Positions 1 to 64,000 of a DNA stretch of 64,000 nucleotides are shown here, in pieces. This stretch comes from an uncultured Alphaproteobacteria bacterium. GTDB lineage: Bacteria > Pseudomonadota > Alphaproteobacteria > HIMB59. The notes under the pieces are model-generated. The model had not been told where the DNA came from, made no database searches, and was given only the letters and a program-made list of their open reading frames with translations. How positions within the stretch are numbered: position 1 is the first letter of the stretch; the number at the start of each line of letters is the position of its first letter. The stretch lies in the NCBI GenBank assembly GCA_902610175.1, contig CACLUR010000001.1:248001-312000 (forward strand), given 5' to 3'. Made by a program: the position numbers and the translations under genes.

Positions 1-3000
1 ACTCACAGCCATTAGCACCACATCCTTCGACAATTGCTAGTGCACCTGAATTTCTGACACAAAATCTATCTCCTGCTTGACCAGAAGCATATAACCTTCC
101 ATCAGTAGCTCCATAAAGGGTGACATTTCCAATGATTACATTTTCATGACTAGGTTGAGTAAATGAGTTTCTTGGTTGAACGATAATCTTTCCTCCAGAA
201 AGGCCTTTGCCTACATAGTCATTCGCATCGCCAAACACTTTTAAAGTAAGACCCTTGACGGCGAAAGCACCTAAGGACTGTCCAGCTGAGCCTCTTAGTT
301 TTAGAGTGACATGGTCTTCAGATAAGGTATTCATTCCATATTTTCTTGTAATTATAGATGAAATTTTAGTTCCTATTGTTCTTAATGTATTTTGTATGTT
401 ATATGTTAATTCAATTTTTTGACCTGAGTTAATAAAGTCTTTTCCATCTTTTTCAAACTGATCATCAAGTGTTTTTGGTACCTCGTTTCGTTTTTTTATA
501 GAATGGTAATCATAAATTTTACCATCATCAATCTTTGTTAATATAGGATTCAAGTCAAGATTATCTAAATCACTAGATCCATAATGAATTTGAGACAATA
601 ATTCTGTTTTACCAATAATATCCTTTAAGGATTTGTAACCTAAAGATGCGAGAATTTCTCTGACTTCTTCGGCAATAAATGAAAACAAATTGACAACTTT
701 TTCAGGGGTACCTCCAAATTTTTCACGAAGCTTTTCGTCTTGGGTACATACACCAACTGGACAAGTATTTGAGTGACATTGTCTGACCATAATACATCCC
801 ATAGCAACTAATGAAGCTGTACCAATTCCGTATTCTTCAGCTCCTAATATTGCAGCAATAACAATATCTTTTCCTGTTTTGATACCTCCGTCTGTTCTAA
901 GAAGAACTTTGTCTCTTAAACCATTTAAAGCTAAAATTTGGTGAACCTCACTTATTCCCAATTCCCATGGAAGGCCAACATACTTAATACTTGACTGAGG
1001 ACTTGCCCCTGTACCGCCTGAGTGTCCTGAAACTAAAATTACATCAGCTTTGGCCTTTGCAACACCAGCAGCAACAGTTCCTATTCCTGATTGCGCGACT
1101 AGTTTTACACAAACTTTTGCTATTGGATTGATTTGTTTTAAATCGTAAATAAGTTGAGCAAGATCCTCTATAGAATAAATATCATGATGTGGCGGAGGGC
1201 TAATAAGCGTTACGCCTTTTGTACTATGTCTTAATTTAGCTATTAAATCAGTAACCTTAAATCCAGGTAATTGACCACCTTCTCCAGGCTTAGCACCTTG
1301 GGCTATTTTAATTTCTAATTCTGAACAGTTATTCAAATATTCTGCGGTCACACCAAATCTTCCGCTTGCAACTTGTTTAATTGCTGAACTTGGATTATCA
1401 CCATTTTTTAATTTGGAATATCTTCTTGCATCCTCTCCTCCTTCTCCACTATCTGACTTTGAACCTATTCTGTTCATTGCAATAGCTAATGTCTCATGAG
1501 CCTCAGGGCTAAGAGCACCAAGTGAAATCCCAGGGGATACAAAGCTTTTTCTTATTTCAGAAATACTTTCTACATTATCTAAATTTAGAGAATTGCTACT
1601 TTCATTAAATTGAAGTAAATCCCTTATTTGAATTGGTTTAGAGCTATAAATTCTTGAAGTATATTTTTTATAAAGGTTATATGAGTCTCTGGTTACAGCT
1701 TCTTGAAGCATATGTATTGAAACACCCTCATAAGCGTGTGCTTCGCTATTAGCTCTAAATCTATACTCACCGCCTATATCTAAAATTACATTATCAGATT
1801 TAAATGATACCTCATGCTGTCGCCTAACTCTTTTTTCTAAACCGTCTAATCCGATACCAGAAATTCTAGAAGACATTCCTGGAAAAAAACTCTCAACCAT
1901 GCTTCTACTTAAACCAATTATTTCAAAATTTCTTCCACCGCGATATGAACTAATTACTGAAATTCCCATTTTACTGATAATTTTTCTTAGTCCTTTCTCT
2001 ATAGATTTTTTAAAGTTTTTAATTAGTTGATGGTAATCAGTATTCTGATAAATATTTTTTTTATACCTATTTGAAATAAGTTTTTCCACTAAAGAAGCAT
2101 TAACAGTAGTGGCGCCAACACCAATAAGTACTGCAAAGTAGTGTACGTCAAGACACTCTCTAGAGGAAACGTTTAAAGAAGTAAAAGTCCTTAGATTATT
2201 TTTTATTAAATAACTGTGTACAGCGCTAGTAGCGAGTATCATTGGTAAAGCTATTCTGTCTTTATTAATATTATTGTCGCTTATAATTAGATGTTGAGAA
2301 CCAGACCTGACTGCCTGTTCAGCCTCAGAACATATTCTTTGGATTTCATTTAAGAAATTAGTCTCTTCATTTAATTTATAAGTACAGTCAATCTCTGTTG
2401 TATGCTTTGATAAATGACTTTTTAATGTTTCCAGTTCATTATCTAATAATAAAGGGCTCTCTAAAAGTACCAAATTACATTGTTCAGAGTCTTCTTCTGC
2501 AATATTTCCAAGGTTTCCAAGCCTAGTTTTTAAACTCATTACAACTTGTTCCCTCAGGCTATCAATTGGAGGGTTTGTTACTTGAGCAAAATTTTGTTTA
2601 AAGAAACTATGAAGACCTCGGTATCTTTCAGTGAGCACACTTAAGGGTGCGTCGTCTCCCATTGATCCAATAGCCTCTTGTCCTGTTTTAACCATAGGAT
2701 CTAAAATTAAATCAAGAGTTTCTAATGTTAAATTAAATGATTTTGCAATTTGAAAAACATTTTCTTCAACCTCTGGTGATGGTTCGTAAATATTGTCATT
2801 AGATAAGATGTTATCTAACTTAATAGTTTTTTGATTCCAATCTGAGTAATTATTACGTTTACTAAGTAATTCTTTTAATTCAAAGCTCTCATAAAACTTA
2901 TTCTCTTTATAATTAACCGCTATAAGTTCACCAGGGCCAACTCTGCCTTTTTTTGTGATATTTTTTTCATCTATATTAATCATTCCAACTTCAGACCCTG

Positions 3001-4180
3001 AAATTAGTAAGTCGTCATCCGTTAATATGTATCGAAGAGGCCTTAACCCGTTTCTGTCCATACCAGAAATTATCCAGTCCCCAAAATTTCCACAGACAGC
3101 TGCTGGTCCGTCCCATGGTTCAATGACGGCGTTACAATAAGCATACATAGCCTTTAATTGATCAGATAAATCATATCGATTAGACCAAGACTCAGGAATT
3201 ATCATTGATTTTGCCATCGGCAAGTCCCTATCAGTTTGAACAAAGAGTTCAAAAGCAGCATCAAGCGACGCAGAGTCTGAGGCATCTGGGTCGAGTATCG
3301 GTTTTAAATCATTAATTCTCTCTTTAAAAAAGGGGTGTGTAATTCTTGGTTCATGTGCACTCATCCAATTTATATTTCCCTTTAAAGTATTAATTTCACC
3401 GTTATGAGCTAAAACTCGAAATGGTTGTGCCAAGGACCATGTAGGAAATGTGTTAGTAGAATATCTTTGATGATAAATTGCAAATTTAGATTTAAATTCA
3501 TTATCAAGCAGATCTGGATAAAACTCAGACAACTGTTCAGCTAAAAACATACCTTTGTAAACAATTGTTTGTGTTGATAAGGAGCAAACATAAAAATCGT
3601 TAATACTCTGTGCTTTAATTTTGTTCTCTATTCTTTTCCTTGTTAAATAGAGTTTCTTTTCGATATCATGTGTTTTTTCTTTAGGTGAGAAAATTATTTG
3701 TTCAATTTCTGGTTTTGTATAATTAGCTTTTTCACCAATGATCTCTGTGTTGACAGGAACCTGTCTCCAACCAAACAGATTCATTCCAGATTTTATTATT
3801 TCATATTCAACAATAGCTCTGCATTTTTCCTGGGCTCCAAAATCTCTTTTGGGCAAAAATATCATACCCACACCCAACACAGAGTCTTTGGTTGTTCTGT
3901 GACCCATTTTTAAAACTTGCTTACTGAAGAAAGAATTTGAAACCTCCAACATAATACCAGCACCATCTCCGGTTTTGCCATCAGCATCAACCGCACCTCT
4001 ATGGAATACTGCTTTAAGTGCCTCAACTCCTTTTTCGACTATGTCTCTTCTTGACTCACCATTTATTGAGGCAACTAAACCTACACCACAATTATCATGT
4101 TCATATTTTTCATTATAGATGTGATTATCTTTTAGTTTTTGTCTATTTATTTTGAAAATTTCTAATGGATTGTCTTTCAT
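1..4180 (-). CDS. gltB: Glutamate synthase large subunit, 3' end outside window
   Basis: Makes glutamate from glutamine and 2-oxoglutarate using electrons passed on by GltD. The minus-strand frame is open from ATG at 4180 to the window edge, about 1393 codons; the family is about 1500, so roughly the last 100-150 residues are missing. The N-terminal glutaminase domain has its nucleophile in NCGVGL at Cys31, which implies a propeptide of about 30 residues that is removed. Three closely spaced cysteines (about 1135, 1140 and 1145, in QCHSNTCPVGVC) fit the 3Fe-4S site. The visible end (NSGALAIVEGCGANGCE) is the GXGXG domain. Its ATG overlaps the gltD stop by four bases (ATGA), so it is the second gene of a gltD-gltB operon. 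The truncation comes only from the window boundary. Confidence 0.97.
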   Translation of the reverse strand, partial: MKDNPLEIFKINRQKLKDNHIYNEKYEHDNCGVGLVASINGESRRDIVEKGVEALKAVFHRGAVDADGKTGDGAGIMLEVSNSFFSKQVLKMGHRTTKDSVLGVGMIFLPKRDFGAQEKCRAIVEYEIIKSGMNLFGWRQVPVNTEIIGEKANYTKPEIEQIIFSPKEKTHDIEKKLYLTRKRIENKIKAQSINDFYVCSLSTQTIVYKGMFLAEQLSEFYPDLLDNEFKSKFAIYHQRYSTNTFPTWSLAQPFRVLAHNGEINTLKGNINWMSAHEPRITHPFFKERINDLKPILDPDASDSASLDAAFELFVQTDRDLPMAKSMIIPESWSNRYDLSDQLKAMYAYCNAVIEPWDGPAAVCGNFGDWIISGMDRNGLRPLRYILTDDDLLISGSEVGMINIDEKNITKKGRVGPGELIAVNYKENKFYESFELKELLSKRNNYSDWNQKTIKLDNILSNDNIYEPSPEVEENVFQIAKSFNLTLETLDLILDPMVKTGQEAIGSMGDDAPLSVLTERYRGLHSFFKQNFAQVTNPPIDSLREQVVMSLKTRLGNLGNIAEEDSEQCNLVLLESPLLLDNELETLKSHLSKHTTEIDCTYKLNEETNFLNEIQRICSEAEQAVRSGSQHLIISDNNINKDRIALPMILATSAVHSYLIKNNLRTFTSLNVSSRECLDVHYFAVLIGVGATTVNASLVEKLISNRYKKNIYQNTDYHQLIKNFKKSIEKGLRKIISKMGISVISSYRGGRNFEIIGLSRSMVESFFPGMSSRISGIGLDGLEKRVRRQHEVSFKSDNVILDIGGEYRFRANSEAHAYEGVSIHMLQEAVTRDSYNLYKKYTSRIYSSKPIQIRDLLQFNESSNSLNLDNVESISEIRKSFVSPGISLGALSPEAHETLAIAMNRIGSKSDSGEGGEDARRYSKLKNGDNPSSAIKQVASGRFGVTAEYLNNCSELEIKIAQGAKPGEGGQLPGFKVTDLIAKLRHSTKGVTLISPPPHHDIYSIEDLAQLIYDLKQINPIAKVCVKLVAQSGIGTVAAGVAKAKADVILVSGHSGGTGASPQSSIKYVGLPWELGISEVHQILALNGLRDKVLLRTDGGIKTGKDIVIAAILGAEEYGIGTASLVAMGCIMVRQCHSNTCPVGVCTQDEKLREKFGGTPEKVVNLFSFIAEEVREILASLGYKSLKDIIGKTELLSQIHYGSSDLDNLDLNPILTKIDDGKIYDYHSIKKRNEVPKTLDDQFEKDGKDFINSGQKIELTYNIQNTLRTIGTKISSIITRKYGMNTLSEDHVTLKLRGSAGQSLGAFAVKGLTLKVFGDANDYVGKGLSGGKIIVQPRNSFTQPSHENVIIGNVTLYGATDGRLYASGQAGDRFCVRNSGALAIVEGCGANGCE

Positions 4181-5589
4181 GATGCTTTTTTAATCTTGGA
4201 ACTCTGTAAAAAATTATGAATTGATTTTGCAACCTCTCGGCCATCATGTATCGCCCAAACAACTAAAGAAGCGCCCCTAACAATATCACCAGCTGCAAAA
4301 ATCTTTGGGTTGCTAGTTTGAAACTTTTTAAAATCAACTTTAACTGTTTTCCAGCTAGTTAATTCAATATTTGTTTTGAAATTATGGTTCAAATCTTCAG
4401 GTTCAAAACCAAGAGCTTGAATAATTAAGTCACTTTTTATTTGTTTTTCAACACCAGTATCAATTGGTTTTCTTCTTCCACTCTCGTCCACCTCACCTAA
4501 TGTAGCTACTTTATATGTCATACTTGTAGCTGTAGAGCTGTTGCTGATAATTTTAGATGGAACAGATAACCAATTAAATTTGATGCCCTCTTGTTCTGCA
4601 TTTAAAACTTCTCTTGCTGATCCTGGCATATTCTCTTTGTTTCTTCTGTAAAGACAAGTAACTTCTTTTGCTTGTTGTCTAATGGCTGTTCTAACACAAT
4701 CCATAGCAGTATCTCCTCCACCAATAACAATTACATGTTTATCTTTTGCCGTAAGATATTTATTTTTTGAGGGAGAGTCACCTAAACCGGTTCTGTTACT
4801 CTCAATTAAAAAATCCAAAGCAGGAATGCTATTATTGACTGATGAAGTATCAATATCTAATTGTCTTGCTTTGTATACACCTGTTGCAATTAATATTGCA
4901 TCATAATCTTTTTCCAAATCTTGAAAGGAAATATTTTTTCCAACTTCTGTGTTTAAGTTAAATACAACACCACTATTAGTAAGCCACTCTGTTCTTCTCT
5001 CAACAATTTTTTTATCTAATTTGAAGTTTGGTATGCCATAAATCATCAACCCACCAGCTCGGTCATTTTTTTCGTAGACGTCTACTTGATATCCATTTTG
5101 AATTAAATAGGCTGATGCAGCCATTCCTGCAGGGCCCGATCCTATTACTGCTACTTTCTGCTTGTAATGGTTTTGTGATGATAGGTTTTTAACCCATCCT
5201 TTTTCCCATGCTATTTCTGTTAAGTATTTTTCCAAATTACCAATTGTAATAGCACCAAAACCTGCCTGCTCTACAACACAATTGCCCTCACACAAACGAT
5301 CTTGAGGGCAAACTCTTCCACATACTTCTGGAAATGCATTTGTAGAGGCAGATACTTGATAAGCCTCCTCTAATCTGCCCTCTGCAATGTAACGCAGCCA
5401 ATCTGGTATGTTATTGTTTAGAGGACAATGTATTTGACAATAAGGAATTCCGCATTGAGAGCATCTTGACGATTGTTCAACAGAGTCATTTTTATCAAAC
5501 TGGCTATAAATCTCTTGAAAATGCTTTATTCTTTTTTCAGGTTCAGTCTTAGATGGATTCTTAGATTTTTTTTTATGAAACTCTAACAT
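4177..5589 (-). CDS. gltD: Glutamate synthase (NADPH) small subunit
   Basis: 470 residues, the normal size for the beta subunit that oxidises NADPH and feeds electrons through FAD and 4Fe-4S clusters to GltB. Two N-terminal cysteine groups are visible: C43, C46, C51, C55 and C90, C94, C100, C104. These are followed by a FAD-binding GSGPAG near 150, an NADPH-binding GGGDTAMD near 290, and the C-terminal AAGDIVRGASLVVWAI segment typical of the family. It is translationally coupled to gltB. The upstream 94-base gap to the divergent uppP must hold both promoters. Confidence 0.97.
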   Translation of the reverse strand: MLEFHKKKSKNPSKTEPEKRIKHFQEIYSQFDKNDSVEQSSRCSQCGIPYCQIHCPLNNNIPDWLRYIAEGRLEEAYQVSASTNAFPEVCGRVCPQDRLCEGNCVVEQAGFGAITIGNLEKYLTEIAWEKGWVKNLSSQNHYKQKVAVIGSGPAGMAASAYLIQNGYQVDVYEKNDRAGGLMIYGIPNFKLDKKIVERRTEWLTNSGVVFNLNTEVGKNISFQDLEKDYDAILIATGVYKARQLDIDTSSVNNSIPALDFLIESNRTGLGDSPSKNKYLTAKDKHVIVIGGGDTAMDCVRTAIRQQAKEVTCLYRRNKENMPGSAREVLNAEQEGIKFNWLSVPSKIISNSSTATSMTYKVATLGEVDESGRRKPIDTGVEKQIKSDLIIQALGFEPEDLNHNFKTNIELTSWKTVKVDFKKFQTSNPKIFAAGDIVRGASLVVWAIHDGREVAKSIHNFLQSSKIKKAS

Positions 5590-5683
5590 GATAATAAAAT
5601 ATTACTTTATTCTCCTACAAATAAGTAATTTGTATTATTACAAAGATTTATGATCTAAGTAAACTCATAAATGATAATAAATT

Positions 5684-6439
5684 ATGACTAATAACAGTAT
5701 TTTTTTTGTTTTTTATGGTTTAATACAGGGAATTACTGAATTTATCCCCATTAGTTCAAGTGGACATCTTAATATTTTAGAAATCTTCTTTAGAAGTATA
5801 GGATCTAGAAATTATTTATATGAAACATCAGCACACTTTGCATCTTTATTGGCTTTATTGTTATATTTGTCAGCAAACAAACATTTTGCAAAATCAAATA
5901 TTAAAGCTTACTGGAAAATACTAATCTATGCGACTGTACCTGCACTTATTCTCGGCTTCATAATCAAGTTTTACGATATAGTTTATATTAGTTTGGAGTT
6001 AATTGGATATACTTCAATTACTGGGGCAATATTTCTCTATTTTTCAGATAAAGAAAAAAAATTTAAATTAAAAGTCAAAAATAAAAATACCAAATTTATA
6101 CTAGCAGGATTTTTTCAATGCCTTGCTTTTTTACCAGGTTTCAGTAGGGCAGGAAGTTGTATAATTGCATTCAGACTATTTGGTGAAAATAGAAAATATT
6201 CATCTATTTATAGTTTATATATGGGAATACCCATAATTTGTTTGTCTTTTTTTTCTAATTTAAAAGAATTAGATAATTTTATTTTTGATAAGAACCTAGC
6301 ATTAATTTTTATTACAACATTTTTTGCAGCCTATATTACAATATTTGTATTTATTAAAGTTATAAATAAAATCGGGTTTACACCTTTTGTAATTTATAGA
6401 ATTATAATAGGTATACTATTATTAGCTTACACTTATTAA
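5684..6439 (+). CDS. uppP: Undecaprenyl-diphosphatase
   Basis: Integral membrane enzyme that recycles the undecaprenyl-diphosphate lipid carrier for peptidoglycan and LPS O-chain synthesis. Both family signatures are present: QGITEFIPISSSGHL with Glu19 and His28, and PGFSRAG with Arg155. At 251 residues it is slightly shorter than the usual 265-270, and it is strongly hydrophobic with several membrane segments. It ends in a 4-base tail-to-tail overlap with the next gene on the minus strand, with no visible terminator between them. Confidence 0.95.
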   Translation: MTNNSIFFVFYGLIQGITEFIPISSSGHLNILEIFFRSIGSRNYLYETSAHFASLLALLLYLSANKHFAKSNIKAYWKILIYATVPALILGFIIKFYDIVYISLELIGYTSITGAIFLYFSDKEKKFKLKVKNKNTKFILAGFFQCLAFLPGFSRAGSCIIAFRLFGENRKYSSIYSLYMGIPIICLSFFSNLKELDNFIFDKNLALIFITTFFAAYITIFVFIKVINKIGFTPFVIYRIIIGILLLAYTY

Positions 6440-7365
6440 ACTTTGTCGATAAACTTTTTTAGATACTCTGAGGTAATAATTTTCATATTTGATAAATCTT
6501 GATTTAATATTTCAGTGACTAATTTTTGAGCACCATCAGATATACTATCATGAGAAAGAGTTACGTATTGATCATAAGTGAATAGTGGTTTGGGAAATTT
6601 TTCTAATACTTTACCTTGAAGAATTGCTAAAAAAGACGGCATATAAAAAAACCTCTCCTTTTTTTTTAAAGAAGAAAATATATGACTTAAAATTTCTTTA
6701 AATGTAAATATTTCATCACCAACTGCAGCTAAATTAGAATTTTTGTACTTATCAAAATTATTTAACAAGTTAAAAATAAACAGAGATAAGTCATTAACAT
6801 AAATTGGCTGAAATTTTGTTGTTCCATTTTTGATTAATGGAAGAAACGGTAAAATTTTAGCCATCTTTCCAAATAAATTAATGAAATTATCTTCCTCACC
6901 ATATACTGTACTCGGCCTTATAATAATATGGTTAGTGTTATTATTCTCAATAAATTCCTCTCCCATTTTTTTGCTAATTAAATAATTAGATTTTGTTTTA
7001 TAAGTTGAGCCCAAACTTGAAACATGAATAAAAGGTTTTTTGTTTAATTCACAATAATTAGCTAATTTTTTTGGTAATAGATAATGAACTAACTCAAAAG
7101 ATAAATTAATTTTCTCATATAAAATTCCTACTAAATTAATGACAACATCTGAGTTTTTGACTAGGTTTTCGATTTGATTTAAATTATTTATATCAAATTC
7201 AATAACTTCAATTTGTCCTATATCACCAGAAAGTATATTTCTTTTAATTCTACTTGCGTTTCTTACTGGGCATATTAGTTTGAAACCACTTTGTAAGAGT
7301 CTTTTTGAGAGACTTCTACCGATAAACCCAGTAGATCCGAAGACTAAGATATTTTTGTTTTTCAT
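6436..7365 (-). CDS. NAD(P)-binding NDUFA9-like epimerase/reductase family protein
   Basis: An extended-SDR Rossmann protein of 309 residues. It starts with the dinucleotide-binding motif GSTGFIGRSLSKRLL and has a conserved VINLVGILYE stretch and an IIRPSTVYGEEDN segment. In alphaproteobacteria, proteins of this type are annotated as complex I NDUFA9-like and usually sit beside uppP, as here. The exact substrate is unknown; a role linked to respiratory complex I is only a family association. The start is 35 bases from that of the divergent rnd gene. Confidence 0.8.
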   Translation of the reverse strand: MKNKNILVFGSTGFIGRSLSKRLLQSGFKLICPVRNASRIKRNILSGDIGQIEVIEFDINNLNQIENLVKNSDVVINLVGILYEKINLSFELVHYLLPKKLANYCELNKKPFIHVSSLGSTYKTKSNYLISKKMGEEFIENNNTNHIIIRPSTVYGEEDNFINLFGKMAKILPFLPLIKNGTTKFQPIYVNDLSLFIFNLLNNFDKYKNSNLAAVGDEIFTFKEILSHIFSSLKKKERFFYMPSFLAILQGKVLEKFPKPLFTYDQYVTLSHDSISDGAQKLVTEILNQDLSNMKIITSEYLKKFIDKV

Positions 7366-7400
7366 TATAATATCTATCTTATATAAATATATGATCTAGG

Positions 7401-8033
7401 ATGTCAAATTATCAATTATTTCACAATGATCTGCCAAGCAAAATTTTAAAATCATTTAAAGGAGATATATCAATTGATACTGAAACACTTGGATTAAATA
7501 TCAAGAGAGACAGACTATGTCTGATACAATTACGAAATGAAACAGATAAAAAAGTTTACTTAATCAAATTTGAAGAAGACTTATCACCGAAATTATCAAA
7601 AAATATTAAGATGCTTCTTGAAAATAATGACCTTACGAAAATTTTTCATTTTGGAAGATTTGATATGGCTGTATTGAAAGAAAATTTAAAAATAAATGTA
7701 AAAAATATATTTTGTACAAAAATTGCTTCAAAATTAACTCGAACTTACTCCTCAAAGCATGGTCTAAAAGATCTAGTTGCTGAAATATTAAACATTCAAT
7801 TAGATAAAACAGAACAATCATCTGATTGGAGTAAAAAAAAACTTACCAAAAAACAAATTGAGTATGCAATGAATGATGTTCTGTACTTATCAGATATAAA
7901 AAATTCACTAAATGATAAATTGCTTAATCAAAAGAGAATAAGATTATTCAAGTCTATAATGAAATTTATGGAAATAAGAGTTGATTTAGATTTACAGGGA
8001 TGGGAAGGAGTAGACATCTTCGCTCACAAGTGA
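7401..8033 (+). CDS. rnd: Ribonuclease D-like 3'-5' exonuclease (short form)
   Basis: Predicted DEDD-superfamily exonuclease acting on RNA 3' ends. The metal-binding acids are visible as D26 and E28 in SIDTETLGL, D88 in FHFGRFDMAVL, and the Exo III pair Y155/D159 in YAMNDVLYL. At 210 residues it has only the exonuclease domain and lacks the HRDC domains of the longer E. coli enzyme, which is normal for alphaproteobacterial short forms. It lies directly before kdsD (3-base gap), a typical arrangement. Confidence 0.9.
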   Translation: MSNYQLFHNDLPSKILKSFKGDISIDTETLGLNIKRDRLCLIQLRNETDKKVYLIKFEEDLSPKLSKNIKMLLENNDLTKIFHFGRFDMAVLKENLKINVKNIFCTKIASKLTRTYSSKHGLKDLVAEILNIQLDKTEQSSDWSKKKLTKKQIEYAMNDVLYLSDIKNSLNDKLLNQKRIRLFKSIMKFMEIRVDLDLQGWEGVDIFAHK

Positions 8034-8036
8034 TTA

Positions 8037-8984
8037 ATGAATAAGTCTAGAATAAAAAAAATAGGTCAAGAGGTAATAAAGTTAGAGTCTGTAGCTTTAT
8101 CTAAACTATCAAAAAGTTTAGATAAAGATTTTGTTAAAGCTGTTGAATTAATTTCAAAACAAAACGGTAAAGTTATTCTCTCTGGAGTAGGTAAAAGTGG
8201 AAATATTGCTGGAAAAATTGCTGCATCATTCACTTCAACAGGAATACCAGCAATATACTTAAATCCAGTTGATGCTAGTCATGGGGATATGGGCATAATT
8301 GAAAAAAATGACATTCTTATTATTTTATCCAATTCTGGTGAGTCAGATGAATTAGCAGATTTAATAAATTTTAGTAAGAAAAAAAAAATTAAAATTATTT
8401 CAATAACCTCCTTTAAAAAAAGTTTATTATCAAAAAATTCAGACATAAATTTAGTTTTACCTGCACATTTAGAGGCTGATAAATTAAAAACTATTCCAAC
8501 AACTTCTACTACAATGTCATTGGCTCTTGGTGATGCTCTTTGTTGTTCGGTATTGAGTCTGAGAAAATTTGACAAGAAATCATTTATTGAACTTCATCCT
8601 GGTGGAAAAATAGGAAAAAAGCTAAAGACACTAAACGAAATAATGGATACAGATATTCCGGTAATTCAATCTAGTGCATCTGTTATAGATGCCGTTTTGG
8701 CTATGACGGAAAAAAAGTATGGGTGTGTTGTTGTACTAGATAAAAATAAAAAAATTAAAGGTATTATTACTGATGGAGATTTAAGAAGATCGATAGCAGA
8801 AATTGATATGAAGGAAAAGGCTACAAATATTATGAAAAGTAAACCTGTGCTGGCAACAAGTGATTTACTAATCTCTTCAGCTATTATTCTGATGAACAAT
8901 CATTCTATCACCAGTCTTATCATAGCACGGCAAAATAAGCCTGTTGGTATTGTTAATATTAAAAAATGTTTAGAAAATGATTAA
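8037..8984 (+). CDS. kdsD: D-arabinose-5-phosphate isomerase (KpsF/GutQ family)
   Basis: Converts ribulose 5-phosphate to arabinose 5-phosphate, the first step towards Kdo in LPS core. The 315 residues contain an N-terminal SIS sugar-isomerase domain (about 40-170, with SGVGKSGNIAGKIAASF and SNSGESDELADL) and two C-terminal CBS domains (about 200-310, including GIITDGDLRR). Being followed immediately by lptC, lptA and lptB supports an LPS role rather than gluconate or sorbitol metabolism. Its end overlaps lptC by 8 bases. Confidence 0.93.
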   Translation: MNKSRIKKIGQEVIKLESVALSKLSKSLDKDFVKAVELISKQNGKVILSGVGKSGNIAGKIAASFTSTGIPAIYLNPVDASHGDMGIIEKNDILIILSNSGESDELADLINFSKKKKIKIISITSFKKSLLSKNSDINLVLPAHLEADKLKTIPTTSTTMSLALGDALCCSVLSLRKFDKKSFIELHPGGKIGKKLKTLNEIMDTDIPVIQSSASVIDAVLAMTEKKYGCVVVLDKNKKIKGIITDGDLRRSIAEIDMKEKATNIMKSKPVLATSDLLISSAIILMNNHSITSLIIARQNKPVGIVNIKKCLEND

Positions 8985-9405
8985 TATATTTAATACAAAA
9001 ATAATTTATTTTTTAATAATTCTTATTTTAGGATTGCAGATTTTTATATACTTTTATAATCAAAATTCTTTAACTAAAAGTTTTAGTCAAAAAAATATTA
9101 CAGTTGAAAATTTTTCTAGTGTAGTTTTAAGCAATTCTGGGATTACTAAAATTGGTTCAGAAAAATTAAACAAGATAGATGATAATAAGATTTATTTGGA
9201 GGGTGAGTCATACCTCGAAAATAAGGAATATAAAATTTATGGCAATAATATATCAATTAATTTAATCGATGAAATATCAAGTAGTGAAGATTCAGTAAAA
9301 GTAATTAACTCTATGGGTACATTAAAAGCTAAAGGTTTTAAAAATATAGATTATGATGGTAAAATTATTTTTTTTGGAGAAGTTGAATTTGTCATTGATA
9401 ATTAA
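8977..9405 (+). CDS. lptC: LPS export periplasmic bridge protein LptC-like
   Basis: 142 residues with one N-terminal membrane anchor (about 8-28, IIYFLIILILGLQIFIYFY) and a periplasmic beta-rich rest. Sequence similarity to LptC is weak, as is normal for the family, so the call rests on size, topology and position between kdsD and lptA/lptB. It is shorter than many LptC proteins (about 190-200). The ATG overlaps the kdsD end, and the tail overlaps the possible starts of lptA. Confidence 0.75.
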   Translation: MINIFNTKIIYFLIILILGLQIFIYFYNQNSLTKSFSQKNITVENFSSVVLSNSGITKIGSEKLNKIDDNKIYLEGESYLENKEYKIYGNNISINLIDEISSSEDSVKVINSMGTLKAKGFKNIDYDGKIIFFGEVEFVIDN

Positions 9406-9859
9406 AACCCTTTACTTATTTTTCTTCGTAATTTTTTTTTCTAATACTAACTCAGAGAGTTATGTTAAAGCAGGTGAGAGTCTTATTTGGGACTCAGAAA
9501 ATCAAAGCTATACCGCTAATGGTAGTGTTGAGTTCAAAAATGATGAATTTGTAGCATTTGCTGATAGAATGATTGCAAATTATATAAAACAAGATAAAGA
9601 TGAAATTTTTACTATCGTTGAGCTTTTCGAAAATGTTGTAATTGAGTTTAAGGATGAAATTTTTAGAGGTAATTATGCGATCTACACGCGAGATGATAAC
9701 ATAATTAAGCTTACTGGAAATGTATCAATTGAATCACCCACAAGATTGCTAAAAGGGAATGAGTTAATTGCTGATATTGACAACAATAAGAGAATATTAA
9801 ACTCAGCTAATAATGAGTCTCTTGTTGAAGTTTTATTAGAAAATAATGCAGACAATTAA
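9389..9859 (+). CDS. lptA: LPS transport periplasmic protein LptA (OstA-like)
   Basis: A small OstA-like periplasmic protein that carries LPS between LptC and LptD. The mature part has the repeated beta pattern of the family (SYTANGSVEFKNDEF, GNYAIYTRDDNIIKLTGNV). The frame is open from ATG at 9353 (168 residues), but I prefer TTG at 9389: it has a purine-rich GGAGAAG at 9376-9382 about 7 bases upstream and gives a clean signal peptide ending around NTNSES. TTG at 9395 is also possible. It overlaps lptC by 17 bases or more and lptB by 14. Confidence 0.85.
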   Translation: MSLIIKTLYLFFFVIFFSNTNSESYVKAGESLIWDSENQSYTANGSVEFKNDEFVAFADRMIANYIKQDKDEIFTIVELFENVVIEFKDEIFRGNYAIYTRDDNIIKLTGNVSIESPTRLLKGNELIADIDNNKRILNSANNESLVEVLLENNADN

Positions 9860-10562
9860 ACTTATTGATGTCAGTAAAAGCTTTAAGTCAAAAAAAGCGC
9901 TTAATAGTGTAAATATGGAGTTCAATAGTAATAGAATTAATGGTTTGCTAGGACCTAATGGAAGCGGAAAGACCACTCTTTTTAATATAGTTGCAGGTTT
10001 TCTTTCTGCTGATATAGGTGAAATTTTATTAGATGATCATATATTAAATAATAAAAGCCTTAGCTTAAGGACTAAACTTGGGATTTCATATTTACCTCAA
10101 GAAGCATCAATTTTTAGGGATTTAAATGTATATGATAACATATTTTCAATAGCAGAATTATTTCACAATAAAGATACTTCAATTAAAATAACTGAAAATT
10201 TAATTAAACAATTTTCCCTAAACAATTTTCAGAAGACTAAGGGTAAATTATTATCTGGAGGTGAAAGAAGGAGAACTGAAATTGCCAGAGCTTTGGCGAG
10301 TAGTCCAAAATTTCTGTTGTTGGATGAACCTTTTGCAGGTATAGACCCGATTGCAATAGAAGAAGTAAAGTCGACAATCTCTATGCTTAAAAAAATGAAT
10401 ATTGGAATAATAATAACTGACCACAATGTCAAAGAGGCGCTAAGTATAGTTGAATATGGTTACATTATTTATAATGGAGAAATTATTAAATCGGGTAGTC
10501 CCAATGAAATTATTTCCGATAAATTTGTAAAAAAAATATACTTAGGTAAAAATTATAATTAA
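9846..10562 (+). CDS. lptB: LPS export ABC transporter ATP-binding protein
   Basis: The ATPase that powers LPS extraction by LptFG and transfer along the LptC/LptA bridge. It shows Walker A GPNGSGKTT (36-44), signature LSGGE (136-140) and Walker B LLLDEP (157-162), and has the usual length of 238 residues. It overlaps lptA by 14 bases. In many proteobacteria rpoN and hpf follow lptB; here aroA follows after four bases and no rpoN is seen in the window. Confidence 0.95.
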   Translation: MQTIKLIDVSKSFKSKKALNSVNMEFNSNRINGLLGPNGSGKTTLFNIVAGFLSADIGEILLDDHILNNKSLSLRTKLGISYLPQEASIFRDLNVYDNIFSIAELFHNKDTSIKITENLIKQFSLNNFQKTKGKLLSGGERRRTEIARALASSPKFLLLDEPFAGIDPIAIEEVKSTISMLKKMNIGIIITDHNVKEALSIVEYGYIIYNGEIIKSGSPNEIISDKFVKKIYLGKNYN

Positions 10563-10566
10563 AAAC

Positions 10567-11865
10567 ATGCCTTTTAACTATAAAAGCTTTATAAAAGGCA
10601 CATACTTTCCTCCAGGTGATAAATCAATAAGCCACAGAATATTAATTTTAGCTGGTCAAGTTATTGGTAAGTCTGAAATATCAAATCTACTAGAGGGAGA
10701 GGATGTTTTGAATACACTCAAAGCAATGAAGCAATTGGGTGTTCAGATAAAAAAAAAAGATAAAAAATATTTTGTTTTTGGTACACCACCTGGAGGATTA
10801 TTTCAACCAAATCAAAAAATAGATTTTGGAAATTCAGGGACAGGTATAAGGCTAATATCAGGACTGATATCCTCAAATAATATTGAAGTAAAATTAGTTG
10901 GAGATAGATCTCTTAGTAAAAGACCAATGAAACGGGTCACAGAACATTTGTCAAAAATTGGTGCCAAAGTTGAATTGAATAAAGGTCTTTTTCCACCAAT
11001 AAAATTAAAAGGATCTGGGAATGCAATACCACTAACATTTGAAATCATTATACCATCAGCGCAAATAAAAAGTGCGATTATGCTCTCTGCTTTAAATACA
11101 AATGGCACAGTAAAGATCAAAGAGTTTAAGACAACAAGAGATCATACTGAAAATATGCTTAAGTCTATGGGGTATAATATCAAAGTTAGAGAAAACTCTA
11201 CTCATAGATTTATCGAGATGAAAAATAATAAAGAACTTAAAACAATTAATTATAATGTGCCAGGAGACCCATCGTCAGCAGCATTTTTTATTTCCGCTGC
11301 TTGTTTAAGACCAGGGTCTAAGCTTGTTGTTAAAAATATTTTATTTAACAAAACAAGAATTGGTTTTATTAAAACCTTAAAGAATATGGGAGGGAATATT
11401 AAAATCACTCATAGAAAAAAAATTCATAATGAATTAATAGCTGATCTACAAATTGAACAAACAAAAAAATTAAATTCAACTGTACTTAAACCTAGCGATA
11501 TTCCTCTTCAAGTAGATGAAATACCTATTTTGTCTATTGCTGCATCTTTTGCCAATGGGTTAACAGTCTTTAAGGGTTTAAAAGAATTAACAGTTAAGGA
11601 AAGTAATCGGTTGTTACTAATACATGAAAATCTAAAAAAAATTGGAGTGAAATCTGAAATCAAAAACTATGATTTATATATTTTTGGTAATAATGATTTA
11701 AAAAAAGGTGGGGCTACTATTAGGCATAATGACGATCATAGGATTTTGATGGCTTTTTATATTTCGAATATGATTTGTAAAAAAAACAATATTATAAAAG
11801 ACAAATCGTGTGTAAACACAAGCTATCCAGCTTTTTTCAAAGATATATCTCAATTTTGCAATTAA
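10567..11865 (+). CDS. aroA: 3-phosphoshikimate 1-carboxyvinyltransferase (EPSP synthase)
   Basis: Sixth step of the shikimate pathway, joining PEP to shikimate 3-phosphate. At 432 residues it has the usual length, with PPGDKSISHR (Lys19, Ser20, Arg24), the PEP-loop motif GNSGTGIRL, GDRSLSKRPMKRV, PGDPSSAAFF and VKESNRL. The GDRSLSKRPM style resembles the class II subgroup, but the loop keeps Gly at the position where the CP4 enzyme has Ala. It lies between lptB and rpsA; the cytidylate kinase gene that normally follows is missing. Confidence 0.95.
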   Translation: MPFNYKSFIKGTYFPPGDKSISHRILILAGQVIGKSEISNLLEGEDVLNTLKAMKQLGVQIKKKDKKYFVFGTPPGGLFQPNQKIDFGNSGTGIRLISGLISSNNIEVKLVGDRSLSKRPMKRVTEHLSKIGAKVELNKGLFPPIKLKGSGNAIPLTFEIIIPSAQIKSAIMLSALNTNGTVKIKEFKTTRDHTENMLKSMGYNIKVRENSTHRFIEMKNNKELKTINYNVPGDPSSAAFFISAACLRPGSKLVVKNILFNKTRIGFIKTLKNMGGNIKITHRKKIHNELIADLQIEQTKKLNSTVLKPSDIPLQVDEIPILSIAASFANGLTVFKGLKELTVKESNRLLLIHENLKKIGVKSEIKNYDLYIFGNNDLKKGGATIRHNDDHRILMAFYISNMICKKNNIIKDKSCVNTSYPAFFKDISQFCN

Positions 11866-11933
11866 TTTCTCTTGAAAAACATTAATAAAACTTTAAAAAA
11901 ACCGTACTAAATTTGAAAGGTAAAACATGACTA

Positions 11934-13631
11934 ATGATATCAAATGATGAGTATAGTAAGCTGCTAGACCAACAGTTTGAAACTAAAAATACAATCACTG
12001 CAAACAAAATAATTTCTGGAACTATTCTTAAAATAAGTGATCAACATATAACAGTAGATATTGGATATAAAAGTGAGGGACAAATACCCAAAGAAGAATT
12101 TATTAATACTGGATCATCAGATGATTTAAAAACTGGACAAGTTATAGAGGTATTTGTTGAAAAATTAGAAGATAGAGAGGGAAATGTAAAAGTCTCTCAT
12201 GAAAAAGCAATCAAAATGAAGTCTTGGGAGAAGCTTCAAAAATTATACGACAAAAAAGAGAGAGTTAAAGGTTTTATAGTTGGTAAAGCAAAAGCAGGTC
12301 TTTATGTAAAAATCTTGGGAACAAATGCATTTTTACCTTTAAGCCAGATAGATGTTCGCCCCGTAAGAGATGTTAGTCATTTAATTAAGACAGAGGAAAC
12401 ATTTGAAATTCTTAAAATGGATTACTCAAAAGGAAATATTGTTGTATCAAGAAAAGCAATCCTAGAAGAAAAACAAAAAGAAATCAAAAATCAAATACTG
12501 GATAAGTCAAAAAATAATTCCGTTGTCACTGGTAAAGTTAAAACTTTTACTGACTACGGAGCCTTTGTTGATCTCGGAGGAATTGATGGATTAGTTCATT
12601 TAAGTGATATTTCATGGAGTAGAATTGGACATCCATCAGATGTATTAGAAGTTGGCAAAAAATATGATTTTAAAATTCTAAAAGTATCAGATGACTCTGA
12701 TAAAATTAGCTTAGGTTATAAGCAGTTGAAGGACGATCCCTGGGAGAAAATAGAAGATAAAATTACTCTTGATGAAATCTATGATGGAAAAATTACTCAC
12801 ATCACTGATTATGGTGCTTTTGTTCAACTCTCAGAAAAAGATTTAGAAGGATTAGTTCACTCAAACGATATTAGTTGGACCAAAAAGAATATACATCCAA
12901 ATAAAATTCTTGAAGTTGGCTTCAATATTAGAGTTAAAATTTTAGATATTGATAAAGACAAAAAGAGGATAAGTCTTGGTATTAAACAAACCGAACCAAA
13001 TCCTTGGGAAAATATTTTAAATGAATACAAAAAAGATCAAATAATAGATACTGAGATTAAAAATATTACAGAGTTTGGTATATTTTCTAAGCTTAATGAA
13101 AATATAGACGGGCTAATACACAAAAATGATTTATCATGGACAGACTCTAACGGTGATAGAACACTAAAAAAATATCAAAAAGGTCAGGCAATTCAGGTTA
13201 AAATTTTAGAAATAGACCCTGAAAAAGAAAAAGTAAGCTTTGGTATAAAGCAATTATCTGCTGATCCATTTAATGAATTCTTCAAGGATAAATCTAAAGG
13301 GGATATAGTATCAGCTACAATTACAAAAATTAATAATAATGGAATTGATGTTGAGGTAGCAAGCTTTATTGAAACATCAATTAGAAGAAAAGAACTCTCT
13401 AAAAATAAAGAAGAGCAAAATATATCTAGATATAATGAAGGTCAAAAAATAGATGCAAAAATAAGCTCTATAGATTTGACCAATCGAAAGTTTGCTCTTT
13501 CAATTAGGCAACTTGAGATAGATGAGGAGCAAAGTTTATTAGAAAAATATGGATCTAAATCATCTGGTTCGGTTTTAGGGGATATTCTTGGTAAGGCTTT
13601 GGATGAGGATAAGGACTCTAAAGAAGAATAA
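11934..13631 (+). CDS. rpsA: 30S ribosomal protein S1
   Basis: RNA-binding ribosomal protein needed to recruit mRNA to the 30S subunit. The 565 residues hold six S1 repeats, starting near 24, 108, 194, 280, 365 and 452; repeats 3 and 4 have the best-conserved TDYGAFV cores. The start is uncertain. ATG at 11934 opens this frame, but the ribosome binding site AAAGG (11916-11920) is 13 bases away and sits better before another ATG at 11927, whose frame stops after six codons (see findings). The 3' end overlaps ihfB. Confidence 0.95.
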   Translation: MISNDEYSKLLDQQFETKNTITANKIISGTILKISDQHITVDIGYKSEGQIPKEEFINTGSSDDLKTGQVIEVFVEKLEDREGNVKVSHEKAIKMKSWEKLQKLYDKKERVKGFIVGKAKAGLYVKILGTNAFLPLSQIDVRPVRDVSHLIKTEETFEILKMDYSKGNIVVSRKAILEEKQKEIKNQILDKSKNNSVVTGKVKTFTDYGAFVDLGGIDGLVHLSDISWSRIGHPSDVLEVGKKYDFKILKVSDDSDKISLGYKQLKDDPWEKIEDKITLDEIYDGKITHITDYGAFVQLSEKDLEGLVHSNDISWTKKNIHPNKILEVGFNIRVKILDIDKDKKRISLGIKQTEPNPWENILNEYKKDQIIDTEIKNITEFGIFSKLNENIDGLIHKNDLSWTDSNGDRTLKKYQKGQAIQVKILEIDPEKEKVSFGIKQLSADPFNEFFKDKSKGDIVSATITKINNNGIDVEVASFIETSIRRKELSKNKEEQNISRYNEGQKIDAKISSIDLTNRKFALSIRQLEIDEEQSLLEKYGSKSSGSVLGDILGKALDEDKDSKEE

Positions 13632-13908
13632 GTCTGATATTTTAAAGACCTATTTACAATCAGAAACTGACTTAACGCCTAAAATAAACAAACAGATCTT
13701 TGAAAAATTTTTTGAGATTTTAGAAAAAAATATTTCTCACCACGTCTCCGTAGAACTAAGGAACTTTGGAGTTTTCAAATCTAAATATATGAAGTCTAGA
13801 TATGGTTCTGACCCAAGAAATAAAAAGAAAATATATATTCCTTCTAAATGGAAGGTTACATTTAAAGCGAGCGAAAATATTAATAAAAAGTTAAATGAAA
13901 AAATTTAA
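13603..13908 (+). CDS. ihfB: Integration host factor beta subunit-like DNA-binding protein
   Basis: HU/IHF-family nucleoid protein of about 101 residues. The typical beta-arm region is visible as VELRNFGVFKSKYMKSRYGSDPRN, although the usual R.PR..RNP.T core is altered and lysine-rich. Its place directly after rpsA supports IHF-beta over HU. The start is uncertain: ATG 13588 and ATG 13603 are both in frame, both inside the rpsA end, and both give a longer N-terminus than the family norm, which would begin near KSDILKTYL. I chose 13603. Confidence 0.8.
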   Translation: MRIRTLKKNKSDILKTYLQSETDLTPKINKQIFEKFFEILEKNISHHVSVELRNFGVFKSKYMKSRYGSDPRNKKKIYIPSKWKVTFKASENINKKLNEKI

Positions 13909-14602
13909 ATCTTTCATAGCCTTAGATCTTAAATCAAATACTCAAAATATTAGTATTGTTAAACAGTTATATCGCAATGTTTATGGTTTTAAAGTAGGTT
14001 ATAGAGCTTTTTATAATAATCGTTCAAAAGAGCTTATATCAGAAATTAAAAGGTCTAAATGTAAATTATTCCTTGATTTAAAACTTCATGATATTCCGAA
14101 CACAGTTAGCAGTGCGATAGATTCTTTATCGAATATAAATCCTGATTTTCTTACCATACATATATCGGGTGGTAACGAAATGATGAAAGCTGCAGTAAAA
14201 TCCATTAAGAAAAATAAACTTAAAACTAAAATTTTAGGGGTCACCTTATTAACTAGCTTAGATGGAAAAGATAGTGAAAAAATATACAAAGAGAAAAATA
14301 CAAAAAAACTTGTTAAAAAATTTACTGAAATGGCAAATAACGTACAGATTCATGGACTTATTTGTTCAGGTGATGACCTGAAAGTTTTGGGAAAATTTAA
14401 TAAATTAGTAAAAATTACACCTGGTGTAAAAATGTTTGCTAAAAATGATGATCAAAAAAGAGTTACTTTCGTTCATAATGCTTTACAAGATGGGGCAAGC
14501 TTTGTTGTAATAGGAAGAGAATTAATTGAAAGCAAAAGACCTTTAGATTTACTAAAAAAATATGGCGAACAACATAAAAATAAAAATTTGTGGACAAAAT
14601 AA
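13895..14602 (+). CDS. pyrF: Orotidine 5'-phosphate decarboxylase
   Basis: Last step of UMP synthesis. The catalytic charge network is visible as D61, K63 and D66 in FLDLKLHDIPNT, the phosphate-binding end is VVIGRELI, and the 235-residue length is normal. It overlaps the ihfB end by 14 bases and trpF by 41, so ihfB-pyrF-trpF-trpB-trpA is one tightly packed transcription unit. In other alphaproteobacteria a lapA-like gene often lies between ihfB and pyrF; none is present here. Confidence 0.94.
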   Translation: MKKFKSFIALDLKSNTQNISIVKQLYRNVYGFKVGYRAFYNNRSKELISEIKRSKCKLFLDLKLHDIPNTVSSAIDSLSNINPDFLTIHISGGNEMMKAAVKSIKKNKLKTKILGVTLLTSLDGKDSEKIYKEKNTKKLVKKFTEMANNVQIHGLICSGDDLKVLGKFNKLVKITPGVKMFAKNDDQKRVTFVHNALQDGASFVVIGRELIESKRPLDLLKKYGEQHKNKNLWTK

Positions 14603-15188
14603 TCCAGCTATTATTAATCACTGTCTTGATTTAAATATTTCTTATCAAGGATTAATTTTTTATGAAAAGAGTCCGAGGTCTATAGATATAGAAACACTAT
14701 CTCTAATTAACCAATATTTTAAATCACACAAAGATAAATTTGTGGGTGTTTTTGTAAATCCATCAATTAATGAAATTAAAAATAGGTTAGAAGTTTTTGA
14801 TTTTGATACAATTCAACTTCATGGAAATGAAGATCAAAACTTCATAAGCGAAGTAAAAAATAATTTTAAGAAAAATGTATATAAATCAATATCCCCAGAG
14901 GATTTTAAAACAACTGAGTTAATTGATGTAGATCAATTCCTCATCGAAGCGAAACCCTCTTTAAATCAGATGCCTGGAGGAAACAATAAAACTTGGGACT
15001 GGTCTAATTTTAAAAATATTAAAAAACTACCTTATATTTTATCAGGAGGTCTAAATGTCACTAATATCAAAAAGGCAATTAACTTAACAGGTGCAGATTT
15101 TGTTGATATAAATTCTGGAGTAGAGGAGCAACCAGGTGAAAAAAGCCTTACTTTGATAGATGGTATTATTTCATCAATTTATAATTAA
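14562..15188 (+). CDS. trpF: Phosphoribosylanthranilate isomerase
   Basis: Amadori rearrangement step in tryptophan synthesis. The 208-residue TIM barrel starts with [10 protein letters not shown], whose Cys10 is the expected general base, and ends with the phosphate-binding [23 protein letters not shown] and [10 protein letters not shown] are further family motifs. The ATG lies 41 bases inside pyrF, and the stop shares one base with the trpB start. The order trpF-trpB-trpA is the common alphaproteobacterial arrangement. Confidence 0.94.
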
Positions 15189-16393
15189 TGAAAACATATA
15201 AACAACCTAGCACTGTTGGAAGATTCGGTGAGTTTGGTGGCATGTATGTTTCAGAAACATTAATGCCCCTATTATTAGATTTAGATAAATCTTACAAAAA
15301 AATTCAAAAGGATAAAAAATTTAAAAAAGAGCTAAATGATCTTTTTAAAAACTATGTTGGTAGGCCCTCCTCTTTGCACTATGCTAAAAATTTATCTAAA
15401 TTTATTAATGGACCAAAAGTATATTTTAAAAGAGATGAGCTAAATCATACAGGAGCCCATAAAATCAATAATTGCTTAGGACAAATACTCCTCGCAAAAA
15501 AAATGGGAAAAACAAGAATTATTGCTGAAACGGGTGCTGGACAACATGGAGTTGCAACAGCAACTGTTTGTGCTCTTTTTGGTTTTCCTTGTTATATTTA
15601 CATGGGATCTAAAGATATCGAAAGACAAAAACCGAATGTTTTTAGAATGAAGCTTCTAGGAGCCAAAATTATTCCTGTTGAGTCTGGCAGTAAATCTTTA
15701 AAAGATGCGATGAATGAAGCTTTAAGAGATTGGATTAAAAATGTCAGAGATACTTTTTATATTATCGGTTCTACCGCAGGTCCTCACCCCTATCCGAAAA
15801 TGGTAAGAGATTTCCAATCTGTAATTGGAAAAGAGGCCAGAGAGCAAATATTGAAAGTAGAGAAAAAACTACCAGATTATTTGATAGCTTGTGTTGGAGG
15901 TGGATCAAATGCCATGGGTTTATTTTATCCATTTTTGAATGATAAAAAGGTAAAGATTATTGGAGTTGAGGCGGCTGGTAGAGGCGCTAAAACAGAAGAA
16001 ACAGCTGCTACAATGACATCTGGAACTCCCGGTATTTTACATGGTAGTTACAGTTATGTCTTACAAGATAATGATGGACAGATAAAAGAGGCTCATTCAA
16101 TTTCTGCTGGTCTCGATTATCCTGGTGTAGGGCCTGAACACTCCTACTTAAAAGATATTAAAAGAGTTAAATACTTTGGTATAACTGATAAAGAAGCTCT
16201 TGAAGCATTTCAAACATGTTCAAAACTAGAGGGAATTATTCCTGCACTAGAGCCTTCCCATGCCCTAGCCTACTTAATTAAAGCATTTAAAAATAAACAT
16301 AAAAACAAAGTTGTAATTTTAAATTTGTGTGGACGAGGTGATAAAGATTTATTTACTGCAGCTAAAGCAATAGGATTTGATGCAGATGAATAA
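15188..16393 (+). CDS. trpB: Tryptophan synthase beta chain
   Basis: PLP enzyme that condenses indole with serine. The PLP lysine is K92 in HTGAHKINN, with GAGQHG, the glycine-rich phosphate loop [10 protein letters not shown] and the C-terminal LCGRGDKD all present. The length of 401 residues is normal. [14 protein letters not shown] is the typical N-terminus. Its 3' end overlaps the trpA start. Confidence 0.97.
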
Positions 16394-17162
16394 TCTAGAC
16401 TCTCTTCCTAAGAAGAAAATACTCTCGTTATTTATGACGTGTGGGTTTCCTACATTAAATCAAAGTAAAAAGGTTTTTAATGAAATGTTATCTCATCAAC
16501 CAGATATTATTGAGTTTGGGCTTCCCTTTTCTGATCCTATGGCAGATGGGCCTATTATCCAAGAGGCAAACAAACTTGCACTTAGATCAAAATTATCAAC
16601 ACAACAATCACTTAATTTAATTAAAGAATTAAGTAAATCTAAAAATAATACTTCATTTGTTATTATGTGTTATTTAAATACTGTCCGTAAATTTGGATTA
16701 AATAAATTCATCAAAAATATTAAAAGTATTGTCGATGGTATAATAATTGTTGATTTGCCTTTTGAAGAAGAAGATGCAATCAAAAAGTCATTGTCTAAAA
16801 ATAACATCCACTTGATCAAGTTAATCTCTCCAATGACTGATAAAAAAAGATCAAAAAAACTTCTAAAAAATTCAAAAGGATTTATTTATTACATATCTGC
16901 AACTGGAATCACTGGTTCAAATAAATTAGATTACAAAGAAATAAATAAAAATGTTAAATCTATAAAAAAAATGTCTTCTGTTCCCGTTTTAGTTGGATTT
17001 GGGATCAAGTCTAAAAAAGATGTCATTGATATATCGAAAAAAACAAATGCAGATGGTGTTGTAATTGGCTCAGCTCTAATTCAAAAATATTTTGATATAA
17101 AGATGGATTTTAATAAGTACCTTAAAAGCCTTAAAAAATTTATTCAAGAGGTTAAGATCTAA
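16380..17162 (+). CDS. trpA: Tryptophan synthase alpha chain
   Basis: Releases indole from indole-glycerol phosphate and channels it to TrpB. The catalytic Glu and Asp are in [19 protein letters not shown], the ring-closing loop is [10 protein letters not shown], and the phosphate site is VGFGIKS. Start candidates are TTG 16377, ATG 16380 and ATG 16386, all inside the end of trpB. I chose 16380 behind AGGA at 16372-16375; the choice changes only one to three residues. Confidence 0.95.
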
Positions 17163-17164
17163 AA

Positions 17165-18010
17165 ATGAACTGGCTCACAGATTATGTAAAACCTAAATTG
17201 AGCTCCCTTGTTAATCGAAAAGAACCTCCGTCTGATTTATGGACCAAGTGTGGATGTGGAGAAAGAACCTTGTATGTAAGTGATTTGAAAGAAAATCTAA
17301 ATGTTTGTTCATACTGTGACTTTCATATGGGGATGGATGTAAATAGTAGATTAAAAAATTTATTTGATAACGAAAATTATGAATTAATTGAAGTACCTTT
17401 TGAAAATAATGATCCTCTAAAATTTAAAGATCTTAAAAAATATACAGACAGGATGAAAGCTGCACAAAAGAAAACTGATCAAAAAGATGCCGCCATTTTA
17501 GCTAAAGGTGAAATTGGAAGCACAAAAGTTGTAGTTTTTATTTTAGATTTTAATTTTATGGGTGGCTCAATGGGTCAATTTGTTGGTGAAGCATTTAAAA
17601 TTGGTTGTCAAAACGCTGTTAATTTGAATTGTCCATTTATATCTGTTGCTTCTTCAGGAGGTGCAAGGATGCAAGAAGGTATTGTAAGTTTAATGCAACT
17701 ACCTAAAACAGTTGCTGCTGTAAATATGCTAGATCAAAATAAAATTCCTTACGTGAGTGTTCTAACTCACCCTACTACTGGAGGTGTGAGTGCTTCTTTT
17801 GCGATGCTTGGAGATATTATCATTGCTGAAAAAGGAAGTATGATTGGTTTTGCTGGAAAAAGAGTTATCGAAGAGACAATCAAGGAACAATTACCTGAGG
17901 ATTTTCAGACTGCCGAGTACCTTCTTGAACACGGAATGGTTGATATGGTTGTCCATCGAAAAGAATTAAATCAAACACTTTCTAAAGTTTTATCATTCGT
18001 AAAAAAATAA
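17165..18010 (+). CDS. accD: Acetyl-CoA carboxylase carboxyltransferase beta subunit
   Basis: Carboxyltransferase half-subunit for malonyl-CoA synthesis. The 281 residues show an N-terminal zinc finger (Cys29, Cys31, Cys48, Cys51, with an unusual C-x-C first pair) and the crotonase-like core with SSGGARMQEG and TTGGVSASFAMLGD, including the CoA-binding GFAGKRVIEETI. It sits in the conserved trpA-accD-folC order. Confidence 0.96.
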   Translation: MNWLTDYVKPKLSSLVNRKEPPSDLWTKCGCGERTLYVSDLKENLNVCSYCDFHMGMDVNSRLKNLFDNENYELIEVPFENNDPLKFKDLKKYTDRMKAAQKKTDQKDAAILAKGEIGSTKVVVFILDFNFMGGSMGQFVGEAFKIGCQNAVNLNCPFISVASSGGARMQEGIVSLMQLPKTVAAVNMLDQNKIPYVSVLTHPTTGGVSASFAMLGDIIIAEKGSMIGFAGKRVIEETIKEQLPEDFQTAEYLLEHGMVDMVVHRKELNQTLSKVLSFVKK

Positions 18011-18014
18011 ATTC

Positions 18015-19262
18015 TTGAAAGATCCCATTTTTCAAAGACTACTAAATCTACATCCAAAATTTTCAGACTTATCTTTATGGAGAATTAAAAAACTTTTAAA
18101 GAAAATCAATTTTGATGAAAATTTACTGCCCAAAGTCATTCATATAGCTGGAACTAATGGAAAAGGCTCAACAGCAGCTATTTTAAAATCAATTCTCAAT
18201 CACCATGATTATTCAACACACGTGTACTCCACTCCTCACCTAGTAAAATTTAATGAAAGAATTCAATTAAGATCTAAAGAAATTTCCAATCAAAAATTAT
18301 TAGAATATTTGAAGTTTTGCGAAGATAAAAATGAAGGAAATTTGATAACGTTTTTTGAAATCACTACTGCGGCGGCGTTTAAAGCTTTTCAAGATCATAA
18401 AGCTGACTATCTAATATTAGAAGTTGGGCTTGGAGGAAGATTTGATGCTACAAATATTTTAAAAAAATCAAAGTATGCAGCTATTACTCCAATTTCTTTA
18501 GATCATCAAGATTATTTAGGAAATTCATTGGATCAAATTACTTTTGAGAAATTAGGAATATTAAATCCAAAAAGTACAATTTTTATTAATCGACAGAAAA
18601 CAAATGTTATGAAATATATTAAGTCACAATTAAAAAAAAGAAAATTAGCTGCAAATCAATTTAATATTCATTGGAAAATAAAATCTAATTTTTATTTATC
18701 GAATGATATAAGAGTTAATTTATCAAAATTAAGTTTATTAGGATCACATCAATTAATTAATGCTGGATTAGCAATACATTTAGCAAGGAATATATTGAAA
18801 GAAAAATTTGTAATAGAAAAAACAGAAAAAGCGTTGATGAATTGTGAGTGGCCTGGGAGATTGCAGCAAATTAAGAGCGGACTTTTAAATAAAAAAATAA
18901 AGAAATATAAAAATATTTATTTAGATGGCTTTCACAATATCGATGGCATGAAAGCATTAATTAAATCATTACCAAAAATTAGGAAGATACTCATATGCTC
19001 TTTTTTAAAAAATAAAAAATATATTCAGATGCTTTCTAACTTATCAAATCATTTTAATAAAATAATTGTTGTTAAAATGAACGAGGAAAACTCTATCACT
19101 GAGGATTTGCTGCCCAAATACCTGAAACTCTATTTTGCAAATTCCTTAACAGATTCATTTAAAATGATTAATAAATTCTCATCAAATCAGACCACAATTT
19201 ATTTTGGAGGATCATTATATTTTATTGGTGAAGTGATAAAATTAAATCGTTTAAAAAATTAG
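18015..19262 (+). CDS. folC: Dihydrofolate synthase / folylpolyglutamate synthase
   Basis: Mur-ligase-family enzyme that adds glutamate to dihydropteroate and folate. It has P-loop AGTNGKGST (45-53), LEVGLGGRFDATN and DGFHNIDGMKAL. The start codon is TTG at 18015; the following QRLLNLHPKFSDLSLWRI matches the normal N-terminus of the family, and no ATG would keep it. Four bases separate it from accD. At 415 residues its length is typical. A strong hairpin about 110 bases downstream could end its transcript. Confidence 0.94.
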   Translation: MKDPIFQRLLNLHPKFSDLSLWRIKKLLKKINFDENLLPKVIHIAGTNGKGSTAAILKSILNHHDYSTHVYSTPHLVKFNERIQLRSKEISNQKLLEYLKFCEDKNEGNLITFFEITTAAAFKAFQDHKADYLILEVGLGGRFDATNILKKSKYAAITPISLDHQDYLGNSLDQITFEKLGILNPKSTIFINRQKTNVMKYIKSQLKKRKLAANQFNIHWKIKSNFYLSNDIRVNLSKLSLLGSHQLINAGLAIHLARNILKEKFVIEKTEKALMNCEWPGRLQQIKSGLLNKKIKKYKNIYLDGFHNIDGMKALIKSLPKIRKILICSFLKNKKYIQMLSNLSNHFNKIIVVKMNEENSITEDLLPKYLKLYFANSLTDSFKMINKFSSNQTTIYFGGSLYFIGEVIKLNRLKN

Positions 19263-19269
19263 ATTTTCT

Positions 19270-19281
19270 CACTATATAGTG
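19270..19281. repeat. Perfect 12-base palindrome CACTATATAGTG
   Basis: A perfect palindrome eight bases after the folC stop. It could be a small operator or chance in AT-rich DNA; nothing else in this short gap decides between the two. Confidence 0.35.
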
Positions 19282-19374
19282 CCAAATAGCAAAAATATCC
19301 CCATTTATAAAGATATATTGATTGATCTAAATTTTCTCAGAAAAGTAGGAATTAATAACTAACCTTAATCCTCC

Positions 19375-19410
19375 AGAACCATTCTTGTGGTTTTCTTCAA
19401 GAATGGTTCT
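19375..19410. terminator. Perfect 13-bp stem-loop, probable bidirectional terminator
   Basis: AGAACCATTCTTG (19375-19387) pairs perfectly with CAAGAATGGTTCT (19398-19410) around a 10-base loop. On the plus strand it is followed by a T-rich stretch (AAATTTTCTTTTTG), which suits termination of the folC transcript. It also starts one base after the stop of the minus-strand gene, so it may end both convergent transcripts. Confidence 0.75.
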
Positions 19411-19411
19411 A

Positions 19412-19747
19412 CTAAATTTTCTTTTTGTTTTTCAAATAAAGTAGTAAAGCTAGTCCTTCGTATGCAATTTTCCATAATTGTCTAAATAATGGTAGCTTCA
19501 ACAATAAAGACAGGTATCTCCATTTTGGAATTGTATCCCATAAAACTAAAAAGGACTCTGATCCAGAAACAATTTTTCCATCATGATATACATGCATTCT
19601 TCTAAATAATTCTTTTTTGGAGAGATGATTTATATGCTCATCTTTATTTTTTGAAATATCAACATAGTTTATATTACAGGTTTTCCTTTTATAGTGACTT
19701 ATCTCTGCATTACAAATATTACATGAACCATTAAAGTATACTTTCAT
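19412..19747 (-). CDS. DCC-family (DUF393) thiol-disulfide oxidoreductase-like protein
   Basis: 111 residues starting with MKVYFNGSCNICNAEISHYKR, the signature of the DUF393/DCC family with its two cysteines (Cys9 and Cys12). The later GSESFLVLWDTIPKWRYLSLLLKLP segment is also typical of the family. Redox activity is a family prediction; no substrate is known. It is five bases from the glutathione transferase upstream on the same strand, so the two probably form a redox-related operon with the small membrane gene behind them. Confidence 0.85.
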   Translation of the reverse strand: MKVYFNGSCNICNAEISHYKRKTCNINYVDISKNKDEHINHLSKKELFRRMHVYHDGKIVSGSESFLVLWDTIPKWRYLSLLLKLPLFRQLWKIAYEGLALLLYLKNKKKI

Positions 19748-19752
19748 TTTGA

Positions 19753-20367
19753 TTATGCGGGTGGTGGTATTGAGCCATCTTTAAATAGATCATATCCCTT
19801 TAAGACAGCAGGTCTAAGTGATATTTGATTATACCAACGCAATAGATTGATATATTTATTCAGACCTATATCATGAATTGGATGTCTAGCGATCCAAGGA
19901 AATGTTGCGATATCTGCAATTGAATATTCATTTGCCAAATATTCATTTTTAGACAAATGATCATCTAAATTTTTGTATATCGTTTCTGCAATTTTAAAAT
20001 ATCTATCTTCACCAAAATCACTTTTACCGGGATTATAATGATGAAATTGATGATGCTGACCTAACATAGGGCCTATATAACCCATTTGAGCCATCAACCA
20101 CTGGATTGTTAAACTTTGATTTGAGCCATAAAATTCTCCTGATAAATTTGCCAAGTAAATTAAGATAGCACCAGACTCAAATATGGTCTTATTATCATGT
20201 CTTAAAACAGGAATTTTTGAAAATGGAGAAATTTTTTTAAACTCATCGTTGAATTGTTCACCCTTATTTAAATTAATTAAAATCAAATCATAACTCTCAT
20301 TAATCTCCTCTAACATTATTGAAATTTTTCTTGCATTTGGAGTTGAGTCTGCAAATAACTCAAACAT
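19753..20367 (-). CDS. Glutathione S-transferase family protein
   Basis: 204 residues. The N-terminal thioredoxin-like domain has FADSTPNARKISIMLEE, the cis-proline SKIPVL and the ESGAILIYLA motif that binds glutathione. The all-helical C-terminal domain has EYSIADIATFPWI. The pattern resembles the YfcG/YghU type, some of which are disulfide reductases. The start codon directly abuts the stop of the upstream membrane gene. Confidence 0.9.
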   Translation of the reverse strand: MFELFADSTPNARKISIMLEEINESYDLILINLNKGEQFNDEFKKISPFSKIPVLRHDNKTIFESGAILIYLANLSGEFYGSNQSLTIQWLMAQMGYIGPMLGQHHQFHHYNPGKSDFGEDRYFKIAETIYKNLDDHLSKNEYLANEYSIADIATFPWIARHPIHDIGLNKYINLLRWYNQISLRPAVLKGYDLFKDGSIPPPA

Positions 20368-20703
20368 TCAAATTAAACTCATAATATATTTATGAACAAA
20401 ATATCCTATTGCGAGTAAAGTCAATCCAATCAAGTAAATTAACCAAAAATTCATATTGAGATTTTTTGCAAAGAAAAAAGGTAAGAAAAATAAATATGAG
20501 ACAGGTATCCCAATAAGAATGCTTTTTGCAAATATTACAGTATTTTCAGTATTTTTATGCTCTAAGAAAGAGAAGGCTATGGCTATTATACTTGCTATTG
20601 GAAGAGCAATAATAAATCCAGATAGCTCAGGTTTTTTACCGGAAAGCCAACTTGCAAATGCAATCACAAGAGCAGCTAATAAAACTTTTAAAGCAAAAAT
20701 CAT
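20368..20703 (-). CDS. Small membrane protein, four predicted helices
   Basis: 111 residues with helices at about 2-18, 28-46, 57-78 and 85-105. KPELSGFIIALPIASIIAIAFSFLEH resembles small DUF3147/GlpM-like membrane proteins, but I am not certain of the family. It is followed without a gap by the glutathione transferase gene and so is probably co-transcribed with it. Function is unknown. Confidence 0.65.
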   Translation of the reverse strand: MIFALKVLLAALVIAFASWLSGKKPELSGFIIALPIASIIAIAFSFLEHKNTENTVIFAKSILIGIPVSYLFFLPFFFAKNLNMNFWLIYLIGLTLLAIGYFVHKYIMSLI

Positions 20704-20733
20704 AATTATCTATTTTATACTAATTAATAATAA

Positions 20734-21567
20734 TTAAAGATTATTTTCAGGTATTAAGAAAGTTGTTGATGCCCAATCACTATGCCAGATTGGCTCATTT
20801 TTTTCTGGGTCTGCTTTTAATGGATAAATCACAACTGAGTCTAAAAGATATTCCCTTCCTGGTTCAATATCAAAAGTGAATTTTCCTTTATCATCCGTTA
20901 TGGTATTTACAATTGATAACTTTGTATTTTTATATTTCGAAAAAATTGTAACAAGATTTTTTTTTAGTGGTTTTTTTTTGTAATATAAAGTTCCACTCAT
21001 TTGCTTTGAATTCAATTCTTTGTAAGGATTTTGGTCTAAAACAAATTCAAATAGAAGTCCTGTTTTTTTATCCTTCCCCTCACTGCCATTTAGTGTAATA
21101 AGAGATTTTGCATAACGACGATAACTCTCAATAAAATTACTTTCGGGAAATCCTTTCTCAAAATGAGTATCGATTAGTTGCTGGTAACCTTTTTCATTAA
21201 CAAAATCCTCGAATTTTTGAAACTTTTTATAATCAACATATTTATCTTTAGTTTCATGATAAATAATTAATAAATTGTCTAAATTAGTCGTTATATTAAT
21301 TGCAGGTACATCACCTAGTATGCCCTTTATTTTTTCTTTTTTATTTTTGGATCCAGATAAAATTTTAAATGTTTTAAAATCTTGTGGATTATACATTAAA
21401 ACCATACCTTGAAATTCTTGTCCTACCCTCAAGTGAGCATTTATTAAGTCATCATTAAGTTGATATTGTGTGGGCTCGATCCAAAATTCATGAGCATTTA
21501 CTCTAATAGAATAAGCAATAAGGAGCAAAAAAATATAAAGAATTTTTAGATGAATTTTGGTAAACAT
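20734..21567 (-). CDS. Periplasmic DUF4198-type protein, possible metal-uptake accessory
   Basis: 277 residues with a signal peptide (about 1-25, ending VNA before HEFWIEP). The HEFW start of the mature chain is characteristic of DUF4198 proteins, which are often found beside nickel/cobalt uptake genes. The C-terminal part (TDDKGKFTFDIEPGREYLLD) looks like a carboxypeptidase-regulatory-like beta sandwich. It is head-to-head with a HupE/UreJ-like gene, six bases between the start codons, which supports a shared metal role. No nickel enzyme is present in the window. Confidence 0.75.
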   Translation of the reverse strand: MFTKIHLKILYIFLLLIAYSIRVNAHEFWIEPTQYQLNDDLINAHLRVGQEFQGMVLMYNPQDFKTFKILSGSKNKKEKIKGILGDVPAINITTNLDNLLIIYHETKDKYVDYKKFQKFEDFVNEKGYQQLIDTHFEKGFPESNFIESYRRYAKSLITLNGSEGKDKKTGLLFEFVLDQNPYKELNSKQMSGTLYYKKKPLKKNLVTIFSKYKNTKLSIVNTITDDKGKFTFDIEPGREYLLDSVVIYPLKADPEKNEPIWHSDWASTTFLIPENNL

Positions 21568-21573
21568 GACCGA

Positions 21574-22677
21574 ATGATTAAGTACTTATTTTTTCTAATT
21601 TTAATATTGAGCTCTCCTCTGCATTCACACGAAATTAAACCCGCGGTGATGGATATTACCATTATTGAAGGAAATGCATCAATCGAATTTAAATTAAATG
21701 CAGAAACTATTCTTTCTGAAATTGATGCCTCTTTATATCAGGATACCAACGACTCACCTCAATCTCAAAAATATGATGCGTTACGGGCCCTTTCCACTGA
21801 AGAAGTAGAGAAAATGATCATAGAAAATGAAAACAAATTTACAGATAAGATTAAAATCAATATCGGAGATGAAACTATTCCGCTTTCTTTAAGAAATGTA
21901 GATACTTTTCAAGAAATAAACGATGAATTTCCCAGAGATACAACTTTAAACATAGGTTTTGAAATAAAAGATGAGTCTTTTACCATTCAATTTGAAAAAG
22001 AATTGGGTCCCGTGGTAATTAGACATTTTGAGGATTTATCAAAAAAGTCTGTTTTATTTACAACTTATTTACAACCTGCTGAAAGATCATCACTAATATC
22101 TCAACAGACACGGTCTTCAGCTTTAAGTACAACAATTGAATATTTAGTTTTAGGGATAGAGCATATTGTTCCTAAGGGACTTGACCATATCTTATTCATA
22201 ATAGGTATCTTTTTTTACGCCATCAAATTTAAACCTTTATTACTTCAAGTCACAATGTTTACAGTTGCGCATTCGATCACACTTATTCTAGCTAGTTTTA
22301 ATTTAATTTTTATACCTGCTACTATTGTTGAACCGTTAATAGCATTGTCTATAAGCTATGTTGCAATTGAGAATATATTTCAAAGACGTTCAACTTTACT
22401 TCGGTATTTAATAATTTTTATTTTTGGATTAATTCATGGTTTAGGTTTTGCGTTTGTGCTAGGAGATATTGGGTTAAATACTAGTCAACTTGTTTTAAGT
22501 TTAATCTCATTTAACATTGGTGTAGAAATAGCACAGATAGCAATTATTATCTTAGCATCAATTATCTTTATAATACCTTCACGTCAGAGTTGGTATAGAG
22601 CATTTTTGCAAATTCCTATTTCGATTATAATTTCAATGATTGGTTTATATTGGTTTATTGAAAGAGTATTCTTTTAA
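21574..22677 (+). CDS. HupE/UreJ-family membrane protein, putative nickel/cobalt transporter
   Basis: About 367 residues: a signal sequence, a periplasmic domain (about 20-190, beginning HEIKPAVMD) and a C-terminal membrane domain with EHIVPKGLDHILFI, AHSITL and GLIHGLGFAFVLGD, the His-containing motifs of the HupE/UreJ family. The frame is open from ATG 21550, but that would overlap the divergent gene; ATG 21574 begins a proper signal peptide (MIKYLFFLILILSS). Substrate specificity is not shown by the sequence. Its end overlaps the next gene by four bases, tail to tail. Confidence 0.8.
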   Translation: MIKYLFFLILILSSPLHSHEIKPAVMDITIIEGNASIEFKLNAETILSEIDASLYQDTNDSPQSQKYDALRALSTEEVEKMIIENENKFTDKIKINIGDETIPLSLRNVDTFQEINDEFPRDTTLNIGFEIKDESFTIQFEKELGPVVIRHFEDLSKKSVLFTTYLQPAERSSLISQQTRSSALSTTIEYLVLGIEHIVPKGLDHILFIIGIFFYAIKFKPLLLQVTMFTVAHSITLILASFNLIFIPATIVEPLIALSISYVAIENIFQRRSTLLRYLIIFIFGLIHGLGFAFVLGDIGLNTSQLVLSLISFNIGVEIAQIAIIILASIIFIIPSRQSWYRAFLQIPISIIISMIGLYWFIERVFF

Positions 22678-23231
22678 AAATTTATTTTAATAGTGCCAAG
22701 AACTGATAGAGATTTATCTGTTATCACCATTTCTCCTGAACTTGGATAATAATCAAGAAAACCACCAACAATTACATAATGGGTTACAAAAATTAAATTA
22801 CCTTGACTGTCGTCCCAATTTTTAATGAATTGATTTAATTCATACATTTGTTTTGAATGGTTTTTTTGATAATCAGCTGAAAATGTTGAATTTAAGGCAC
22901 TTAAACTCTCAAAATTTCCAAATGCCAGACGAGCGGTTTCTTTGCAGCGACACCATTCGCTAGAATAAACAGAGTCTATTGGAATAGAATATTTAGAAAA
23001 TAATATACCCATTCGTTTAGATTGATTAATTCCTTGTTCATTTAAATTTCTTTGTGTTGAACAATCGTATAATTCAAAATTATTGGGATCACCGCCTCCA
23101 GGAGCATATGCGTGACGAATAAAGACTACTTTGCCACCCTCTTTTAATAATTCCCAACTTGTTGTTTCATCAGATAAAGAATTAAATGTAAAAAAAAGAG
23201 AAATTAAGAAAAAGAAATTAACAATTTTCAT
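22674..23231 (-). CDS. Exported histidine-phosphatase family protein
   Basis: 185 residues with a signal peptide (about 1-20) and the phosphoglycerate-mutase-like core: RHA catalytic motif in VVFIRHAYAPGGGD, YSSEWCRCKETARLAF and the second catalytic His in FVTHYVIVGG. The substrate is unknown. Its ATG overlaps the stop of the gamma-glutamylcyclotransferase-like gene by four bases, so the two are coupled. Confidence 0.85.
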   Translation of the reverse strand: MKIVNFFFLISLFFTFNSLSDETTSWELLKEGGKVVFIRHAYAPGGGDPNNFELYDCSTQRNLNEQGINQSKRMGILFSKYSIPIDSVYSSEWCRCKETARLAFGNFESLSALNSTFSADYQKNHSKQMYELNQFIKNWDDSQGNLIFVTHYVIVGGFLDYYPSSGEMVITDKSLSVLGTIKINF

Positions 23232-23725
23232 TGTTGTGAGAGGTATTGATGATATGCCTGCTTTTTTAAGTCATTCCAATATTGATCTGCCTCTTCAGCT
23301 GTATATTTTCCGTAAAGTTGCATCCAAAGATCAGTTGTCACTAAAGATAAAGCTTCCTCTTTTTCTTTCCACTCATCATAGAACCAAGGGTCTAAAGAGG
23401 GCTCAACTCCTTTTTGTGAAAAATAATTGACCTCTTCATGAATTCCCCCTATGTCTATAATCATTGTTTTAGGAGAAAACTCTACATCCTCGAAAAAACG
23501 TATACGTGCTATATCTTCTTCGGTTAATCCTTTAACCACTATACCTTCAACGCCAGAATAATTTTCACCGAAGATTATTACAGGGAAGTTTTCATTAATG
23601 ACTAAACGCAATTCACTTTTTGGTGCAAAAGCTTTAGTTATTTTTAAGTGATCAGTTTTACATCCTATAACCTTCTCTAATATTACAATAGAGCGAAGAG
23701 TACCGTAAAAAAAATAATTATTCAT
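23228..23725 (-). CDS. Gamma-glutamylcyclotransferase (AIG2-like) family protein
   Basis: 165 residues beginning MNNYFFYGTLRS, the YGTL signature of the GGCT/AIG2 fold, and containing VEGIVVKGLTEEDIARIRFFED in the expected place for the catalytic acid region. Enzymes of this fold release 5-oxoproline from gamma-glutamyl compounds. It lies seven bases after pxpA on the same strand, which supports that activity here, because pxpABC hydrolyses 5-oxoproline. Confidence 0.8.
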   Translation of the reverse strand: MNNYFFYGTLRSIVILEKVIGCKTDHLKITKAFAPKSELRLVINENFPVIIFGENYSGVEGIVVKGLTEEDIARIRFFEDVEFSPKTMIIDIGGIHEEVNYFSQKGVEPSLDPWFYDEWKEKEEALSLVTTDLWMQLYGKYTAEEADQYWNDLKKQAYHQYLSQQ

Positions 23726-23732
23726 TTTAGTC

Positions 23733-24506
23733 TTAGAAAAATTCTGGAAGTGCTGCTTTTTTTATCTTCATTTCATGAAGGAGTATGCAAATTTGTTGAG
23801 AAATATCAACACTATTTGGCGTATCACTATGAACACAAACTGAATGAATGTTTGTTTTTAGAGTGTTCCCATTACGTGAAATAATTCCTCCTTGAATAAG
23901 CATGGCTTTTACATGTTCCCTGGCACTTATAGGATCTGTTATCAAAGAATCATCAATGGAACGAGGTGTTAAAGTAGCATCATCTTCATAAGTGCGATCT
24001 GCAAAAACCTCAAGAGCAGTGGGTATGTTGCTTTTCACAGCAATTTTAGCAAGTTCACTTAAAGCTGGCGCAAGTAATATTATTGATGGATAATTTTTTT
24101 TTAAAACATCTACTATTTCACTAGAAAGGTCTTGGTCAATACATGCCATATTACTCAAAGCCCCATGAAGCTTAACATGTGTTACTGGAAAATTAATATT
24201 AGAGGCAAGATTATGAATAAAAATTAATTGGTCTCTGACAATTTCTTGAATTAATTTTTTGTTCCAATAAATTTTTGTGCGACCAAAATTATCTCTATCT
24301 AAAAAAGAAATATGCGCACCAACTGAAACATGTTTTGTTTTACAGTAACTTAGTGCTTTAAAAACGACGTTTTTTGACCCTCCATGATATAGACAAGAAA
24401 GATTAGCAGAACTAATTTTATTTATTAGCTGCATATCAACAGTTTCAAAAAAACTGAGGTCTTTTTCTGCGATATCAGAATTTAAATTAATCTTATTCAA
24501 ATGCAC
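23733..24506 (-). CDS. pxpA: 5-oxoprolinase subunit A (LamB/YcsF family)
   Basis: One of three subunits of the ATP-dependent prokaryotic 5-oxoprolinase that opens 5-oxoproline to glutamate. The 257 residues show INLNSDIAEKD, the YHGGSKNV and SVGAHISFLDRDNFGR segments, VKLHGALSN, EVFADRTYEDDATLTPR and ICVHSDTPN, all in the usual order. The common N-terminal DLNCDLGE motif is degenerate. It is divergent from pxpB with 23 bases between the starts, unlike the usual single operon. Confidence 0.9.
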   Translation of the reverse strand: MHLNKINLNSDIAEKDLSFFETVDMQLINKISSANLSCLYHGGSKNVVFKALSYCKTKHVSVGAHISFLDRDNFGRTKIYWNKKLIQEIVRDQLIFIHNLASNINFPVTHVKLHGALSNMACIDQDLSSEIVDVLKKNYPSIILLAPALSELAKIAVKSNIPTALEVFADRTYEDDATLTPRSIDDSLITDPISAREHVKAMLIQGGIISRNGNTLKTNIHSVCVHSDTPNSVDISQQICILLHEMKIKKAALPEFF

Positions 24507-24529
24507 TAAAGTTACATTATGATATTAGG

Positions 24530-25249
24530 GTGTATTTCAAAGGAATAAATTCTTATGGGGATCGGGGTTTGGTCTTAGATTTTGGAAATGAAACCTCAAG
24601 ATCTATATCACAGGAGGTAAACGACGCATTTTTAAATATTTCAAACCTTAATCTTCAATCACTTAATATTGTCCCCTCATTTAATAAAATTGTTGTAATT
24701 TTTGAAAATTCTCACATACGAGATCAAAACAAAGACAAAATTAATATAAAAATGAATGAAACAAAATCTCAAAGTAACAAAAAAGTTACTAAAACATGGA
24801 AAATACCGGCATGTTATGATGAAGATTTTGCGTTAGATATAAAGATAATCCAAAAACTTCATAAAATTTCAAAAGAAGAGGTTATCAATCTTCATTCATC
24901 CGTTAATTACTATACATATTATATTGGCTTCATGCCTGGGTTTCCGTATTTAGGGGATGTTCCCTCCCAATTAATTACACCGCGGTTAGCTACTCCAAGG
25001 GTAAAAATTCCTGCTAGATCCATTGGTATAGCAAAAAATCATACCTGTATATATCCGAAAGTTTCTCCTGGTGGTTGGAATATAATTGGACAAATACCAT
25101 TTGATATTTTTGATTTACAAAGTCCTAAGCCTTCCCTTTTTCTCCCAGGTGATGAAGTAAAATTTTTCTCTATATCTCTTCCAGAGTTTAAAAAAATAAA
25201 AAAATATAATTTTTCATCAAATGAATTGATCAAGGAATACTCGTCATGA
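24530..25249 (+). CDS. pxpB: 5-oxoprolinase subunit B (KipI-like)
   Basis: 239 residues, GTG start. The family core is clear: GFMPGFPYLGDVP, TPRLATPRVKIPARSIGIA and SPGGWNIIGQIP. It works with PxpA and PxpC in 5-oxoproline hydrolysis. An insertion of about 30 residues rich in Lys and Asn (about 65-90) separates the N-terminal part from the core. It overlaps pxpC by four bases (ATGA). Confidence 0.92.
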   Translation: MYFKGINSYGDRGLVLDFGNETSRSISQEVNDAFLNISNLNLQSLNIVPSFNKIVVIFENSHIRDQNKDKINIKMNETKSQSNKKVTKTWKIPACYDEDFALDIKIIQKLHKISKEEVINLHSSVNYYTYYIGFMPGFPYLGDVPSQLITPRLATPRVKIPARSIGIAKNHTCIYPKVSPGGWNIIGQIPFDIFDLQSPKPSLFLPGDEVKFFSISLPEFKKIKKYNFSSNELIKEYSS

Positions 25250-26124
25250 ACTCAATCATAATCACTCGTGCAGGAACTCATTCAACGATACAAGACTTTG
25301 GTAGATTTCAATATCAACACTTAGGAGTTTCACCAAGTGGAGCGATGGACCAAAGAATTATTTCAGGGTTACAAAAAATTATACCCAATCATCAAAATCA
25401 ATTTCTAGAATTTGCTTACGTTGGACCCTCAATAAAAGTAAAAGAAGGGTCTGTTAAGATTTGTGTTGGTGGTAATTGTAATATGAGCATTCAGAAAAAT
25501 AACAACACTCAGCTTGAGTACCAGCCCTATAAAAGTATTAATTTATTTGAGGGCGATGAATTGATTATTCACAATACAATAGACTCAGTATATGGATACA
25601 TAGCTTTTGAGCATGGACTTGGGTTAGAGCCTTGTCTTAATAGCTACTCTACTGACACAAAAGCAGGGATAGGTTCGATTAATCGACCTTTAAATGATGA
25701 AGATATATTTAACATTAGCAAAGATGTAAGCTCTTGGGATCTTATCTCTATACCAAAGCCTGATTTAGAAAAGGTAACCAATTTCAAAGTTTATCCCGGT
25801 CCTCAACTTCAATATTTCTCAGACAATTCTCTACAATCTTTTATTAGCGGTGTTTTTACAATAACTAATCAAAGTGATCGAATGGGTATCAGGCTCAAAG
25901 GTGAGAGTCTCATTAGTTCTGAGTCTCATGATATTTTGTCTGAGGGAATATTACCTGGGTCTATTCAAGTGCCAAGTGATGGGCAACCCATTGTATTAAT
26001 GCGGGACATTCCTTGTACTGGAGGATATCCAAAAATTGCAATTTTAAATGAAGTAGATATTTCAAGAATCTCTCAGCTTCCCCCTGGAACCAAAATTACC
26101 TTTGATTTACAAACAATCTATTAG
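25246..26124 (+). CDS. pxpC: 5-oxoprolinase subunit C (KipA-like, biotin-dependent carboxyltransferase family)
   Basis: 292 residues. GTHSTIQDFGRFQYQHLGVSPSGAMD at the N-terminus and SDRMGIRLKG, GILPGSIQVPSDGQP and GGYPKIA further on are the family landmarks. It completes the PxpABC enzyme. The small gap before the photolyase-like gene (24 bases) suggests readthrough. Confidence 0.93.
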   Translation: MNSIIITRAGTHSTIQDFGRFQYQHLGVSPSGAMDQRIISGLQKIIPNHQNQFLEFAYVGPSIKVKEGSVKICVGGNCNMSIQKNNNTQLEYQPYKSINLFEGDELIIHNTIDSVYGYIAFEHGLGLEPCLNSYSTDTKAGIGSINRPLNDEDIFNISKDVSSWDLISIPKPDLEKVTNFKVYPGPQLQYFSDNSLQSFISGVFTITNQSDRMGIRLKGESLISSESHDILSEGILPGSIQVPSDGQPIVLMRDIPCTGGYPKIAILNEVDISRISQLPPGTKITFDLQTIY

Positions 26125-26148
26125 CACAGATTTTATGTATAATTAAAA

Positions 26149-26886
26149 GTGAAAATCTCAAGTGTTCAAGATCTAATACCAACATCGAAAAACTCGAATA
26201 TCTCCATGTTATCAAGACAAGATGCGCTGGAAAAATTCAATTCTTTTAATCCTGTTCTCTATGCTAAAACAAGAAACTTTTTGAATGGACAAATTTCAAG
26301 ATTATCAGCCCATATAAAATATGGAATCATCACTAACAAAGAGCTCTATCAATATATTCGAGACAAATATAATTTTGTTGAGAGTGAAAAGTTTATTCAA
26401 GAATTAGCATGGAGAGATTTTTGGAGAAGCTATGCCTACCATCATCCTGATCAACTATGGACAGATGTAGAAGAATATAAAACTGGATTTCAAGCTCAAG
26501 AATATCAAGATAACTTGCCTGAGGATATTATATCAGCAGCAACACCAACACAAATTATTAATATTTTCATCGAGCAACTCACAAATACTGGGTACCTTCA
26601 TAACCATGCACGTATGTATTTGGCTTCTTATATTATTCACTTTAGAAGAGTGAAGTGGCAAGCTGGAGCGAAGTTTTTTATGAGTCATTTACTGGATGGA
26701 GATATTGCAAGTAATAACTTCTCTTGGCAGTGGATCGCGAGTACCTTTGCAGGAAAACCTTATATATTTAATTTAGAAAATGTTCACAAATACTGTCACC
26801 GAAGCATAGATATTATACCTGAGAAGAATCAAGAAATAGATGGAAGCTATGAAGAAATTAGCTCGAGGCTCTTTCCCAATTTATGA
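26149..26886 (+). CDS. Photolyase/cryptochrome FAD-binding domain protein, lacking the antenna domain
   Basis: 245 residues, GTG start. This is the catalytic C-terminal half of a DNA photolyase: AKTRNFLNGQISRLSAHIKYG, FIQELAWRDFWRSYAYHHPD, TGYLHNHARMYLASYIIH and DGDIASNNFSWQWIASTFAGKPY correspond to the helical FAD-binding core that repairs UV pyrimidine dimers. The usual N-terminal alpha/beta antenna domain (about 130 residues) is absent from this chain. A candidate for it is the next gene, which starts within the last four bases. Repair activity without tests is inferred. Confidence 0.85.
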   Translation: MKISSVQDLIPTSKNSNISMLSRQDALEKFNSFNPVLYAKTRNFLNGQISRLSAHIKYGIITNKELYQYIRDKYNFVESEKFIQELAWRDFWRSYAYHHPDQLWTDVEEYKTGFQAQEYQDNLPEDIISAATPTQIINIFIEQLTNTGYLHNHARMYLASYIIHFRRVKWQAGAKFFMSHLLDGDIASNNFSWQWIASTFAGKPYIFNLENVHKYCHRSIDIIPEKNQEIDGSYEEISSRLFPNL

Positions 26887-27278
26887 ACTTAATTTATTTA
26901 TATGACGAGTTCATGAGAGTGCCAGCCGGTATTGAGGGTAATCCTGTTTACATCTTTGATAATACTTTAACTGAAGACTATGAGCTTAGTGACAAAATCA
27001 TTGAAAATAGATACTTTTTAGCCAAAGAGGCAGGGGCTGAAATCTATAGAGGTAATACATACGAGATATTGCAAGAAATTCATAACCAAAACACCATATC
27101 CAAAATTATAACAAAATCTACTTTTAGACCTATTTACCAAAATTTATTTCAAAAATTAGGTGAAATATATGATTTAGAGCAGTTGCCCGATTACTTCTTA
27201 TTGCAGGTGAATTATCTTCATCCAGCAAAAAGATTTTTTCAGTATTGGAACAAAATTAAGAAAAATTTAAAATATTAG
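26883..27278 (+). CDS. Possible split photolyase alpha/beta (antenna-like) domain
   Basis: 131 residues. The pattern NLIYLYDEF, NPVYIFDNTL, YFLAKEAGAEIYRGNTYEILQEI, KIITKSTFRPIYQNLFQKL resembles the Rossmann-like N-terminal domain of photolyases (beta strand, helix, GDP-like turn). The end HPAKRFFQYWNKIKKNL resembles the last helix of full-length photolyases. The ATGA overlap with the FAD-domain gene suggests the two products pair. The family match is by eye and moderate; it could be an unrelated partner. Confidence 0.55.
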   Translation: MNLIYLYDEFMRVPAGIEGNPVYIFDNTLTEDYELSDKIIENRYFLAKEAGAEIYRGNTYEILQEIHNQNTISKIITKSTFRPIYQNLFQKLGEIYDLEQLPDYFLLQVNYLHPAKRFFQYWNKIKKNLKY

Positions 27279-27280
27279 TC

Positions 27281-27481
27281 ATGGCTGAGAAATGCAAATA
27301 TTGCGAGGGAGAGTTATCAGTCATGGACAGTGTGTATATTGAATCTGAAATTCGAACAGCACCTAAGAAAGTTCAAAATTTAATTAAAAGTCATCATAAT
27401 CTTGTCTGTTACATGTGTTATAAAAAACTAAAAGCTATTAAAGTGATAAATACTGAAAATAAAAATAAAAAATTAAATTAA
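27281..27481 (+). CDS. Small zinc-ribbon protein
   Basis: 66 residues with CKYC near the N-terminus and CYMC near 46, a four-cysteine zinc-ribbon pattern. It follows the photolyase pair by two bases and is convergent with the acyl-CoA ligase gene, overlapping it by four bases. I do not recognise the family. The lysine-rich tail might bind nucleic acid, but that is a guess. Confidence 0.6.
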   Translation: MAEKCKYCEGELSVMDSVYIESEIRTAPKKVQNLIKSHHNLVCYMCYKKLKAIKVINTENKNKKLN

Positions 27482-29103
27482 AGATTTTTCACTGTTTCTC
27501 TTAACTCGTACTTTTGAATTTTTCCAGTTGATGTTTTTGGTAGGACCTGAAATACAAAAGTTTTAGGCATTTTAAAACCAGCTAAGTGCTCTCTACAAAA
27601 TTTCTTTAACTCATCTTCTTCTACTGTTTGACCTTCAATTAACTCTATAAAAGCACAGGGTGTCTCACCCCATTTTTCATCAGGTCTAGCAACAACTGCT
27701 GCTAATGATACTGCAGGGTGCTTTGTAATAATATTTTCAATTTCTACAGATGATATATTTTCACCACCGCTAATAATTATATCTTTTGATCGATCTTTAA
27801 CTTGAATATACCCACTAGGGTGCATTACTGCTAAGTCGCCTGAATGAAACCATCCACTTTTCATCGACTCTTTAGTAGCTTCTTCATTTTTGTAGTACCC
27901 CATCATGACAGTATTTCCTCGGATCATAATCTCCCCCATGGTTTTTCCATCGGAAGGAACAGGTTCGAGTGTTTCTGGGTTCATGACCGATACCATTTCT
28001 GTGTGCGGATAGCGAACTCCTTGATAGGCTTTGAGCTCAGATCGCTTTTCATCTGCTAGATTATCCCAGTCCTTATTCCAAGCACAATGAACAACATGAC
28101 CGTAAGTTTCAGTCAGTCCATATACATGCATAACCTCAAAGCCTAAAGACTCCATTTTTTGAAGAATTGAACTAGGGGGCGGTGCACCAGCAGTCATAAC
28201 ATAAACCTTATTTTTCAATGCTTTTTGATCATCTGAAGGAGCATTTGCTATCATATTTAATACGATAGGAGCACCTCCAAAGTGAGTCACCTCATATTTA
28301 TCAATTAAATCGAAAATTTCTTTAACAACAATATTTCGTATAAATATTACACGGGCATGGAGCATCGCCAAAGTCCATGGATACCCCCAGCCATTGCAGT
28401 GAAACATTGGCACTGTATATAAATAAGTTAGCCGGTTAGGCATATTCCATGCAGTGATACTTCCCATTGACATTAAATAGGACCCTCTGTGATGGTACAC
28501 AACACCTTTTGGGTTTCCTGTTGTTCCAGATGTATAGTTCAGTGAAATAGCCTGCCACTCATCATCAGGTCTTATCCATTCAAACCCCTCATCACCTGTT
28601 TGCAGGAAACTTTCATACTCTAATTTCCCGATTGATGGAATATCTCCTAAACCTGCTTGTTTGTCATCAATATCAATAACGATGATCTCTCGGTTAACTT
28701 GAGAAATAGCGTCAATTGCTACATTGTGAAATTGTCGATCCACTATAAAAACTTTACAGTCACTATGATCTAGTATGTAAGCAACTGTTCTGGTGTCTAA
28801 ACGAGTATTAATTGTGTTAACAACACCTCCTGTCATAGGAACAGAATAATGCGCTTCAAATAATTCAGGAGTGTTTGCTGCCATAATAGAAACAACATCA
28901 CCTTTGCCAATTCCAACTTTTGTTAAAGCACTGGCAAATCGAGTGCATCGATCGTAAACTTGTCTCCAAGAGTACTTTCTTTCTTTATATACTATGGCTT
29001 CATAGTCGGGGTATACGTCTTTTATTCGATCAAGGAAACTTATGGGAGTTAAAGGAACAAAGTTAGCATCATTTTTATGCATTCCCTGTTCAAAATTATT
29101 CAT
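27478..29103 (-). CDS. Acyl-CoA synthetase, AMP-forming (DmdB/FadD-like)
   Basis: 541 residues of the ANL superfamily. It has the P-loop YTSGTTGNPKGVVYHHRGS, adenine-binding GLTETYG, GWFHSGDLAV and the C-terminal catalytic lysine in LPKTSTGKIQKYELRE. The overall style is that of medium-chain or methylthiopropionate ligases (DmdB-like), so a straight-chain fatty acid or 3-methylthiopropionate are both possible substrates. Its start shares one base with the upstream FadN-like stop, so activation and beta-oxidation steps are encoded together. Confidence 0.85.
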   Translation of the reverse strand: MNNFEQGMHKNDANFVPLTPISFLDRIKDVYPDYEAIVYKERKYSWRQVYDRCTRFASALTKVGIGKGDVVSIMAANTPELFEAHYSVPMTGGVVNTINTRLDTRTVAYILDHSDCKVFIVDRQFHNVAIDAISQVNREIIVIDIDDKQAGLGDIPSIGKLEYESFLQTGDEGFEWIRPDDEWQAISLNYTSGTTGNPKGVVYHHRGSYLMSMGSITAWNMPNRLTYLYTVPMFHCNGWGYPWTLAMLHARVIFIRNIVVKEIFDLIDKYEVTHFGGAPIVLNMIANAPSDDQKALKNKVYVMTAGAPPPSSILQKMESLGFEVMHVYGLTETYGHVVHCAWNKDWDNLADEKRSELKAYQGVRYPHTEMVSVMNPETLEPVPSDGKTMGEIMIRGNTVMMGYYKNEEATKESMKSGWFHSGDLAVMHPSGYIQVKDRSKDIIISGGENISSVEIENIITKHPAVSLAAVVARPDEKWGETPCAFIELIEGQTVEEDELKKFCREHLAGFKMPKTFVFQVLPKTSTGKIQKYELRETVKNL

Positions 29104-31442
29104 TAGTTTTTTAGTCTTCTCCCCGTAGACAGCATTGCATGGATCCTATCCCTCGTCTTATTGGATTGTATTAAATTTATCAAAGACTGTCGCTCTAAAT
29201 CATATAGATCGGCTTCTGACAATTCTTTTGATTTAGTTGTATCACCCCCGCTAAGTACGGTTGCTAAATGAAGACCAATATCAACATCGTAGCCAAAAAT
29301 GATCTTTTTTTGCTCTAAATCCAATAAAACTTGGTGCATTTTCTCTTTTACCTCAGGTCCGCTTAGTGTGAACTTTGGCTTTTCAGGAGCGGAATATCCA
29401 TTCTTTAATAATGATACTTGATTAAAGGCCTCCACAAGAAGATTATCTCTGTTCAAAACGAAAATATCATCATCTAGAAAAAATTTATGCTTTTTAGCTT
29501 GCAATGGGGAATGGGCCATTAGGCCATATCCTATAATATCAAATACTTGAAGAGCTGCTTGATCATGGTCATTTACATATTTTTTGTCTTGTACCCATCT
29601 CCATAATAATTCTTTACATCCACCACCACCTGGAACAAGGCCGACACCTGTTTCTACTAAACCTAAAGTGCTATTCATATGTGCAACCATCTTAGAAGTT
29701 TGACATGCTACTTCAAAACCACCTCCAATAGCTAAACCTGCAACAGCACTAACTGTTGGTTTCGACGCATATTTCATTTTCATACACGCGGATTGAAAAT
29801 CAGATAGGTATTTATCTATACCTTTCCAGTCTTTCACGTCAGCTAAACCAATCATGGTATTTAAATCAGCACCTGCAGAAAAATTCATAGCCTCATTATA
29901 AACAACTAGACCTTGATAATTATCTTGTTCAAGACGGTTAACTGACTCCTCTAAAATTTTCATGGCATCTGCGTTTAAAGCATTTGCCTTAGTGTGAAAC
30001 TCACAACACAGTATCTTCTGTTCTCGAGGTTCATCATTAAATTGCCAAATGGTTGCAGCAAAATTTCGAGATAAAGGATTAGCATACTTTTTGTGGTCAC
30101 CTAATCGGCGAACACCTTCTCCCCTGGAGATAAACTTCATACCTGCTTCATGATTATAGGCGCGTGAAGAAGTAGAGTCATAAGGCTCTTGTTTTAATCT
30201 AATCATAGTTGTTAGCAACTCAGGAACATCTTGTTTTTCATCTTGAAGTCGTTGGACAAATTTGGTGAGCCCGTACTCATTTAATAATTCAAATGGACCC
30301 TCATTCCAGTTAAATCCCATACGAAGTGCATCATCTATATCTGTTACCCTTGATGAAACTTCAGGAATGCAAAATGCGCTATAATTAATAATTTTAGCTA
30401 ATACTGCAAAAGCATATCGACCATACTCACTATCATCATCAAGGAGTGCTTTGATGCCCTCTTTCTCAACTCTTCTAGCGATTTCTAAATCTACTTTATC
30501 AAAATCATAATAACTCATGTCTGACGTGTTCATGGCTTTAACATGTTCATCACCCTCAACAATTGTTGTTTGATAAAAACCACCAGGGCCCTTATTTCCA
30601 TTAAAACCTTTTTCAAGTAACTGCTCGACCAAAGGGTGAGGTTTTACTACATCCATAAAAGGATCATTTTCTTGTAATTCTTTTTTAAAGCTAGCAAGAA
30701 CATCTTTCATCAAATCAATTCCAATGAGATCATAGAGTCCAAAAACACCTGTTTTAGGAATTCCTAATGGTCGGCCAAATAAGGCATCTGCAATTTCTAC
30801 TGGAAGGCCTCGTTCTAAAGCCTCATACATTGCCACTTGCATCGCGTAAACACCAATTCGATTACCAATAAAACCAGGGCTATCGTTACAATTGACAATT
30901 CCTTTACCTAACTCATTTTTACAAAAATCTCGAAGTCCACTCATCTTATCTTTATTCATCGTTGGTGTTTCAACGATCTCTAATAATCTCATAAATCGGA
31001 CAGGGTTAAAAAAATGAGTAATACAAAAATCTGCTTTCATGCTATCGGACATCTCTTGTGTCAGAATTGAAAGAGGAATAGTCGAAGTATTAGATGAAAT
31101 AATAGAGTTGGAGCTGCGAACTTTATCAATTTGGGAGTAAAGTTTGTGTTTGATATCAATACGCTCAACAACAGCTTCGATAACCCAATCAGCATCTTTG
31201 ATTTCATCAAAATCGTCATCGAGGTTACCTGGTTTGATATGATCAATTCTAGATCTTTCTACTAATAGAGGCGGATCTGACTTTTTGATAATATCAATGG
31301 CGTTTTCAGAAATTTGGTTGGGTTTGTCTTTGCCTTTGAGATCGAGCAAAACTACCTGGCGGTTAGAATTAGCCAAATGGGCGGCAATACCTGAACCCAT
31401 CGTTCCAGCGCCAATTACAACAATTTTATTGAATTTACTCAT
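29103..31442 (-). CDS. 3-hydroxyacyl-CoA dehydrogenase / enoyl-CoA hydratase fusion (FadN type)
   Basis: 779 residues with the dehydrogenase first and the hydratase (crotonase) domain last, the FadN order rather than that of E. coli FadB. Dehydrogenase landmarks are VIGAGTMGSGIAAHLAN (NAD site), SSNTSTIPLS and THFFNPVRFMRLLE; the second helical half includes GNKGPGGFY. The crotonase part shows NFSAGADLN and AGLAIGGGFEVA with ETGVGLVPGGGG. It catalyses two central beta-oxidation steps. No thiolase or acyl-CoA dehydrogenase follows in this operon. Confidence 0.92.
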   Translation of the reverse strand: MSKFNKIVVIGAGTMGSGIAAHLANSNRQVVLLDLKGKDKPNQISENAIDIIKKSDPPLLVERSRIDHIKPGNLDDDFDEIKDADWVIEAVVERIDIKHKLYSQIDKVRSSNSIISSNTSTIPLSILTQEMSDSMKADFCITHFFNPVRFMRLLEIVETPTMNKDKMSGLRDFCKNELGKGIVNCNDSPGFIGNRIGVYAMQVAMYEALERGLPVEIADALFGRPLGIPKTGVFGLYDLIGIDLMKDVLASFKKELQENDPFMDVVKPHPLVEQLLEKGFNGNKGPGGFYQTTIVEGDEHVKAMNTSDMSYYDFDKVDLEIARRVEKEGIKALLDDDSEYGRYAFAVLAKIINYSAFCIPEVSSRVTDIDDALRMGFNWNEGPFELLNEYGLTKFVQRLQDEKQDVPELLTTMIRLKQEPYDSTSSRAYNHEAGMKFISRGEGVRRLGDHKKYANPLSRNFAATIWQFNDEPREQKILCCEFHTKANALNADAMKILEESVNRLEQDNYQGLVVYNEAMNFSAGADLNTMIGLADVKDWKGIDKYLSDFQSACMKMKYASKPTVSAVAGLAIGGGFEVACQTSKMVAHMNSTLGLVETGVGLVPGGGGCKELLWRWVQDKKYVNDHDQAALQVFDIIGYGLMAHSPLQAKKHKFFLDDDIFVLNRDNLLVEAFNQVSLLKNGYSAPEKPKFTLSGPEVKEKMHQVLLDLEQKKIIFGYDVDIGLHLATVLSGGDTTKSKELSEADLYDLERQSLINLIQSNKTRDRIHAMLSTGRRLKN

Positions 31443-31495
31443 ACCGACAGAAGAGGGATAATAGCAAAAGTTAAAAATTATTATATAACTAAGTT

Positions 31496-31810
31496 GTGAG
31501 CACTCCGAAAAATGTAAAATGCTGCAAATGCGGCAAAATTTTGAAATTTAGATTAGAGGGTTATGCAACACCTAGTGAATTTGTATTAGATGAAAAAGAT
31601 GTAGATGGAATGCCAGTATTTTTATGTGGTTCAATAAAAGGATGTAGATTTAAAATTGACCCAGTTGATTATATGAAAAATCGAGGAAACGATAATCACA
31701 TAGTAAAAACAGTTGACGCTGATCTAGATTTTTCGAATTGGGACTTTGAAAATTTACCAACAAAAAAAATCAAGAGATCTATATTTCATAAAGTAAAGAA
31801 ATTCATCTAA
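31496..31810 (+). CDS. Small cysteine-rich protein of unknown function
   Basis: 104 residues, GTG start, divergent from the FadN-like gene. Cys9, Cys10 and Cys13 (CCKCGK) plus two later cysteines in FLCGSIKGCRF make a likely zinc-ribbon fold. The tail (about 89-104) is basic. I do not recognise the family. Confidence 0.55.
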   Translation: MSTPKNVKCCKCGKILKFRLEGYATPSEFVLDEKDVDGMPVFLCGSIKGCRFKIDPVDYMKNRGNDNHIVKTVDADLDFSNWDFENLPTKKIKRSIFHKVKKFI

Positions 31811-31811
31811 A

Positions 31812-32282
31812 TTAATTAAATTTACTTCTCCATTTATTGTAATATTTATTCCATTTATTTAATAACTTTTGTGCCTCAAAGGCTTTGTGATTATTTTCGT
31901 ATTTATATTCTGTATAATAATCAATTAGTAATATGTGAGCCTTTCTAAAATATTTCTCATATTTTTTTTTTAAATCTTTATTAAATAAACTAGTATCTAC
32001 TCTGTCTAAATAGTAATTTTCTACATCATACGAATATTTTAATGATTTTTTTAAAAGACTTATTAATTCTACTCTATCATAATAATCAAAAACTCCAGTC
32101 CTATCTGCTTTATCAATTATTTTCATTGCTTGATTATATGTATTTAGAGAAATGATAAAGTTATCTCTCGATTTTATTAATCTTTCTTGCTCATCAGCGT
32201 ATAAAAAATTAGTGCTAAAAAAAAACAAAATATAGTTTAAAATAATCAATGTGAAAAATTTTTTATTATTTGCGGTATACAT
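31812..32282 (-). CDS. Putative secreted protein of unknown function
   Basis: About 156 residues from ATG 32282 (an in-frame ATG at 32303 would add seven). A hydrophobic stretch NKKFFTLIILNYILFFFSTNFLYADE looks like a signal peptide with cleavage before DEQ. The mature part is helical, charged and rich in Lys, Tyr and Asp. It is convergent with the small cysteine-rich gene, and its start overlaps a divergent membrane-protein gene, so one of the two N-termini may be wrong. Confidence 0.55.
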   Translation of the reverse strand: MYTANNKKFFTLIILNYILFFFSTNFLYADEQERLIKSRDNFIISLNTYNQAMKIIDKADRTGVFDYYDRVELISLLKKSLKYSYDVENYYLDRVDTSLFNKDLKKKYEKYFRKAHILLIDYYTEYKYENNHKAFEAQKLLNKWNKYYNKWRSKFN

Positions 32283-32442
32283 AATACTCACCTTATATGG
32301 CATTAGCGTACTTTTTTTTGGATTTTTCTACAACTATCAATATGCAATTACTCATGGTTTTTGGAGTTGGTTGTTTTTTGGAGAATTTGTTGCTAGTTTT
32401 AAAGCTATAATTTGGCCATTATTTGAGTTTAAAATTTTATAG
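32251..32442 (+). CDS. Small membrane protein, two predicted helices
   Basis: 63 residues, GTG start, with one helix at about 3-25 and a second segment in SWLFFGEFVASFKAIIWPLF. The aromatic C-terminal half looks like a real conserved protein rather than a shadow. It is head-to-head with a secreted-protein gene, overlapping it by about 32 bases. Function is unknown. Confidence 0.45.
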   Translation: MKNFLLFAVYIILTLYGISVLFFGFFYNYQYAITHGFWSWLFFGEFVASFKAIIWPLFEFKIL

Positions 32443-32461
32443 CTTAATATCAAAAATATAT

Positions 32462-32551
32462 TGGTGCAGCCGGATCAGGAGTCGAACCTGCATCTTCCCT
32501 TCCCGCAAGAAATCTCAGTGTGGGACGCTTTTCCATTTAAGCTAAGGCCGC
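32462..32551 (-). tRNA. tRNA-like sequence with aberrant anticodon domain
   Basis: 90 bases on the minus strand, ending in an encoded CCA. The acceptor GCGGCC pairs with GGCTGC; the D arm is canonical (TA, then GCTT / AAGC stem with A14, G18G19 and A21), and the T arm has GCAGG TTCGACT CCTG. Between them no normal 5-bp, 7-base anticodon arm can be drawn: TCCC can pair with GGGA but leaves a loop of about 15 bases. CTGAGAT in that loop would suit a tRNA-Leu(GAG), and 90 bases fits a class II tRNA. The T stem also mismatches or extends (GAT/ATC). It may be a decayed tRNA or an unusual functional one. Confidence 0.5.
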
Positions 32552-32580
32552 ATAGGTAAATTTTAATTTCATCGAAAGTG

Positions 32581-32808
32581 TTATTTCCCATATTTAGGAA
32601 TGACAGGAGGCTCGGGCTCCTCTGGCAATGTACATTGCTCTTTGTTAGCGGGTAATTCATCAAAAGGGCGTGTTACCCAGATGTGTGAAAAAATAATGTC
32701 CCCATTTTCATTTTGAAAGCATTTCTTACCAAAATGAAGTTGACTGTGATTTTGTTCATCAGCAACATACAAGAATAAAACTGCTGCTAGAAAATGTAAA
32801 AAAGTCAT
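32581..32808 (-). CDS. Small putative secreted protein
   Basis: 75 residues with a hydrophobic N-terminus (TFLHFLAAVLFLYVA) and two cysteines (Cys30 and Cys59) that could form a disulfide. The C-terminus is proline-rich (PEEPEPPVIPKYGK). Its ATG overlaps the stop of the upstream gene by four bases, which supports translation. No family is recognised. Confidence 0.5.
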   Translation of the reverse strand: MTFLHFLAAVLFLYVADEQNHSQLHFGKKCFQNENGDIIFSHIWVTRPFDELPANKEQCTLPEEPEPPVIPKYGK

Positions 32809-33407
32809 GTTTTTAGTCCTTTCTGAGAATTGTTTAGGCTAGCTGAAATGGGATCAGGTATTTTTTTGCAATGCCTATGAGCTCTGTCCATGGCTTCCTC
32901 TACTTGAGGCATAGCCCACTGTATTGTAGGTAAGTCTATGAATGTTCTTAAAGCTACTGGTTCCTCGAAAGGTACATCAGTGACTGTTAAGCGAGAGCGT
33001 TTATGAAAAGTATAATATTCTTTAATCGTTTCATGATTGTAAGAGCCCATCCCAATTAAAATCATGTGTCCATTCTTATATGGATATATTTCATGCACCA
33101 TTCCGGTGGTTGAATGACCATTTTCCTGGAGTTCAATTTCTTTATCTAATAATTTTGTGAGATCAGGGTGAACTGATAAAGTAAATAATTCAAAGAATTG
33201 GAGAACGCGATCACAATTATTTTTGGTCATAACAAAAATTATATTTTCTGAGTCTTCAACATCACCACTACGTTCGATTGCAATCATTTCCTCCTCCAAT
33301 AATTGAATATTCCAACCATGAAATCTTTCTAAAGTCATCGCTGAGCTTAAGGAGAAAATAAATAGAGAAGTAATTATTAGTATTAAGTATTTTCCTCTTT
33401 GCACCAC
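32805..33407 (-). CDS. Putative secreted two-cysteine protein
   Basis: About 200 residues from GTG 33407; the frame is open upstream to ATG 33584, but that extension reads as non-coding, and GTG 33407 or 33404 gives a signal peptide (KYLILIITSLFIFSLSSA). The mature chain has one cysteine in KNNCDRV and another at the end in HRHCKKIPDP, after a conserved-looking helix. It resembles the general layout of the 35.9 kb secreted protein on the other side of the channel gene. Function is unknown. Confidence 0.5.
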   Translation of the reverse strand: MVQRGKYLILIITSLFIFSLSSAMTLERFHGWNIQLLEEEMIAIERSGDVEDSENIIFVMTKNNCDRVLQFFELFTLSVHPDLTKLLDKEIELQENGHSTTGMVHEIYPYKNGHMILIGMGSYNHETIKEYYTFHKRSRLTVTDVPFEEPVALRTFIDLPTIQWAMPQVEEAMDRAHRHCKKIPDPISASLNNSQKGLKT

Positions 33408-33660
33408 GGCTAATGTACAGGAGGATGGGATTAGCCGTAGCACAGAAAGGAACCATGAAAAAACCACCTCAATTTTTCCTCTCTCTTTTTTTTGTTTGTC
33501 ATTTGTTAACCTGGTAGGAAATGACTTAGAGAAGGAGTAACTAGAAAACAGAAAGGAAGAGAGAGGTCTTTGCACTGAAGACAAAGATATTAAATTTTAA
33601 AAATAAAGATTGGTGAGATATTAAAATTTTTTAGACAATAATATAAGTTTTGAAATGTAT

Positions 33661-35013
33661 CTAATTATAAACATTCAAGGCAAATAAAGTAGTGACAACT
33701 GGATAGGTTAAACACAGAATAACGAAGAGATTTTTGTCGTAATTTTGATGAGCTGTAATCTCTTTTGATCGAGAGTAAAAAAAATAATTTATGATGGTAA
33801 TAAACGTTGAAAACCCTGTAAATAAGTATGAAGCCAATATCATTGTGTCCAGAACGGTGAAATCATTTATTTTTGGAACATCATCTCCAAATGTAAATTG
33901 AAATACTACTAAAGTAAGTAAAGATCCGAGACTGACAGCTAATTTAGACTCTAGCTCACGTGATGGTATCAAGAAAACCATAAATGATAAATAAACCAAA
34001 AATATCACAGGTAAGATAATCTTTAGGATATAGTAAAAAGATTTACGATTAAGATCAAAACTGTATTCCAGTTTTTGCAGTACACCTTGTCCATAAATTT
34101 TAGTATCACAACAATTTAGAGTGTGATCATTAATTTGCCACTCATACAAAATTTCATTGCCATCCCTCATAATAATTTCTGGGTCGTATAACGAAGACGT
34201 GCTTAAATCAATGTCTTGGAAGATAAAATCAGCTGATGTGGAAATATTATCAAAAGGAAATTTTTTAAAATCTGAGGAATTCGTAACTTGATAATTAATT
34301 TGTTGTTTGAGCACAAAATTAAAAGGATCAGATTTATCGTTTGTGATAAGTAAACTTTTAAAGGTTATATCATTTATAAAAGATCCTGTTTGTGTAGTTT
34401 CAAATGTAGGATACCAAATTTTTTGTAAAATATTTTCAAGCTCTGCTGACTTTCTAAAAATGCATTTAATAGGTGATTTATCAAGATCTGTTAAATTGAA
34501 AAAATTATGTATTAGATCTTCATTTTGCCACTGCAAGTTAACCTCTAAATTTAAATTTGATTTACTACTTTGTTGAATGACCTCAAAATCATTTAATAGT
34601 ATATCTGCCTCAACTATAGGGTGACCCAGATAAGGAATTCTTTTAAGTTCAACTATCTCCTCTTTCCCATCTAAACGTTGAACAGTTAGCGAGAGGTCTC
34701 TCATTGCTGAAGTCTCTAGTAAGTTGGATAAGTACAAGTAGGCATCAACATCATCGGAAGCAACAGGTTTTTGATCAACAGCTAAGATGCGGTCTCCAGC
34801 CTCGAGAGAAGTATTAAAAGCATAAGATCCAAAGCGTTTTTTGTTGATAATAGGTTGATTTTGCTCAAGAACTACACCGCTATCGTTATAAGCTAGTCTA
34901 ATGTTAGAAGTTTCTCTGAAGTCTTTTTTTAGGAGTCGTTCACAAATTTCTGCTCCCCAGCTAACACTAGAAAAGAAAACCCAAAATCCTAAAATTATCC
35001 CCCTTAAAAACAA
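33661..35013 (-). CDS. PDZ-like domain fused to a Cys-loop-type pentameric ligand-gated ion channel
   Basis: 450 residues, TTG start. Order: signal peptide (1-20, ends SWGA); PDZ-like domain (about 40-125, core SLEAGDRILAVDQKPV); extracellular ligand-binding beta domain (about 135-320) with an IWYP tryptophan at 200 and the family's Pro-loop KFPFD at 251-255; then four membrane helices, M1 about 325-349, M2 about 355-377, M3 about 386-412 and M4 about 428-448. M1-M3 (KIILPVIFLVYLSFMVF, KLAVSLGSLLTLVVF, LDTMILASYLF) align by eye with the bacterial channel ELIC. Glu353 and Glu355 lie at the inner mouth of M2, which would favour cations. The gene follows a small HTH-like gene after one base. Ligand and ion are unknown. 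Confidence 0.85.
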   Translation of the reverse strand: MFLRGIILGFWVFFSSVSWGAEICERLLKKDFRETSNIRLAYNDSGVVLEQNQPIINKKRFGSYAFNTSLEAGDRILAVDQKPVASDDVDAYLYLSNLLETSAMRDLSLTVQRLDGKEEIVELKRIPYLGHPIVEADILLNDFEVIQQSSKSNLNLEVNLQWQNEDLIHNFFNLTDLDKSPIKCIFRKSAELENILQKIWYPTFETTQTGSFINDITFKSLLITNDKSDPFNFVLKQQINYQVTNSSDFKKFPFDNISTSADFIFQDIDLSTSSLYDPEIIMRDGNEILYEWQINDHTLNCCDTKIYGQGVLQKLEYSFDLNRKSFYYILKIILPVIFLVYLSFMVFLIPSRELESKLAVSLGSLLTLVVFQFTFGDDVPKINDFTVLDTMILASYLFTGFSTFITIINYFFYSRSKEITAHQNYDKNLFVILCLTYPVVTTLFALNVYN

Positions 35014-35014
35014 A

Positions 35015-35479
35015 TTAGAGTGATTTTAACACACTCTTAATTTTACTCAACTGGTCATCTAATTTTTGAATGTCTTGGTAAATTTTCTCTTTTTCATGTG
35101 GGACTATTTTTGATCCTCCTGAACTTTTCTCATCCATTGACTCACGTACAGCATCCATTAAATCTCCCAATCTTCCGCCTATTGCTAATATCTCTGATTG
35201 TACTTCACTTTCACTAGCAGGTTTTTCAGGTTGGGCAGTTGCTAGATAATCTTTCAAAAAATTGCTAAAGGGAGTTTTTTGGTAAATTTTATGCATAGCA
35301 TGCTCTAACCGTATGACAGTTCTAAATTGTATATTCCTATCAGTATCGTCGGGATCAGCACATTTATATATATAAGACTTGGTCTTCCCAGTGATATCTT
35401 GAATGTCTTGATCACTTAAATTTTTAAGAACCTCTTTTAGGGTATGTTCAATGGTGATAATTTCTTTTGTTTTAGACAT
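35015..35479 (-). CDS. Small HTH/regulator-like protein upstream of the channel gene
   Basis: 154 residues. An N-terminal segment (LSDQDIQDITGKTKSYIYKCADPDDTDRN) looks like a helix-turn-helix of the phage CII-like kind; the C-terminal third (about 105-154) is charged and probably coiled-coil (EKIYQDIQKLDDQLSKIKSVL). It ends one base before the ion-channel start, so the two are translated from one message. A role in controlling the channel gene is inferred from position only. Confidence 0.6.
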   Translation of the reverse strand: MSKTKEIITIEHTLKEVLKNLSDQDIQDITGKTKSYIYKCADPDDTDRNIQFRTVIRLEHAMHKIYQKTPFSNFLKDYLATAQPEKPASESEVQSEILAIGGRLGDLMDAVRESMDEKSSGGSKIVPHEKEKIYQDIQKLDDQLSKIKSVLKSL

Positions 35480-35585
35480 ACCCCACTATAGCAATTTATG
35501 TTAAGCGGGTAATCAATAATCTATGTCCAAAAGTAAAAAAGCTTTGGACTATTTGTAGAAATAATAATTCCTCATTATTGTTATC

Positions 35586-35906
35586 ATGAAGTCTAATTAT
35601 ATTACTCCTACTTTAGGTAGAAGATTATCCTCTAATAAAAAAAATGAACCCCAATCCCTAAGAGATATTGAAGAGTATTTGCGTTGTTTAGCACAAATCA
35701 GACAAGAAAATAATATTTCAGTTGAGGATGTAATGCAGCATTTGAATTATTCTCGTAGCACTCTTGATGCTCTTGAGAATGGTAATCTAGAATTTATTCA
35801 GTATCCCCTAAATTACTTTTTTACAAGGCAATATGCCTCTTATCTTAAAGTACCCTTTCCTCAGCAATTTTTAATGAGCCATTTTAAACCAGGAGAAAAG
35901 AAGTAA
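35586..35906 (+). CDS. RodZ-like/XRE helix-turn-helix protein
   Basis: 106 residues. The core IRQENNISVEDVMQHLNYSRSTLDALENGNLEFIQYP followed by FFTRQYASYL matches the N-terminal HTH of RodZ-type proteins, but there is no transmembrane segment or RodZ C-domain. It is divergent from the regulator/channel pair across 106 bases, and its stop shares a base with the next ATG, so it heads an operon of secreted proteins. It may be the local regulator. Confidence 0.7.
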   Translation: MKSNYITPTLGRRLSSNKKNEPQSLRDIEEYLRCLAQIRQENNISVEDVMQHLNYSRSTLDALENGNLEFIQYPLNYFFTRQYASYLKVPFPQQFLMSHFKPGEKK

Positions 35907-36433
35907 TGAGAGCATTATTATTGTTATTTATCAGTGTTTTTTTAACCAATTGTTCTCTAAAAGCAGAAGGTAGCCCTATGCATCATGAATTTGATAATTG
36001 GATACATATGGAGGCTCAAGAGGAAAACTTAGACTTAGTCTTTAGTTTGGAAAACCAAGATCAAATGATTATTTTTATTGTCGATCCAAACTTAAGTTGC
36101 GATGCTCGTTTGGTTTATACCAATCGAGAATTTGAGCCCAAAGATTTTGATGTTATGAGTGGTGAAACTTTTGATTGGAAGCTCTCAGGTCAATCTTATC
36201 AAGGCGCAAATGCGAGCCGATTGAATGCCGATGGATACGTTCGGTGGGAGTTAATGAGTTTTTATAAACATCACTTCTCCAAGCTGGAAGAGCTGTTGTC
36301 CAAAAGAGGACAAATTTCATTTTCTATCAATGATCCACTCGACAGATTTGAAAAACAAGAGATAGAAATGAAAGCAAACGGACTCAGTTCTGCTCTTAAC
36401 AGCGCTTTGGATACGTGCCAGGGGTGGACATGA
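35906..36433 (+). CDS. Putative secreted two-cysteine protein
   Basis: 175 residues with a signal peptide (about 1-20, LLLLFISVFLTNCSLKA; the Cys has Asn before it, so this is not a standard lipobox). The mature chain has cysteines in NLSCDARL and DTCQGWT, the latter after the helix GLSSALNSALDTC. Spacing and ends resemble the secreted protein at 32.8-33.4 kb. G+C is visibly higher than in the core genes (about 50% in parts). Start and stop overlap its neighbours. Confidence 0.55.
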   Translation: MRALLLLFISVFLTNCSLKAEGSPMHHEFDNWIHMEAQEENLDLVFSLENQDQMIIFIVDPNLSCDARLVYTNREFEPKDFDVMSGETFDWKLSGQSYQGANASRLNADGYVRWELMSFYKHHFSKLEELLSKRGQISFSINDPLDRFEKQEIEMKANGLSSALNSALDTCQGWT

Positions 36434-36879
36434 TTAAAAAATTATTATTTGTAGTCATATTCCTAACCTTTTCTTTACAAATTAAAGCAGAAATTAATCA
36501 GTCAACGATTTTTGTGCTGGGTAGTTTAGATAAAGAAACAAAGAAATTATTTAAAGAAACAATTTATGACCAAATACACAATTACGCTCGAACAATTAGT
36601 ATAGAAACACAGTCGAACATATATGTGTTTCCCTATCAAAATCAAAATCAATGGCAGGTTGTGAGTTTGCATGTCCAAGGAAATGAAAACCATTCATATC
36701 TTCTCGATCTCTCTTTAGAGGGTCACCCTCTTCGGTCTTTAGATGAAATCCGCCAACTCGTTGGTCTAGATGGTTCTCTGAAATACATAGGTTGGAGCAG
36801 CTATGATGAGCTCCCACCAGAAAAGGTTTTTATTGCTTCAAAAATTATCGCTCAAGATTATCTGTATTTGTATTTTTAA
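36430..36879 (+). CDS. Putative secreted protein of unknown function
   Basis: About 149 residues. ATG 36430 overlaps the previous stop (ATGA); an in-frame ATG at 36415 is less likely. A signal peptide (LLFVVIFLTFSLQIKA) precedes a mixed alpha/beta chain without cysteines. No recognisable family. It is part of the HTH-secreted-secreted-membrane operon. Confidence 0.55.
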   Translation: MIKKLLFVVIFLTFSLQIKAEINQSTIFVLGSLDKETKKLFKETIYDQIHNYARTISIETQSNIYVFPYQNQNQWQVVSLHVQGNENHSYLLDLSLEGHPLRSLDEIRQLVGLDGSLKYIGWSSYDELPPEKVFIASKIIAQDYLYLYF

Positions 36880-36889
36880 AAAAAGTTCT

Positions 36890-37066
36890 ATGAGTGTTCT
36901 AGTCTTTGTTTCTTTGATGTCTTATCAAAGCGGTTTCATCTCTCTAGTGGTAATAGTAGGTGTCTTATTATATTCGTTTATAGTCTTATTTTTTTTCTTA
37001 ACCTACGACCATCAAAGATCGTCAACTCCATCAATAGCAGAAACCACCATTAACGACTCAATATAA
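36890..37066 (+). CDS. Small single-pass membrane protein
   Basis: 58 residues from ATG 36890 with one strong helix (FISLVVIVGVLLYSFIVLFFFLTY) and a polar tail. A longer in-frame start at 36803 would overlap the previous gene by 77 bases and is unlikely. Its tail overlaps the minus-strand zinc-ribbon gene by 55 bases, so one of the two may not be real. Confidence 0.4.
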   Translation: MSVLVFVSLMSYQSGFISLVVIVGVLLYSFIVLFFFLTYDHQRSSTPSIAETTINDSI

Positions 37067-37239
37067 CGCTTTTTGCTACAATCGTAGCAAATCGTAATCA
37101 TTTCATCGCTGATTTTATTGATATATTTCTTTGAGACTTCCTTGTAGTCACCACATTCAGTGCACTTGTTATAAGGAATTTCATTATTTTCAAATAACTC
37201 CTCTTTACCATTCCACCAACCCATAACTATTACTATCAT
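37012..37239 (-). CDS. Small zinc-ribbon protein
   Basis: 75 residues with CTEC and CYDC pairs about 25 residues apart and a lysine-rich middle, a plausible zinc ribbon. ATG 37224 is an alternative start that removes MIVIV. There is no clear ribosome binding site for either. It is the third small four-cysteine protein in the window. Function is unknown. Confidence 0.5.
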   Translation of the reverse strand: MIVIVMGWWNGKEELFENNEIPYNKCTECGDYKEVSKKYINKISDEMITICYDCSKKRYIESLMVVSAIDGVDDL

Positions 37240-37387
37240 AAATAAAATATACTTTGGAAATACATGCTCTAAAAAGTATTAAAGTTGTTTATAACTTGAT
37301 TTCAATTGGATTATTAAGTTATTGCAAATTGTAAGTTGAAATAATACATTTTAAGTTCACTTGAAAGATCGCTCAAAGGAGGATGAA
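37240..37387 (+). promoter_or_regulatory. Upstream region of the sugar ABC ATPase gene
   Basis: An AT-rich gap of about 150 bases that must hold the promoter. A half-site TGAAAT (37338-37343) followed by ATTTTA loosely resembles the operators upstream of the SorC gene. The ribosome binding site AAAGGAGG (37375-37382) lies five bases before GTG 37388 and decides that start over the TTG at 37361. Confidence 0.4.
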
Positions 37388-38467
37388 GTGGCAGATATAA
37401 AAATTGATAACATAAATAAGTTTTATGGTGACGTCCAAGTTATCAAAAATGTTTCTTTAGAGATTAAAAGTCAATCCTTTACAGTATTAGTAGGTCCCTC
37501 TGGTTGTGGAAAATCTACAATGCTGAGAATGATTGCAGGTTTAGAGGATATAAACTCAGGTACAATTTCAATTGATGGCACAGTAGTAAATGACTTACCG
37601 CCAAAAGAAAGAAATATCGCAATGGTATTTCAATCTTATGCCTTGTACCCTCACATGACTGTATTTGATAACATGGCATTTGGATTAAAATTAGAGAAGA
37701 GATCTAAAGAAGAAATAGATGAACGTGTTCAAGAAGCTGCAAAAATATTGCAAATTGAAGAATACTTATCTCGTAAGCCGAAGCAATTATCTGGTGGTCA
37801 AAGACAAAGGGTTGCTATAGGAAGAGCTATTACAAGAAAGCCTCAAGTATTTTTATTTGATGAGCCATTATCAAACCTTGATGCTGCTCTCAGAGTTCAA
37901 ATGCGTGTTGAATTAGCTAAGCTACATGACAGGCTAAATGCGACCATGATATATGTAACGCATGATCAAACTGAAGCAATGACGATGGCTGATGACATTG
38001 TTGTTCTTAATAATGGTGTTATTTCACAAAAGGGATCACCATTAGAGCTTTACAATGATCCGGATAATTTGTTTGTAGGAGGCTTCATTGGATCTCCTAA
38101 GATGAATTTTATTTCTTCAAAAATACTCAGTGCAAGTAATAGCAATACAGAACTTGACTTGTTAGGTTCATCCAAAATAAATGTACCAAAAAGTTTATCT
38201 AGCGCAACAGAGGGTGACTCAGTTATGTTAGGAATTCGACCTGAACATCTAACAGTCAATGAAGATAGTGATGGCAGTTGGGAGAGTAAGGTGTTTGTTG
38301 TAGAAAAACTTGGATCTGGAACTTTTCTTTACCTTGAAAAAGAGGGAGAACCTTTAGTTGTTCAAACAGAGGGAGACTCCAACATTAAAGTTGGGGATAC
38401 TGTCAAAGTTGGCTTTTCTTCATCTCGTTGCCATATCTTTAATAGCTCTGGACAAGCTTTTAAATAG
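37388..38467 (+). CDS. ugpC: CUT1 sugar ABC transporter ATP-binding protein (MalK/UgpC type)
   Basis: 359 residues from GTG 37388. Walker A GPSGCGKST, Q-loop VFQSYALYPHMTV, signature LSGGQRQRVAIGRAI, Walker B VFLFDEPLSNLD and the His-loop VTHDQ are all intact, followed by a C-terminal TOBE/regulatory domain with GIRPEHLTV. It energises import of a sugar, polyol or glycerol phosphate. It is the only CUT1-type ATPase in the window, while two CUT1 permease pairs are present, so it probably serves both. The symbol reflects the family, not proof of substrate. Confidence 0.9.
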   Translation: MADIKIDNINKFYGDVQVIKNVSLEIKSQSFTVLVGPSGCGKSTMLRMIAGLEDINSGTISIDGTVVNDLPPKERNIAMVFQSYALYPHMTVFDNMAFGLKLEKRSKEEIDERVQEAAKILQIEEYLSRKPKQLSGGQRQRVAIGRAITRKPQVFLFDEPLSNLDAALRVQMRVELAKLHDRLNATMIYVTHDQTEAMTMADDIVVLNNGVISQKGSPLELYNDPDNLFVGGFIGSPKMNFISSKILSASNSNTELDLLGSSKINVPKSLSSATEGDSVMLGIRPEHLTVNEDSDGSWESKVFVVEKLGSGTFLYLEKEGEPLVVQTEGDSNIKVGDTVKVGFSSSRCHIFNSSGQAFK

Positions 38468-38500
38468 TTTAAATGTATTACTAATTGATAAAGGGGATTG

Positions 38501-39265
38501 ATGTTTTTAGACAAATTTAAATTGGAGGATAAAATTGCTCTCATCACTGGAGGTACAAGAGGTATAGGTTTATCTATAGCTCATGCTCTTGGTGAAGCAG
38601 GTGCAAAATTAGTTTTAGTTAATAGAACAGACCCGGTTGGAGGAGTCCAAGAACTAAAAGATGCCGGATACGATGTAAATTTTTTTGAAGGAGACTTGCT
38701 TGACCGTTCAGTTCCTCAAAAGACTATTGACTTCACATTAGAAAAGCATGGAAGAGTAGATATTCTTGTAAACAATGCAGGTGTTGCTCAGCACGGAGAC
38801 ACTGAAAAATTTAATGATGATTTATTGGATAAAATTATGGATCTGAACGTGGATGCCGTTTTTCGCATGTGTCGCTCTGCTATCCCCCCTATGAAAAAAC
38901 AAGGTGAAGGTGTTATTTTAAATATTGGATCTATTTCTGGTTTGGTATCTAATATCCCCCAGCCCCAAACTGCTTACAACGCCTCAAAAGCTGCGGTGCA
39001 TATGATGACAAAAAGCTTAGCTAGTGATTATGCTGATCAAAATATTCGCGTAAACGCAATAGCCCCTGGTTATATAAGAACAGAAATGACTAACTTACCT
39101 AAGGAAAATGAACATTGGTACCCAACTTGGAATGAGCTGACGCCGATGAATAGGATGGCAGAAACACATGAGGTTGCTTCTGCTGCTCTTTTTTTATGTA
39201 GCCCTGCATCAAGTTACGTCACTGGCGAGGTATTAGTAGTCGATGGTGGATACACTACTAGATAA
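38501..39265 (+). CDS. Short-chain dehydrogenase/reductase, copy 1
   Basis: 254 residues, ATG 38501 behind AAGGGG. Classical SDR: TGGTRGIG cofactor motif, NNAG, catalytic Ser in SISG, YNASK and C-terminal VDGGYTTR. Probably oxidises a polyol or sugar acid imported by the neighbouring transporter. It is nearly identical over long stretches to the minus-strand SDR at 44872-45636, forming an inverted repeat. Confidence 0.88.
   Translation: MFLDKFKLEDKIALITGGTRGIGLSIAHALGEAGAKLVLVNRTDPVGGVQELKDAGYDVNFFEGDLLDRSVPQKTIDFTLEKHGRVDILVNNAGVAQHGDTEKFNDDLLDKIMDLNVDAVFRMCRSAIPPMKKQGEGVILNIGSISGLVSNIPQPQTAYNASKAAVHMMTKSLASDYADQNIRVNAIAPGYIRTEMTNLPKENEHWYPTWNELTPMNRMAETHEVASAALFLCSPASSYVTGEVLVVDGGYTTR
38705..38934. 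repeat. Inverted-repeat arm within SDR copy 1
   Basis: Two exact-match tracts with the opposite-strand SDR lie here: 38705-38796 (92 bases) and 38858-38934 (77 bases), corresponding to 45341-45432 and 45203-45279. The two gene copies have equal length with no indels. Confidence 0.85.
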
Positions 39266-39316
39266 AAGATACTAAAACATATATCGCTATTTTTATCTAT
39301 TTAATATATTCAACAG

Positions 39317-39348
39317 TGAAATATATTTCTAATCTGAAATTTATTTCA
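39317..39348. promoter_or_regulatory. Tandem palindromic operators upstream of SorC regulator 1
   Basis: TGAAATATATTTCT (39317-39330) and TGAAATTTATTTCA (39335-39348), 18 bases apart, in the 118-base gap before the SorC gene. The same pair recurs before the binding-protein gene. A further inverted repeat AATCAAA / TTTGATT (39356-39362, 39371-39377) overlaps the expected start-proximal region. Confidence 0.65.
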
Positions 39349-39383
39349 TTGAATTAATCAAATATATGTGTTTGATTACCTAA

Positions 39384-40328
39384 ATGAAAAGTGATGATAC
39401 AAAAGTACTTGATGAAGCACTTATTTCTAAAAAATGCGCATGGCTTTATTATGTAGGAAAACTAAATCAAAATCAGATAGCAAAGAAAGTAGGTCTTAGC
39501 AAGATGCGAGTGCATAGGTTAATTGCTTTCGCAGAAAAAAAAGGCTTCGTAAAAACTTTTGTTGAAGGCGGCTTTGATGAAACTTCAAAATATGAAAATA
39601 TTTTAAAAGAAAAATATCACTTAAAAATTAGTGAAGTTATTCCAATTGAAGATGTAAATAAAGATCCAAATGAAATGATAGGTGCTGCTGGTGCTAGATT
39701 TATAATGAATCAAATTAATGAAAAAAACATAAATGAATTTGGAATAGGAACAGGCAATACTCTAAACAAAATAGCTAAATGGCTGCCTAAGATAAATAAA
39801 AGAATTGATTTCATAACAGTTAATGGATCTCTAACTTCTCACAATTCAATACAAACTGAAACAGGTATTAATCAAATAGCTCATAAAACCAATGGTGAAT
39901 GTTATAATGTTGGTATTCCATTAATGGTTGAGTCGATTGATCAAAAAAAGATTTTAGAAAAAATAAAATTTATAAAAGAAATAATGAATAGAGCAAATAA
40001 TACTAAAATAAAAATAGTAGGTGTGGGTGGATTGTTTGAAACCTCGCAGATAGTTAAGTCTAAAATTTTTAGCAAAGAATCAATAGAAAAAATTAAGAAG
40101 GCTGGAGCTGTTGGAGAGGTTGCAGGTAATTTTTTTGACAAAAATGGGAAATATATCTCTATTAAGGAGACGCAGAAAATAACTAGTGCAGATATTGAGT
40201 CTTTCAAGAAATCAACAACTGTATTAGTTGCTGGCGGCAGGCAAAAAATCTCACAAATAAAATCAGTCTTAAAAAGTGGCTTATTTACTGGATTAATTAC
40301 AGATGAAGAAACAGCAAAACAACTCTGA
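39384..40328 (+). CDS. SorC-family sugar-binding transcriptional regulator 1
   Basis: 314 residues. The N-terminal HTH is NQNQIAKKVGLSKMRVHRLIAFAEKKGFV; the rest is the SorC sugar-phosphate-binding domain with GIGTGNTLNKIAKWLP, a GEVAGNFFDKNG segment and VLVAGGRQKISQIKSVLKSG. It probably controls the adjacent CUT1 operon through the paired palindromes before itself and before the SBP gene. The inducer is unknown. Confidence 0.88.
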   Translation: MKSDDTKVLDEALISKKCAWLYYVGKLNQNQIAKKVGLSKMRVHRLIAFAEKKGFVKTFVEGGFDETSKYENILKEKYHLKISEVIPIEDVNKDPNEMIGAAGARFIMNQINEKNINEFGIGTGNTLNKIAKWLPKINKRIDFITVNGSLTSHNSIQTETGINQIAHKTNGECYNVGIPLMVESIDQKKILEKIKFIKEIMNRANNTKIKIVGVGGLFETSQIVKSKIFSKESIEKIKKAGAVGEVAGNFFDKNGKYISIKETQKITSADIESFKKSTTVLVAGGRQKISQIKSVLKSGLFTGLITDEETAKQL

Positions 40329-40374
40329 AATAAAATAAAATACAAGTTTCCTTTTATTCAATATTTATCTAAAA

Positions 40375-40407
40375 TGAAATATGTTTGACTCATTGAAATT
40401 TATTTCA
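40375..40407. promoter_or_regulatory. Tandem palindromic operators upstream of the CUT1 binding-protein gene
   Basis: TGAAATATGTTTGA (40375-40388) and TGAAATTTATTTCA (40394-40407); the second is identical, all 14 bases, to the site at 39335. The pair spacing (19) matches that upstream of the regulator. A strong AGGAGG ribosome site follows before ATG 40439. Confidence 0.65.
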
Positions 40408-40438
40408 AAGTTAAGCATTTCTTTATAGGAGGAAAATA

Positions 40439-41863
40439 ATGAAAAAACTACTATTTGCCTTGGTGGCATCCATCTTCTCCTTTTCAGCAATGGCTGGCGG
40501 TCATGCTGATTGGTTTAAGGAAGCCGGTGCTCCATACAAAGGGACAGTTCTACAGGGTGTAGCTGAAAATACACCTCCAGGACAGTTTGCAGGTGAAGTT
40601 TTAGCAAAGGAATTTGAAAAGCTCACTGGCATCAAAGTACAATTAGAGAATACATCATGGGATCAGATGTATGATAAAGCGATTAAAGATATGGAAGCTA
40701 ACTCAGGTATCTACGACTTTGTTTATATCGAACAGGACATTGTATATGACTACCTAAACAGAGACTTCTTGGTTAACATTACAGAAGGTCTAGCTAGTAA
40801 TCCAAATCTTCAAGCACCCGGTGTCAGTCTAGATGACTTCACAACATTCATCGATTATTTCAAAGATGATACTGGTGATGTTTTTGGTGTACCAATGGAA
40901 GCATTCATTAAGGTGTACTTATACAGAAAAGATCTTTTTGAAAGAGCCGATGCAAAAGCAGCATTTAGAGCTCAGTACGGATATGGTCTTTCTCCAGCAA
41001 CTTCTTTTGATCAGTACAGAGACAATGCTGAGTTCTTTACTCACTTCTGTGCAGAGCAAGGAATGGAATGTTGGGGAACAACTGTTCAAGGACACACTGG
41101 TCACCCAGCATCAACTTATGAGTTCCTAGAGTCAATTGCACCATCTTTTGGTCTTTATAACTGGGGTGTAAATATGGATACATATCAATCATGTGTTGAA
41201 AATGGTGGACAGTTAAACGGTGGTAGAGCAAAAGCTGCTCTTAACTTCTGGACACAATTATTACCATTTGCTCCACCTGAAGCTCTTCAAAGTACTTGGA
41301 GTGAAGTTGGATCATCTTTTGCTGCAGGAAGAGCTGCGCAAGGATGGGTATATGGTGAAAATGCTGCATGGATTGCTACAGATGCTGAAAAATCTGCAGT
41401 TGTCGGTAACGTCGGTGTAATGCTACCTCCTACAGCGCCTGGTGTTATGACACAAGCTGCAGCTGGTAATGGTTACATTGGTTACTATGATGGAGGTGCT
41501 TATGGTATTCCTCACTCATCTAAGAACAAAGAGGCAACTATGCTATGGTTGCAATTTGTTGCAATGAACGAGCACCAAGCTGATTGGGCAATCGCAGGCG
41601 GACGTATTACACACAAGGATACATATGCTGACCCTAAAGTTATGGCTGTTGACGAGCAAGCAGACGGTTACTTTACTCTTATGAGAGATACTGGCTTTTT
41701 ATACGCTGGTGCTCCTCCGTTCCCATTCCATGGTGCGGGAAGAGGTGCTATTGACCCATTCATTTACAGTGCTTTAGCAGGTGAAATGACTCCTGAAGAA
41801 GCTCTTGATGGTGCGTGTCAAGCATTAGACACAGTAATGGCTGACCTCGGTTACCAAAACTAA
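40439..41863 (+). CDS. CUT1 ABC transporter substrate-binding protein 1
   Basis: 474 residues with a signal peptide (1-19, FSAMAGG). This is a family 1 solute-binding protein: early motif [24 protein letters not shown], hinge [21 protein letters not shown], and [21 protein letters not shown]. The codon use and G+C are higher than in neighbouring genes, as expected of a highly expressed protein. The substrate is not decidable from sequence; neighbouring polyol dehydrogenases suggest a polyol or sugar. Confidence 0.9.
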
Positions 41864-41874
41864 TAATACTTCAA

Positions 41875-41899
41875 AACGGGAGGTGTTACACCTCCCGTT
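41875..41899 (+). terminator. 11-bp hairpin between SBP and permease genes
   Basis: AACGGGAGGTG / CACCTCCCGTT with a three-base TTA loop and no following T run. It is likely an intercistronic stabiliser or attenuator that lets the SBP be made in excess of the permeases. Its stem contains GGGAGG. Confidence 0.7.
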
Positions 41900-41908
41900 C
41901 CACTCTAA

Positions 41909-42790
41909 ATGCTGTCTAAAAATAAAACTGGCTGGCTACTTTTATCTCCAACAATACTAATTTTAGTTTTAGCAGGCTTGGTTCCTTTCTTTTATGTTTT
42001 GTATGTTGGTTTTTTTCAATGGAACCCTCTCGCAGTTGACCCCTCTCTTCAATTCGATGGATTTGCTTCAAATTATAGACGACTTATTTTTGATGAAATT
42101 TTTTTAGAGTCTATATGGCGTTCAATTAAATTTTCAGTTGTAACATTATCAATAGAACTAACTCTTGGTTTTTTACTTGCACTCTCTTTATTAAGCTCAT
42201 TTCCTTTAAAATCATTTTTTAGAAGTGTGCATACCCTTCCCTTAGTAATTGCTCCTATTGTAGTGGGATCAATTTTTAAATTATTTACAGTACAAGGATT
42301 AGGGCCACTGCCCCACATTTTAAAAGATTATTTTGGTTATACCTTAAATTATGGATTAAATGCTGAACAAGCTTTTTGGATGATTGTAATAATGGATGTG
42401 TGGCATTGGACACCATTTGTAACTTTGACATTACTCGCAGGGTTAAGTGCACTTCCTCAAGATCCCTATGAGTCTGCTAAAATAGATGGTGCAAATAATT
42501 TTCAAATTTTTACTTACATAACTATTCCTATGATGGTTCCTGTTTTAATTGTTGTTATTTTTATAAGATTAATGGACTCCTTAAAAATTGTTGATGAGGT
42601 TTGGATGTTAACAGGTGGAGGCCCAGGGTACGCTACACGATTCACTGGTATTCATATTTGGAAAGAAGTATTTGAAAAAAGATATTATGGACTAGGCTCG
42701 GCAATGTCGATTTTATATTTGTATATCACAATTGTTATTTGTTGGGTCTTATATAGCGTCATGGTTGCAAGAGGGAAAAATGAAGACTAA
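41909..42790 (+). CDS. CUT1 ABC transporter permease 1A
   Basis: 293 residues with six predicted helices. The EAA cytoplasmic loop reads [23 protein letters not shown], typical of binding-protein-dependent permeases. The N-terminus ([29 protein letters not shown]) matches the MalF/UgpA type. It overlaps the next permease by 11 bases. Confidence 0.92.
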
Positions 42791-43634
42791 AAAAACTTTT
42801 GCTAAAATAGGAACTACTTTTTTATGGAGTTTACTTACAATTATCACGTTATTTCCTATTTACTGGATGATTTTAGTCTCAACAAGAACTCCAGTTGAAT
42901 TATTTGGCAAACCAGATTTAAGTCCAACATTTTTTGAGAAAGTTCACTGGAAAAATTTTACAAAACCATTTATTGATGGAATTTATTCTGATTATCTTTT
43001 CAATTCAATTATCGTTGCAACCTCAAATGCAGCTTTAGTGACAGTGCTAGCATTAATGGCTACTTATGCCCTCTCTAGATTTAAGTTGCCCGGATCAGAA
43101 AGTATATTTTTTTGGACTATGACCAACAGAATGGCACCTCCTGCAGCTTTTTTATTGCCACTATTTTTACTGTTTTCGACTGTGTTTAAATTTGGCGACT
43201 TTACTTTATTTGACACAAAAATTGGACTAATTTTATTGTACTGTGTTTTTAATTTGCCCTTTGCTATATGGCTTTTAAAAGGAATAATTGATGGCATACC
43301 AAGAGAGTTAGATGAAGCAATGATTGTTGATGGTGCTAATCTATTTACTATATTTAGAAAGCTAATAATACCATTAGCAGCTCCAGGCATAGCTGTAACA
43401 TCTTTACTTAGTTTTCTATTTGCTTGGAATGAATATTTATTAGCATCAACTCTAACAAGTGTTTATGCGAGAACTATTCCTACCGGATTATCAGAATTTG
43501 TTACTACCACTGGAACAAACTGGGGAACTATGGCTGCAGTAGCTTTGGTGTCGATGTTACCCGCATTATTATTTTTATTTGCAGTTCAAAAACATATAGT
43601 AGCAGGTTTAACATTTGGAGCAGTGAAGGGTTAA
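42780..43634 (+). CDS. CUT1 ABC transporter permease 1B
   Basis: 284 residues from ATG 42780; a longer frame from 42732 would lie far inside the previous gene. Six helices, EAA loop [26 protein letters not shown] and C-terminal GLTFGAVKG, the MalG/UgpE-type ending. It pairs with the preceding permease. Confidence 0.92.
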
Positions 43635-43635
43635 T

Positions 43636-43815
43636 ATGAAAAAAAGAGGTTTTATTCCCATAAATACAAATTGGTTTGATAGGTTGTTTATTGGGGTAAT
43701 AAGTTACGTTGCATTACAGTTATTTTGGATGAGATTTCTGGAAAGCTTCGTGTCATTAAATTTTGCAATAGGAATAGGTATATTGTGGATAATTTTTGTT
43801 ATTTGGAAAGGATAA
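43636..43815 (+). CDS. Small two-helix membrane protein of the transport operon
   Basis: 59 residues from ATG 43636 (MKKRGFIPINTNWFDRLFIG...WIIFVIWKG). It has two hydrophobic segments (about 17-33 and 40-57). It starts two bases after the second permease and ends six bases before the zinc dehydrogenase. Small DUF2160-like proteins hold the same position in glycerol-type ABC operons (GlpU slot), though this one is shorter. Probably a transporter accessory. Confidence 0.65.
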   Translation: MKKRGFIPINTNWFDRLFIGVISYVALQLFWMRFLESFVSLNFAIGIGILWIIFVIWKG

Positions 43816-43821
43816 AGTAAT

Positions 43822-44865
43822 ATGAAAGCTCTAGTATTAGAAAAGCAATTAGAATTACAATTGCGTGATATTGATTTGCCAACAGAGGTAGGTCCTGATG
43901 ATGTTAAAATAAAAATGCATACAGTGGGTATCTGTGGTTCAGATATTCATTATTATGAGCATGGTAAAATAGGTCAATGGCATGTCAATGCCCCAATGGT
44001 TTTGGGCCATGAAGGATCTGGTACAATTATTGCTGTCGGGGAAAATGAAAAAATATTGAAAGTTGGTGATAGGGTTTGCATCGAACCCCAAGTGGTCAGT
44101 AAAAAATCAAAGGAATATAAATTAGGACTTTATAATTATGATCAAAAAGTTAAATTTTGGGCAACGCCTCCTATTCATGGGTGTCTAGCACCAGAAGTTG
44201 TATTTCCTGGTGATATGGTTTTCAAAATTCCTGATAATCTCTCTTATGCAGAGGGTGCTATGGTTGAGCCTTTAGCTGTTGGTATGCAAGGGGTCACCAA
44301 AGCAAAGATAAAACCAGGTCAAATAGGGTTAGTCATGGGTTGTGGCCCTATTGGGTTAGTTACTGGCTTAGCTGCATTAGCGGGAGGTTGTTCCAAAGTT
44401 TATATTGCTGATGTTTTGGCAGAAAAATTAAAAATGTGTGAACATTACCCTGATTTAATTCCTGTGGACTTAACAAAAGAGAGTTTATCTGAAAGAGTCA
44501 TGGATGATACAAATGGGTGGGGTGTTGACCGCTTTTTTGAATGTAGTGGTGCAGTCAAAGCATATGAGTCAATTTTTTCATGTTGCTCACCAGGGGCTCA
44601 TGTCGTACTCATAGGTAATAACGCAGAACCTGTGCCAATGAATTGGGCTATTTTATTTGCCAAAGGATTAGAGTATCAAACTGTTCATAGATATTCACAT
44701 CAATATGAGCCCTCTATTAGATTATTGGGTAGTGGAAAAATTGATGTCAAACCAATGATCACTCATACTTTTAAGTTTGATGAGAGTGTTGAAGCTTTTG
44801 AAAGGGCTGCTGAACATAGACCAACAGATGTTAAACTTCAAATTAAAATAGACGAAGAAAATTAA
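43822..44865 (+). CDS. Zinc-dependent polyol (xylitol/sorbitol-type) dehydrogenase 1
   Basis: 347-residue medium-chain dehydrogenase. Catalytic zinc ligands are in GICGSDIHYY (Cys39) and GHEGSG (His), the NAD site is GCGPIGLV, and VEPLAVG is the typical loop. The structural-zinc four-cysteine lobe is absent: the segment after IEPQV lacks the Cys cluster. Likely oxidises a polyol carried by the adjacent transporter. It is a direct-repeat paralogue of 49885-50916. Confidence 0.88.
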   Translation: MKALVLEKQLELQLRDIDLPTEVGPDDVKIKMHTVGICGSDIHYYEHGKIGQWHVNAPMVLGHEGSGTIIAVGENEKILKVGDRVCIEPQVVSKKSKEYKLGLYNYDQKVKFWATPPIHGCLAPEVVFPGDMVFKIPDNLSYAEGAMVEPLAVGMQGVTKAKIKPGQIGLVMGCGPIGLVTGLAALAGGCSKVYIADVLAEKLKMCEHYPDLIPVDLTKESLSERVMDDTNGWGVDRFFECSGAVKAYESIFSCCSPGAHVVLIGNNAEPVPMNWAILFAKGLEYQTVHRYSHQYEPSIRLLGSGKIDVKPMITHTFKFDESVEAFERAAEHRPTDVKLQIKIDEEN

Positions 44866-44871
44866 TGCAAA

Positions 44872-45636
44872 TTATCTAGTAGTGTACCCACCATCGACTA
44901 CTAATACTTCGCCTGTGACGTAACTTGATGCAGGGCTACATAAAAAAAGTGCAGCCGAGGCTATTTCATGAGGTTCTGCCATTCTAGTCATTGGTGTTTG
45001 TTTACTCCAAGTAGAATACCAATGCTCATATTTTTTTGGTAAGTTTGTAATATCAGTTTTGACATAACCAGGGGCTATTGCGTTTACTCGGATATTTTGA
45101 TTAGCATAATCACTAGCTAAGCTTTTTGTCATCATATGTACTGCAGCCTTTGAAGCATTGTAGGCTACTTGTGGTTGGGGTATGTTGGAAGCTATACCAG
45201 ACATAGATCCAATATTTAAAATAACACCTTCACCTTGTTTTTTCATAGGGGGGATAGCAGAGCGACACATGCGAAAAACTACGTCTACGTTAACATCCAT
45301 AATTTTATCTAACATATCATCATTAAATTCATCCGTATCACCGTGCTGAGCAACACCTGCATTGTTTACAAGAATATCTACTCTTCCATGCTTTTCTAAT
45401 GTGAAGTCAATAGTCTTTTGAGGAACTGAACGATCAAGCAAATCTCCCTCAAAAAAAGTAATATCAAAGTTAGCTTTTGAGAGCTCTTCTATTCCACCTG
45501 TTGAATTATCTCTATCTATTACTACTAATTTTGCACCTGCTTCACCAAGAGCGTGAGCTATAGATAAGCCTATCCCTTTTGCGCCTCCTGTAATTAGCGC
45601 AATTTTGTTATTAAGTTTAAATTTATCAAAAAACAA
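44872..45636 (-). CDS. Short-chain dehydrogenase/reductase, copy 2
   Basis: 254 residues, same length and near-identical sequence to the SDR at 38501 on the other strand; differences cluster in the first 50 residues (cofactor end) and around 195-215 (substrate lid). TGGAKGIG, NNAG, YNASK and VDGGYTTR are intact. It is convergent with dehydrogenase 1 (six bases) and follows SorC regulator 2 in the second CUT1 operon. Confidence 0.88.
   Translation of the reverse strand: MFFDKFKLNNKIALITGGAKGIGLSIAHALGEAGAKLVVIDRDNSTGGIEELSKANFDITFFEGDLLDRSVPQKTIDFTLEKHGRVDILVNNAGVAQHGDTDEFNDDMLDKIMDVNVDVVFRMCRSAIPPMKKQGEGVILNIGSMSGIASNIPQPQVAYNASKAAVHMMTKSLASDYANQNIRVNAIAPGYVKTDITNLPKKYEHWYSTWSKQTPMTRMAEPHEIASAALFLCSPASSYVTGEVLVVDGGYTTR
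45203..45432. repeat. Inverted-repeat arm within SDR copy 2
   Basis: Counterpart of 38705-38934; exact tracts at 45341-45432 and 45203-45279. The arms flank about 6 kb holding SorC 1, the CUT1 module and dehydrogenase 1. Confidence 0.85.
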
Positions 45637-45653
45637 TTAACCTTCCCTCTCCT

Positions 45654-46631
45654 TTATCCCTCTAAAATATGTTTCGCAGCTTCTTCATCAGTAATAAGAC
45701 CAAATAAACATCCGTTCAATAAAACAGACTTAATAGCAGATGCTTTTTGGGTACCGCCAGCTATGGCTATAGTTTTCTTCTTTTTTATAAGCCTAAAGTC
45801 TTTACTCACAATTTCATCATAAACAATATGTTTCCCTTTTATATCAAAAAAATTACCACTAGACTCTGCATGCGCTCCATCTTTTTTAATTTGATTAAAA
45901 GTTTTTTTATCAACTAGATAAGGATGGTTTTTTACTCTGTTATATAAACTAGTACCACCTTTCATAGAGCCAATTCCCAATAATATATAATCACATTCTT
46001 CTTCTTTTTTCAGAACATCTTTTACAAATTTCAAATTAAAAAATTTATTTTTTTCGCTTAAAGATGGAAAAATATAAGGAGCTCCTAAATGGTAACATTT
46101 GCCTTGAGTTTTTTTCGAAAGTGTATTTAAACCCAAGAGTGGGTTGAAAGACAAATCATTTCTTAAAGAGCCAGTAGTATCGACAAAACTTACAGGTTCT
46201 CTAATTTCTGGGAGTATGTTGGCAATTTTTGTATTTGTTGAGCCAGTAGACCATCCAAAATTTCTACATTTTTCAATATTTATTTTATTAAGTAGGGTGT
46301 TGGCACCAGCGTAAGCAATTGATAATGGATCAGGATCAAGGGTTTCTGCCGTAGTTTCTTTACTAAATGTGCTTTCAGTTGGAACAACTTCGATATGTTT
46401 AAGGCCATATCTCTTTTTAATCGACTCCTCGTATTGCCTGCAAATATCAAACGACCCCTCTACGAAAACTTTTACTGATCCTCTTTTTTCAGCATCGTTA
46501 AGAATACGATGAACCTGAACAGTATTAATATTAAATTTTTTTGCAATATCTTTTTGTGATATTTTTTGTTTCCAATACATCCATGCAATTCTGTTAGTAT
46601 ATTGTTTCAGATTTTTTTCTGATCTATTCAC
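45654..46631 (-). CDS. SorC-family transcriptional regulator 2
   Basis: 325 residues: N-terminal HTH (KISQKDIAKKFNINTVQVHRILNDAEKRG) and SorC effector domain with FGWSTGSTNTKIANILP, AESSGNFFDIKGKH and IAIAGGTQKASAIKSVL. It is a paralogue of SorC 1. It starts next to the stop of permease 2B, so regulator and SDR 2 are the last genes of the second CUT1 operon. The likely operator is the long palindrome at 49807-49837. Confidence 0.87.
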   Translation of the reverse strand: MNRSEKNLKQYTNRIAWMYWKQKISQKDIAKKFNINTVQVHRILNDAEKRGSVKVFVEGSFDICRQYEESIKKRYGLKHIEVVPTESTFSKETTAETLDPDPLSIAYAGANTLLNKINIEKCRNFGWSTGSTNTKIANILPEIREPVSFVDTTGSLRNDLSFNPLLGLNTLSKKTQGKCYHLGAPYIFPSLSEKNKFFNLKFVKDVLKKEEECDYILLGIGSMKGGTSLYNRVKNHPYLVDKKTFNQIKKDGAHAESSGNFFDIKGKHIVYDEIVSKDFRLIKKKKTIAIAGGTQKASAIKSVLLNGCLFGLITDEEAAKHILEG

Positions 46632-47453
46632 TTAATTTTTTACTGCGCCTAGAGTTAAACCGGAGACTATATTTTTCTGGAGGAATATAGTCAATAATAT
46701 TGGAGGGATACTTTGAATAACAGTTGCAGCTGCAACATTACCCCAAATTATTTGTGCTTGACTTACTTGCGCAGAAATAAAAATAGGAAATGTTCTAGAC
46801 TCCGATACTGTAAAAAATAATGCAATTAATAATTCATTCCAACTAAATATAAAAACAAATATTGCAACAGTTGCAATTCCACCTTTGGACAGCGGTATAG
46901 CAATTTTCAAAAAAATGTGGAACCAAGAAGCACCTTCAATTCTTGAAGCTTCAATTAAATCATATGGGATTTTTTTAAAAAATGATGCTGAAACCCATAC
47001 AGCAAATGGAATATTAAAAGCAGTGTAAACTATCACTAAAGCGAAAAGGGAGTCTAATAAATTCAAATATTTGAATAAAATGAATAATGGCACTGCAGCC
47101 GCAACAGGGGGCAACATTCTTGTACTTAAAATCCAATCAGCTAAAAAGAACCTGCCTTTAAATTTGAAAAAAGTTAGACCAAACGCTGTAGGTAAAGAAA
47201 AAAAGAGAGAAACAATAGTTGAGCAAATTGTTACTATAATTGAATTTAATAAATAAGTGTAACTCTCAGATAACATAATAGTAAAGTTTTTAATATATGA
47301 AAAATCAGGTATCCATACTGGGGGTAAAGCGAACATTGCGTTTTGACTCTTAAATGAACCAAATAACATCCAAAGATTAGGGGCTAAAAATATAAGAGTA
47401 ATGAAAGTAGCAATAATTAGTAAAATTGCTTTTTTTCTAATTGAGGCCTTCAT
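46632..47453 (-). CDS. CUT1 ABC transporter permease 2B
   Basis: 273 residues, MalG type: six helices, EAA loop YDLIEASRIEGASWFHIFLKIAIPLS and the terminal GLTLGAVKN. It overlaps the upstream permease by 17 bases. Confidence 0.92.
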   Translation of the reverse strand: MKASIRKKAILLIIATFITLIFLAPNLWMLFGSFKSQNAMFALPPVWIPDFSYIKNFTIMLSESYTYLLNSIIVTICSTIVSLFFSLPTAFGLTFFKFKGRFFLADWILSTRMLPPVAAAVPLFILFKYLNLLDSLFALVIVYTAFNIPFAVWVSASFFKKIPYDLIEASRIEGASWFHIFLKIAIPLSKGGIATVAIFVFIFSWNELLIALFFTVSESRTFPIFISAQVSQAQIIWGNVAAATVIQSIPPILLTIFLQKNIVSGLTLGAVKN

Positions 47454-48330
47454 TTCTCTCTACCCTTCGTAAAAGCGTTACTGCAATTGTTGTTACAATT
47501 AAACTAATAATAAGAATGATCACTGCGGATGCAGATCCTGTTCCAATTTGAAAACTTCTAAATTCAGTTCTATAAGTAAAAAATGCCATCACTTCTGTAG
47601 CTATACCTGGACCACCTTTTGTCGTTATATATATAATGTCGAATAAGCGAATACACTCGATTAGCCTTAGAACTACTCCTAATAATACAAAGCTCAAAAT
47701 AGATGGTATTTCAATTTTTGTCATAACATGAAACCAATTCGCACCATCTATTTTTGCAGCTTCATATTGTTCATTTGGAACAGTCATCAATCCAGCAAGT
47801 AAAAGTATCATCATAAAAGGTGTCCATTGCCATGAGTTGATTACTATAATTGAAATCTTAGCTGGTATAGGCTCGCCTAAATAAGCGAAAGGCTCAATAC
47901 CAAAAACAGTGTCTAAGATGTAACTAAAAATGCCAAGTGTCGGGTTTAAAATATATAAAAAAACTAACCCTACACAAAGTGGTGTTAACATAATAGGCAT
48001 AATCGTTACTGTTCTTAAAGCATTAGAAAACTTAATGTGTCGTATCTCAAAAAAAATTTTAGCCATTATAAAACCTAAAATTATTTCAATCGTAATTGAG
48101 CTAAAAGCAATCATAAATGTATTTTTAATTGCAGTAGGGAAAGTATCGTCCTCAAATAAAAGTACCTGATAGTTCTCCCATCCAATAAAGAATTTCTTAT
48201 GCATCTTCGTTAACTTTGCTTGAAATAAGCTAAGATAAACTGAGTATAAAAAAGGAAAAATAGATATTACAAGCAGAAAGAGGCACGTTGGTAAAATAAA
48301 TAAAATCTTTTGAATTTTTTCACTTTGCAT
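47437..48330 (-). CDS. CUT1 ABC transporter permease 2A
   Basis: 297 residues, MalF type: N-terminal helix ILFILPTCLFLLVISIFPFLYSVYLS and EAA loop EQYEAAKIDGANWFHVMTKIEIPS. It is separated from its SBP gene by 72 bases containing a strong hairpin. No ATPase is encoded in this operon. Confidence 0.92.
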   Translation of the reverse strand: MQSEKIQKILFILPTCLFLLVISIFPFLYSVYLSLFQAKLTKMHKKFFIGWENYQVLLFEDDTFPTAIKNTFMIAFSSITIEIILGFIMAKIFFEIRHIKFSNALRTVTIMPIMLTPLCVGLVFLYILNPTLGIFSYILDTVFGIEPFAYLGEPIPAKISIIVINSWQWTPFMMILLLAGLMTVPNEQYEAAKIDGANWFHVMTKIEIPSILSFVLLGVVLRLIECIRLFDIIYITTKGGPGIATEVMAFFTYRTEFRSFQIGTGSASAVIILIISLIVTTIAVTLLRRVERNEGLN

Positions 48331-48363
48331 TATTTAAGTGTCTTTTGATAGTTTTAATTTAAA

Positions 48364-48392
48364 TGCTTGGGCTTTATAAAAAAGCCCAAGCA
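48364..48392 (-). terminator. 12-bp hairpin between SBP 2 and permease 2A
   Basis: TGCTTGGGCTTT / AAAGCCCAAGCA with a five-base loop, perfectly paired. It lies 10 bases after the SBP stop on the transcribed strand and about 34 before the permease start. Probably a partial terminator or mRNA stabiliser setting SBP excess. Confidence 0.75.
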
Positions 48393-48402
48393 ATGTTTTT
48401 AT

Positions 48403-49740
48403 TTAATCAATGTATCCTTCAGATTTAAGGAGTCTATCGATTTTTTTATTAGCGGTATCCATCGCTTCTTGAGCAGATGATTCACCTGTAAGAGCTTTAT
48501 TAACCTCAATACCTAGAGTTTCAATTAACTCAAAAGTTAACGCATGTCTTGGTCTTAGTTCTTGCCAAGCTCTTAAGCTTGACTCATATAGAACTGGTGT
48601 CCATGGCTGTTCAGCATTAATTTGAGGGTCATTCATTGCTGAATGTCTGCTAGGAGGAGCGCCTGCTAAAACCCACTCTCTGTGAACTTCTGGGCTTGCA
48701 AACCACTTCAGGTAATCCCAAGCAGCTTCCTTGTTTTTGGAATGTTTATTTACACAAGCAATCCAACCTCCAACTGGTGGAACTGACTCAGCTCCTGCAG
48801 CGTGAGGAAATAATGCTACTCCAAATTTTCCCTTAACTTTACTAATTTCAGGATCATTAAATAGAGGAGTTCTCACAGACCAGTTATTGATCATCGCAAC
48901 TTTTCCTTGAGTAAATGCTTTAGCTCTCTCGTCCCAAGCATACTGCTCAACACCAGGAGGCATGTAGTTTATCATCTCTTGCATCCACTCAATAAATGCT
49001 ACAGACTCAGGAGAGTTATAAAGACCTCTTTGGTCTGCATAAGCATCTGGGGAGCCAGGGAAGTTACTTTCCCATGGTTTTCCACCTGCAGAGTAAATCC
49101 ACTCATAGAATTGTTGTCCAGCAGCACTACCACGTGCCATATTCATAGCATATCCACCCTCTAGATCTGGGTATTTCGGATTATCTTTGAATAATTTTGC
49201 AGCAGCTAAAACATCATCAAATGTTTTTGGGGGTTCTAAACCCTCTGCTTCAAATAAATCAGTTCTATAGTGAAGCATGTGCCAATAACCACCGAATGGT
49301 AGGCATTGTTTCTTATCATCCCATATAGCTTGACCAGCAAATGAAGAGATATAGTCATCCCATGCAACTATTGATTGATCTGTGCCTTCAGCAGTCCAAA
49401 TATCCTCAACTGGCTCGATACAATCTGCCTCAACAAATTCTCCAATCCAAATACCATCGACAAATAAGACGTCGTAAGATCCGTCATTTTGAGAACAAGC
49501 AACAATTTGCTTTTCGTGAAGTCCATCATATCCAAAACCTTCAACTGTAACTGAGGCGCCAGTTACTGCTTCAAATTGTGGAGATATTTCTTTAACAGCA
49601 TCAATATAGGGGTCCATAATTGACTGAACCTTTAAATTGTAGCCACTGTGATCACCAAGTTCATCTTCCCAATTTACAGCTAATAGGCTGTTCAAAGGAA
49701 AAATTAATAGTGAAAATGTAAGTAAGATTTTCCTTAACAT
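48403..49740 (-). CDS. CUT1 ABC transporter substrate-binding protein 2
   Basis: 445 residues with a signal peptide (about 1-21, FPLNSLLAV). Family 1 SBP features: ISPQFEAVTGASVTVEGFGYDGLHEKQI, CLPFGGYWHMLHYRTDLFEAEGLEPP and GGWIACVNKHSKNKEAAWDYLKW. The product is clearly different from SBP 1, so the two systems likely take different substrates. It heads the second operon and is divergent from dehydrogenase 2. Confidence 0.9.
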   Translation of the reverse strand: MLRKILLTFSLLIFPLNSLLAVNWEDELGDHSGYNLKVQSIMDPYIDAVKEISPQFEAVTGASVTVEGFGYDGLHEKQIVACSQNDGSYDVLFVDGIWIGEFVEADCIEPVEDIWTAEGTDQSIVAWDDYISSFAGQAIWDDKKQCLPFGGYWHMLHYRTDLFEAEGLEPPKTFDDVLAAAKLFKDNPKYPDLEGGYAMNMARGSAAGQQFYEWIYSAGGKPWESNFPGSPDAYADQRGLYNSPESVAFIEWMQEMINYMPPGVEQYAWDERAKAFTQGKVAMINNWSVRTPLFNDPEISKVKGKFGVALFPHAAGAESVPPVGGWIACVNKHSKNKEAAWDYLKWFASPEVHREWVLAGAPPSRHSAMNDPQINAEQPWTPVLYESSLRAWQELRPRHALTFELIETLGIEVNKALTGESSAQEAMDTANKKIDRLLKSEGYID

Positions 49741-49806
49741 AAGTCTCCTCCTATCTTTACTTTGATTAATAATTGCATAAAAAAAATTTGATTACAATAA
49801 ATATTG

Positions 49807-49837
49807 GTAATTATTTACATATGTTGTAAATTATTAC
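49807..49837. promoter_or_regulatory. 31-base palindromic operator in the divergent promoter region
   Basis: GTAATTATTTACATATGTTGTAAATTATTAC: TTTACA and TGTAAA are perfectly paired around a five-base centre, and most flanking bases also pair. It sits about 70 bases from SBP 2 and 48 from dehydrogenase 2, suited to control both. It differs from the TGAAAT-type sites, so SorC 2 rather than SorC 1 is the likely ligand. Confidence 0.6.
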
Positions 49838-49884
49838 ATATCAGTAGTTATAGGGGAGGATTATAATATTTTTATAAGAAATAC

Positions 49885-50916
49885 ATGAGAGCTCTTGTCT
49901 TAGAAAAAAAATTAGAACTATCTTTAAGAGATATTGATTTACCAGAAAAAGTCCAACCAAATGATGTTAAAATAAAAATGCATACAGTGGGTATTTGTGG
50001 AAGTGATGTCCACTACTATACCCATGGAAAAATTGGACCTTTTGTAGTAGACAAACCGATGGTCTTAGGTCATGAAGGATCTGGAACAATCATAGAGATT
50101 GGTAATAAGGTAACTAATTTAAAAGTTGGCGATAGAGTTTGCATAGAACCTGGGGTTCCAGATATTAATTCAAAAGAATATATAAAAGGTTTATATAACC
50201 TTGACCCTAAGCTTACTTTTTGGGCAACGCCTCCTGATCATGGTTGTTTAACTCCAGAAGTAGTTTTCCCTTCAAATTTTGTATTTAAACTTCCAGACAA
50301 TGTTTCTTATGCAGAGGGTGCAATGATAGAACCACTTGCTGTTGGACTTCAAGCTGCTGAAAAAGCAAAAATTATTCCAGGTGAGAGCGCATTGGTTATG
50401 GGCTGTGGACCAATTGGCCTAGTGATAGCTTTAACTGCTCTTGCTGGTGGATGTTCTAAAGTTTTTATAGCAGACATTGTAAGTAAAAAATTAGAAATGT
50501 GTAAAAATTACAATAATTTAATTCCCATAGATTTGAATAAAGAAAATCCTGCAGAAATTGTAAAAAAGAATACGAACAATTGGGGAGCAAACATAATCTT
50601 TGAAGCTTCAGGAGCAACAAAAGCATACGATGTAATTTTTGACTCTATTTGTCCTGCAGGCAAAGTAGTTATCGTAGGAAATCCTATGAATTCAATACCG
50701 ATGGATTTTGCGACACTACTTACTAAAGAAATTGAAATTAAAACTGTTTTTAGATATGCCCATCAATATGAGAGAGCAATAAATTTATTATCTAGCAATA
50801 AAATTGATGTTAAGCCTATGATTACAGATACAGTTGCTTTTGATGATAGTATAAAGGCTTTCGAAAGGGCTGCTAAAAACTTACCCGAGGATGTAAAAAT
50901 ACAAATTCAACTATGA
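49885..50916 (+). CDS. Zinc-dependent polyol (xylitol/sorbitol-type) dehydrogenase 2
   Basis: 343 residues, paralogue of dehydrogenase 1, with the same landmarks: GICGSDVHYY, GHEGSG, ATPPDHGCLTPEVVFP and GCGPIGLV. It likely converts a polyol to a ketose and heads an operon with an epimerase, a GMC oxidoreductase and a mannitol-dehydrogenase relative. A GGGGAGG at 49854-49860 lies too far (24 bases) to be its ribosome site. It overlaps the next gene by four bases. Confidence 0.88.
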   Translation: MRALVLEKKLELSLRDIDLPEKVQPNDVKIKMHTVGICGSDVHYYTHGKIGPFVVDKPMVLGHEGSGTIIEIGNKVTNLKVGDRVCIEPGVPDINSKEYIKGLYNLDPKLTFWATPPDHGCLTPEVVFPSNFVFKLPDNVSYAEGAMIEPLAVGLQAAEKAKIIPGESALVMGCGPIGLVIALTALAGGCSKVFIADIVSKKLEMCKNYNNLIPIDLNKENPAEIVKKNTNNWGANIIFEASGATKAYDVIFDSICPAGKVVIVGNPMNSIPMDFATLLTKEIEIKTVFRYAHQYERAINLLSSNKIDVKPMITDTVAFDDSIKAFERAAKNLPEDVKIQIQL

Positions 50917-51767
50917 ATAAAATTGGTGTGCACGCGTTAACATTTATTGGAGATATAGAAAATACTAGTGTTGAAAATTGCTTGTCAAAAGCAGCAAAGA
51001 TTGGCTACGACGTCATGGAATTACCCCTCCTTAACCCTGATGCTTTGGATACGGAATTTGTATCCAAAGCATATGAAAAATTTAATTTAGAACCAACGGT
51101 TTCACTTGGTTTAAGTTATAAAACTGATATCGCTTCTGAAGACCTAGATAGAGTAAAAGCAGGAAGAGAGCTATTATTTAAAGCACTTGATAAAACAATT
51201 GATGTAGGATCCTCCAATCTTTGTGGTGTGATACATTCAGCTCTCCAAAAAAATGACGCACCTAGAACAGATGCGGGTTATGCAAATTCTATATCTGTGA
51301 TCAGAGATCTTGCTGAAAAAGCAAATAAAAATAATGTCACATTAAGTCTTGAAGTAGTTAATAGATACGAAACTAATATCATGAACACCGCTCAAGAAGC
51401 GTTGGACTATATCAATGACCTAGGTGACTCAAATGTTAAAGTGCATCTTGACACCTATCATATGAACATTGAAGAAAACAACTATTCAGAGCCAATCAAA
51501 AAAATTGGAAATGACAAATTAGGAATGTTTCATTTTGGTGAAAATCATAGAGGATACCTTGGTAGTGGTCATATTAACTTTGAAGAAACTTTTAAAAGCC
51601 TAAAAGAAATTAATTACTCAGGAATAATTACTTTTGAGTCTTTTTCATCTGAAGTAGTTGATCCAGTTCTTTCAAATACATTAGCTGTTTGGAGAAATTT
51701 GTGGAGCAATAGTGAAGATTTAGCATCAGAAGCATTAAAATTTATTAAAAATGGATTAGGTTCATAA
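50913..51767 (+). CDS. Sugar-phosphate isomerase/ketose 3-epimerase-like TIM-barrel protein
   Basis: 284 residues of the AP-endonuclease-2/xylose-isomerase-like TIM family. The four metal ligands of D-tagatose/D-psicose 3-epimerases are visible: Glu in LSLEVVNRYETN, Asp in VHLDTYHMNIEE, His in FHFGENHRG and Glu in ITFESFSS. It would epimerise the ketose made by dehydrogenase 2. The start is coupled to the previous gene (ATGA). Confidence 0.85.
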   Translation: MNKIGVHALTFIGDIENTSVENCLSKAAKIGYDVMELPLLNPDALDTEFVSKAYEKFNLEPTVSLGLSYKTDIASEDLDRVKAGRELLFKALDKTIDVGSSNLCGVIHSALQKNDAPRTDAGYANSISVIRDLAEKANKNNVTLSLEVVNRYETNIMNTAQEALDYINDLGDSNVKVHLDTYHMNIEENNYSEPIKKIGNDKLGMFHFGENHRGYLGSGHINFEETFKSLKEINYSGIITFESFSSEVVDPVLSNTLAVWRNLWSNSEDLASEALKFIKNGLGS

Positions 51768-51795
51768 TTTTCTTTATTAATATCTTAATTAATAC

Positions 51796-53394
51796 ATGAA
51801 AAATTTTGACTTTATAATTGTTGGCGGTGGTACATCAGGTACTATCACATCAGAAAAATTAATTAGAAATGGGTATAAAGTATTAATTATTGAAGAAGGA
51901 AAAAAAAATAATAACCCTCTTTTAAGCATGCCTGCTGGATGGATACCTATGTTAGATGGTAGTCCATATCTTAAATTTTACAAATCAATCCCGCAACCTC
52001 AACTTAATAATAGGCAACATGATATTGCACAAGCTAAAGTTCTAGGAGGTGGCTCAAGTGTGAATGGTATGGTTTACATGAGAGGAAAGCCCTCCGATTA
52101 TAATAGGTGGGCTGAGGCAACTGGAGATGAAAGGTGGGGTTGGAATTCTCTAATAAATAACTACAAAGCGCTTGAAAATAATCAAAGGCTAGCTGGAGAG
52201 ACACATGGTACCGATGGACCAATCAAAGTATCTGATCCTGGTTATGTAGCTGAAGGATCAAATCTATACATTAAAACAATGCAAAAACTGGGCCTGCCTT
52301 ACAACAGAGATTTTAACGATGGCAATCAATATGGAGTTGGTCTTATGCAATATACCATTGGAGATGGCAAAAGATGTGACACAGTTTCTGCTCTAATTAA
52401 TCCTTTATTAAATGATAAGAATCTTGAAATAATGCTTAATACCGTGGTCATTAAATTGATAATAGAAAATAAAAAAGCAATTGGAGTTGAAACTATATCT
52501 AATGGGAAGTATGAAAAAATATATGGAAAAGAAATAATACTTACTGCTGGAGCACTAATTACACCAAAGATATTAATGCACTCTGGTATTGGGGATGAAA
52601 AAATATTAAAAAAATTTGATATCAAGATAGAAGAAAATTTAAATGGCGTAGGAAAGAACCTTCAAGACCATCATGAGGTACCTTTTATCTCAAGAGCTAA
52701 AAAAGGATATGGTTATTTTAAACAAAACAAAGGTCTAAGAATGATTAAAAATGGAATCCAATATCTTTTATTTAAGTCAGGACCTGTAACATCAAATGGG
52801 GTTGACTGTTGCTCTTTTTTAAACCCAGATGATTTAAAAGATCAAAATAATCCCAAAGTAAAATTATACTGCGTACAAATTATGTACACAGATAGGGATA
52901 CGAAAGGCATTAAACCTGATCATGGAGTTACACTTACTCCATGTATAATGAATCCAAAATCTCGAGGAGAGGTAACATTGAATTCTTCTAACCCATTGGA
53001 TCTTCCTAGTATAAATCCAAATTTCTTAAGCAACAAAGAAGATATCGATATTTTTATTTCAAGTCTTAGACTTGCCAGAGAAGTTATCAATACAAAACCA
53101 CTATCAGATATAATTTTAGAAGAAATTCTTCCTGGAAAAAGCATTGATGATGATGAGTCATTAGCTAATTATTGTAAAAAAATGGTTAAGACCAATTGGC
53201 ATCCTGTTGGGACTTGTAAAATGGGGAGTGACAGCGATGACATGGCTGTTCTAAACTCAAGACTCCAAGTCAAAGGCATTGATAATCTTAGAGTTTTTGA
53301 TGTTTCTATGATGCCTAATATTGTGGCAGCAAATACAAACGCCCCAGCTATGGCAATAGCAGATAAAGCTACAGATATCATGTTAGAGGGTTAA
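51796..53394 (+). CDS. GMC-family FAD oxidoreductase (choline dehydrogenase-like)
   Basis: 532 residues: N-terminal FAD motif FIIVGGGTSGTITSEKL, signature 1 AQAKVLGGGSSVNGMVYMRG, signature 2 GALITPKILMHSGIG, QDHHEVP, and the catalytic His in NWHPVGTCKMGSD with a second-pair Asn in NTNAPAMAIADKA. No signal peptide, so probably cytoplasmic or membrane-associated. In this operon it may oxidise a sugar or polyol rather than choline; the substrate is unknown. Confidence 0.9.
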   Translation: MKNFDFIIVGGGTSGTITSEKLIRNGYKVLIIEEGKKNNNPLLSMPAGWIPMLDGSPYLKFYKSIPQPQLNNRQHDIAQAKVLGGGSSVNGMVYMRGKPSDYNRWAEATGDERWGWNSLINNYKALENNQRLAGETHGTDGPIKVSDPGYVAEGSNLYIKTMQKLGLPYNRDFNDGNQYGVGLMQYTIGDGKRCDTVSALINPLLNDKNLEIMLNTVVIKLIIENKKAIGVETISNGKYEKIYGKEIILTAGALITPKILMHSGIGDEKILKKFDIKIEENLNGVGKNLQDHHEVPFISRAKKGYGYFKQNKGLRMIKNGIQYLLFKSGPVTSNGVDCCSFLNPDDLKDQNNPKVKLYCVQIMYTDRDTKGIKPDHGVTLTPCIMNPKSRGEVTLNSSNPLDLPSINPNFLSNKEDIDIFISSLRLAREVINTKPLSDIILEEILPGKSIDDDESLANYCKKMVKTNWHPVGTCKMGSDSDDMAVLNSRLQVKGIDNLRVFDVSMMPNIVAANTNAPAMAIADKATDIMLEG

Positions 53395-53396
53395 AA

Positions 53397-54884
53397 TTGA
53401 GTTCAAATTCATCAAACACACTACCTTTAAATGAAAATAATCTTGGATCTGTACAAAGTGCAGTTTTAAAACCAAATTATATTCGATCAAATTTAAGCGC
53501 TGGTATTTTACATATCGGAGTTGGAAATTTTCATAGAGCTCACCTTTCTTGGTACTTACATAGACTTATGCAAAAAAATCTTGCAAAAGATTGGGCTATC
53601 ATAGGATCTGGAATTACAAAATATGATGTAAAAATGAGAGAGAAGCTTAAAACGCAAGACTATCTCACAACATTAATTGAGTTAGATCCTAAAGGAAATC
53701 AATCATGTGAAATTGTTGGATCAATGATTGATTATGTTCCAGTTGAAAAAAATAATCATAAGCTAATTACAGCTTTATCAGATCCAAAAATTAAAATTGT
53801 ATCACTAACTGTTACCGAGGGTGGATATTTTTTAGATGAAAACGGAAAATTTAATATCAATGATCCCAGCATAGTACATGATATTAAAAATCCTGATACT
53901 CCACAAACGGTGTTTGGGGTAATTGTGTCGGCATTGAAAAATAGAAAGAAAAATGATGTTGGACCAATTACTGGATTAAGTTGTGATAATTTGATGCAAA
54001 ATGGAAATAAACTTAAACAAGCTATAATTGGAATAGCAAAGGAACAAGATTTAGAATTATTAGAATGGATTAATCAAAGTTGTACTTTTCCAAATGCTAT
54101 GGTTGATTGTATTGTTCCTCGTACAGGAGAGGTTGAAGTTAATATTGTTAGAAACTTAGGTATTGAAGATCAAGTACCTGTCTCTCATGAGGATTTTCGT
54201 CAATGGGTAATTGAAGATAAATTTTGTAAGGGGCGACCACCTTGGGAAAAAGTTGGCGTTCAATTTTCAGATAATGTTCATGGTTATGAAGATCAAAAAA
54301 TTCGCATACTTAATGGAGGACACCAAATTCTAGCAAATGTAGCTGAACTTTTGAGTATTGAAACTGTTCGCGATGCTATGAAAAATGAAATGATAGTTAA
54401 ACTACTAGAGAAAATTGAAAAAGATGAAATTATACCTCATATAAAACCAGTTCCTGGTTATACTCCAATGGAATACTTCGAACTCATTTCTGCTAGATTT
54501 TCCAACCCCTCTATACAAGATACTATTCGAAGAGTTGCTTTTGATGGCTCTTCACGTCATTCAGGGTTTTTAGTACCATCCATTAAAGATGGTATTGAAC
54601 ACAACATTTCAATAATTGGACTTTCTCTAGCAGAAGCTTTGTGGGCACGCATGTGCGAGGGAACTCGTGAAGATGGCTCTATCATTGAACCAAACGATCC
54701 TCATTGGGAAAAATTAAATATTTGCGCTAAAAAGTCTAAAGACAATCCTCTTAAGTGGTTGGGGCAATTAGAGATTTATGGTGATATTTCTAAAGATAAA
54801 AATTTTTGCGATTCATTTTCGAATTGGCTAAATATGATTTATGAAAGAGGCGTAGAAAACACTCTTAACGAATATCTAAAATAA
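53397..54884 (+). CDS. Mannitol dehydrogenase family protein (polyol 2-dehydrogenase)
   Basis: 495 residues, TTG start behind AGAGGG. NAD site GILHIGVGNFHRAHLSWY at the N-terminus, VTEGGYFLD, and the catalytic Lys-Asn-His motif in KIRILNGGH. Members oxidise mannitol, arabinitol or sorbitol to the ketose, or reduce fructuronate. With two zinc dehydrogenases and an epimerase nearby, a polyol is likely. It is convergent with rhaI. Confidence 0.9.
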   Translation: MSSNSSNTLPLNENNLGSVQSAVLKPNYIRSNLSAGILHIGVGNFHRAHLSWYLHRLMQKNLAKDWAIIGSGITKYDVKMREKLKTQDYLTTLIELDPKGNQSCEIVGSMIDYVPVEKNNHKLITALSDPKIKIVSLTVTEGGYFLDENGKFNINDPSIVHDIKNPDTPQTVFGVIVSALKNRKKNDVGPITGLSCDNLMQNGNKLKQAIIGIAKEQDLELLEWINQSCTFPNAMVDCIVPRTGEVEVNIVRNLGIEDQVPVSHEDFRQWVIEDKFCKGRPPWEKVGVQFSDNVHGYEDQKIRILNGGHQILANVAELLSIETVRDAMKNEMIVKLLEKIEKDEIIPHIKPVPGYTPMEYFELISARFSNPSIQDTIRRVAFDGSSRHSGFLVPSIKDGIEHNISIIGLSLAEALWARMCEGTREDGSIIEPNDPHWEKLNICAKKSKDNPLKWLGQLEIYGDISKDKNFCDSFSNWLNMIYERGVENTLNEYLK

Positions 54885-54895
54885 ATTAATTTTAC

Positions 54896-56185
54896 TTAAA
54901 CAATACCTGAAGAAGAACCACCTTCATTTTTTCTAGTCAATGATTTGTTCTTCTTGTAATCAAGTTTTCGATATGTTTTGATTGGATCGATTGAATTGCC
55001 GTTTTCAAATCGAGCCATAGCAACTATTGGACTAACATCAGTGTTAAAAGCTGTCTTTAAAATTTGCATAGATTGAATAGCATCATTGCTATCTTGAGCT
55101 TTTTCTAGTGAAGAAAAATTAACAAGTAAAGATTTTGTGTATGAGTTGACTATTTCATTTGCACTTGAAATTAAACTTTCAATAGGATCAGTAACATTAT
55201 GTGATTGATCAATCATAAATGCTATATTTTTAATTTTATTATTTTGTGAAGCTGCCGTGAGCTCATTGAATATCAAAAATAATTCATAAGGATTGATGGA
55301 GCCAGCATCTAAATCATCATCGCCAAATTTACTATCATTAAAGTGGAAGCCTCCTAATTTGTTAACATCAATTAATCTTGAAACAATCATTTCTATATTT
55401 GTATTAGGAAGATGGTGTCCTAAATCAACTAAGCACATTGCCTGTTCTCCTAGCTCTTTAGCACAAATATAACTGGTGCCCCAATCACTTATAACAGTAG
55501 AATAAAAAGCTGGCTCATAAGGCTTATGTTCTAACAAGACTATCCAATCTTTAGGAAGAGTGGCATAGATTTTTTTCATAGAGTCAATGTATCTCTCTAA
55601 TGATTTTGAGAAGCTTATCTGCCCTGGAAAATTACCTCCATCGCCAATCCATACTGTTAAGCCTTTAGAACCAAGAGTTTTTCCACTTTCAATAGACTGT
55701 ATGTTCACCTCAATTGCTCTATCTCTAATTGCAGAGCTTGCATTAGTTAGGCTTCCATATTTGAATGTTTCTGGTGCACCTGCTGGATCTTGGAACGTAT
55801 TTGAATTAACAACATCAAAGCCGATGCCGTATCCATCAGCAAATTCTTTTAACTCGGAAAAGTCATCTACATTATCCCAGGGAAAATGAGGTGATACTTT
55901 GTTTGTAAAACCAATCAAATCGTTAATCACAGCACAATCTTCAATTTTATCATAAATATTTTGAGGCTCTCCTATTCCGGGAAAACGGGCAAAACGTGTT
56001 CCCCCTGTTCCAACACCCCAGGTAGGAACAGCAACTTGAAATTTCTTTACTTGATTTAAAATTGATCGGATATCAATTTGATTTTCTTTTAATTTTTTTT
56101 CTAAATATTCAAAATCAAAGTCGAGAGAGGATTTTGCTAACTTATTTTGTTCTTCAATAATTTCTTTTTGAACAGCTTTAAACAT
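54896..56185 (-). CDS. rhaI: L-rhamnose isomerase, RhaI type
   Basis: 429 residues, ATG 56185 (a GTG at 56188 is one codon upstream). Converts L-rhamnose to L-rhamnulose. Metal-ligand segments of the rhaI-type TIM barrel: VLLEHKPYEPAFY, CLVDLGHH and GGFHFNDSKFGDDDLDAGS. The N-terminal VPTWGVGTGGTRFARFPG is typical of this group rather than E. coli RhaA. It is the last gene of the minus-strand rhamnose operon and overlaps the ASRT-like gene by eight bases. Confidence 0.92.
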   Translation of the reverse strand: MFKAVQKEIIEEQNKLAKSSLDFDFEYLEKKLKENQIDIRSILNQVKKFQVAVPTWGVGTGGTRFARFPGIGEPQNIYDKIEDCAVINDLIGFTNKVSPHFPWDNVDDFSELKEFADGYGIGFDVVNSNTFQDPAGAPETFKYGSLTNASSAIRDRAIEVNIQSIESGKTLGSKGLTVWIGDGGNFPGQISFSKSLERYIDSMKKIYATLPKDWIVLLEHKPYEPAFYSTVISDWGTSYICAKELGEQAMCLVDLGHHLPNTNIEMIVSRLIDVNKLGGFHFNDSKFGDDDLDAGSINPYELFLIFNELTAASQNNKIKNIAFMIDQSHNVTDPIESLISSANEIVNSYTKSLLVNFSSLEKAQDSNDAIQSMQILKTAFNTDVSPIVAMARFENGNSIDPIKTYRKLDYKKNKSLTRKNEGGSSSGIV

Positions 56186-56573
56186 CACTCCCCCATCCCA
56201 TTGCAGTCATAAATGCATTGTTTTCTGATGTTGTGTCAAGTCTCGACAGCTGAGCAACAACATTAATACTGCTTTTTAAAACAATCGAATATGGTTTTTC
56301 TCTTGGTAATTTTTGATTGTTAATCTCAATATCATCTAGTCTTAAGTGAATACTTCTTTTACCTTTCATTGTAAAAATATAATTTTCTATAGGATCTTGG
56401 TCTTCATATAAAAAATCTAAAACTATTTCAGCAGAGTTTTTATCGTAATTTATAATACAAAGAGACTCATGACTAAATTGATCTCCGTGATTAGTTGTTT
56501 TATAAGGGTGGCCCTTGGCAGGTAAAAACGCATCAGGGAAAGCCCAAATTTTTTTTCCTAAAGCCTCACTCAT
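56178..56573 (-). CDS. ASRT-family (Anabaena sensory rhodopsin transducer-like) protein
   Basis: 131 residues matching the beta-sandwich ASRT family along its length: GKKIWAFPDAFLPAKG, SHESLCIINYDKNSAEIVLDF, RSIHLRLDDI and the C-terminal VVAQLSRLDTTSENNAFMTAMGW. The family is predicted to bind small molecules, probably sugars; there is no rhodopsin in the window. It overlaps both the permease and rhaI, so it is a full part of the rhamnose operon and occupies the place where other alphaproteobacteria keep a mutarotase (rhaU) or other accessory. Confidence 0.85.
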   Translation of the reverse strand: MSEALGKKIWAFPDAFLPAKGHPYKTTNHGDQFSHESLCIINYDKNSAEIVLDFLYEDQDPIENYIFTMKGKRSIHLRLDDIEINNQKLPREKPYSIVLKSSINVVAQLSRLDTTSENNAFMTAMGWGSDV

Positions 56574-57546
56574 TTTTTCTCCTTAAGGTTCTCACAAAAG
56601 ATGGGAAACCAATACTTAAAATTAGAAGTAATCCAGTAAAAATTATGATACCCACACCTGGAACGTTTAGCAATCCCAATCCAAATGATAACATCCCAAG
56701 GATAAATATAGAGATTACAACTCCCAAAATTGATCCAGATCCGCCATAAATGTATACGCCACCTAATACAACCATTGTTATAATCTCTAATTCCCAACCA
56801 AAAGCAATATTGGGACGAACACTTGATAGTCTCCCAGATAAAAATATGGCCGCTATAGCAGAAAATAGGCCATTAAGAGTAAAAAGGACAAAAGTATATT
56901 TATCTACAGCAATACCAGTGTATTGAGCAGCATCAGGATTATTGCCAATTGAGTAAATTTTTTTTCCAATGGAGGTTTTATGTAAAATAAATGCAAAAAC
57001 AAACGCTAATAAAATAAATGTAAGAAAAGCATATGGAATATAACCATAAAGATACCCTCCTCCTAATTCACCTACAAGTTTCGGAAACTTGTTATAATAA
57101 GAGTCCTCTAAGAAGGAGTATGCTAAACCTCTAAATAGGGACATTGTTCCGATTGTTACTATAATTGATGGAATTGCGAATTTAGTAATGATAGCTCCAT
57201 TAAATGCTCCACACAAAGTACCACTTAACAATGTTAATAATAAGACCAACCAGGTGTCGTAACCAAGGCTTGTTGTATATCCTAAAACAACAGAAGAGAC
57301 AGCTATTATAGATGCAACTGATAAATCAATTTGTCTTGCAATAATTACAAATGTCATTGTTAATGCAATAATTGCTTTTTCGCTGAAAAGAAAAGTGCTA
57401 TCGATAAGATTATATAAGTCTAAAAAATAAGGTGAGATGTTAGAATTGATTATGAGAATGGATACTAAAACTACAAAAAGAATAAATTCTTTTTTATAAA
57501 GAATATCTAATAGCTTAAAAGGTGGTTTATCTGGTATTAGACTCAT
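56566..57546 (-). CDS. rhaQ: Rhamnose ABC transporter permease (RbsC type) B
   Basis: 326 residues of the CUT2 permease family with about ten helices; ARQIDLSVASIIAVSSVV and IGNNPDAAQYTGIAVDKY are family motifs. It starts on the last base of the other permease. Which of the pair equals RhaP or RhaQ cannot be told reliably. Confidence 0.88.
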   Translation of the reverse strand: MSLIPDKPPFKLLDILYKKEFILFVVLVSILIINSNISPYFLDLYNLIDSTFLFSEKAIIALTMTFVIIARQIDLSVASIIAVSSVVLGYTTSLGYDTWLVLLLTLLSGTLCGAFNGAIITKFAIPSIIVTIGTMSLFRGLAYSFLEDSYYNKFPKLVGELGGGYLYGYIPYAFLTFILLAFVFAFILHKTSIGKKIYSIGNNPDAAQYTGIAVDKYTFVLFTLNGLFSAIAAIFLSGRLSSVRPNIAFGWELEIITMVVLGGVYIYGGSGSILGVVISIFILGMLSFGLGLLNVPGVGIIIFTGLLLILSIGFPSFVRTLRRKNE

Positions 57547-58514
57547 TAGTTTTCCACCATTATTGTTTTTTCTTTTCGCTGCTCAGTTTTAGTATTTATA
57601 ATTATTGCTAATAAAATTATTGCTCCGGAAATAGCTAATTGCCAAAACTGAGAAATATCAACAGCAGGTAAGGCATTTCGAATAAGGCCAATTAAAAGAG
57701 CACCTAAAACACATCCCAAAACTGTTCCAACACCTCCCATAACACTTATACCTCCAACCACACATGCGGAGATTACAGTGAGTTCAAATCCTATTGCTAT
57801 TTGAGTAGAAGCTACAGAATATCGAGCAACCCATAAATATCCGCACAATCCTGCAAAAAATCCAGATAGTGAATAGGCCATTATAATGTATTTATTTTCA
57901 TTGACTCCTATGTATTTAGCAGCATCTGGGTTACCTCCAAGTGAATATAGATTTCTCCCAAAGCGAGTATGGTTAAGCAGGACATATATGATAATAAAAA
58001 CTACGACTGCTAACCAAAATAGGAATGAGAGAGATAGGAATTTAAAATGAATTAAAGCAAGAAAGTCTTCAGAGAATTCATTTGAATAAACCTGCTTACC
58101 ATCACTAACAAAATATATTAAACCTCTATAAATACTTAATGTTCCCAAAGTCGTAACAATGAAAGGAACCTTTAAAATAGCAATAGAAATACCATTTAAA
58201 ACGCCTAAAGTTGTTCCAATTACACAAGAGAGAGCAATGAAATAGTAAACTGGTAGTTCTGGATGGACTGTCGAAAGCAAAGATATAAGCATTCCAGAAA
58301 GTGCAAGATTGGATGCAACCGATAAATCAATTGCACGAATTAAGATTACAATCATCTGACTTAAAGCAAGAATAATTAGTATTGAGGTGTCAGTTAAAAC
58401 ATCAGAGATACTTTTTGGAGTTATAAAAAGTGGGTTAGCAAAGCCCACTGCAATTAATATAATTAAAATAATTGAGAATAAAATGAAATCTCTATTTAAT
58501 AAAATTTTTTTCAT
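57546..58514 (-). CDS. rhaP: Rhamnose ABC transporter permease (RbsC type) A
   Basis: 322 residues, CUT2 permease: RAIDLSVASNLALSGMLIS, GGNPDAAKYIGVNENKY and ACVVGGISVMGGVGTVLGCVLGA. It overlaps the ATPase end by four bases. A polar C-terminal tail (TKTEQRKEK) follows the last helix. Confidence 0.88.
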   Translation of the reverse strand: MKKILLNRDFILFSIILIILIAVGFANPLFITPKSISDVLTDTSILIILALSQMIVILIRAIDLSVASNLALSGMLISLLSTVHPELPVYYFIALSCVIGTTLGVLNGISIAILKVPFIVTTLGTLSIYRGLIYFVSDGKQVYSNEFSEDFLALIHFKFLSLSFLFWLAVVVFIIIYVLLNHTRFGRNLYSLGGNPDAAKYIGVNENKYIIMAYSLSGFFAGLCGYLWVARYSVASTQIAIGFELTVISACVVGGISVMGGVGTVLGCVLGALLIGLIRNALPAVDISQFWQLAISGAIILLAIIINTKTEQRKEKTIMVEN

Positions 58515-59992
58515 GACTCTCCACTTGCTAACTTGACAATTTGTTCTGAAGAGGCCTCTTTAACATTTAAAATATCTTTAATGAGCCCTTTGTACATCAC
58601 CACAACTCTATCACACATACCTAATATCTCAGGTAACTCAGAAGAGATCATCATTATAGACATCCCCTCTTCAACTAGCTCTCCCATAAATTCATGGACA
58701 GCAGATTTAGATCTTACATCAATGCCTTTAGTGGGCTCGTCTAGTATCAATACCTCAGGTTTTGTTGAAAGCCACTTAGCTATAACAGTCTTTTGTTGGT
58801 TGCCCCCTGATAAGCTTTGAGTCAATTGACTCCAATATGAAACTTTAATATTTAATTTTTCCTGCATGGCAGATGAGTTTTTTATCTCTTTTAATTTATT
58901 CATCACATAAAAGTTAGAGTTTCTATCCATGACAGCCATATTGATATTGTCTTTAACTGACATAAGGCCAGTCATTCCCAACTGTTGTCTTTCCTCAGAT
59001 AGATAAACTATACCTTGATCGATAGCATCACTCGGTTTTCTAATTAAGATTTTTTGATCTTTAAATAGTATCTCTCCCTCATCTAGTTTTGTAATTCCAA
59101 AAATGGATTTCATGATTTCTGTTCGACCAGAACCTACTAAACCATAAAAACCTAAAATTTCTTTTTTTCTAAGATTGAAATTAATATCTTTGAATTGTGT
59201 TTTTTTGAATAAATTGCGAACTTCGAAAATTTCATTTTCTATTGTCACATTGTTTTTTGGAAATATTTGATTTACTTCTCTTCCGGCCATGTAAGTTATC
59301 AGTTGATCTTTGTTAGTATTTTGTATCGTGTCTGATTTAATTAATTCTCCATCTCTTAATACAGTAAAATCATCGCAAACTTCTATTACCTCATCTAATT
59401 TATGCGAAATGAATATGATAGATTTATCTTGTTTTTTTAAATTTCTTATAATTGTATAAAGTTCGTTAATTTCTTTTTGTGAAAGAGAAGCGGTGGGTTC
59501 GTCCATTATTACAATATCAGCATCATGAATAAGTGATCTTGATATTTGAACAATATGTCTTTGAGCAATACTAAGGTCTTTAATTTTTTCATTTGGCTCA
59601 ATGTTTGCTTCAAGATCTTTAAGTAGCTGATTTGTTTTATCTTGCATTAAACCCCAGTCGACTAAACCATTAGATTTAGTTATATGATTACCAATGAAAA
59701 CATTTTCTGTTACTGATAATTCATCGAACATAACTGACTCTTGGTGAATTGCTGAAATACCCAAGCTTAAAGAGGCACTAGGATCAGGTATAGATTGTTG
59801 TTTGTTATTTAAATTAATTATTCCACTATCAGGTTGGTAAACACCACATAGAATTTTTACTAATGTTGATTTACCAGCACCATTTTCTCCTAAAAGTGCA
59901 TGAATGCTATTTTCTTGGAGCTGAAAATCAACGTTTTGGAGTGCTTTTACTCCATGAAAATTTTTTGAGATATTTTTAAGCTCAAGTTTCAT
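58511..59992 (-). CDS. rhaT: Rhamnose ABC transporter ATP-binding protein (tandem ATPase domains)
   Basis: 493 residues from ATG 59992 (GTG 60010 is in frame but inside a hairpin). Two ABC domains as in RbsA/RhaT: the first has GENGAGKSTL and a degenerate signature (IKDLSIAQRH), Walker B VIMDEPTASL; the second has a modified Walker A (GLVGSGRTEI), LSGGNQQKTV and LILDEPTKGIDV. This asymmetry is usual for CUT2 ATPases. Confidence 0.9.
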   Translation of the reverse strand: MKLELKNISKNFHGVKALQNVDFQLQENSIHALLGENGAGKSTLVKILCGVYQPDSGIINLNNKQQSIPDPSASLSLGISAIHQESVMFDELSVTENVFIGNHITKSNGLVDWGLMQDKTNQLLKDLEANIEPNEKIKDLSIAQRHIVQISRSLIHDADIVIMDEPTASLSQKEINELYTIIRNLKKQDKSIIFISHKLDEVIEVCDDFTVLRDGELIKSDTIQNTNKDQLITYMAGREVNQIFPKNNVTIENEIFEVRNLFKKTQFKDINFNLRKKEILGFYGLVGSGRTEIMKSIFGITKLDEGEILFKDQKILIRKPSDAIDQGIVYLSEERQQLGMTGLMSVKDNINMAVMDRNSNFYVMNKLKEIKNSSAMQEKLNIKVSYWSQLTQSLSGGNQQKTVIAKWLSTKPEVLILDEPTKGIDVRSKSAVHEFMGELVEEGMSIMMISSELPEILGMCDRVVVMYKGLIKDILNVKEASSEQIVKLASGES

Positions 59993-59999
59993 TTGTAAA

Positions 60000-60024
60000 C
60001 ACACGACCACTTAGTGATCGTGTG
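60000..60024 (-). terminator. Hairpin between rhamnose SBP and ATPase genes
   Basis: CACACGA / TCGTGTG plus CAC / GTG, separated by one mismatch, with a three-base loop. It starts 18 bases after the SBP stop and ends seven before the ATPase ATG, so it can cut transcription or translation of the downstream genes. Confidence 0.65.
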
Positions 60025-60041
60025 CAAAAATATATATTTTA

Positions 60042-61028
60042 TTAAAAGATTTCTGCGAATTTATCGATATTTGAAGCATCAAATATAAATGGATCTGCCA
60101 TTGCTGCATTATTACCTGCGCCTATGCAAATTTCACCCATTCTGCCAGTTGGAATGCATTCTCCTTCTTGACCTGTGTAAGCACCAGATGCAATTTGATG
60201 TGATAAATAAACAGCTGAGTAACCTAAATCAATTGGATTCCAAATACCAAATTGAATTGCAGCACCACTTTTAACATGTGCTTTCATTTCACTTGGGAGT
60301 CCAAGACCAGTTACAAATACTTTTCCAACCAATCCTTGATCTTCAACAGCTTTTGCTGCTGCTACGATACCAACAGATGTTGGTGCTATGATACCTTTGA
60401 GGTTTGGATGTTTTTTAAACAAACCAAGAGCTTCTTGATAACTCTTATCGAAAAGGTCATCACCATATACAGTATCTACCCACTTCATCTTAGAGTATTC
60501 TGGCTTTGCATGTTCTTTTTTCATTTCTTCTATCCAAGCATTTTGATTTGTTGCCTGACTAGTAGCACTTAGAATTGCAAATTCACCCTCATCACCCATT
60601 GAATTTTTCATCCACTTAATATTTGATGAGCCAATAAGTGCGGTATTAGATGGGTCTAAGTTCATAATTCTTCCCTCTTCAGCGATACCAGAGTCCCAAG
60701 AGATAACTGTAATTCCTCTGTCCATAGCTTTTTTACCAATTGAAGCAAGAGCATCCCTATCGTTAGCGGAGATAGCAATAGCATCAACTTTTTGAGCTAT
60801 TAAAGAATTAATAACTTCAATTTGAGCTTCAGCAGTAGTAGTAGCTGGGCCGGTATAGATAACTTCAACTCCACCAATTTCTTTCGCAGCTTCTTCACCA
60901 CCTTCGGCAGCTGCCTCAAAAAAACCAATACCTAAACCCTTTACCACTAACGCAATTCTCATATCAGCAGCATTAGCACTAAAAGAAAACAGTATTGATG
61001 ATATTATTACTAAAAATAATTTTTTCAT
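60042..61028 (-). CDS. rhaS: Rhamnose ABC transporter substrate-binding protein
   Basis: 328 residues with a signal peptide (1-20, FSANA). Periplasmic-binding-protein type I fold (RbsB-like): RIALVVKGLGIGFFEAAAEGGEEAAKEIG, AISANDRDALASIGKKAMDRGI, VISWDSGI and GIIAPTSVGIVAAAKAVEDQG. The rhamnose assignment comes from the operon and the RhaS-like length; it heads the minus-strand operon. Confidence 0.9.
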   Translation of the reverse strand: MKKLFLVIISSILFSFSANAADMRIALVVKGLGIGFFEAAAEGGEEAAKEIGGVEVIYTGPATTTAEAQIEVINSLIAQKVDAIAISANDRDALASIGKKAMDRGITVISWDSGIAEEGRIMNLDPSNTALIGSSNIKWMKNSMGDEGEFAILSATSQATNQNAWIEEMKKEHAKPEYSKMKWVDTVYGDDLFDKSYQEALGLFKKHPNLKGIIAPTSVGIVAAAKAVEDQGLVGKVFVTGLGLPSEMKAHVKSGAAIQFGIWNPIDLGYSAVYLSHQIASGAYTGQEGECIPTGRMGEICIGAGNNAAMADPFIFDASNIDKFAEIF

Positions 61029-61197
61029 TTATTCCTCCTAATATATTTAGTATCAATATTATTTACTCTATTTCATTTTAAATCAATTACTTTTGAGAAG
61101 TTTTAGTATAATAAATTTTTTTTTATAATTGATTTTATGGAAAAAATGATTTTTATTTTTTTATTGAAGGTTATTTTTTTTCAATTAAAAACGTTAC
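61029..61197. promoter_or_regulatory. Divergent rhamnose promoter region
   Basis: 169 very AT-rich bases between rhaS and the aldolase fusion. An inverted repeat AAATCAATTA (61080-61089) / TAATTGATTT (61126-61135) with 36 bases between arms is a possible operator pair. No regulator gene of the rhamnose type is next to it. The rhaS ribosome site AGGAGGAAT is clear; none is obvious for ATG 61198. Confidence 0.4.
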
Positions 61198-63279
61198 ATG
61201 AGATTTCAAAAAAACGTAATAAATAAATGGGATAATAAATTTAATAAATTATCTAAACTTGATCAATTAATATTAAGATCGAACCTACTAGGTGGAGATT
61301 TAAAAGTTACCAACTTTGGTGGAGGAAACACCTCCTCCAAGATTTCTGTGAGAGATCCCATAACAAAAAAAAATGAAAAAATTTTATATGTTAAAGGGTC
61401 AGGAGGAGATTTAGGTTCAATTAAAAAAGATGGTTTTGCAAGTCTTTATCTAGATAAATTTAATAGCCTTAAAAATATTTACAGGGGCTTTAATCATGAG
61501 GATGAAATGGTTGGATATTACCCGATGTGTACGTTTAATAATAATCCAAGGGCTGCCAGTATAGACACACCACTTCATGCCTATGTGCCTTATCCTGAAG
61601 TAGATCACACTCATCCGGACTCAATTATTGCCTTAGCAACAATGAAAAATGGAAGAGATATTGTTAAAAAAGTTTATGGAAATAGTGTTGGCTGGATTGA
61701 CTGGCAAAGACCTGGTTTTGACCTAGGATTAAAAATGGAAAACTTAATTCATAAAAATAAAGGTATTATTGGAATAGTGCTTGGTCATCATGGATTATTT
61801 ACATGGTCAAATACAAGTAAAGAGTGTTATTCAAATTCTGTAGACTTAATAAAAAGGGCTCAAATGTATTTAAATAGCTCTATTAAAAAATATTCATTTG
61901 GAAAGCCTATTTACAAGAATAAATCAAACCCTGAATTTGAAATAAAATTAATAACAACTATTCGAGGAAGTCTCTCTAATGAAAACTCAAAAATTCTTCA
62001 CATAGACAAATCAGATATCGCCTTGGAATTTGTTAACTCAACAAATTTGAAAAAAGTTGCTGCAATTGGAACTTCTTGCCCTGACCATTTTCTCAGAACA
62101 AAAAGATTGCCTATGGTTTTACCTCCATTGTCTGATTTAATTAAAAATGAAAATAAAATTCACAGTATCGTTAAAACATATTTAGAAAAATATAAAGAAG
62201 CATACACAAAGTACTATAATAGAAATAAAAGCAAAGGATCTCCAAACCTTAGGGACCCTTACCCAGTAATAATTCTTATACCTGAGTATGGAATGATGTC
62301 TTTTGCAAAAAATAAATCAACTGCACGTATCTCAAGTGAGTTTTTTTGTAATGCAATGAATGTAATGAAAGGTGCGGAGGGTATTAGCAAATACACTGGA
62401 CTTACTGAAAAAGAAGCATTTAGAATAGAATATTGGGAGTTGGAGGAAGCAAAATTAAGAAGAATGCCTCCAGAAAAAGAGCTTGCTGGAAAAGTAGCTC
62501 TTATTACAGGTGCGGCTGGGGGAATTGGATCAGCTACTGCAAGAAAATTCCTTAGTGAGGGTTGTTGTGTAATTTTAACGGATATAGATAAAAAAGCACT
62601 TAATTCAAAACACGAGGAGTTTAGTAAAGAATTTGGCAGAGATGTTGTTCATTCTATATTAATGGATGTCACTAGCGAACAAGATGTTAAGGGAGCTGTA
62701 TCGAATAGTGTAAATGCTTTTGGTGGTATCGATATACTAGTTGCAAATGCAGGATTTGCATCAGCAGCTCTATTTGAAAAAACATCTTCAAAACTTTGGG
62801 ATAAAAATATGGATATCTTATCAAAAGGATGTTTTTTAATAAGTCGTGAGGTATACCAAAAAATGATTGATCAAAAAAATGGAGGCTCAATTATATTTGT
62901 CTCAAGCAAAAATAGCTTAAATGCATCAAAGGGAGCGTCAGCATATAGTGTAGCAAAAAGTTCTTTGCTGCACCTTTCTAGATCTATTGCGCTGGAGGGT
63001 TCAAGTCATAAAATTCGTTCAAATGTCGTAAATCCTGATGCTGTTATTCAAAACTCAAAAATATGGCAAGGTGAGTGGACCAAACAAAGAGCAATCAGTA
63101 ATAAAATTAGTGTTAATCAAGTCGAGGAATTTTACAAAAACAGAAGTTTATTGAAAGTAAGCATACTTCCAGAAGATATAGCCGAGGGAATTTACTTCTT
63201 TGCAAGTTCCAAATCGAAAAAATCAACAGGGAATATTATCAATGTCGATGGAGGTAATATAACATCATTCACTAGATAA
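61198..63279 (+). CDS. rhaD: Bifunctional rhamnulose-1-phosphate aldolase / short-chain dehydrogenase
   Basis: 693 residues. The N-terminal class II aldolase part (about 1-430) has NFGGGNTSSK, the zinc-ligand histidines in VDHTHPDS and GHHGLFTWS; the C-terminal SDR (about 435-693) has ITGAAGGIGSATA, NAGF, the YSVAK catalytic motif and a final VDGGN. It splits rhamnulose 1-phosphate into DHAP and L-lactaldehyde and probably oxidises the latter to lactate. It is the first gene of the plus-strand rhamnose operon, sharing one base with the kinase. Confidence 0.93.
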   Translation: MRFQKNVINKWDNKFNKLSKLDQLILRSNLLGGDLKVTNFGGGNTSSKISVRDPITKKNEKILYVKGSGGDLGSIKKDGFASLYLDKFNSLKNIYRGFNHEDEMVGYYPMCTFNNNPRAASIDTPLHAYVPYPEVDHTHPDSIIALATMKNGRDIVKKVYGNSVGWIDWQRPGFDLGLKMENLIHKNKGIIGIVLGHHGLFTWSNTSKECYSNSVDLIKRAQMYLNSSIKKYSFGKPIYKNKSNPEFEIKLITTIRGSLSNENSKILHIDKSDIALEFVNSTNLKKVAAIGTSCPDHFLRTKRLPMVLPPLSDLIKNENKIHSIVKTYLEKYKEAYTKYYNRNKSKGSPNLRDPYPVIILIPEYGMMSFAKNKSTARISSEFFCNAMNVMKGAEGISKYTGLTEKEAFRIEYWELEEAKLRRMPPEKELAGKVALITGAAGGIGSATARKFLSEGCCVILTDIDKKALNSKHEEFSKEFGRDVVHSILMDVTSEQDVKGAVSNSVNAFGGIDILVANAGFASAALFEKTSSKLWDKNMDILSKGCFLISREVYQKMIDQKNGGSIIFVSSKNSLNASKGASAYSVAKSSLLHLSRSIALEGSSHKIRSNVVNPDAVIQNSKIWQGEWTKQRAISNKISVNQVEEFYKNRSLLKVSILPEDIAEGIYFFASSKSKKSTGNIINVDGGNITSFTR

Positions 63280-64000
63280 TGGTGTCTTCTAAGAAACTAA
63301 ATGTTGTCCTCGATATTGGTAAAACAAACGTCAAGTTAACATTTGTTGATAGCTTTAATAATAAGACAATAAAATTTTTTAAAACAAAACAAAAAAATAT
63401 TTATAGACATGGTATAAAAATTTTAAATTCAAATTGTATATTTGAGTGGGCACTAAAAAAAATTACATACATTGGAAGAAAACACAATTTAGATAAATTT
63501 GTTTGCACTGCTCATGGAACTTCTATTGCTCTGATAAGTTATGATGATAAAGAGCTTTTGGCTTGTACTGATTATGAATATAAATTTGATAAATTATTTA
63601 ATAATTATAAGAAAATAGCACCTAAATTTAGTGAAAGTTTCTCTCCCTTTTTAGAAAATGGACTTAATATAGGTCAGCAAATTTACTATTTGTATAAAAG
63701 AAAACAAAAACTTATTAAGAAAACAAAATACATCCTTAATTATCCTCAATATATTGTATGGAAGCTCACTTCTAGTTTTTCATCTGAGATATCATATGTA
63801 GGCTGTCATACGCATTTGTGGGATTTTAAAAGAAATAAACTCTCCTCTTTTGTTAAAAAAATAAAATTAGAAAAAAAATTTCCGCAAATAAGAAAGGCAT
63901 GGGATACCATAGGACGAAAACAAATTGGAGAGTCAAATTTAAAAATTATAAATGGGATTCATGATAGTAATGCGTCCTATTTATATTTTAAAAATTCAGA
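63279..64000 (+). CDS. rhaK: Rhamnulokinase, FGGY family (3' end outside window)
   Basis: About 240 codons visible, starting ATG 63279 inside the previous stop (TAATG). N-terminal LDIGKTNVKLT is the ATP-binding phosphate-1 loop of FGGY kinases; CTAHGTS and the later GIHDSNASYLY near the edge are conserved in this group. It would phosphorylate L-rhamnulose to feed the fused aldolase. FGGY enzymes are about 450-500 residues, so roughly half is missing. Confidence 0.88.
   Translation, partial: MVSSKKLNVVLDIGKTNVKLTFVDSFNNKTIKFFKTKQKNIYRHGIKILNSNCIFEWALKKITYIGRKHNLDKFVCTAHGTSIALISYDDKELLACTDYEYKFDKLFNNYKKIAPKFSESFSPFLENGLNIGQQIYYLYKRKQKLIKKTKYILNYPQYIVWKLTSSFSSEISYVGCHTHLWDFKRNKLSSFVKKIKLEKKFPQIRKAWDTIGRKQIGESNLKIINGIHDSNASYLYFKNS

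Follow-up and report, generated by a model that had tools for sequence, protein, structure and literature searches.

Background

The solved bacterial pentameric ligand-gated ion channels (pLGICs) that are nearest in sequence to the channel described here are GLIC and the channel of PDB entry 6fl9, which we take to be sTeLIC. The likeness lies in the later part of the ligand-binding domain (LBD) and in the transmembrane part, and the Pro-loop and the M2 pattern are common to them. To our knowledge, GLIC carries neither a PDZ domain nor vicinal cysteines. The PDZ domains of the periplasmic proteases RseP, DegP and CtpA are among the nearest in the PDB by profile or by model; in those proteins the PDZ domain accompanies a protease, whereas here it is predicted on a channel with no protease domain. 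The related DegS reads Y-x-F tails.

Additional domains ahead of the LBD have been described in other bacterial pLGICs. DeCLIC likewise has an extra periplasmic N-terminal domain, but this consists of two jelly-roll lobes with calcium sites and makes up about half of the receptor mass, whereas a single PDZ domain of about 80 residues is predicted here (PMC12664993). Prokaryotic pLGICs with PBP-I, Cache or MCP-N domains also bear a sensor-type domain fused N-terminally, and these fusions are described as small-molecule-binding, unlike the PDZ domain considered here (PMC549065). The word PDZ is absent from the main texts of PMC549065 and of a 2016 survey, according to which no biological role was known for any pLGIC of a unicellular organism (PMC4795631). 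The author of a preliminary description of this DNA knew of no PDZ-pLGIC system, and no PDZ domain fused to a pLGIC was found in the open-access literature among the matches listed, judged by title and start of abstract; on the same basis, the literature naming both a pLGIC and a PDZ domain concerned animal receptors, drug-target guides or synapses. What appears to be new is a genus-level, PDZ-bearing pLGIC; the pLGIC kind itself is already known.

The channel subunit and its domains

The window (the whole stretch of DNA analysed, 64,000 nucleotides from an uncultured alphaproteobacterium of the order HIMB59) contains the channel gene and its neighbours listed in the table; genes are named below by their first coordinate.

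Features of the channel locus in the window (by eye: judged by eye)
Feature	Position	Strand	Basis or remark
fadJ-type gene	29103..31442	-	other edge of the putative hot spot
Small cassette protein, 75 aa, probably exported (by eye)	32581..32808	-	kept next to the 259-aa gene
Exported (by eye) cassette protein, 259 aa	32805..33584	-	kept downstream of the channel; no Pfam match
PDZ-pLGIC subunit gene (predicted)	33661..35013	-	450 aa, TTG start; ORF list, Pfam and PDB matches, orthologues
Four-helix transmembrane domain, residues 326-450	33664..34038	-	Neur_chan_memb
pLGIC ligand-binding (extracellular) domain, about residues 128-325	34039..34632	-	phmmer to glycine receptor and GLIC
Vicinal cysteines C301-C302, predicted loop C	34108..34113	-	channel alignments
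Pro-loop KFPFD, residues 251-255	34249..34263	-	invariant in 13/13 aligned channels
PDZ module, about residues 46-125	34639..34878	-	Pfam and PDB profiles; missing in L055, L056 and the first 70 residues of L086
Predicted signal peptide, residues 1-21	34951..35013	-	hydrophobic N-terminus ending SWGA, by eye
Conserved partner, 154 aa, possible DNA-binding regulator	35015..35479	-	weak profile matches
Inverted repeat GTCCAAA-TTTGGAC, operator-like, between divergent genes	35525..35549	.	11 aligned loci
HTH_25 protein, 106 aa, divergent	35586..35906	+	Pfam; kept in the cassette
Exported protein, 175 aa, probable lipoprotein (by eye)	35906..36433	+	no Pfam family over cut-off
Exported protein (by eye), 154 aa, C-terminus L-(Y/H)-F	36415..36879	+	candidate PDZ ligand
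Small gene with CxxC pairs, zinc-ribbon-like (by eye)	37012..37239	-	one edge of the putative hot spot

The claimed channel reading frame is present and starts one base past the stop of the 35015 gene. At 22 other loci this junction measured 1 base with a TTG start in 19 cases and 4 bases with an ATG start in 3. Its assignment to the pLGICs was borne out by Neur_chan_memb in Pfam (31.5 bits against a cut-off of 28.1) and by phmmer searches of the PDB, in which the best match was 6hz3 (the proton-gated channel GLIC; E 3.4e-12, residues 237-413), with 6fl9 at E 3.9e-11 and the glycine receptor 5bkf at E 6.4e-11 over residues 128-443. The earlier comparison with ELIC needs correcting: among solved structures GLIC, 6fl9 and glycine-receptor chains come closest, and ELIC is not among the best 60 of 308 PDB matches. 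Because the Pfam ligand-binding model PF02931 gave no match in the window protein, the LBD assignment rests on the phmmer alignments, in which homology of the extracellular domain to the glycine receptor begins at residue 128, and on the invariant IWYP, KFPFD and Arg323. KFPFD and IWYP, both part of the earlier claim, and the pre-M1 Arg323 are kept in all 13 aligned channels, with P253, D255 and R323 invariant. The Pro-loop is a signature of the superfamily (PMC4795631). The signal peptide was also recognizable by eye, as claimed. An AlphaFold (AF2) monomer model of the full protein reached a pLDDT of 41, too weak to use (for this model and that of the N-terminal domain, shallow alignments of 11 and 10 rows were supplied). 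Within channel alleles dN is far below dS, which indicates that the gene is kept functional.

Unlike the ELIC/GLIC-type layout, the LBD does not follow the signal peptide directly, and the PDZ module lies between them. In the window protein PDZ_2 scored 19.0 bits against a cut-off of 27 (E 0.0017), and PDZ_2, PDZ_6 and PDZ all remained below their cut-offs. Across an alignment of 13 channels, Pfam at E <=0.1 gave PDZ_2 in 12, PDZ_6 in 11 and PDZ in 7, and PF00595 exceeded its cut-off in two of ten channels scanned (L059 and L050; 37 bits against 23.2, E ~4e-9). When a PDZ profile from seven orthologues was searched against the PDB, the top match was an Aquifex site-2 protease homologue with a whole-sequence E of 2e-5; this chain contains two PDZ domains, and the better of its single stretches reaches an i-Evalue of only 0.13. 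The best listed short single-domain chain, harmonin, had E 0.0016, and the best 60 of the 149 matches are PDZ proteins by name. The AF2 model of the N-terminal domain had a pLDDT of 55, with residues 1-41 and 107-117 under 50, and Foldseek on this weak model returned a best E of 0.014 and none <=0.001; CtpA, RseP and DegQ were among the best ten. The scores of the window protein under all three Pfam cut-offs, the low AF2 confidence and the i-Evalue of the first-ranked chain would suit a degenerate or unrelated beta domain instead of a working PDZ. Given the two orthologues well over the cut-off and the PDZ names throughout the best 60 profile matches, we regard that reading as very improbable, and the N-terminal PDZ of the preliminary description is upheld at the level of sequence profiles.

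The window gene therefore very probably encodes an exported pLGIC subunit with an N-terminal PDZ domain. Five such subunits would presumably assemble as a pentamer in the inner membrane, with the mature N-terminus and its PDZ domain in the periplasm. Two further cysteines, C24 and C184, are kept in all 12 aligned pLGICs, with or without PDZ, and possibly form a disulfide linking the N-terminus to the LBD.

A two-way cassette with two putative regulators

The channel had been described as one of a pair with a regulator gene. The two-gene junction is indeed conserved and stands behind a partly conserved dyad, but the unit is larger than a gene pair: it is a cassette that runs in both directions and comprises at least seven genes. 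The helix-turn-helix attributed to the adjoining gene was not recovered: the 35015 protein matched Phage_CP76 at E 0.051 (Pfam) and capH at E 0.016 (PADLOC), with no HTH family or any other over its Pfam cut-off. The clear HTH_25 belongs to the divergent 35586 gene, which scored 32.1 bits against a cut-off of 24.6 and matched HTH_VI of PADLOC at E 8.7e-5. PHROGs returned weak transcription-regulator matches for this gene and one weak match of unknown function for the lipoprotein gene. Among 11 aligned loci, the dyad between the divergent genes has an exact right arm in 10, the exception being a single change in L060, and an exact left arm in 6; one or both of the putative regulators might act at this shared dyad.

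The 35015 partner is present in 31 of the 52 genomes of the genus, namely the same 28 that carry the PDZ channel (see below) and G002, G008 and G009. In the 35906 product, Cys16, which closes the signal region, is invariant in 6/6 proteins and the C-terminal region is conserved too. In G036 (L044, L104) frames are broken or ends altered in each of the channel, 35015, 36415 and 32805 genes, so that either the whole cassette is decaying or the assembly contains errors.

Some genomes of the genus contain a second pLGIC. These second cassettes own a divergent copy of the 35015 partner, about 29% identical (L049:9875-10336, L050:9471-9932 and L052:6954-7415). By eye, the 466-aa second channels of L049 and L050 include a stretch that resembles a PDZ domain, with PDZ_2 at E 0.23 in L049; in that of L054 (511 aa) the N-terminal region is longer and gave no Pfam match, and that of L052 (388 aa) has no PDZ-like N-terminal region. 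At all three loci scanned (L049:6045-8295, L052:3389-5371 and L054:3564-5899), the other pLGICs of the genus adjoin a gene for a PrsW-family intramembrane protease, and the L054 locus also holds a DUF2167 gene.

Distribution and modularity of the PDZ domain

The channel was matched at E 1e-5 in 31 of the 52 genus genomes (order HIMB59). In 28 of the 52, the same fusion and gene pair recur, the PDZ type being counted by matches that reach the N-terminus; this number includes three genomes with an incomplete channel, which is cut off by a contig edge in G033 (residues 2-71) and G012 (residues 2-125) and has a broken frame in G036. Because PDZ-type orthologues occur in so many genomes of the genus, the PDZ-pLGIC is not a chance find. 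The remaining three matching genomes are G002, G008 and G026.

Outside the genus, the channel was matched in 7 of 385 genomes of a class sample, two of which belong to this genus, and in 8 of 398 genomes of a phylum sample, one being the window's own genome; the samples represent a small part of those groups. Ten channels from nine of the 12 other matching genomes gave no PDZ match in Pfam at E 0.1 (L067 was scanned from its likely signal peptide onward, L066 was judged by eye only, and L063 and L123 are fragments), and two of those scanned bear a periplasmic-binding-protein domain instead. Among the judgeable channels of both samples, the PDZ-type pLGIC appears confined to the genus. A search of the order gave four matches in the sister family, which were partial, below the cut-off and contained stops, and were taken as chance. 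Relatives of the channel were absent from the IMG/VR, phage and plasmid collections, as were relatives of the 35015 protein from the phages; with no tRNA in window positions 28000-40000 either, carriage by mobile elements was set aside.

Three related genomes carry the cassette without the PDZ domain. In G002 (L055) and G008 (L056) the same cassette encodes a channel of 404-405 aa, in which the conserved N-terminal stretch joins the LBD directly, and in G009 (L086), where the contig stops after 70 channel residues, the direct junction of N-terminus and LBD is already visible. Judged from these sequences, the PDZ domain is a modular insert that is present or absent as a unit. The claim of a PDZ-bearing channel thus holds for the window and its orthologues and does not extend to these three cassettes.

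Allele replacement between conserved flanks

The channel gene itself varies in a segmented manner. When 4.8 kb of the window were compared with L050/L059 in 120-base steps, the flanks were 88-99% identical, whereas identity was 48-69% from PDZ to M1 and 42-78% in the rest of the channel, beyond which it rose again to 88-98%. In the same comparison five flanking genes had dS values of 0.08-0.26; those of the PDZ were 1.7-2.2, and the LBD and M1-M4 had reached saturation. A different segment is affected in L034 and L045, where the transmembrane part is replaced (M3-M4 dN 0.58, dS saturated) and dS of PDZ and LBD (0.36-0.60) exceeds that of the flanks (0.05-0.31). In L039 and L041 the flanks are more distant from the window (mostly 74-92%), and PDZ and LBD are closer to it (74-91%) than those of L050/L059. 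The trees of flanks and channel differ and repeat this reversal, with SH-aLRT values of 97.9 and 99.9 for opposed groups; the AU test rejects neither constraint at 0.05 (p 0.142 for the flanks, 0.057 for the channel), and the case for allele replacement therefore rests on the steps in identity and dS. These suggest that some genomes replaced most of the channel gene between near-unchanged flanks.

Pore, loop C and a candidate PDZ ligand

A hydrophobic-x-hydrophobic carboxyl end is the type of ligand bound by class II PDZ domains, and the 36415 product ends in this way: its last six residues are YLYLYF, YLFLHF or YFFLHF in five aligned proteins, with L152 and F154 invariant in 5/5, while 32% of all its columns are invariant. 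The 28 carriers of this gene among the 52 genomes are exactly those of the PDZ channel (its end is missing in G036), and the three genomes whose cassette lacks the PDZ do not have it. Such identical sets are expected of genes in one linked cassette, which travel together anyway; moreover, the three PDZ-less genomes seem to form a single outgroup, so that a joint gain or loss of PDZ and 36415 may have happened only once. The PDZ domain evolves faster than the LBD: its dN exceeds that of the LBD in 12 of 13 locus pairs and equals it in one (win-L039), and between L057 and L058 dN is 0.316 for PDZ, 0.099 for the LBD and 0.024 for M1-M2. In L059 the PDZ allele has been replaced (PDZ dN 0.54), yet the 36415 protein shows hardly any change (dN 0.011); this disfavours tight co-evolution of the two. 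The conserved C-terminus of the 36415 protein may be structural rather than a ligand, and we hold its identification as the PDZ partner to be rather doubtful.

With M2 read ungapped back from 9' against GLIC, the window channel has E-2' (E355), K0' (K357) and L9' (L366). This pattern would be of the cation type, although the numbering hinges on the ungapped reading and the phmmer alignment sets a two-residue gap there. According to the 2016 survey, nothing about selectivity outside the Cys-loop clade can be read from its phylogeny (PMC4795631).

On the basis of these features, we consider the best overall explanation to be a PDZ-bearing, cation-type pLGIC subunit tuned by the tail of a periplasmic protein, an explanation to which we give an even chance. 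The ring of PDZ domains would read the C-terminus of a periplasmic protein, most simply the L-x-F end of the co-encoded 36415 protein, and binding of the tail would set the ease with which the LBD opens the cation pore. The broader proposal, that the PDZ domain acts as a protein-binding modulator of the channel, seems to us equally balanced between right and wrong.

The predicted loop C offers another site of control. The vicinal cysteines are invariant in 13/13 PDZ-type channels and absent from six other genus channels aligned, two of which are nearly identical. Such a pair resembles that of the nicotinic alpha subunit. In the literature no vicinal cysteines of bacterial pLGICs were found by title and start of abstract, and the word vicinal is absent from the main text of PMC4795631. 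The channel might accordingly be gated by a small molecule or by redox at the loop-C site, the PDZ domain helping as a tether or in assembly to place the channel at an envelope partner, without gating it. This would fit the distribution of the cysteines and the retention of the rest of the channel in the PDZ-less relatives. It agrees less well with a PDZ domain that evolves faster than the LBD, which is not expected of a mere scaffold, and the role of the cysteine pair is drawn by analogy with nicotinic receptors; we consider gating at loop C possible, if somewhat unlikely.

Tuning by a protein tail, the explanation preferred here, derives its interest from the cassette, which unites a pLGIC, a protein-binding module, a candidate protein ligand and natural PDZ-bearing and PDZ-less relatives and is conserved in an abundant ocean clade. 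It makes testable whether a periplasmic protein tail can control a Cys-loop-type channel, and it would offer, beside DeCLIC, a small model system for pLGICs that bear an accessory domain.

The genomic site and its defence genes in other carriers

The cassette lies between the small CxxC gene and the 29103 gene, which we named fadJ-type from its sequence and which was matched at E 1e-150 or better in 45 of the 52 genomes. Of the 28 carriers, 19 have the channel on the same contig as the fadJ-type gene, always on the 5' side of that gene and 1.3-33 kb away; in G010 the two are on different contigs and the neighbours of the cassette differ. The site was empty in 6 of 18 fadJ regions fetched, the CxxC gene being followed by fadJ within 61-100 bases, and none of the genomes concerned (G045, G027, G019, G032, G040 and G038) had a channel match. 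No ORF matching the pLGIC profile was found in any of the 18 regions. The gene at 39384-40328, considered as a marker of the hot-spot edge, proved too patchy.

In other carriers this site holds islands with more than 100 protein clusters, from which ten proteins were picked by hand as large or defence-like. Nine of these ten matched PADLOC at E 1e-10, in families comprising type I, II and III restriction-modification parts, DrmA, DrmB, a NERD helicase, MzaC and DruA; two proteins of the cassette-free G050 also matched PADLOC. As read from these regions, the site beside fadJ is a hot spot, and in other carriers it contains defence genes. For the HIMB59 family, shared positions have been reported to carry islands of hypothetical proteins as well as a BREX-like system (PMC10734472); the words ligand-gated and ion channel are absent from the main text of that paper. 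Judged by title and start of abstract, open-access literature gave no match for pLGICs in defence, nor for ligand-gated ion channel together with HIMB59 or defense island.

The cassette might therefore be viewed as a defence or conflict system, in which the exchangeable periplasmic part senses a protein of a phage or competitor and the open pore depolarises the cell. The restriction, DISARM, Druantia, MzaC and other PADLOC families between the CxxC and fadJ-type genes of other carriers, the patchy presence in 28 of 52 genomes and the swapping of channel segments between flanks 88-99% identical are all compatible with this. Nevertheless, neighbourhood is no proof, the more so with hand-picked island proteins; the channel matched no PADLOC family up to E 0.1, the window has small ORFs only and no defence gene between cassette and fadJ-type gene (just two, both without a Pfam match when scanned), and the 36415 and lipoprotein partners do not diversify alongside the channel. 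We judge a defence role improbable. A more specific form, in which a swappable PDZ/LBD sensor would watch the C-terminus of the co-encoded 36415 protein as a periplasmic guard and depolarise the cell when phage or envelope attack alters it, appears quite improbable; if it were true, pLGICs, which sister cassettes also place beside PrsW proteases, would add a new class of effectors to bacterial defence islands.

The two small ORFs of the window (31496-31810 and 31812-32303, within 31496-32450) are absent from L041, where the end of the cassette directly meets fadJ. In G050 (L071:76-11985), the same hot spot contains genes for a CHAT protease, a sigma-70-like factor and an anti-sigma-like small protein (by eye), together with a trypsin-like protease, DUF2167, PrsW and a 1398-aa helicase that matches PADLOC defence models.

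Follow-up and report, generated by a model that had tools for sequence, protein, structure and literature searches.

The locus raises the question of whether two paralogous SDR genes lying in opposite orientation on either side of a sugar-transport operon have overwritten each other by gene conversion, and whether recombination between them has inverted the operon. Both genes lie within a 64,000-nucleotide stretch of DNA, here called the window, from a member of the order HIMB59 / AEGEAN-169, and the relatives used for comparison are likewise uncultured alphaproteobacteria, one being the HIMB59 isolate MED-G104.

The locus and its SDR pair

The locus holds one MalK/UgpC-type ATPase, two CUT1 modules (A and B) that have no ATPase of their own and two SorC regulators, together with zinc-dependent dehydrogenases, a psicose-3-epimerase-like protein and a GMC oxidoreductase, the last of these named from sequence. 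Its features are:

37361..38467, plus strand: tfsABC, MalK/UgpC-type CUT1 ATPase, outer neighbour of SDR_A
38498..39265, plus strand: SDR_A, classical SDR of 255 aa, polyol dehydrogenase-like; left arm of the inverted repeat
38705..38796, plus strand: conversion tract 1 in SDR_A, 92 nt, exact match to SDR_B 45341-45432
38858..38934, plus strand: tract 2 in SDR_A, 77 nt, exact match to SDR_B 45203-45279
39188..39265, plus strand: 3' tail of SDR_A, homogenised with the SDR_B tail genome by genome; candidate region of the inversion crossover
39266..44871, no strand: block between the SDR arms, 5606 nt, inverted in the relative L051
39318..39347, plus strand: two GAAATNNATTTC palindromes, 18 bp apart, putative SorC_A operator
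39384..40328, plus strand: SorC_A, sugar-responsive regulator (PF04198)
40395..40406, plus strand: third GAAATNNATTTC palindrome, upstream of SBP_A
40439..41863, plus strand: SBP_A, CUT1 solute-binding protein
41909..42790, plus strand: TM1_A, permease
42732..43634, plus strand: TM2_A, permease, as an ORF with a TTG start
43822..44865, plus strand: XDH_A, zinc-dependent polyol/threonine-type dehydrogenase
44872..45636, minus strand: SDR_B, 254 aa, paralogue of SDR_A; right arm of the inverted repeat
45203..45279, minus strand: tract 2 in SDR_B, partner of SDR_A 38858-38934
45341..45432, minus strand: conversion tract 1 in SDR_B, donor in the window lineage
45654..46631, minus strand: SorC_B, regulator, outer neighbour of SDR_B
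46632..49740, minus strand: second CUT1 module (TM2_B, TM1_B, SBP_B)

The genes are closely packed, with 30 bp between the stop of tfsABC and the start of SDR_A and 6 bp between the 3' end of XDH_A and the stop of SDR_B, and the overlap with TM1_A suggests that the true start of TM2_A lies later than the TTG. In both modules a strong hairpin separates the SBP gene from the first of the permease genes (41872-41902 with 14 pairs, 48364-48392 with 12 pairs), perhaps a transcript-processing or attenuation element that raises SBP over permease expression. An Rfam scan of 36-53 kb of the window gave no match.

The two SDR genes are 83% identical at the nucleotide level in pairwise alignment, while the next SDR in the genome is only 37% identical in protein. 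Their longest exact runs are of 92 and 77 nt; when the alignment columns were shuffled, the longest run was about 29 nt on average with a 99th percentile of 48, and 92 was reached in none of 10,000 shufflings. As a control, the closest other paralogue pair of the locus, XDH_A/XDH_B, is 67% identical, and its exact runs reach 34 nt at most. The earlier note had described two opposed SDR genes of the same length with exact tracts of 92 and 77 bases, which we confirm (255 versus 254 aa), but its term near-identical overstates a pair with 83% overall identity. Its placing of the similarity in the middle and tail, with diverged N-termini, is borne out by identity along the pair, which is 70% at 1-60, 48% at 121-180, 98-100% in the tracts and 94% in the tail. 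The block said to invert, given as about 6 kb, measures 5.6 kb between the arms and about 7.1 kb with both SDR genes counted. As a side observation, the 34-nt exact run between XDH_B (49885-50916) and XDH_A (43822-44865) could reflect conversion there too.

Gene conversion between SDR_A and SDR_B

Gene conversion between the two genes is strongly supported by comparison of genomes. Within genomes, exact runs between the A and B copies reach 92 and 77 nt in the window genome (G000), 62 and 45 in G026, 72 in G015 and 43 and 41 in G005, whereas runs between genomes are mostly 17-40 nt, the exceptions being combinations of G000 with G026 and the pair G046_A:G038_B with 86; permutation of genome labels gave p 9e-4 for this difference. 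In a GENECONV-like permutation test on 374 polymorphic sites, the run of 49 polymorphic sites in the G000 pair was matched in 0 of 3000 permutations, with values of 0.001 for G026 and 0.004 for G015, G000 and G026 being close relatives and hence not independent in these statistics. The pairs of G038, G046, G033 and G012 have no significant within-genome tract.

Tract 1 also points to a direction. Here G000_A is identical to G000_B while G026_A keeps the older bases, and one base is common to both G000 copies and absent from the other copies displayed; the tract is therefore a non-reciprocal overwrite of A by B in the window lineage, after the split of G000 and G026, and it is the one tract on which polarised transfer rests.

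The trees of different parts of the gene conflict in the manner expected of the conversion that the earlier note had suggested, and together with the within-genome tracts and the polarised event they lend that suggestion clear support. Whole-gene trees place A and B in separate clades. In segments 1-204 and 541-675 the B clade is kept and the A copies of G000, G026 and G005 stand together, while in segment 676-765 the SDRs group by genome. AU tests reject the genome-wise grouping in 541-675 (p 3e-4 and 0.002) and the A group in 676-765 (p 0.002).

A separate case is found in G122 (L067), which belongs to the sister family. The genes of its inverted SDR pair, 6458-7219 (minus) and 12430-13194 (plus), lie 5.2 kb apart and match exactly over stretches of 173 and 119 nt within the last 300 nt, with 49-76% identity before them. 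Holding the two G122 genes together is rejected for 1-450 (p 3e-6), and in 457-755 they group together with 100/98 support, which shows a recent and independent conversion of the last 300 nt in a more diverged inverted pair. The B module of L067 is flipped relative to L062.

Function and divergence of the two SDR classes

Both proteins have the SDR fold (Pfam adh_short_C2), and their GSxS and YNASK motifs carry the catalytic Ser, Tyr and Lys. Among solved structures in the PDB, SDR_A is best matched by a putative polyol dehydrogenase and by galactitol dehydrogenase, so that the enzyme likely serves the use of sugar alcohols. Expanded sugar transport has been reported for AEGEAN-169, with sorbitol and mannitol among the predicted substrates (PMC10308909).

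In a comparison of eight A genes (G009_A, G011_A and G012_A being left out) and ten B genes, 17 residues tell A from B, five of them in the cofactor region (19, 20, 41, 43 and 46) and six in 195-213. The cofactor loops read TGGTRGIG...VNRTD in SDR_A (NADP-type) and TGGAKGIG...IDRDN in SDR_B (NAD-type), and the position after the second beta strand is Asn/Ser-Arg in A and Asp in B. An acidic residue at this place usually goes with NAD(H) and its replacement with NADP(H) (PMC9323132). SDR_A would thus be predicted to use NADP and SDR_B NAD, and selection may hold the NADP-type and NAD-type cofactor halves apart.

Gene order in relatives and probable inversion of the operon

An SDR of this kind was found in 11 of 52 genomes of the family, as two copies in 10 of the 11. 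The usual order is tfsABC (plus), SDR_A (minus), SorC_A where present, SBP_A, TM1, TM2 and XDH_A (plus) and SDR_B (minus), after which comes either the B module or GMC. So arranged, both SDRs point the same way (direct orientation), as they do in L052-L056 and L060; whether SorC_A and the B module are present varies from relative to relative. The other family of the order (f2) and most of the genus have a minus-strand SDR_A that points away from the A operon, and this layout is therefore taken as ancestral. The orientation in the window was considered for the ancestral state and rejected, as f2 and most of the genus show SDR_A divergent from SorC_A/SBP_A. The window and G026 (L050) have SDR_A turned round to the plus strand, and the SDR pair of the window lineage is therefore an inverted repeat.

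The inverted arrangement that the earlier note had predicted for a relative is present in G005 (L051, HIMB59-MED-G104), in which the outer genes have the layout of the window and the 5.6-kb block between the SDRs is inverted. In blastn, window positions 38501-45635 form one 7.2-kb minus-strand alignment to L051, flanked by plus-strand matches, with breakpoints at the SDRs; this form comes from one MAG (L051). Starting from the ancestral layout with direct SDRs, a direct inversion of everything from SDR_A to SDR_B was tried as a route and fails to yield the L051 order. Viral contigs scanned for further arrangements held no relatives of the locus.

When a block inverts between inverted repeats of such geometry, their 5' ends remain with the outer neighbours. 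Since the SDR sequences hold to their A or B class as far as about nt 675 of 765, we infer that the crossover took place in about the last 90 nt or just past the stops, the exact point being blurred by homogenisation of the tails within genomes. With the crossover so placed, the inversion would leave the SDR proteins without a swap of halves. It had been proposed that N-terminal SDR halves and promoters are reassorted between the operons; this is not supported, since the 5' ends stay with tfsABC or SorC_B, and half-gene swapping through inversion is rejected on the class signal reaching to about nt 675. What the inversion changes is confined to the orientation of the inner operon and to roughly the final 90 nt of each SDR.

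Parts of the locus have been exchanged between lineages, because G000 and G005 are more alike in patches than in the flanks: their third-position identity rises above that of the flanks in SDR_A and SorC_A, and again in GMC and the genes at 53-56 kb, while TM1_A to XDH_A of G005 have no excess similarity to the window. Exchange of this kind, instead of descent, may have brought the two orientations together. The stretch 53397-56200, just past GMC, has 88% third-position identity to G005 against about 62-65% to closer relatives, and is itself apparently such an exchanged patch.

Mismatch repair and RecA

MutS and MutL restrain recombination between diverged DNA. A search of 162 genomes from the HIMB59 order, of which 20 are at least 90% complete, found a MutS domain in none and a MutL match over the curated cut-off in none, while the controls of these searches gave matches; RecA is present in 6 of 6 genomes tested. 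RecA is likely the agent, and the loss of MutS and MutL from an order that has neither detectably would plausibly enable recombination between the diverged SDR copies. For the inverted tuf genes of Salmonella, loss of mutS raises conversion about 200- to 1000-fold, for example from 2e-6 to 1e-3 per generation (PMC5485169). In SAR11, mutS and mutL are missing, and promiscuous recombination has been reported (PMC12374537).

Competing explanations

The account that we consider quite probable is that of repeated, patchwise conversion of the SDR genes together with a crossover in their tails. SDR_A and SDR_B would be paralogues born within the HIMB59 family that serve two CUT1 sugar/polyol modules; SDR_A would have flipped in the window lineage to form the inverted repeat with SDR_B, and a crossover at the 3' ends would have inverted the 5.6-kb operon on the branch between the window and MED-G104 lineages, through RecA-type homologous recombination free of restraint by MutS/MutL. 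The observations behind it are the tracts, the tree conflicts, the relative with inverted order and the lack of MutS/MutL matches. The SDRs might instead be ordinary paralogues whose identical tracts reflect protein-level constraint in a conserved fold, as residues ~151-180 and 226-254 are indeed conserved in all copies. However, the tracts are identical at synonymous sites too, differ in place between genomes, exceed permutation expectations and are longer within genomes than between them, and the G122 runs of 173 and 119 nt occur despite widely differing N-terminal halves, so that constraint is hardly credible as the cause, ordinary paralogy without conversion being ruled out by the permutation and tree tests.

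It is rather unlikely that conversion is real and the MED-G104 order stems from misassembly of the MAG, or from replacement of the cassette by that of another lineage, instead of from an inversion through the SDRs. In favour of this, the order comes from one MAG, L051, and the locus does contain patches of inter-lineage exchange, but the outer junctions and the inner block are collinear save for the flip, with the breakpoints at the SDRs, and the 3' tails are homogenised just where the crossover is expected. Repeat collapse is an unlikely source of the order because the G005 SDRs share at most 43 identical nt, and replacement sits poorly with TM1_A to XDH_A of G005 being no closer to the window than expected. 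An active switch, with both orientations coexisting in one population and altering transcription of the SorC_A operon, is very unlikely. It would draw on the inverted repeat with its 92-nt exact tract, on both orientations occurring in the genus and on the 200- to 1000-fold effect of mutS loss on inverted tuf genes in Salmonella (PMC5485169), yet the two orientations are seen in different species only, and the operon takes the putative SorC_A operator and presumed promoter along with it, so that a flip need not change expression; among the genes of the locus there is neither a recombinase nor an invertible promoter. It is tempting to speculate, although we regard it as doubtful, that the pair is a lasting recombination joint whose catalytic/C-terminal part is homogenised again and again by conversion, with selection holding the NADP-type and NAD-type cofactor halves apart, and at which the operon is still flipping in living populations.

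Relation to known systems

Homologous recombination between inverted copies of rrn operons, IS elements or prophage repeats turns round the block that they enclose, and the breakpoints fall inside the repeats. The inversion described here is of the same kind, except that the SDR repeats are functional metabolic genes, both of which stay intact because the crossover is close to their 3' ends. Similar too are tufA and tufB of Salmonella, inversely oriented paralogues on one chromosome that exchange tracts at rates restrained by MutS (PMC5485169). However, the tuf genes are separated by 762 kb and differ at only 12 of 1185 nt (PMC5485169), while the SDRs are 17% diverged and 5.6 kb apart, and the SDR pair retains separate paralogue classes. 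Replacement flexible genomic islands of HIMB59, with modules that come and go at fixed loci, have been attributed to homologous recombination (PMC10734472). These islands and the SAR11 findings (PMC12374537) concern the same order and similar streamlined marine bacteria, respectively; those reports deal with phosphate/phosphonate islands and exchange between cells, whereas here paralogues recombine inside a sugar locus. An initial literature search for conversion between bacterial paralogues with inversion gave no match. The process itself is known, and the SDR pair adds a new and well-documented example of it.

Its meaning lies in recurrent conversion between clearly diverged functional paralogues in an abundant, mostly uncultured marine order without detectable MutS/MutL, with one operon inversion in that order attributable to them. 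This makes testable the idea that, once streamlined ocean bacteria have lost mismatch repair, diverged gene copies can serve as points of rearrangement, with selection maintaining what sets them apart in function.

Regulation of the A operon

The palindrome GAAATNNATTTC occurs three times in the window (39318, 39336 and 40395; 0.41 expected), always adjoining SorC_A. It flanks SorC_A on both sides in five of six SorC_A-bearing loci examined and on one side in the sixth (L065), and was found in none of the three examined loci that lack the regulator, which makes it the probable SorC_A operator. Because this operator would travel with the operon, SorC_A control could stay the same after an inversion. 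The flip of SDR_A, on the other hand, takes the 5' end of that gene away from the putative operator and puts it directly behind tfsABC. A promoter scan gave sites no more numerous than in shuffles. Five loci without SorC_A (L052, L053, L054, L057 and L060) have another conserved near-palindrome, TTACAAATGGTCACATTGTAA-like, upstream of SBP_A / SDR_A, which suggests that a different regulator has replaced SorC_A there.
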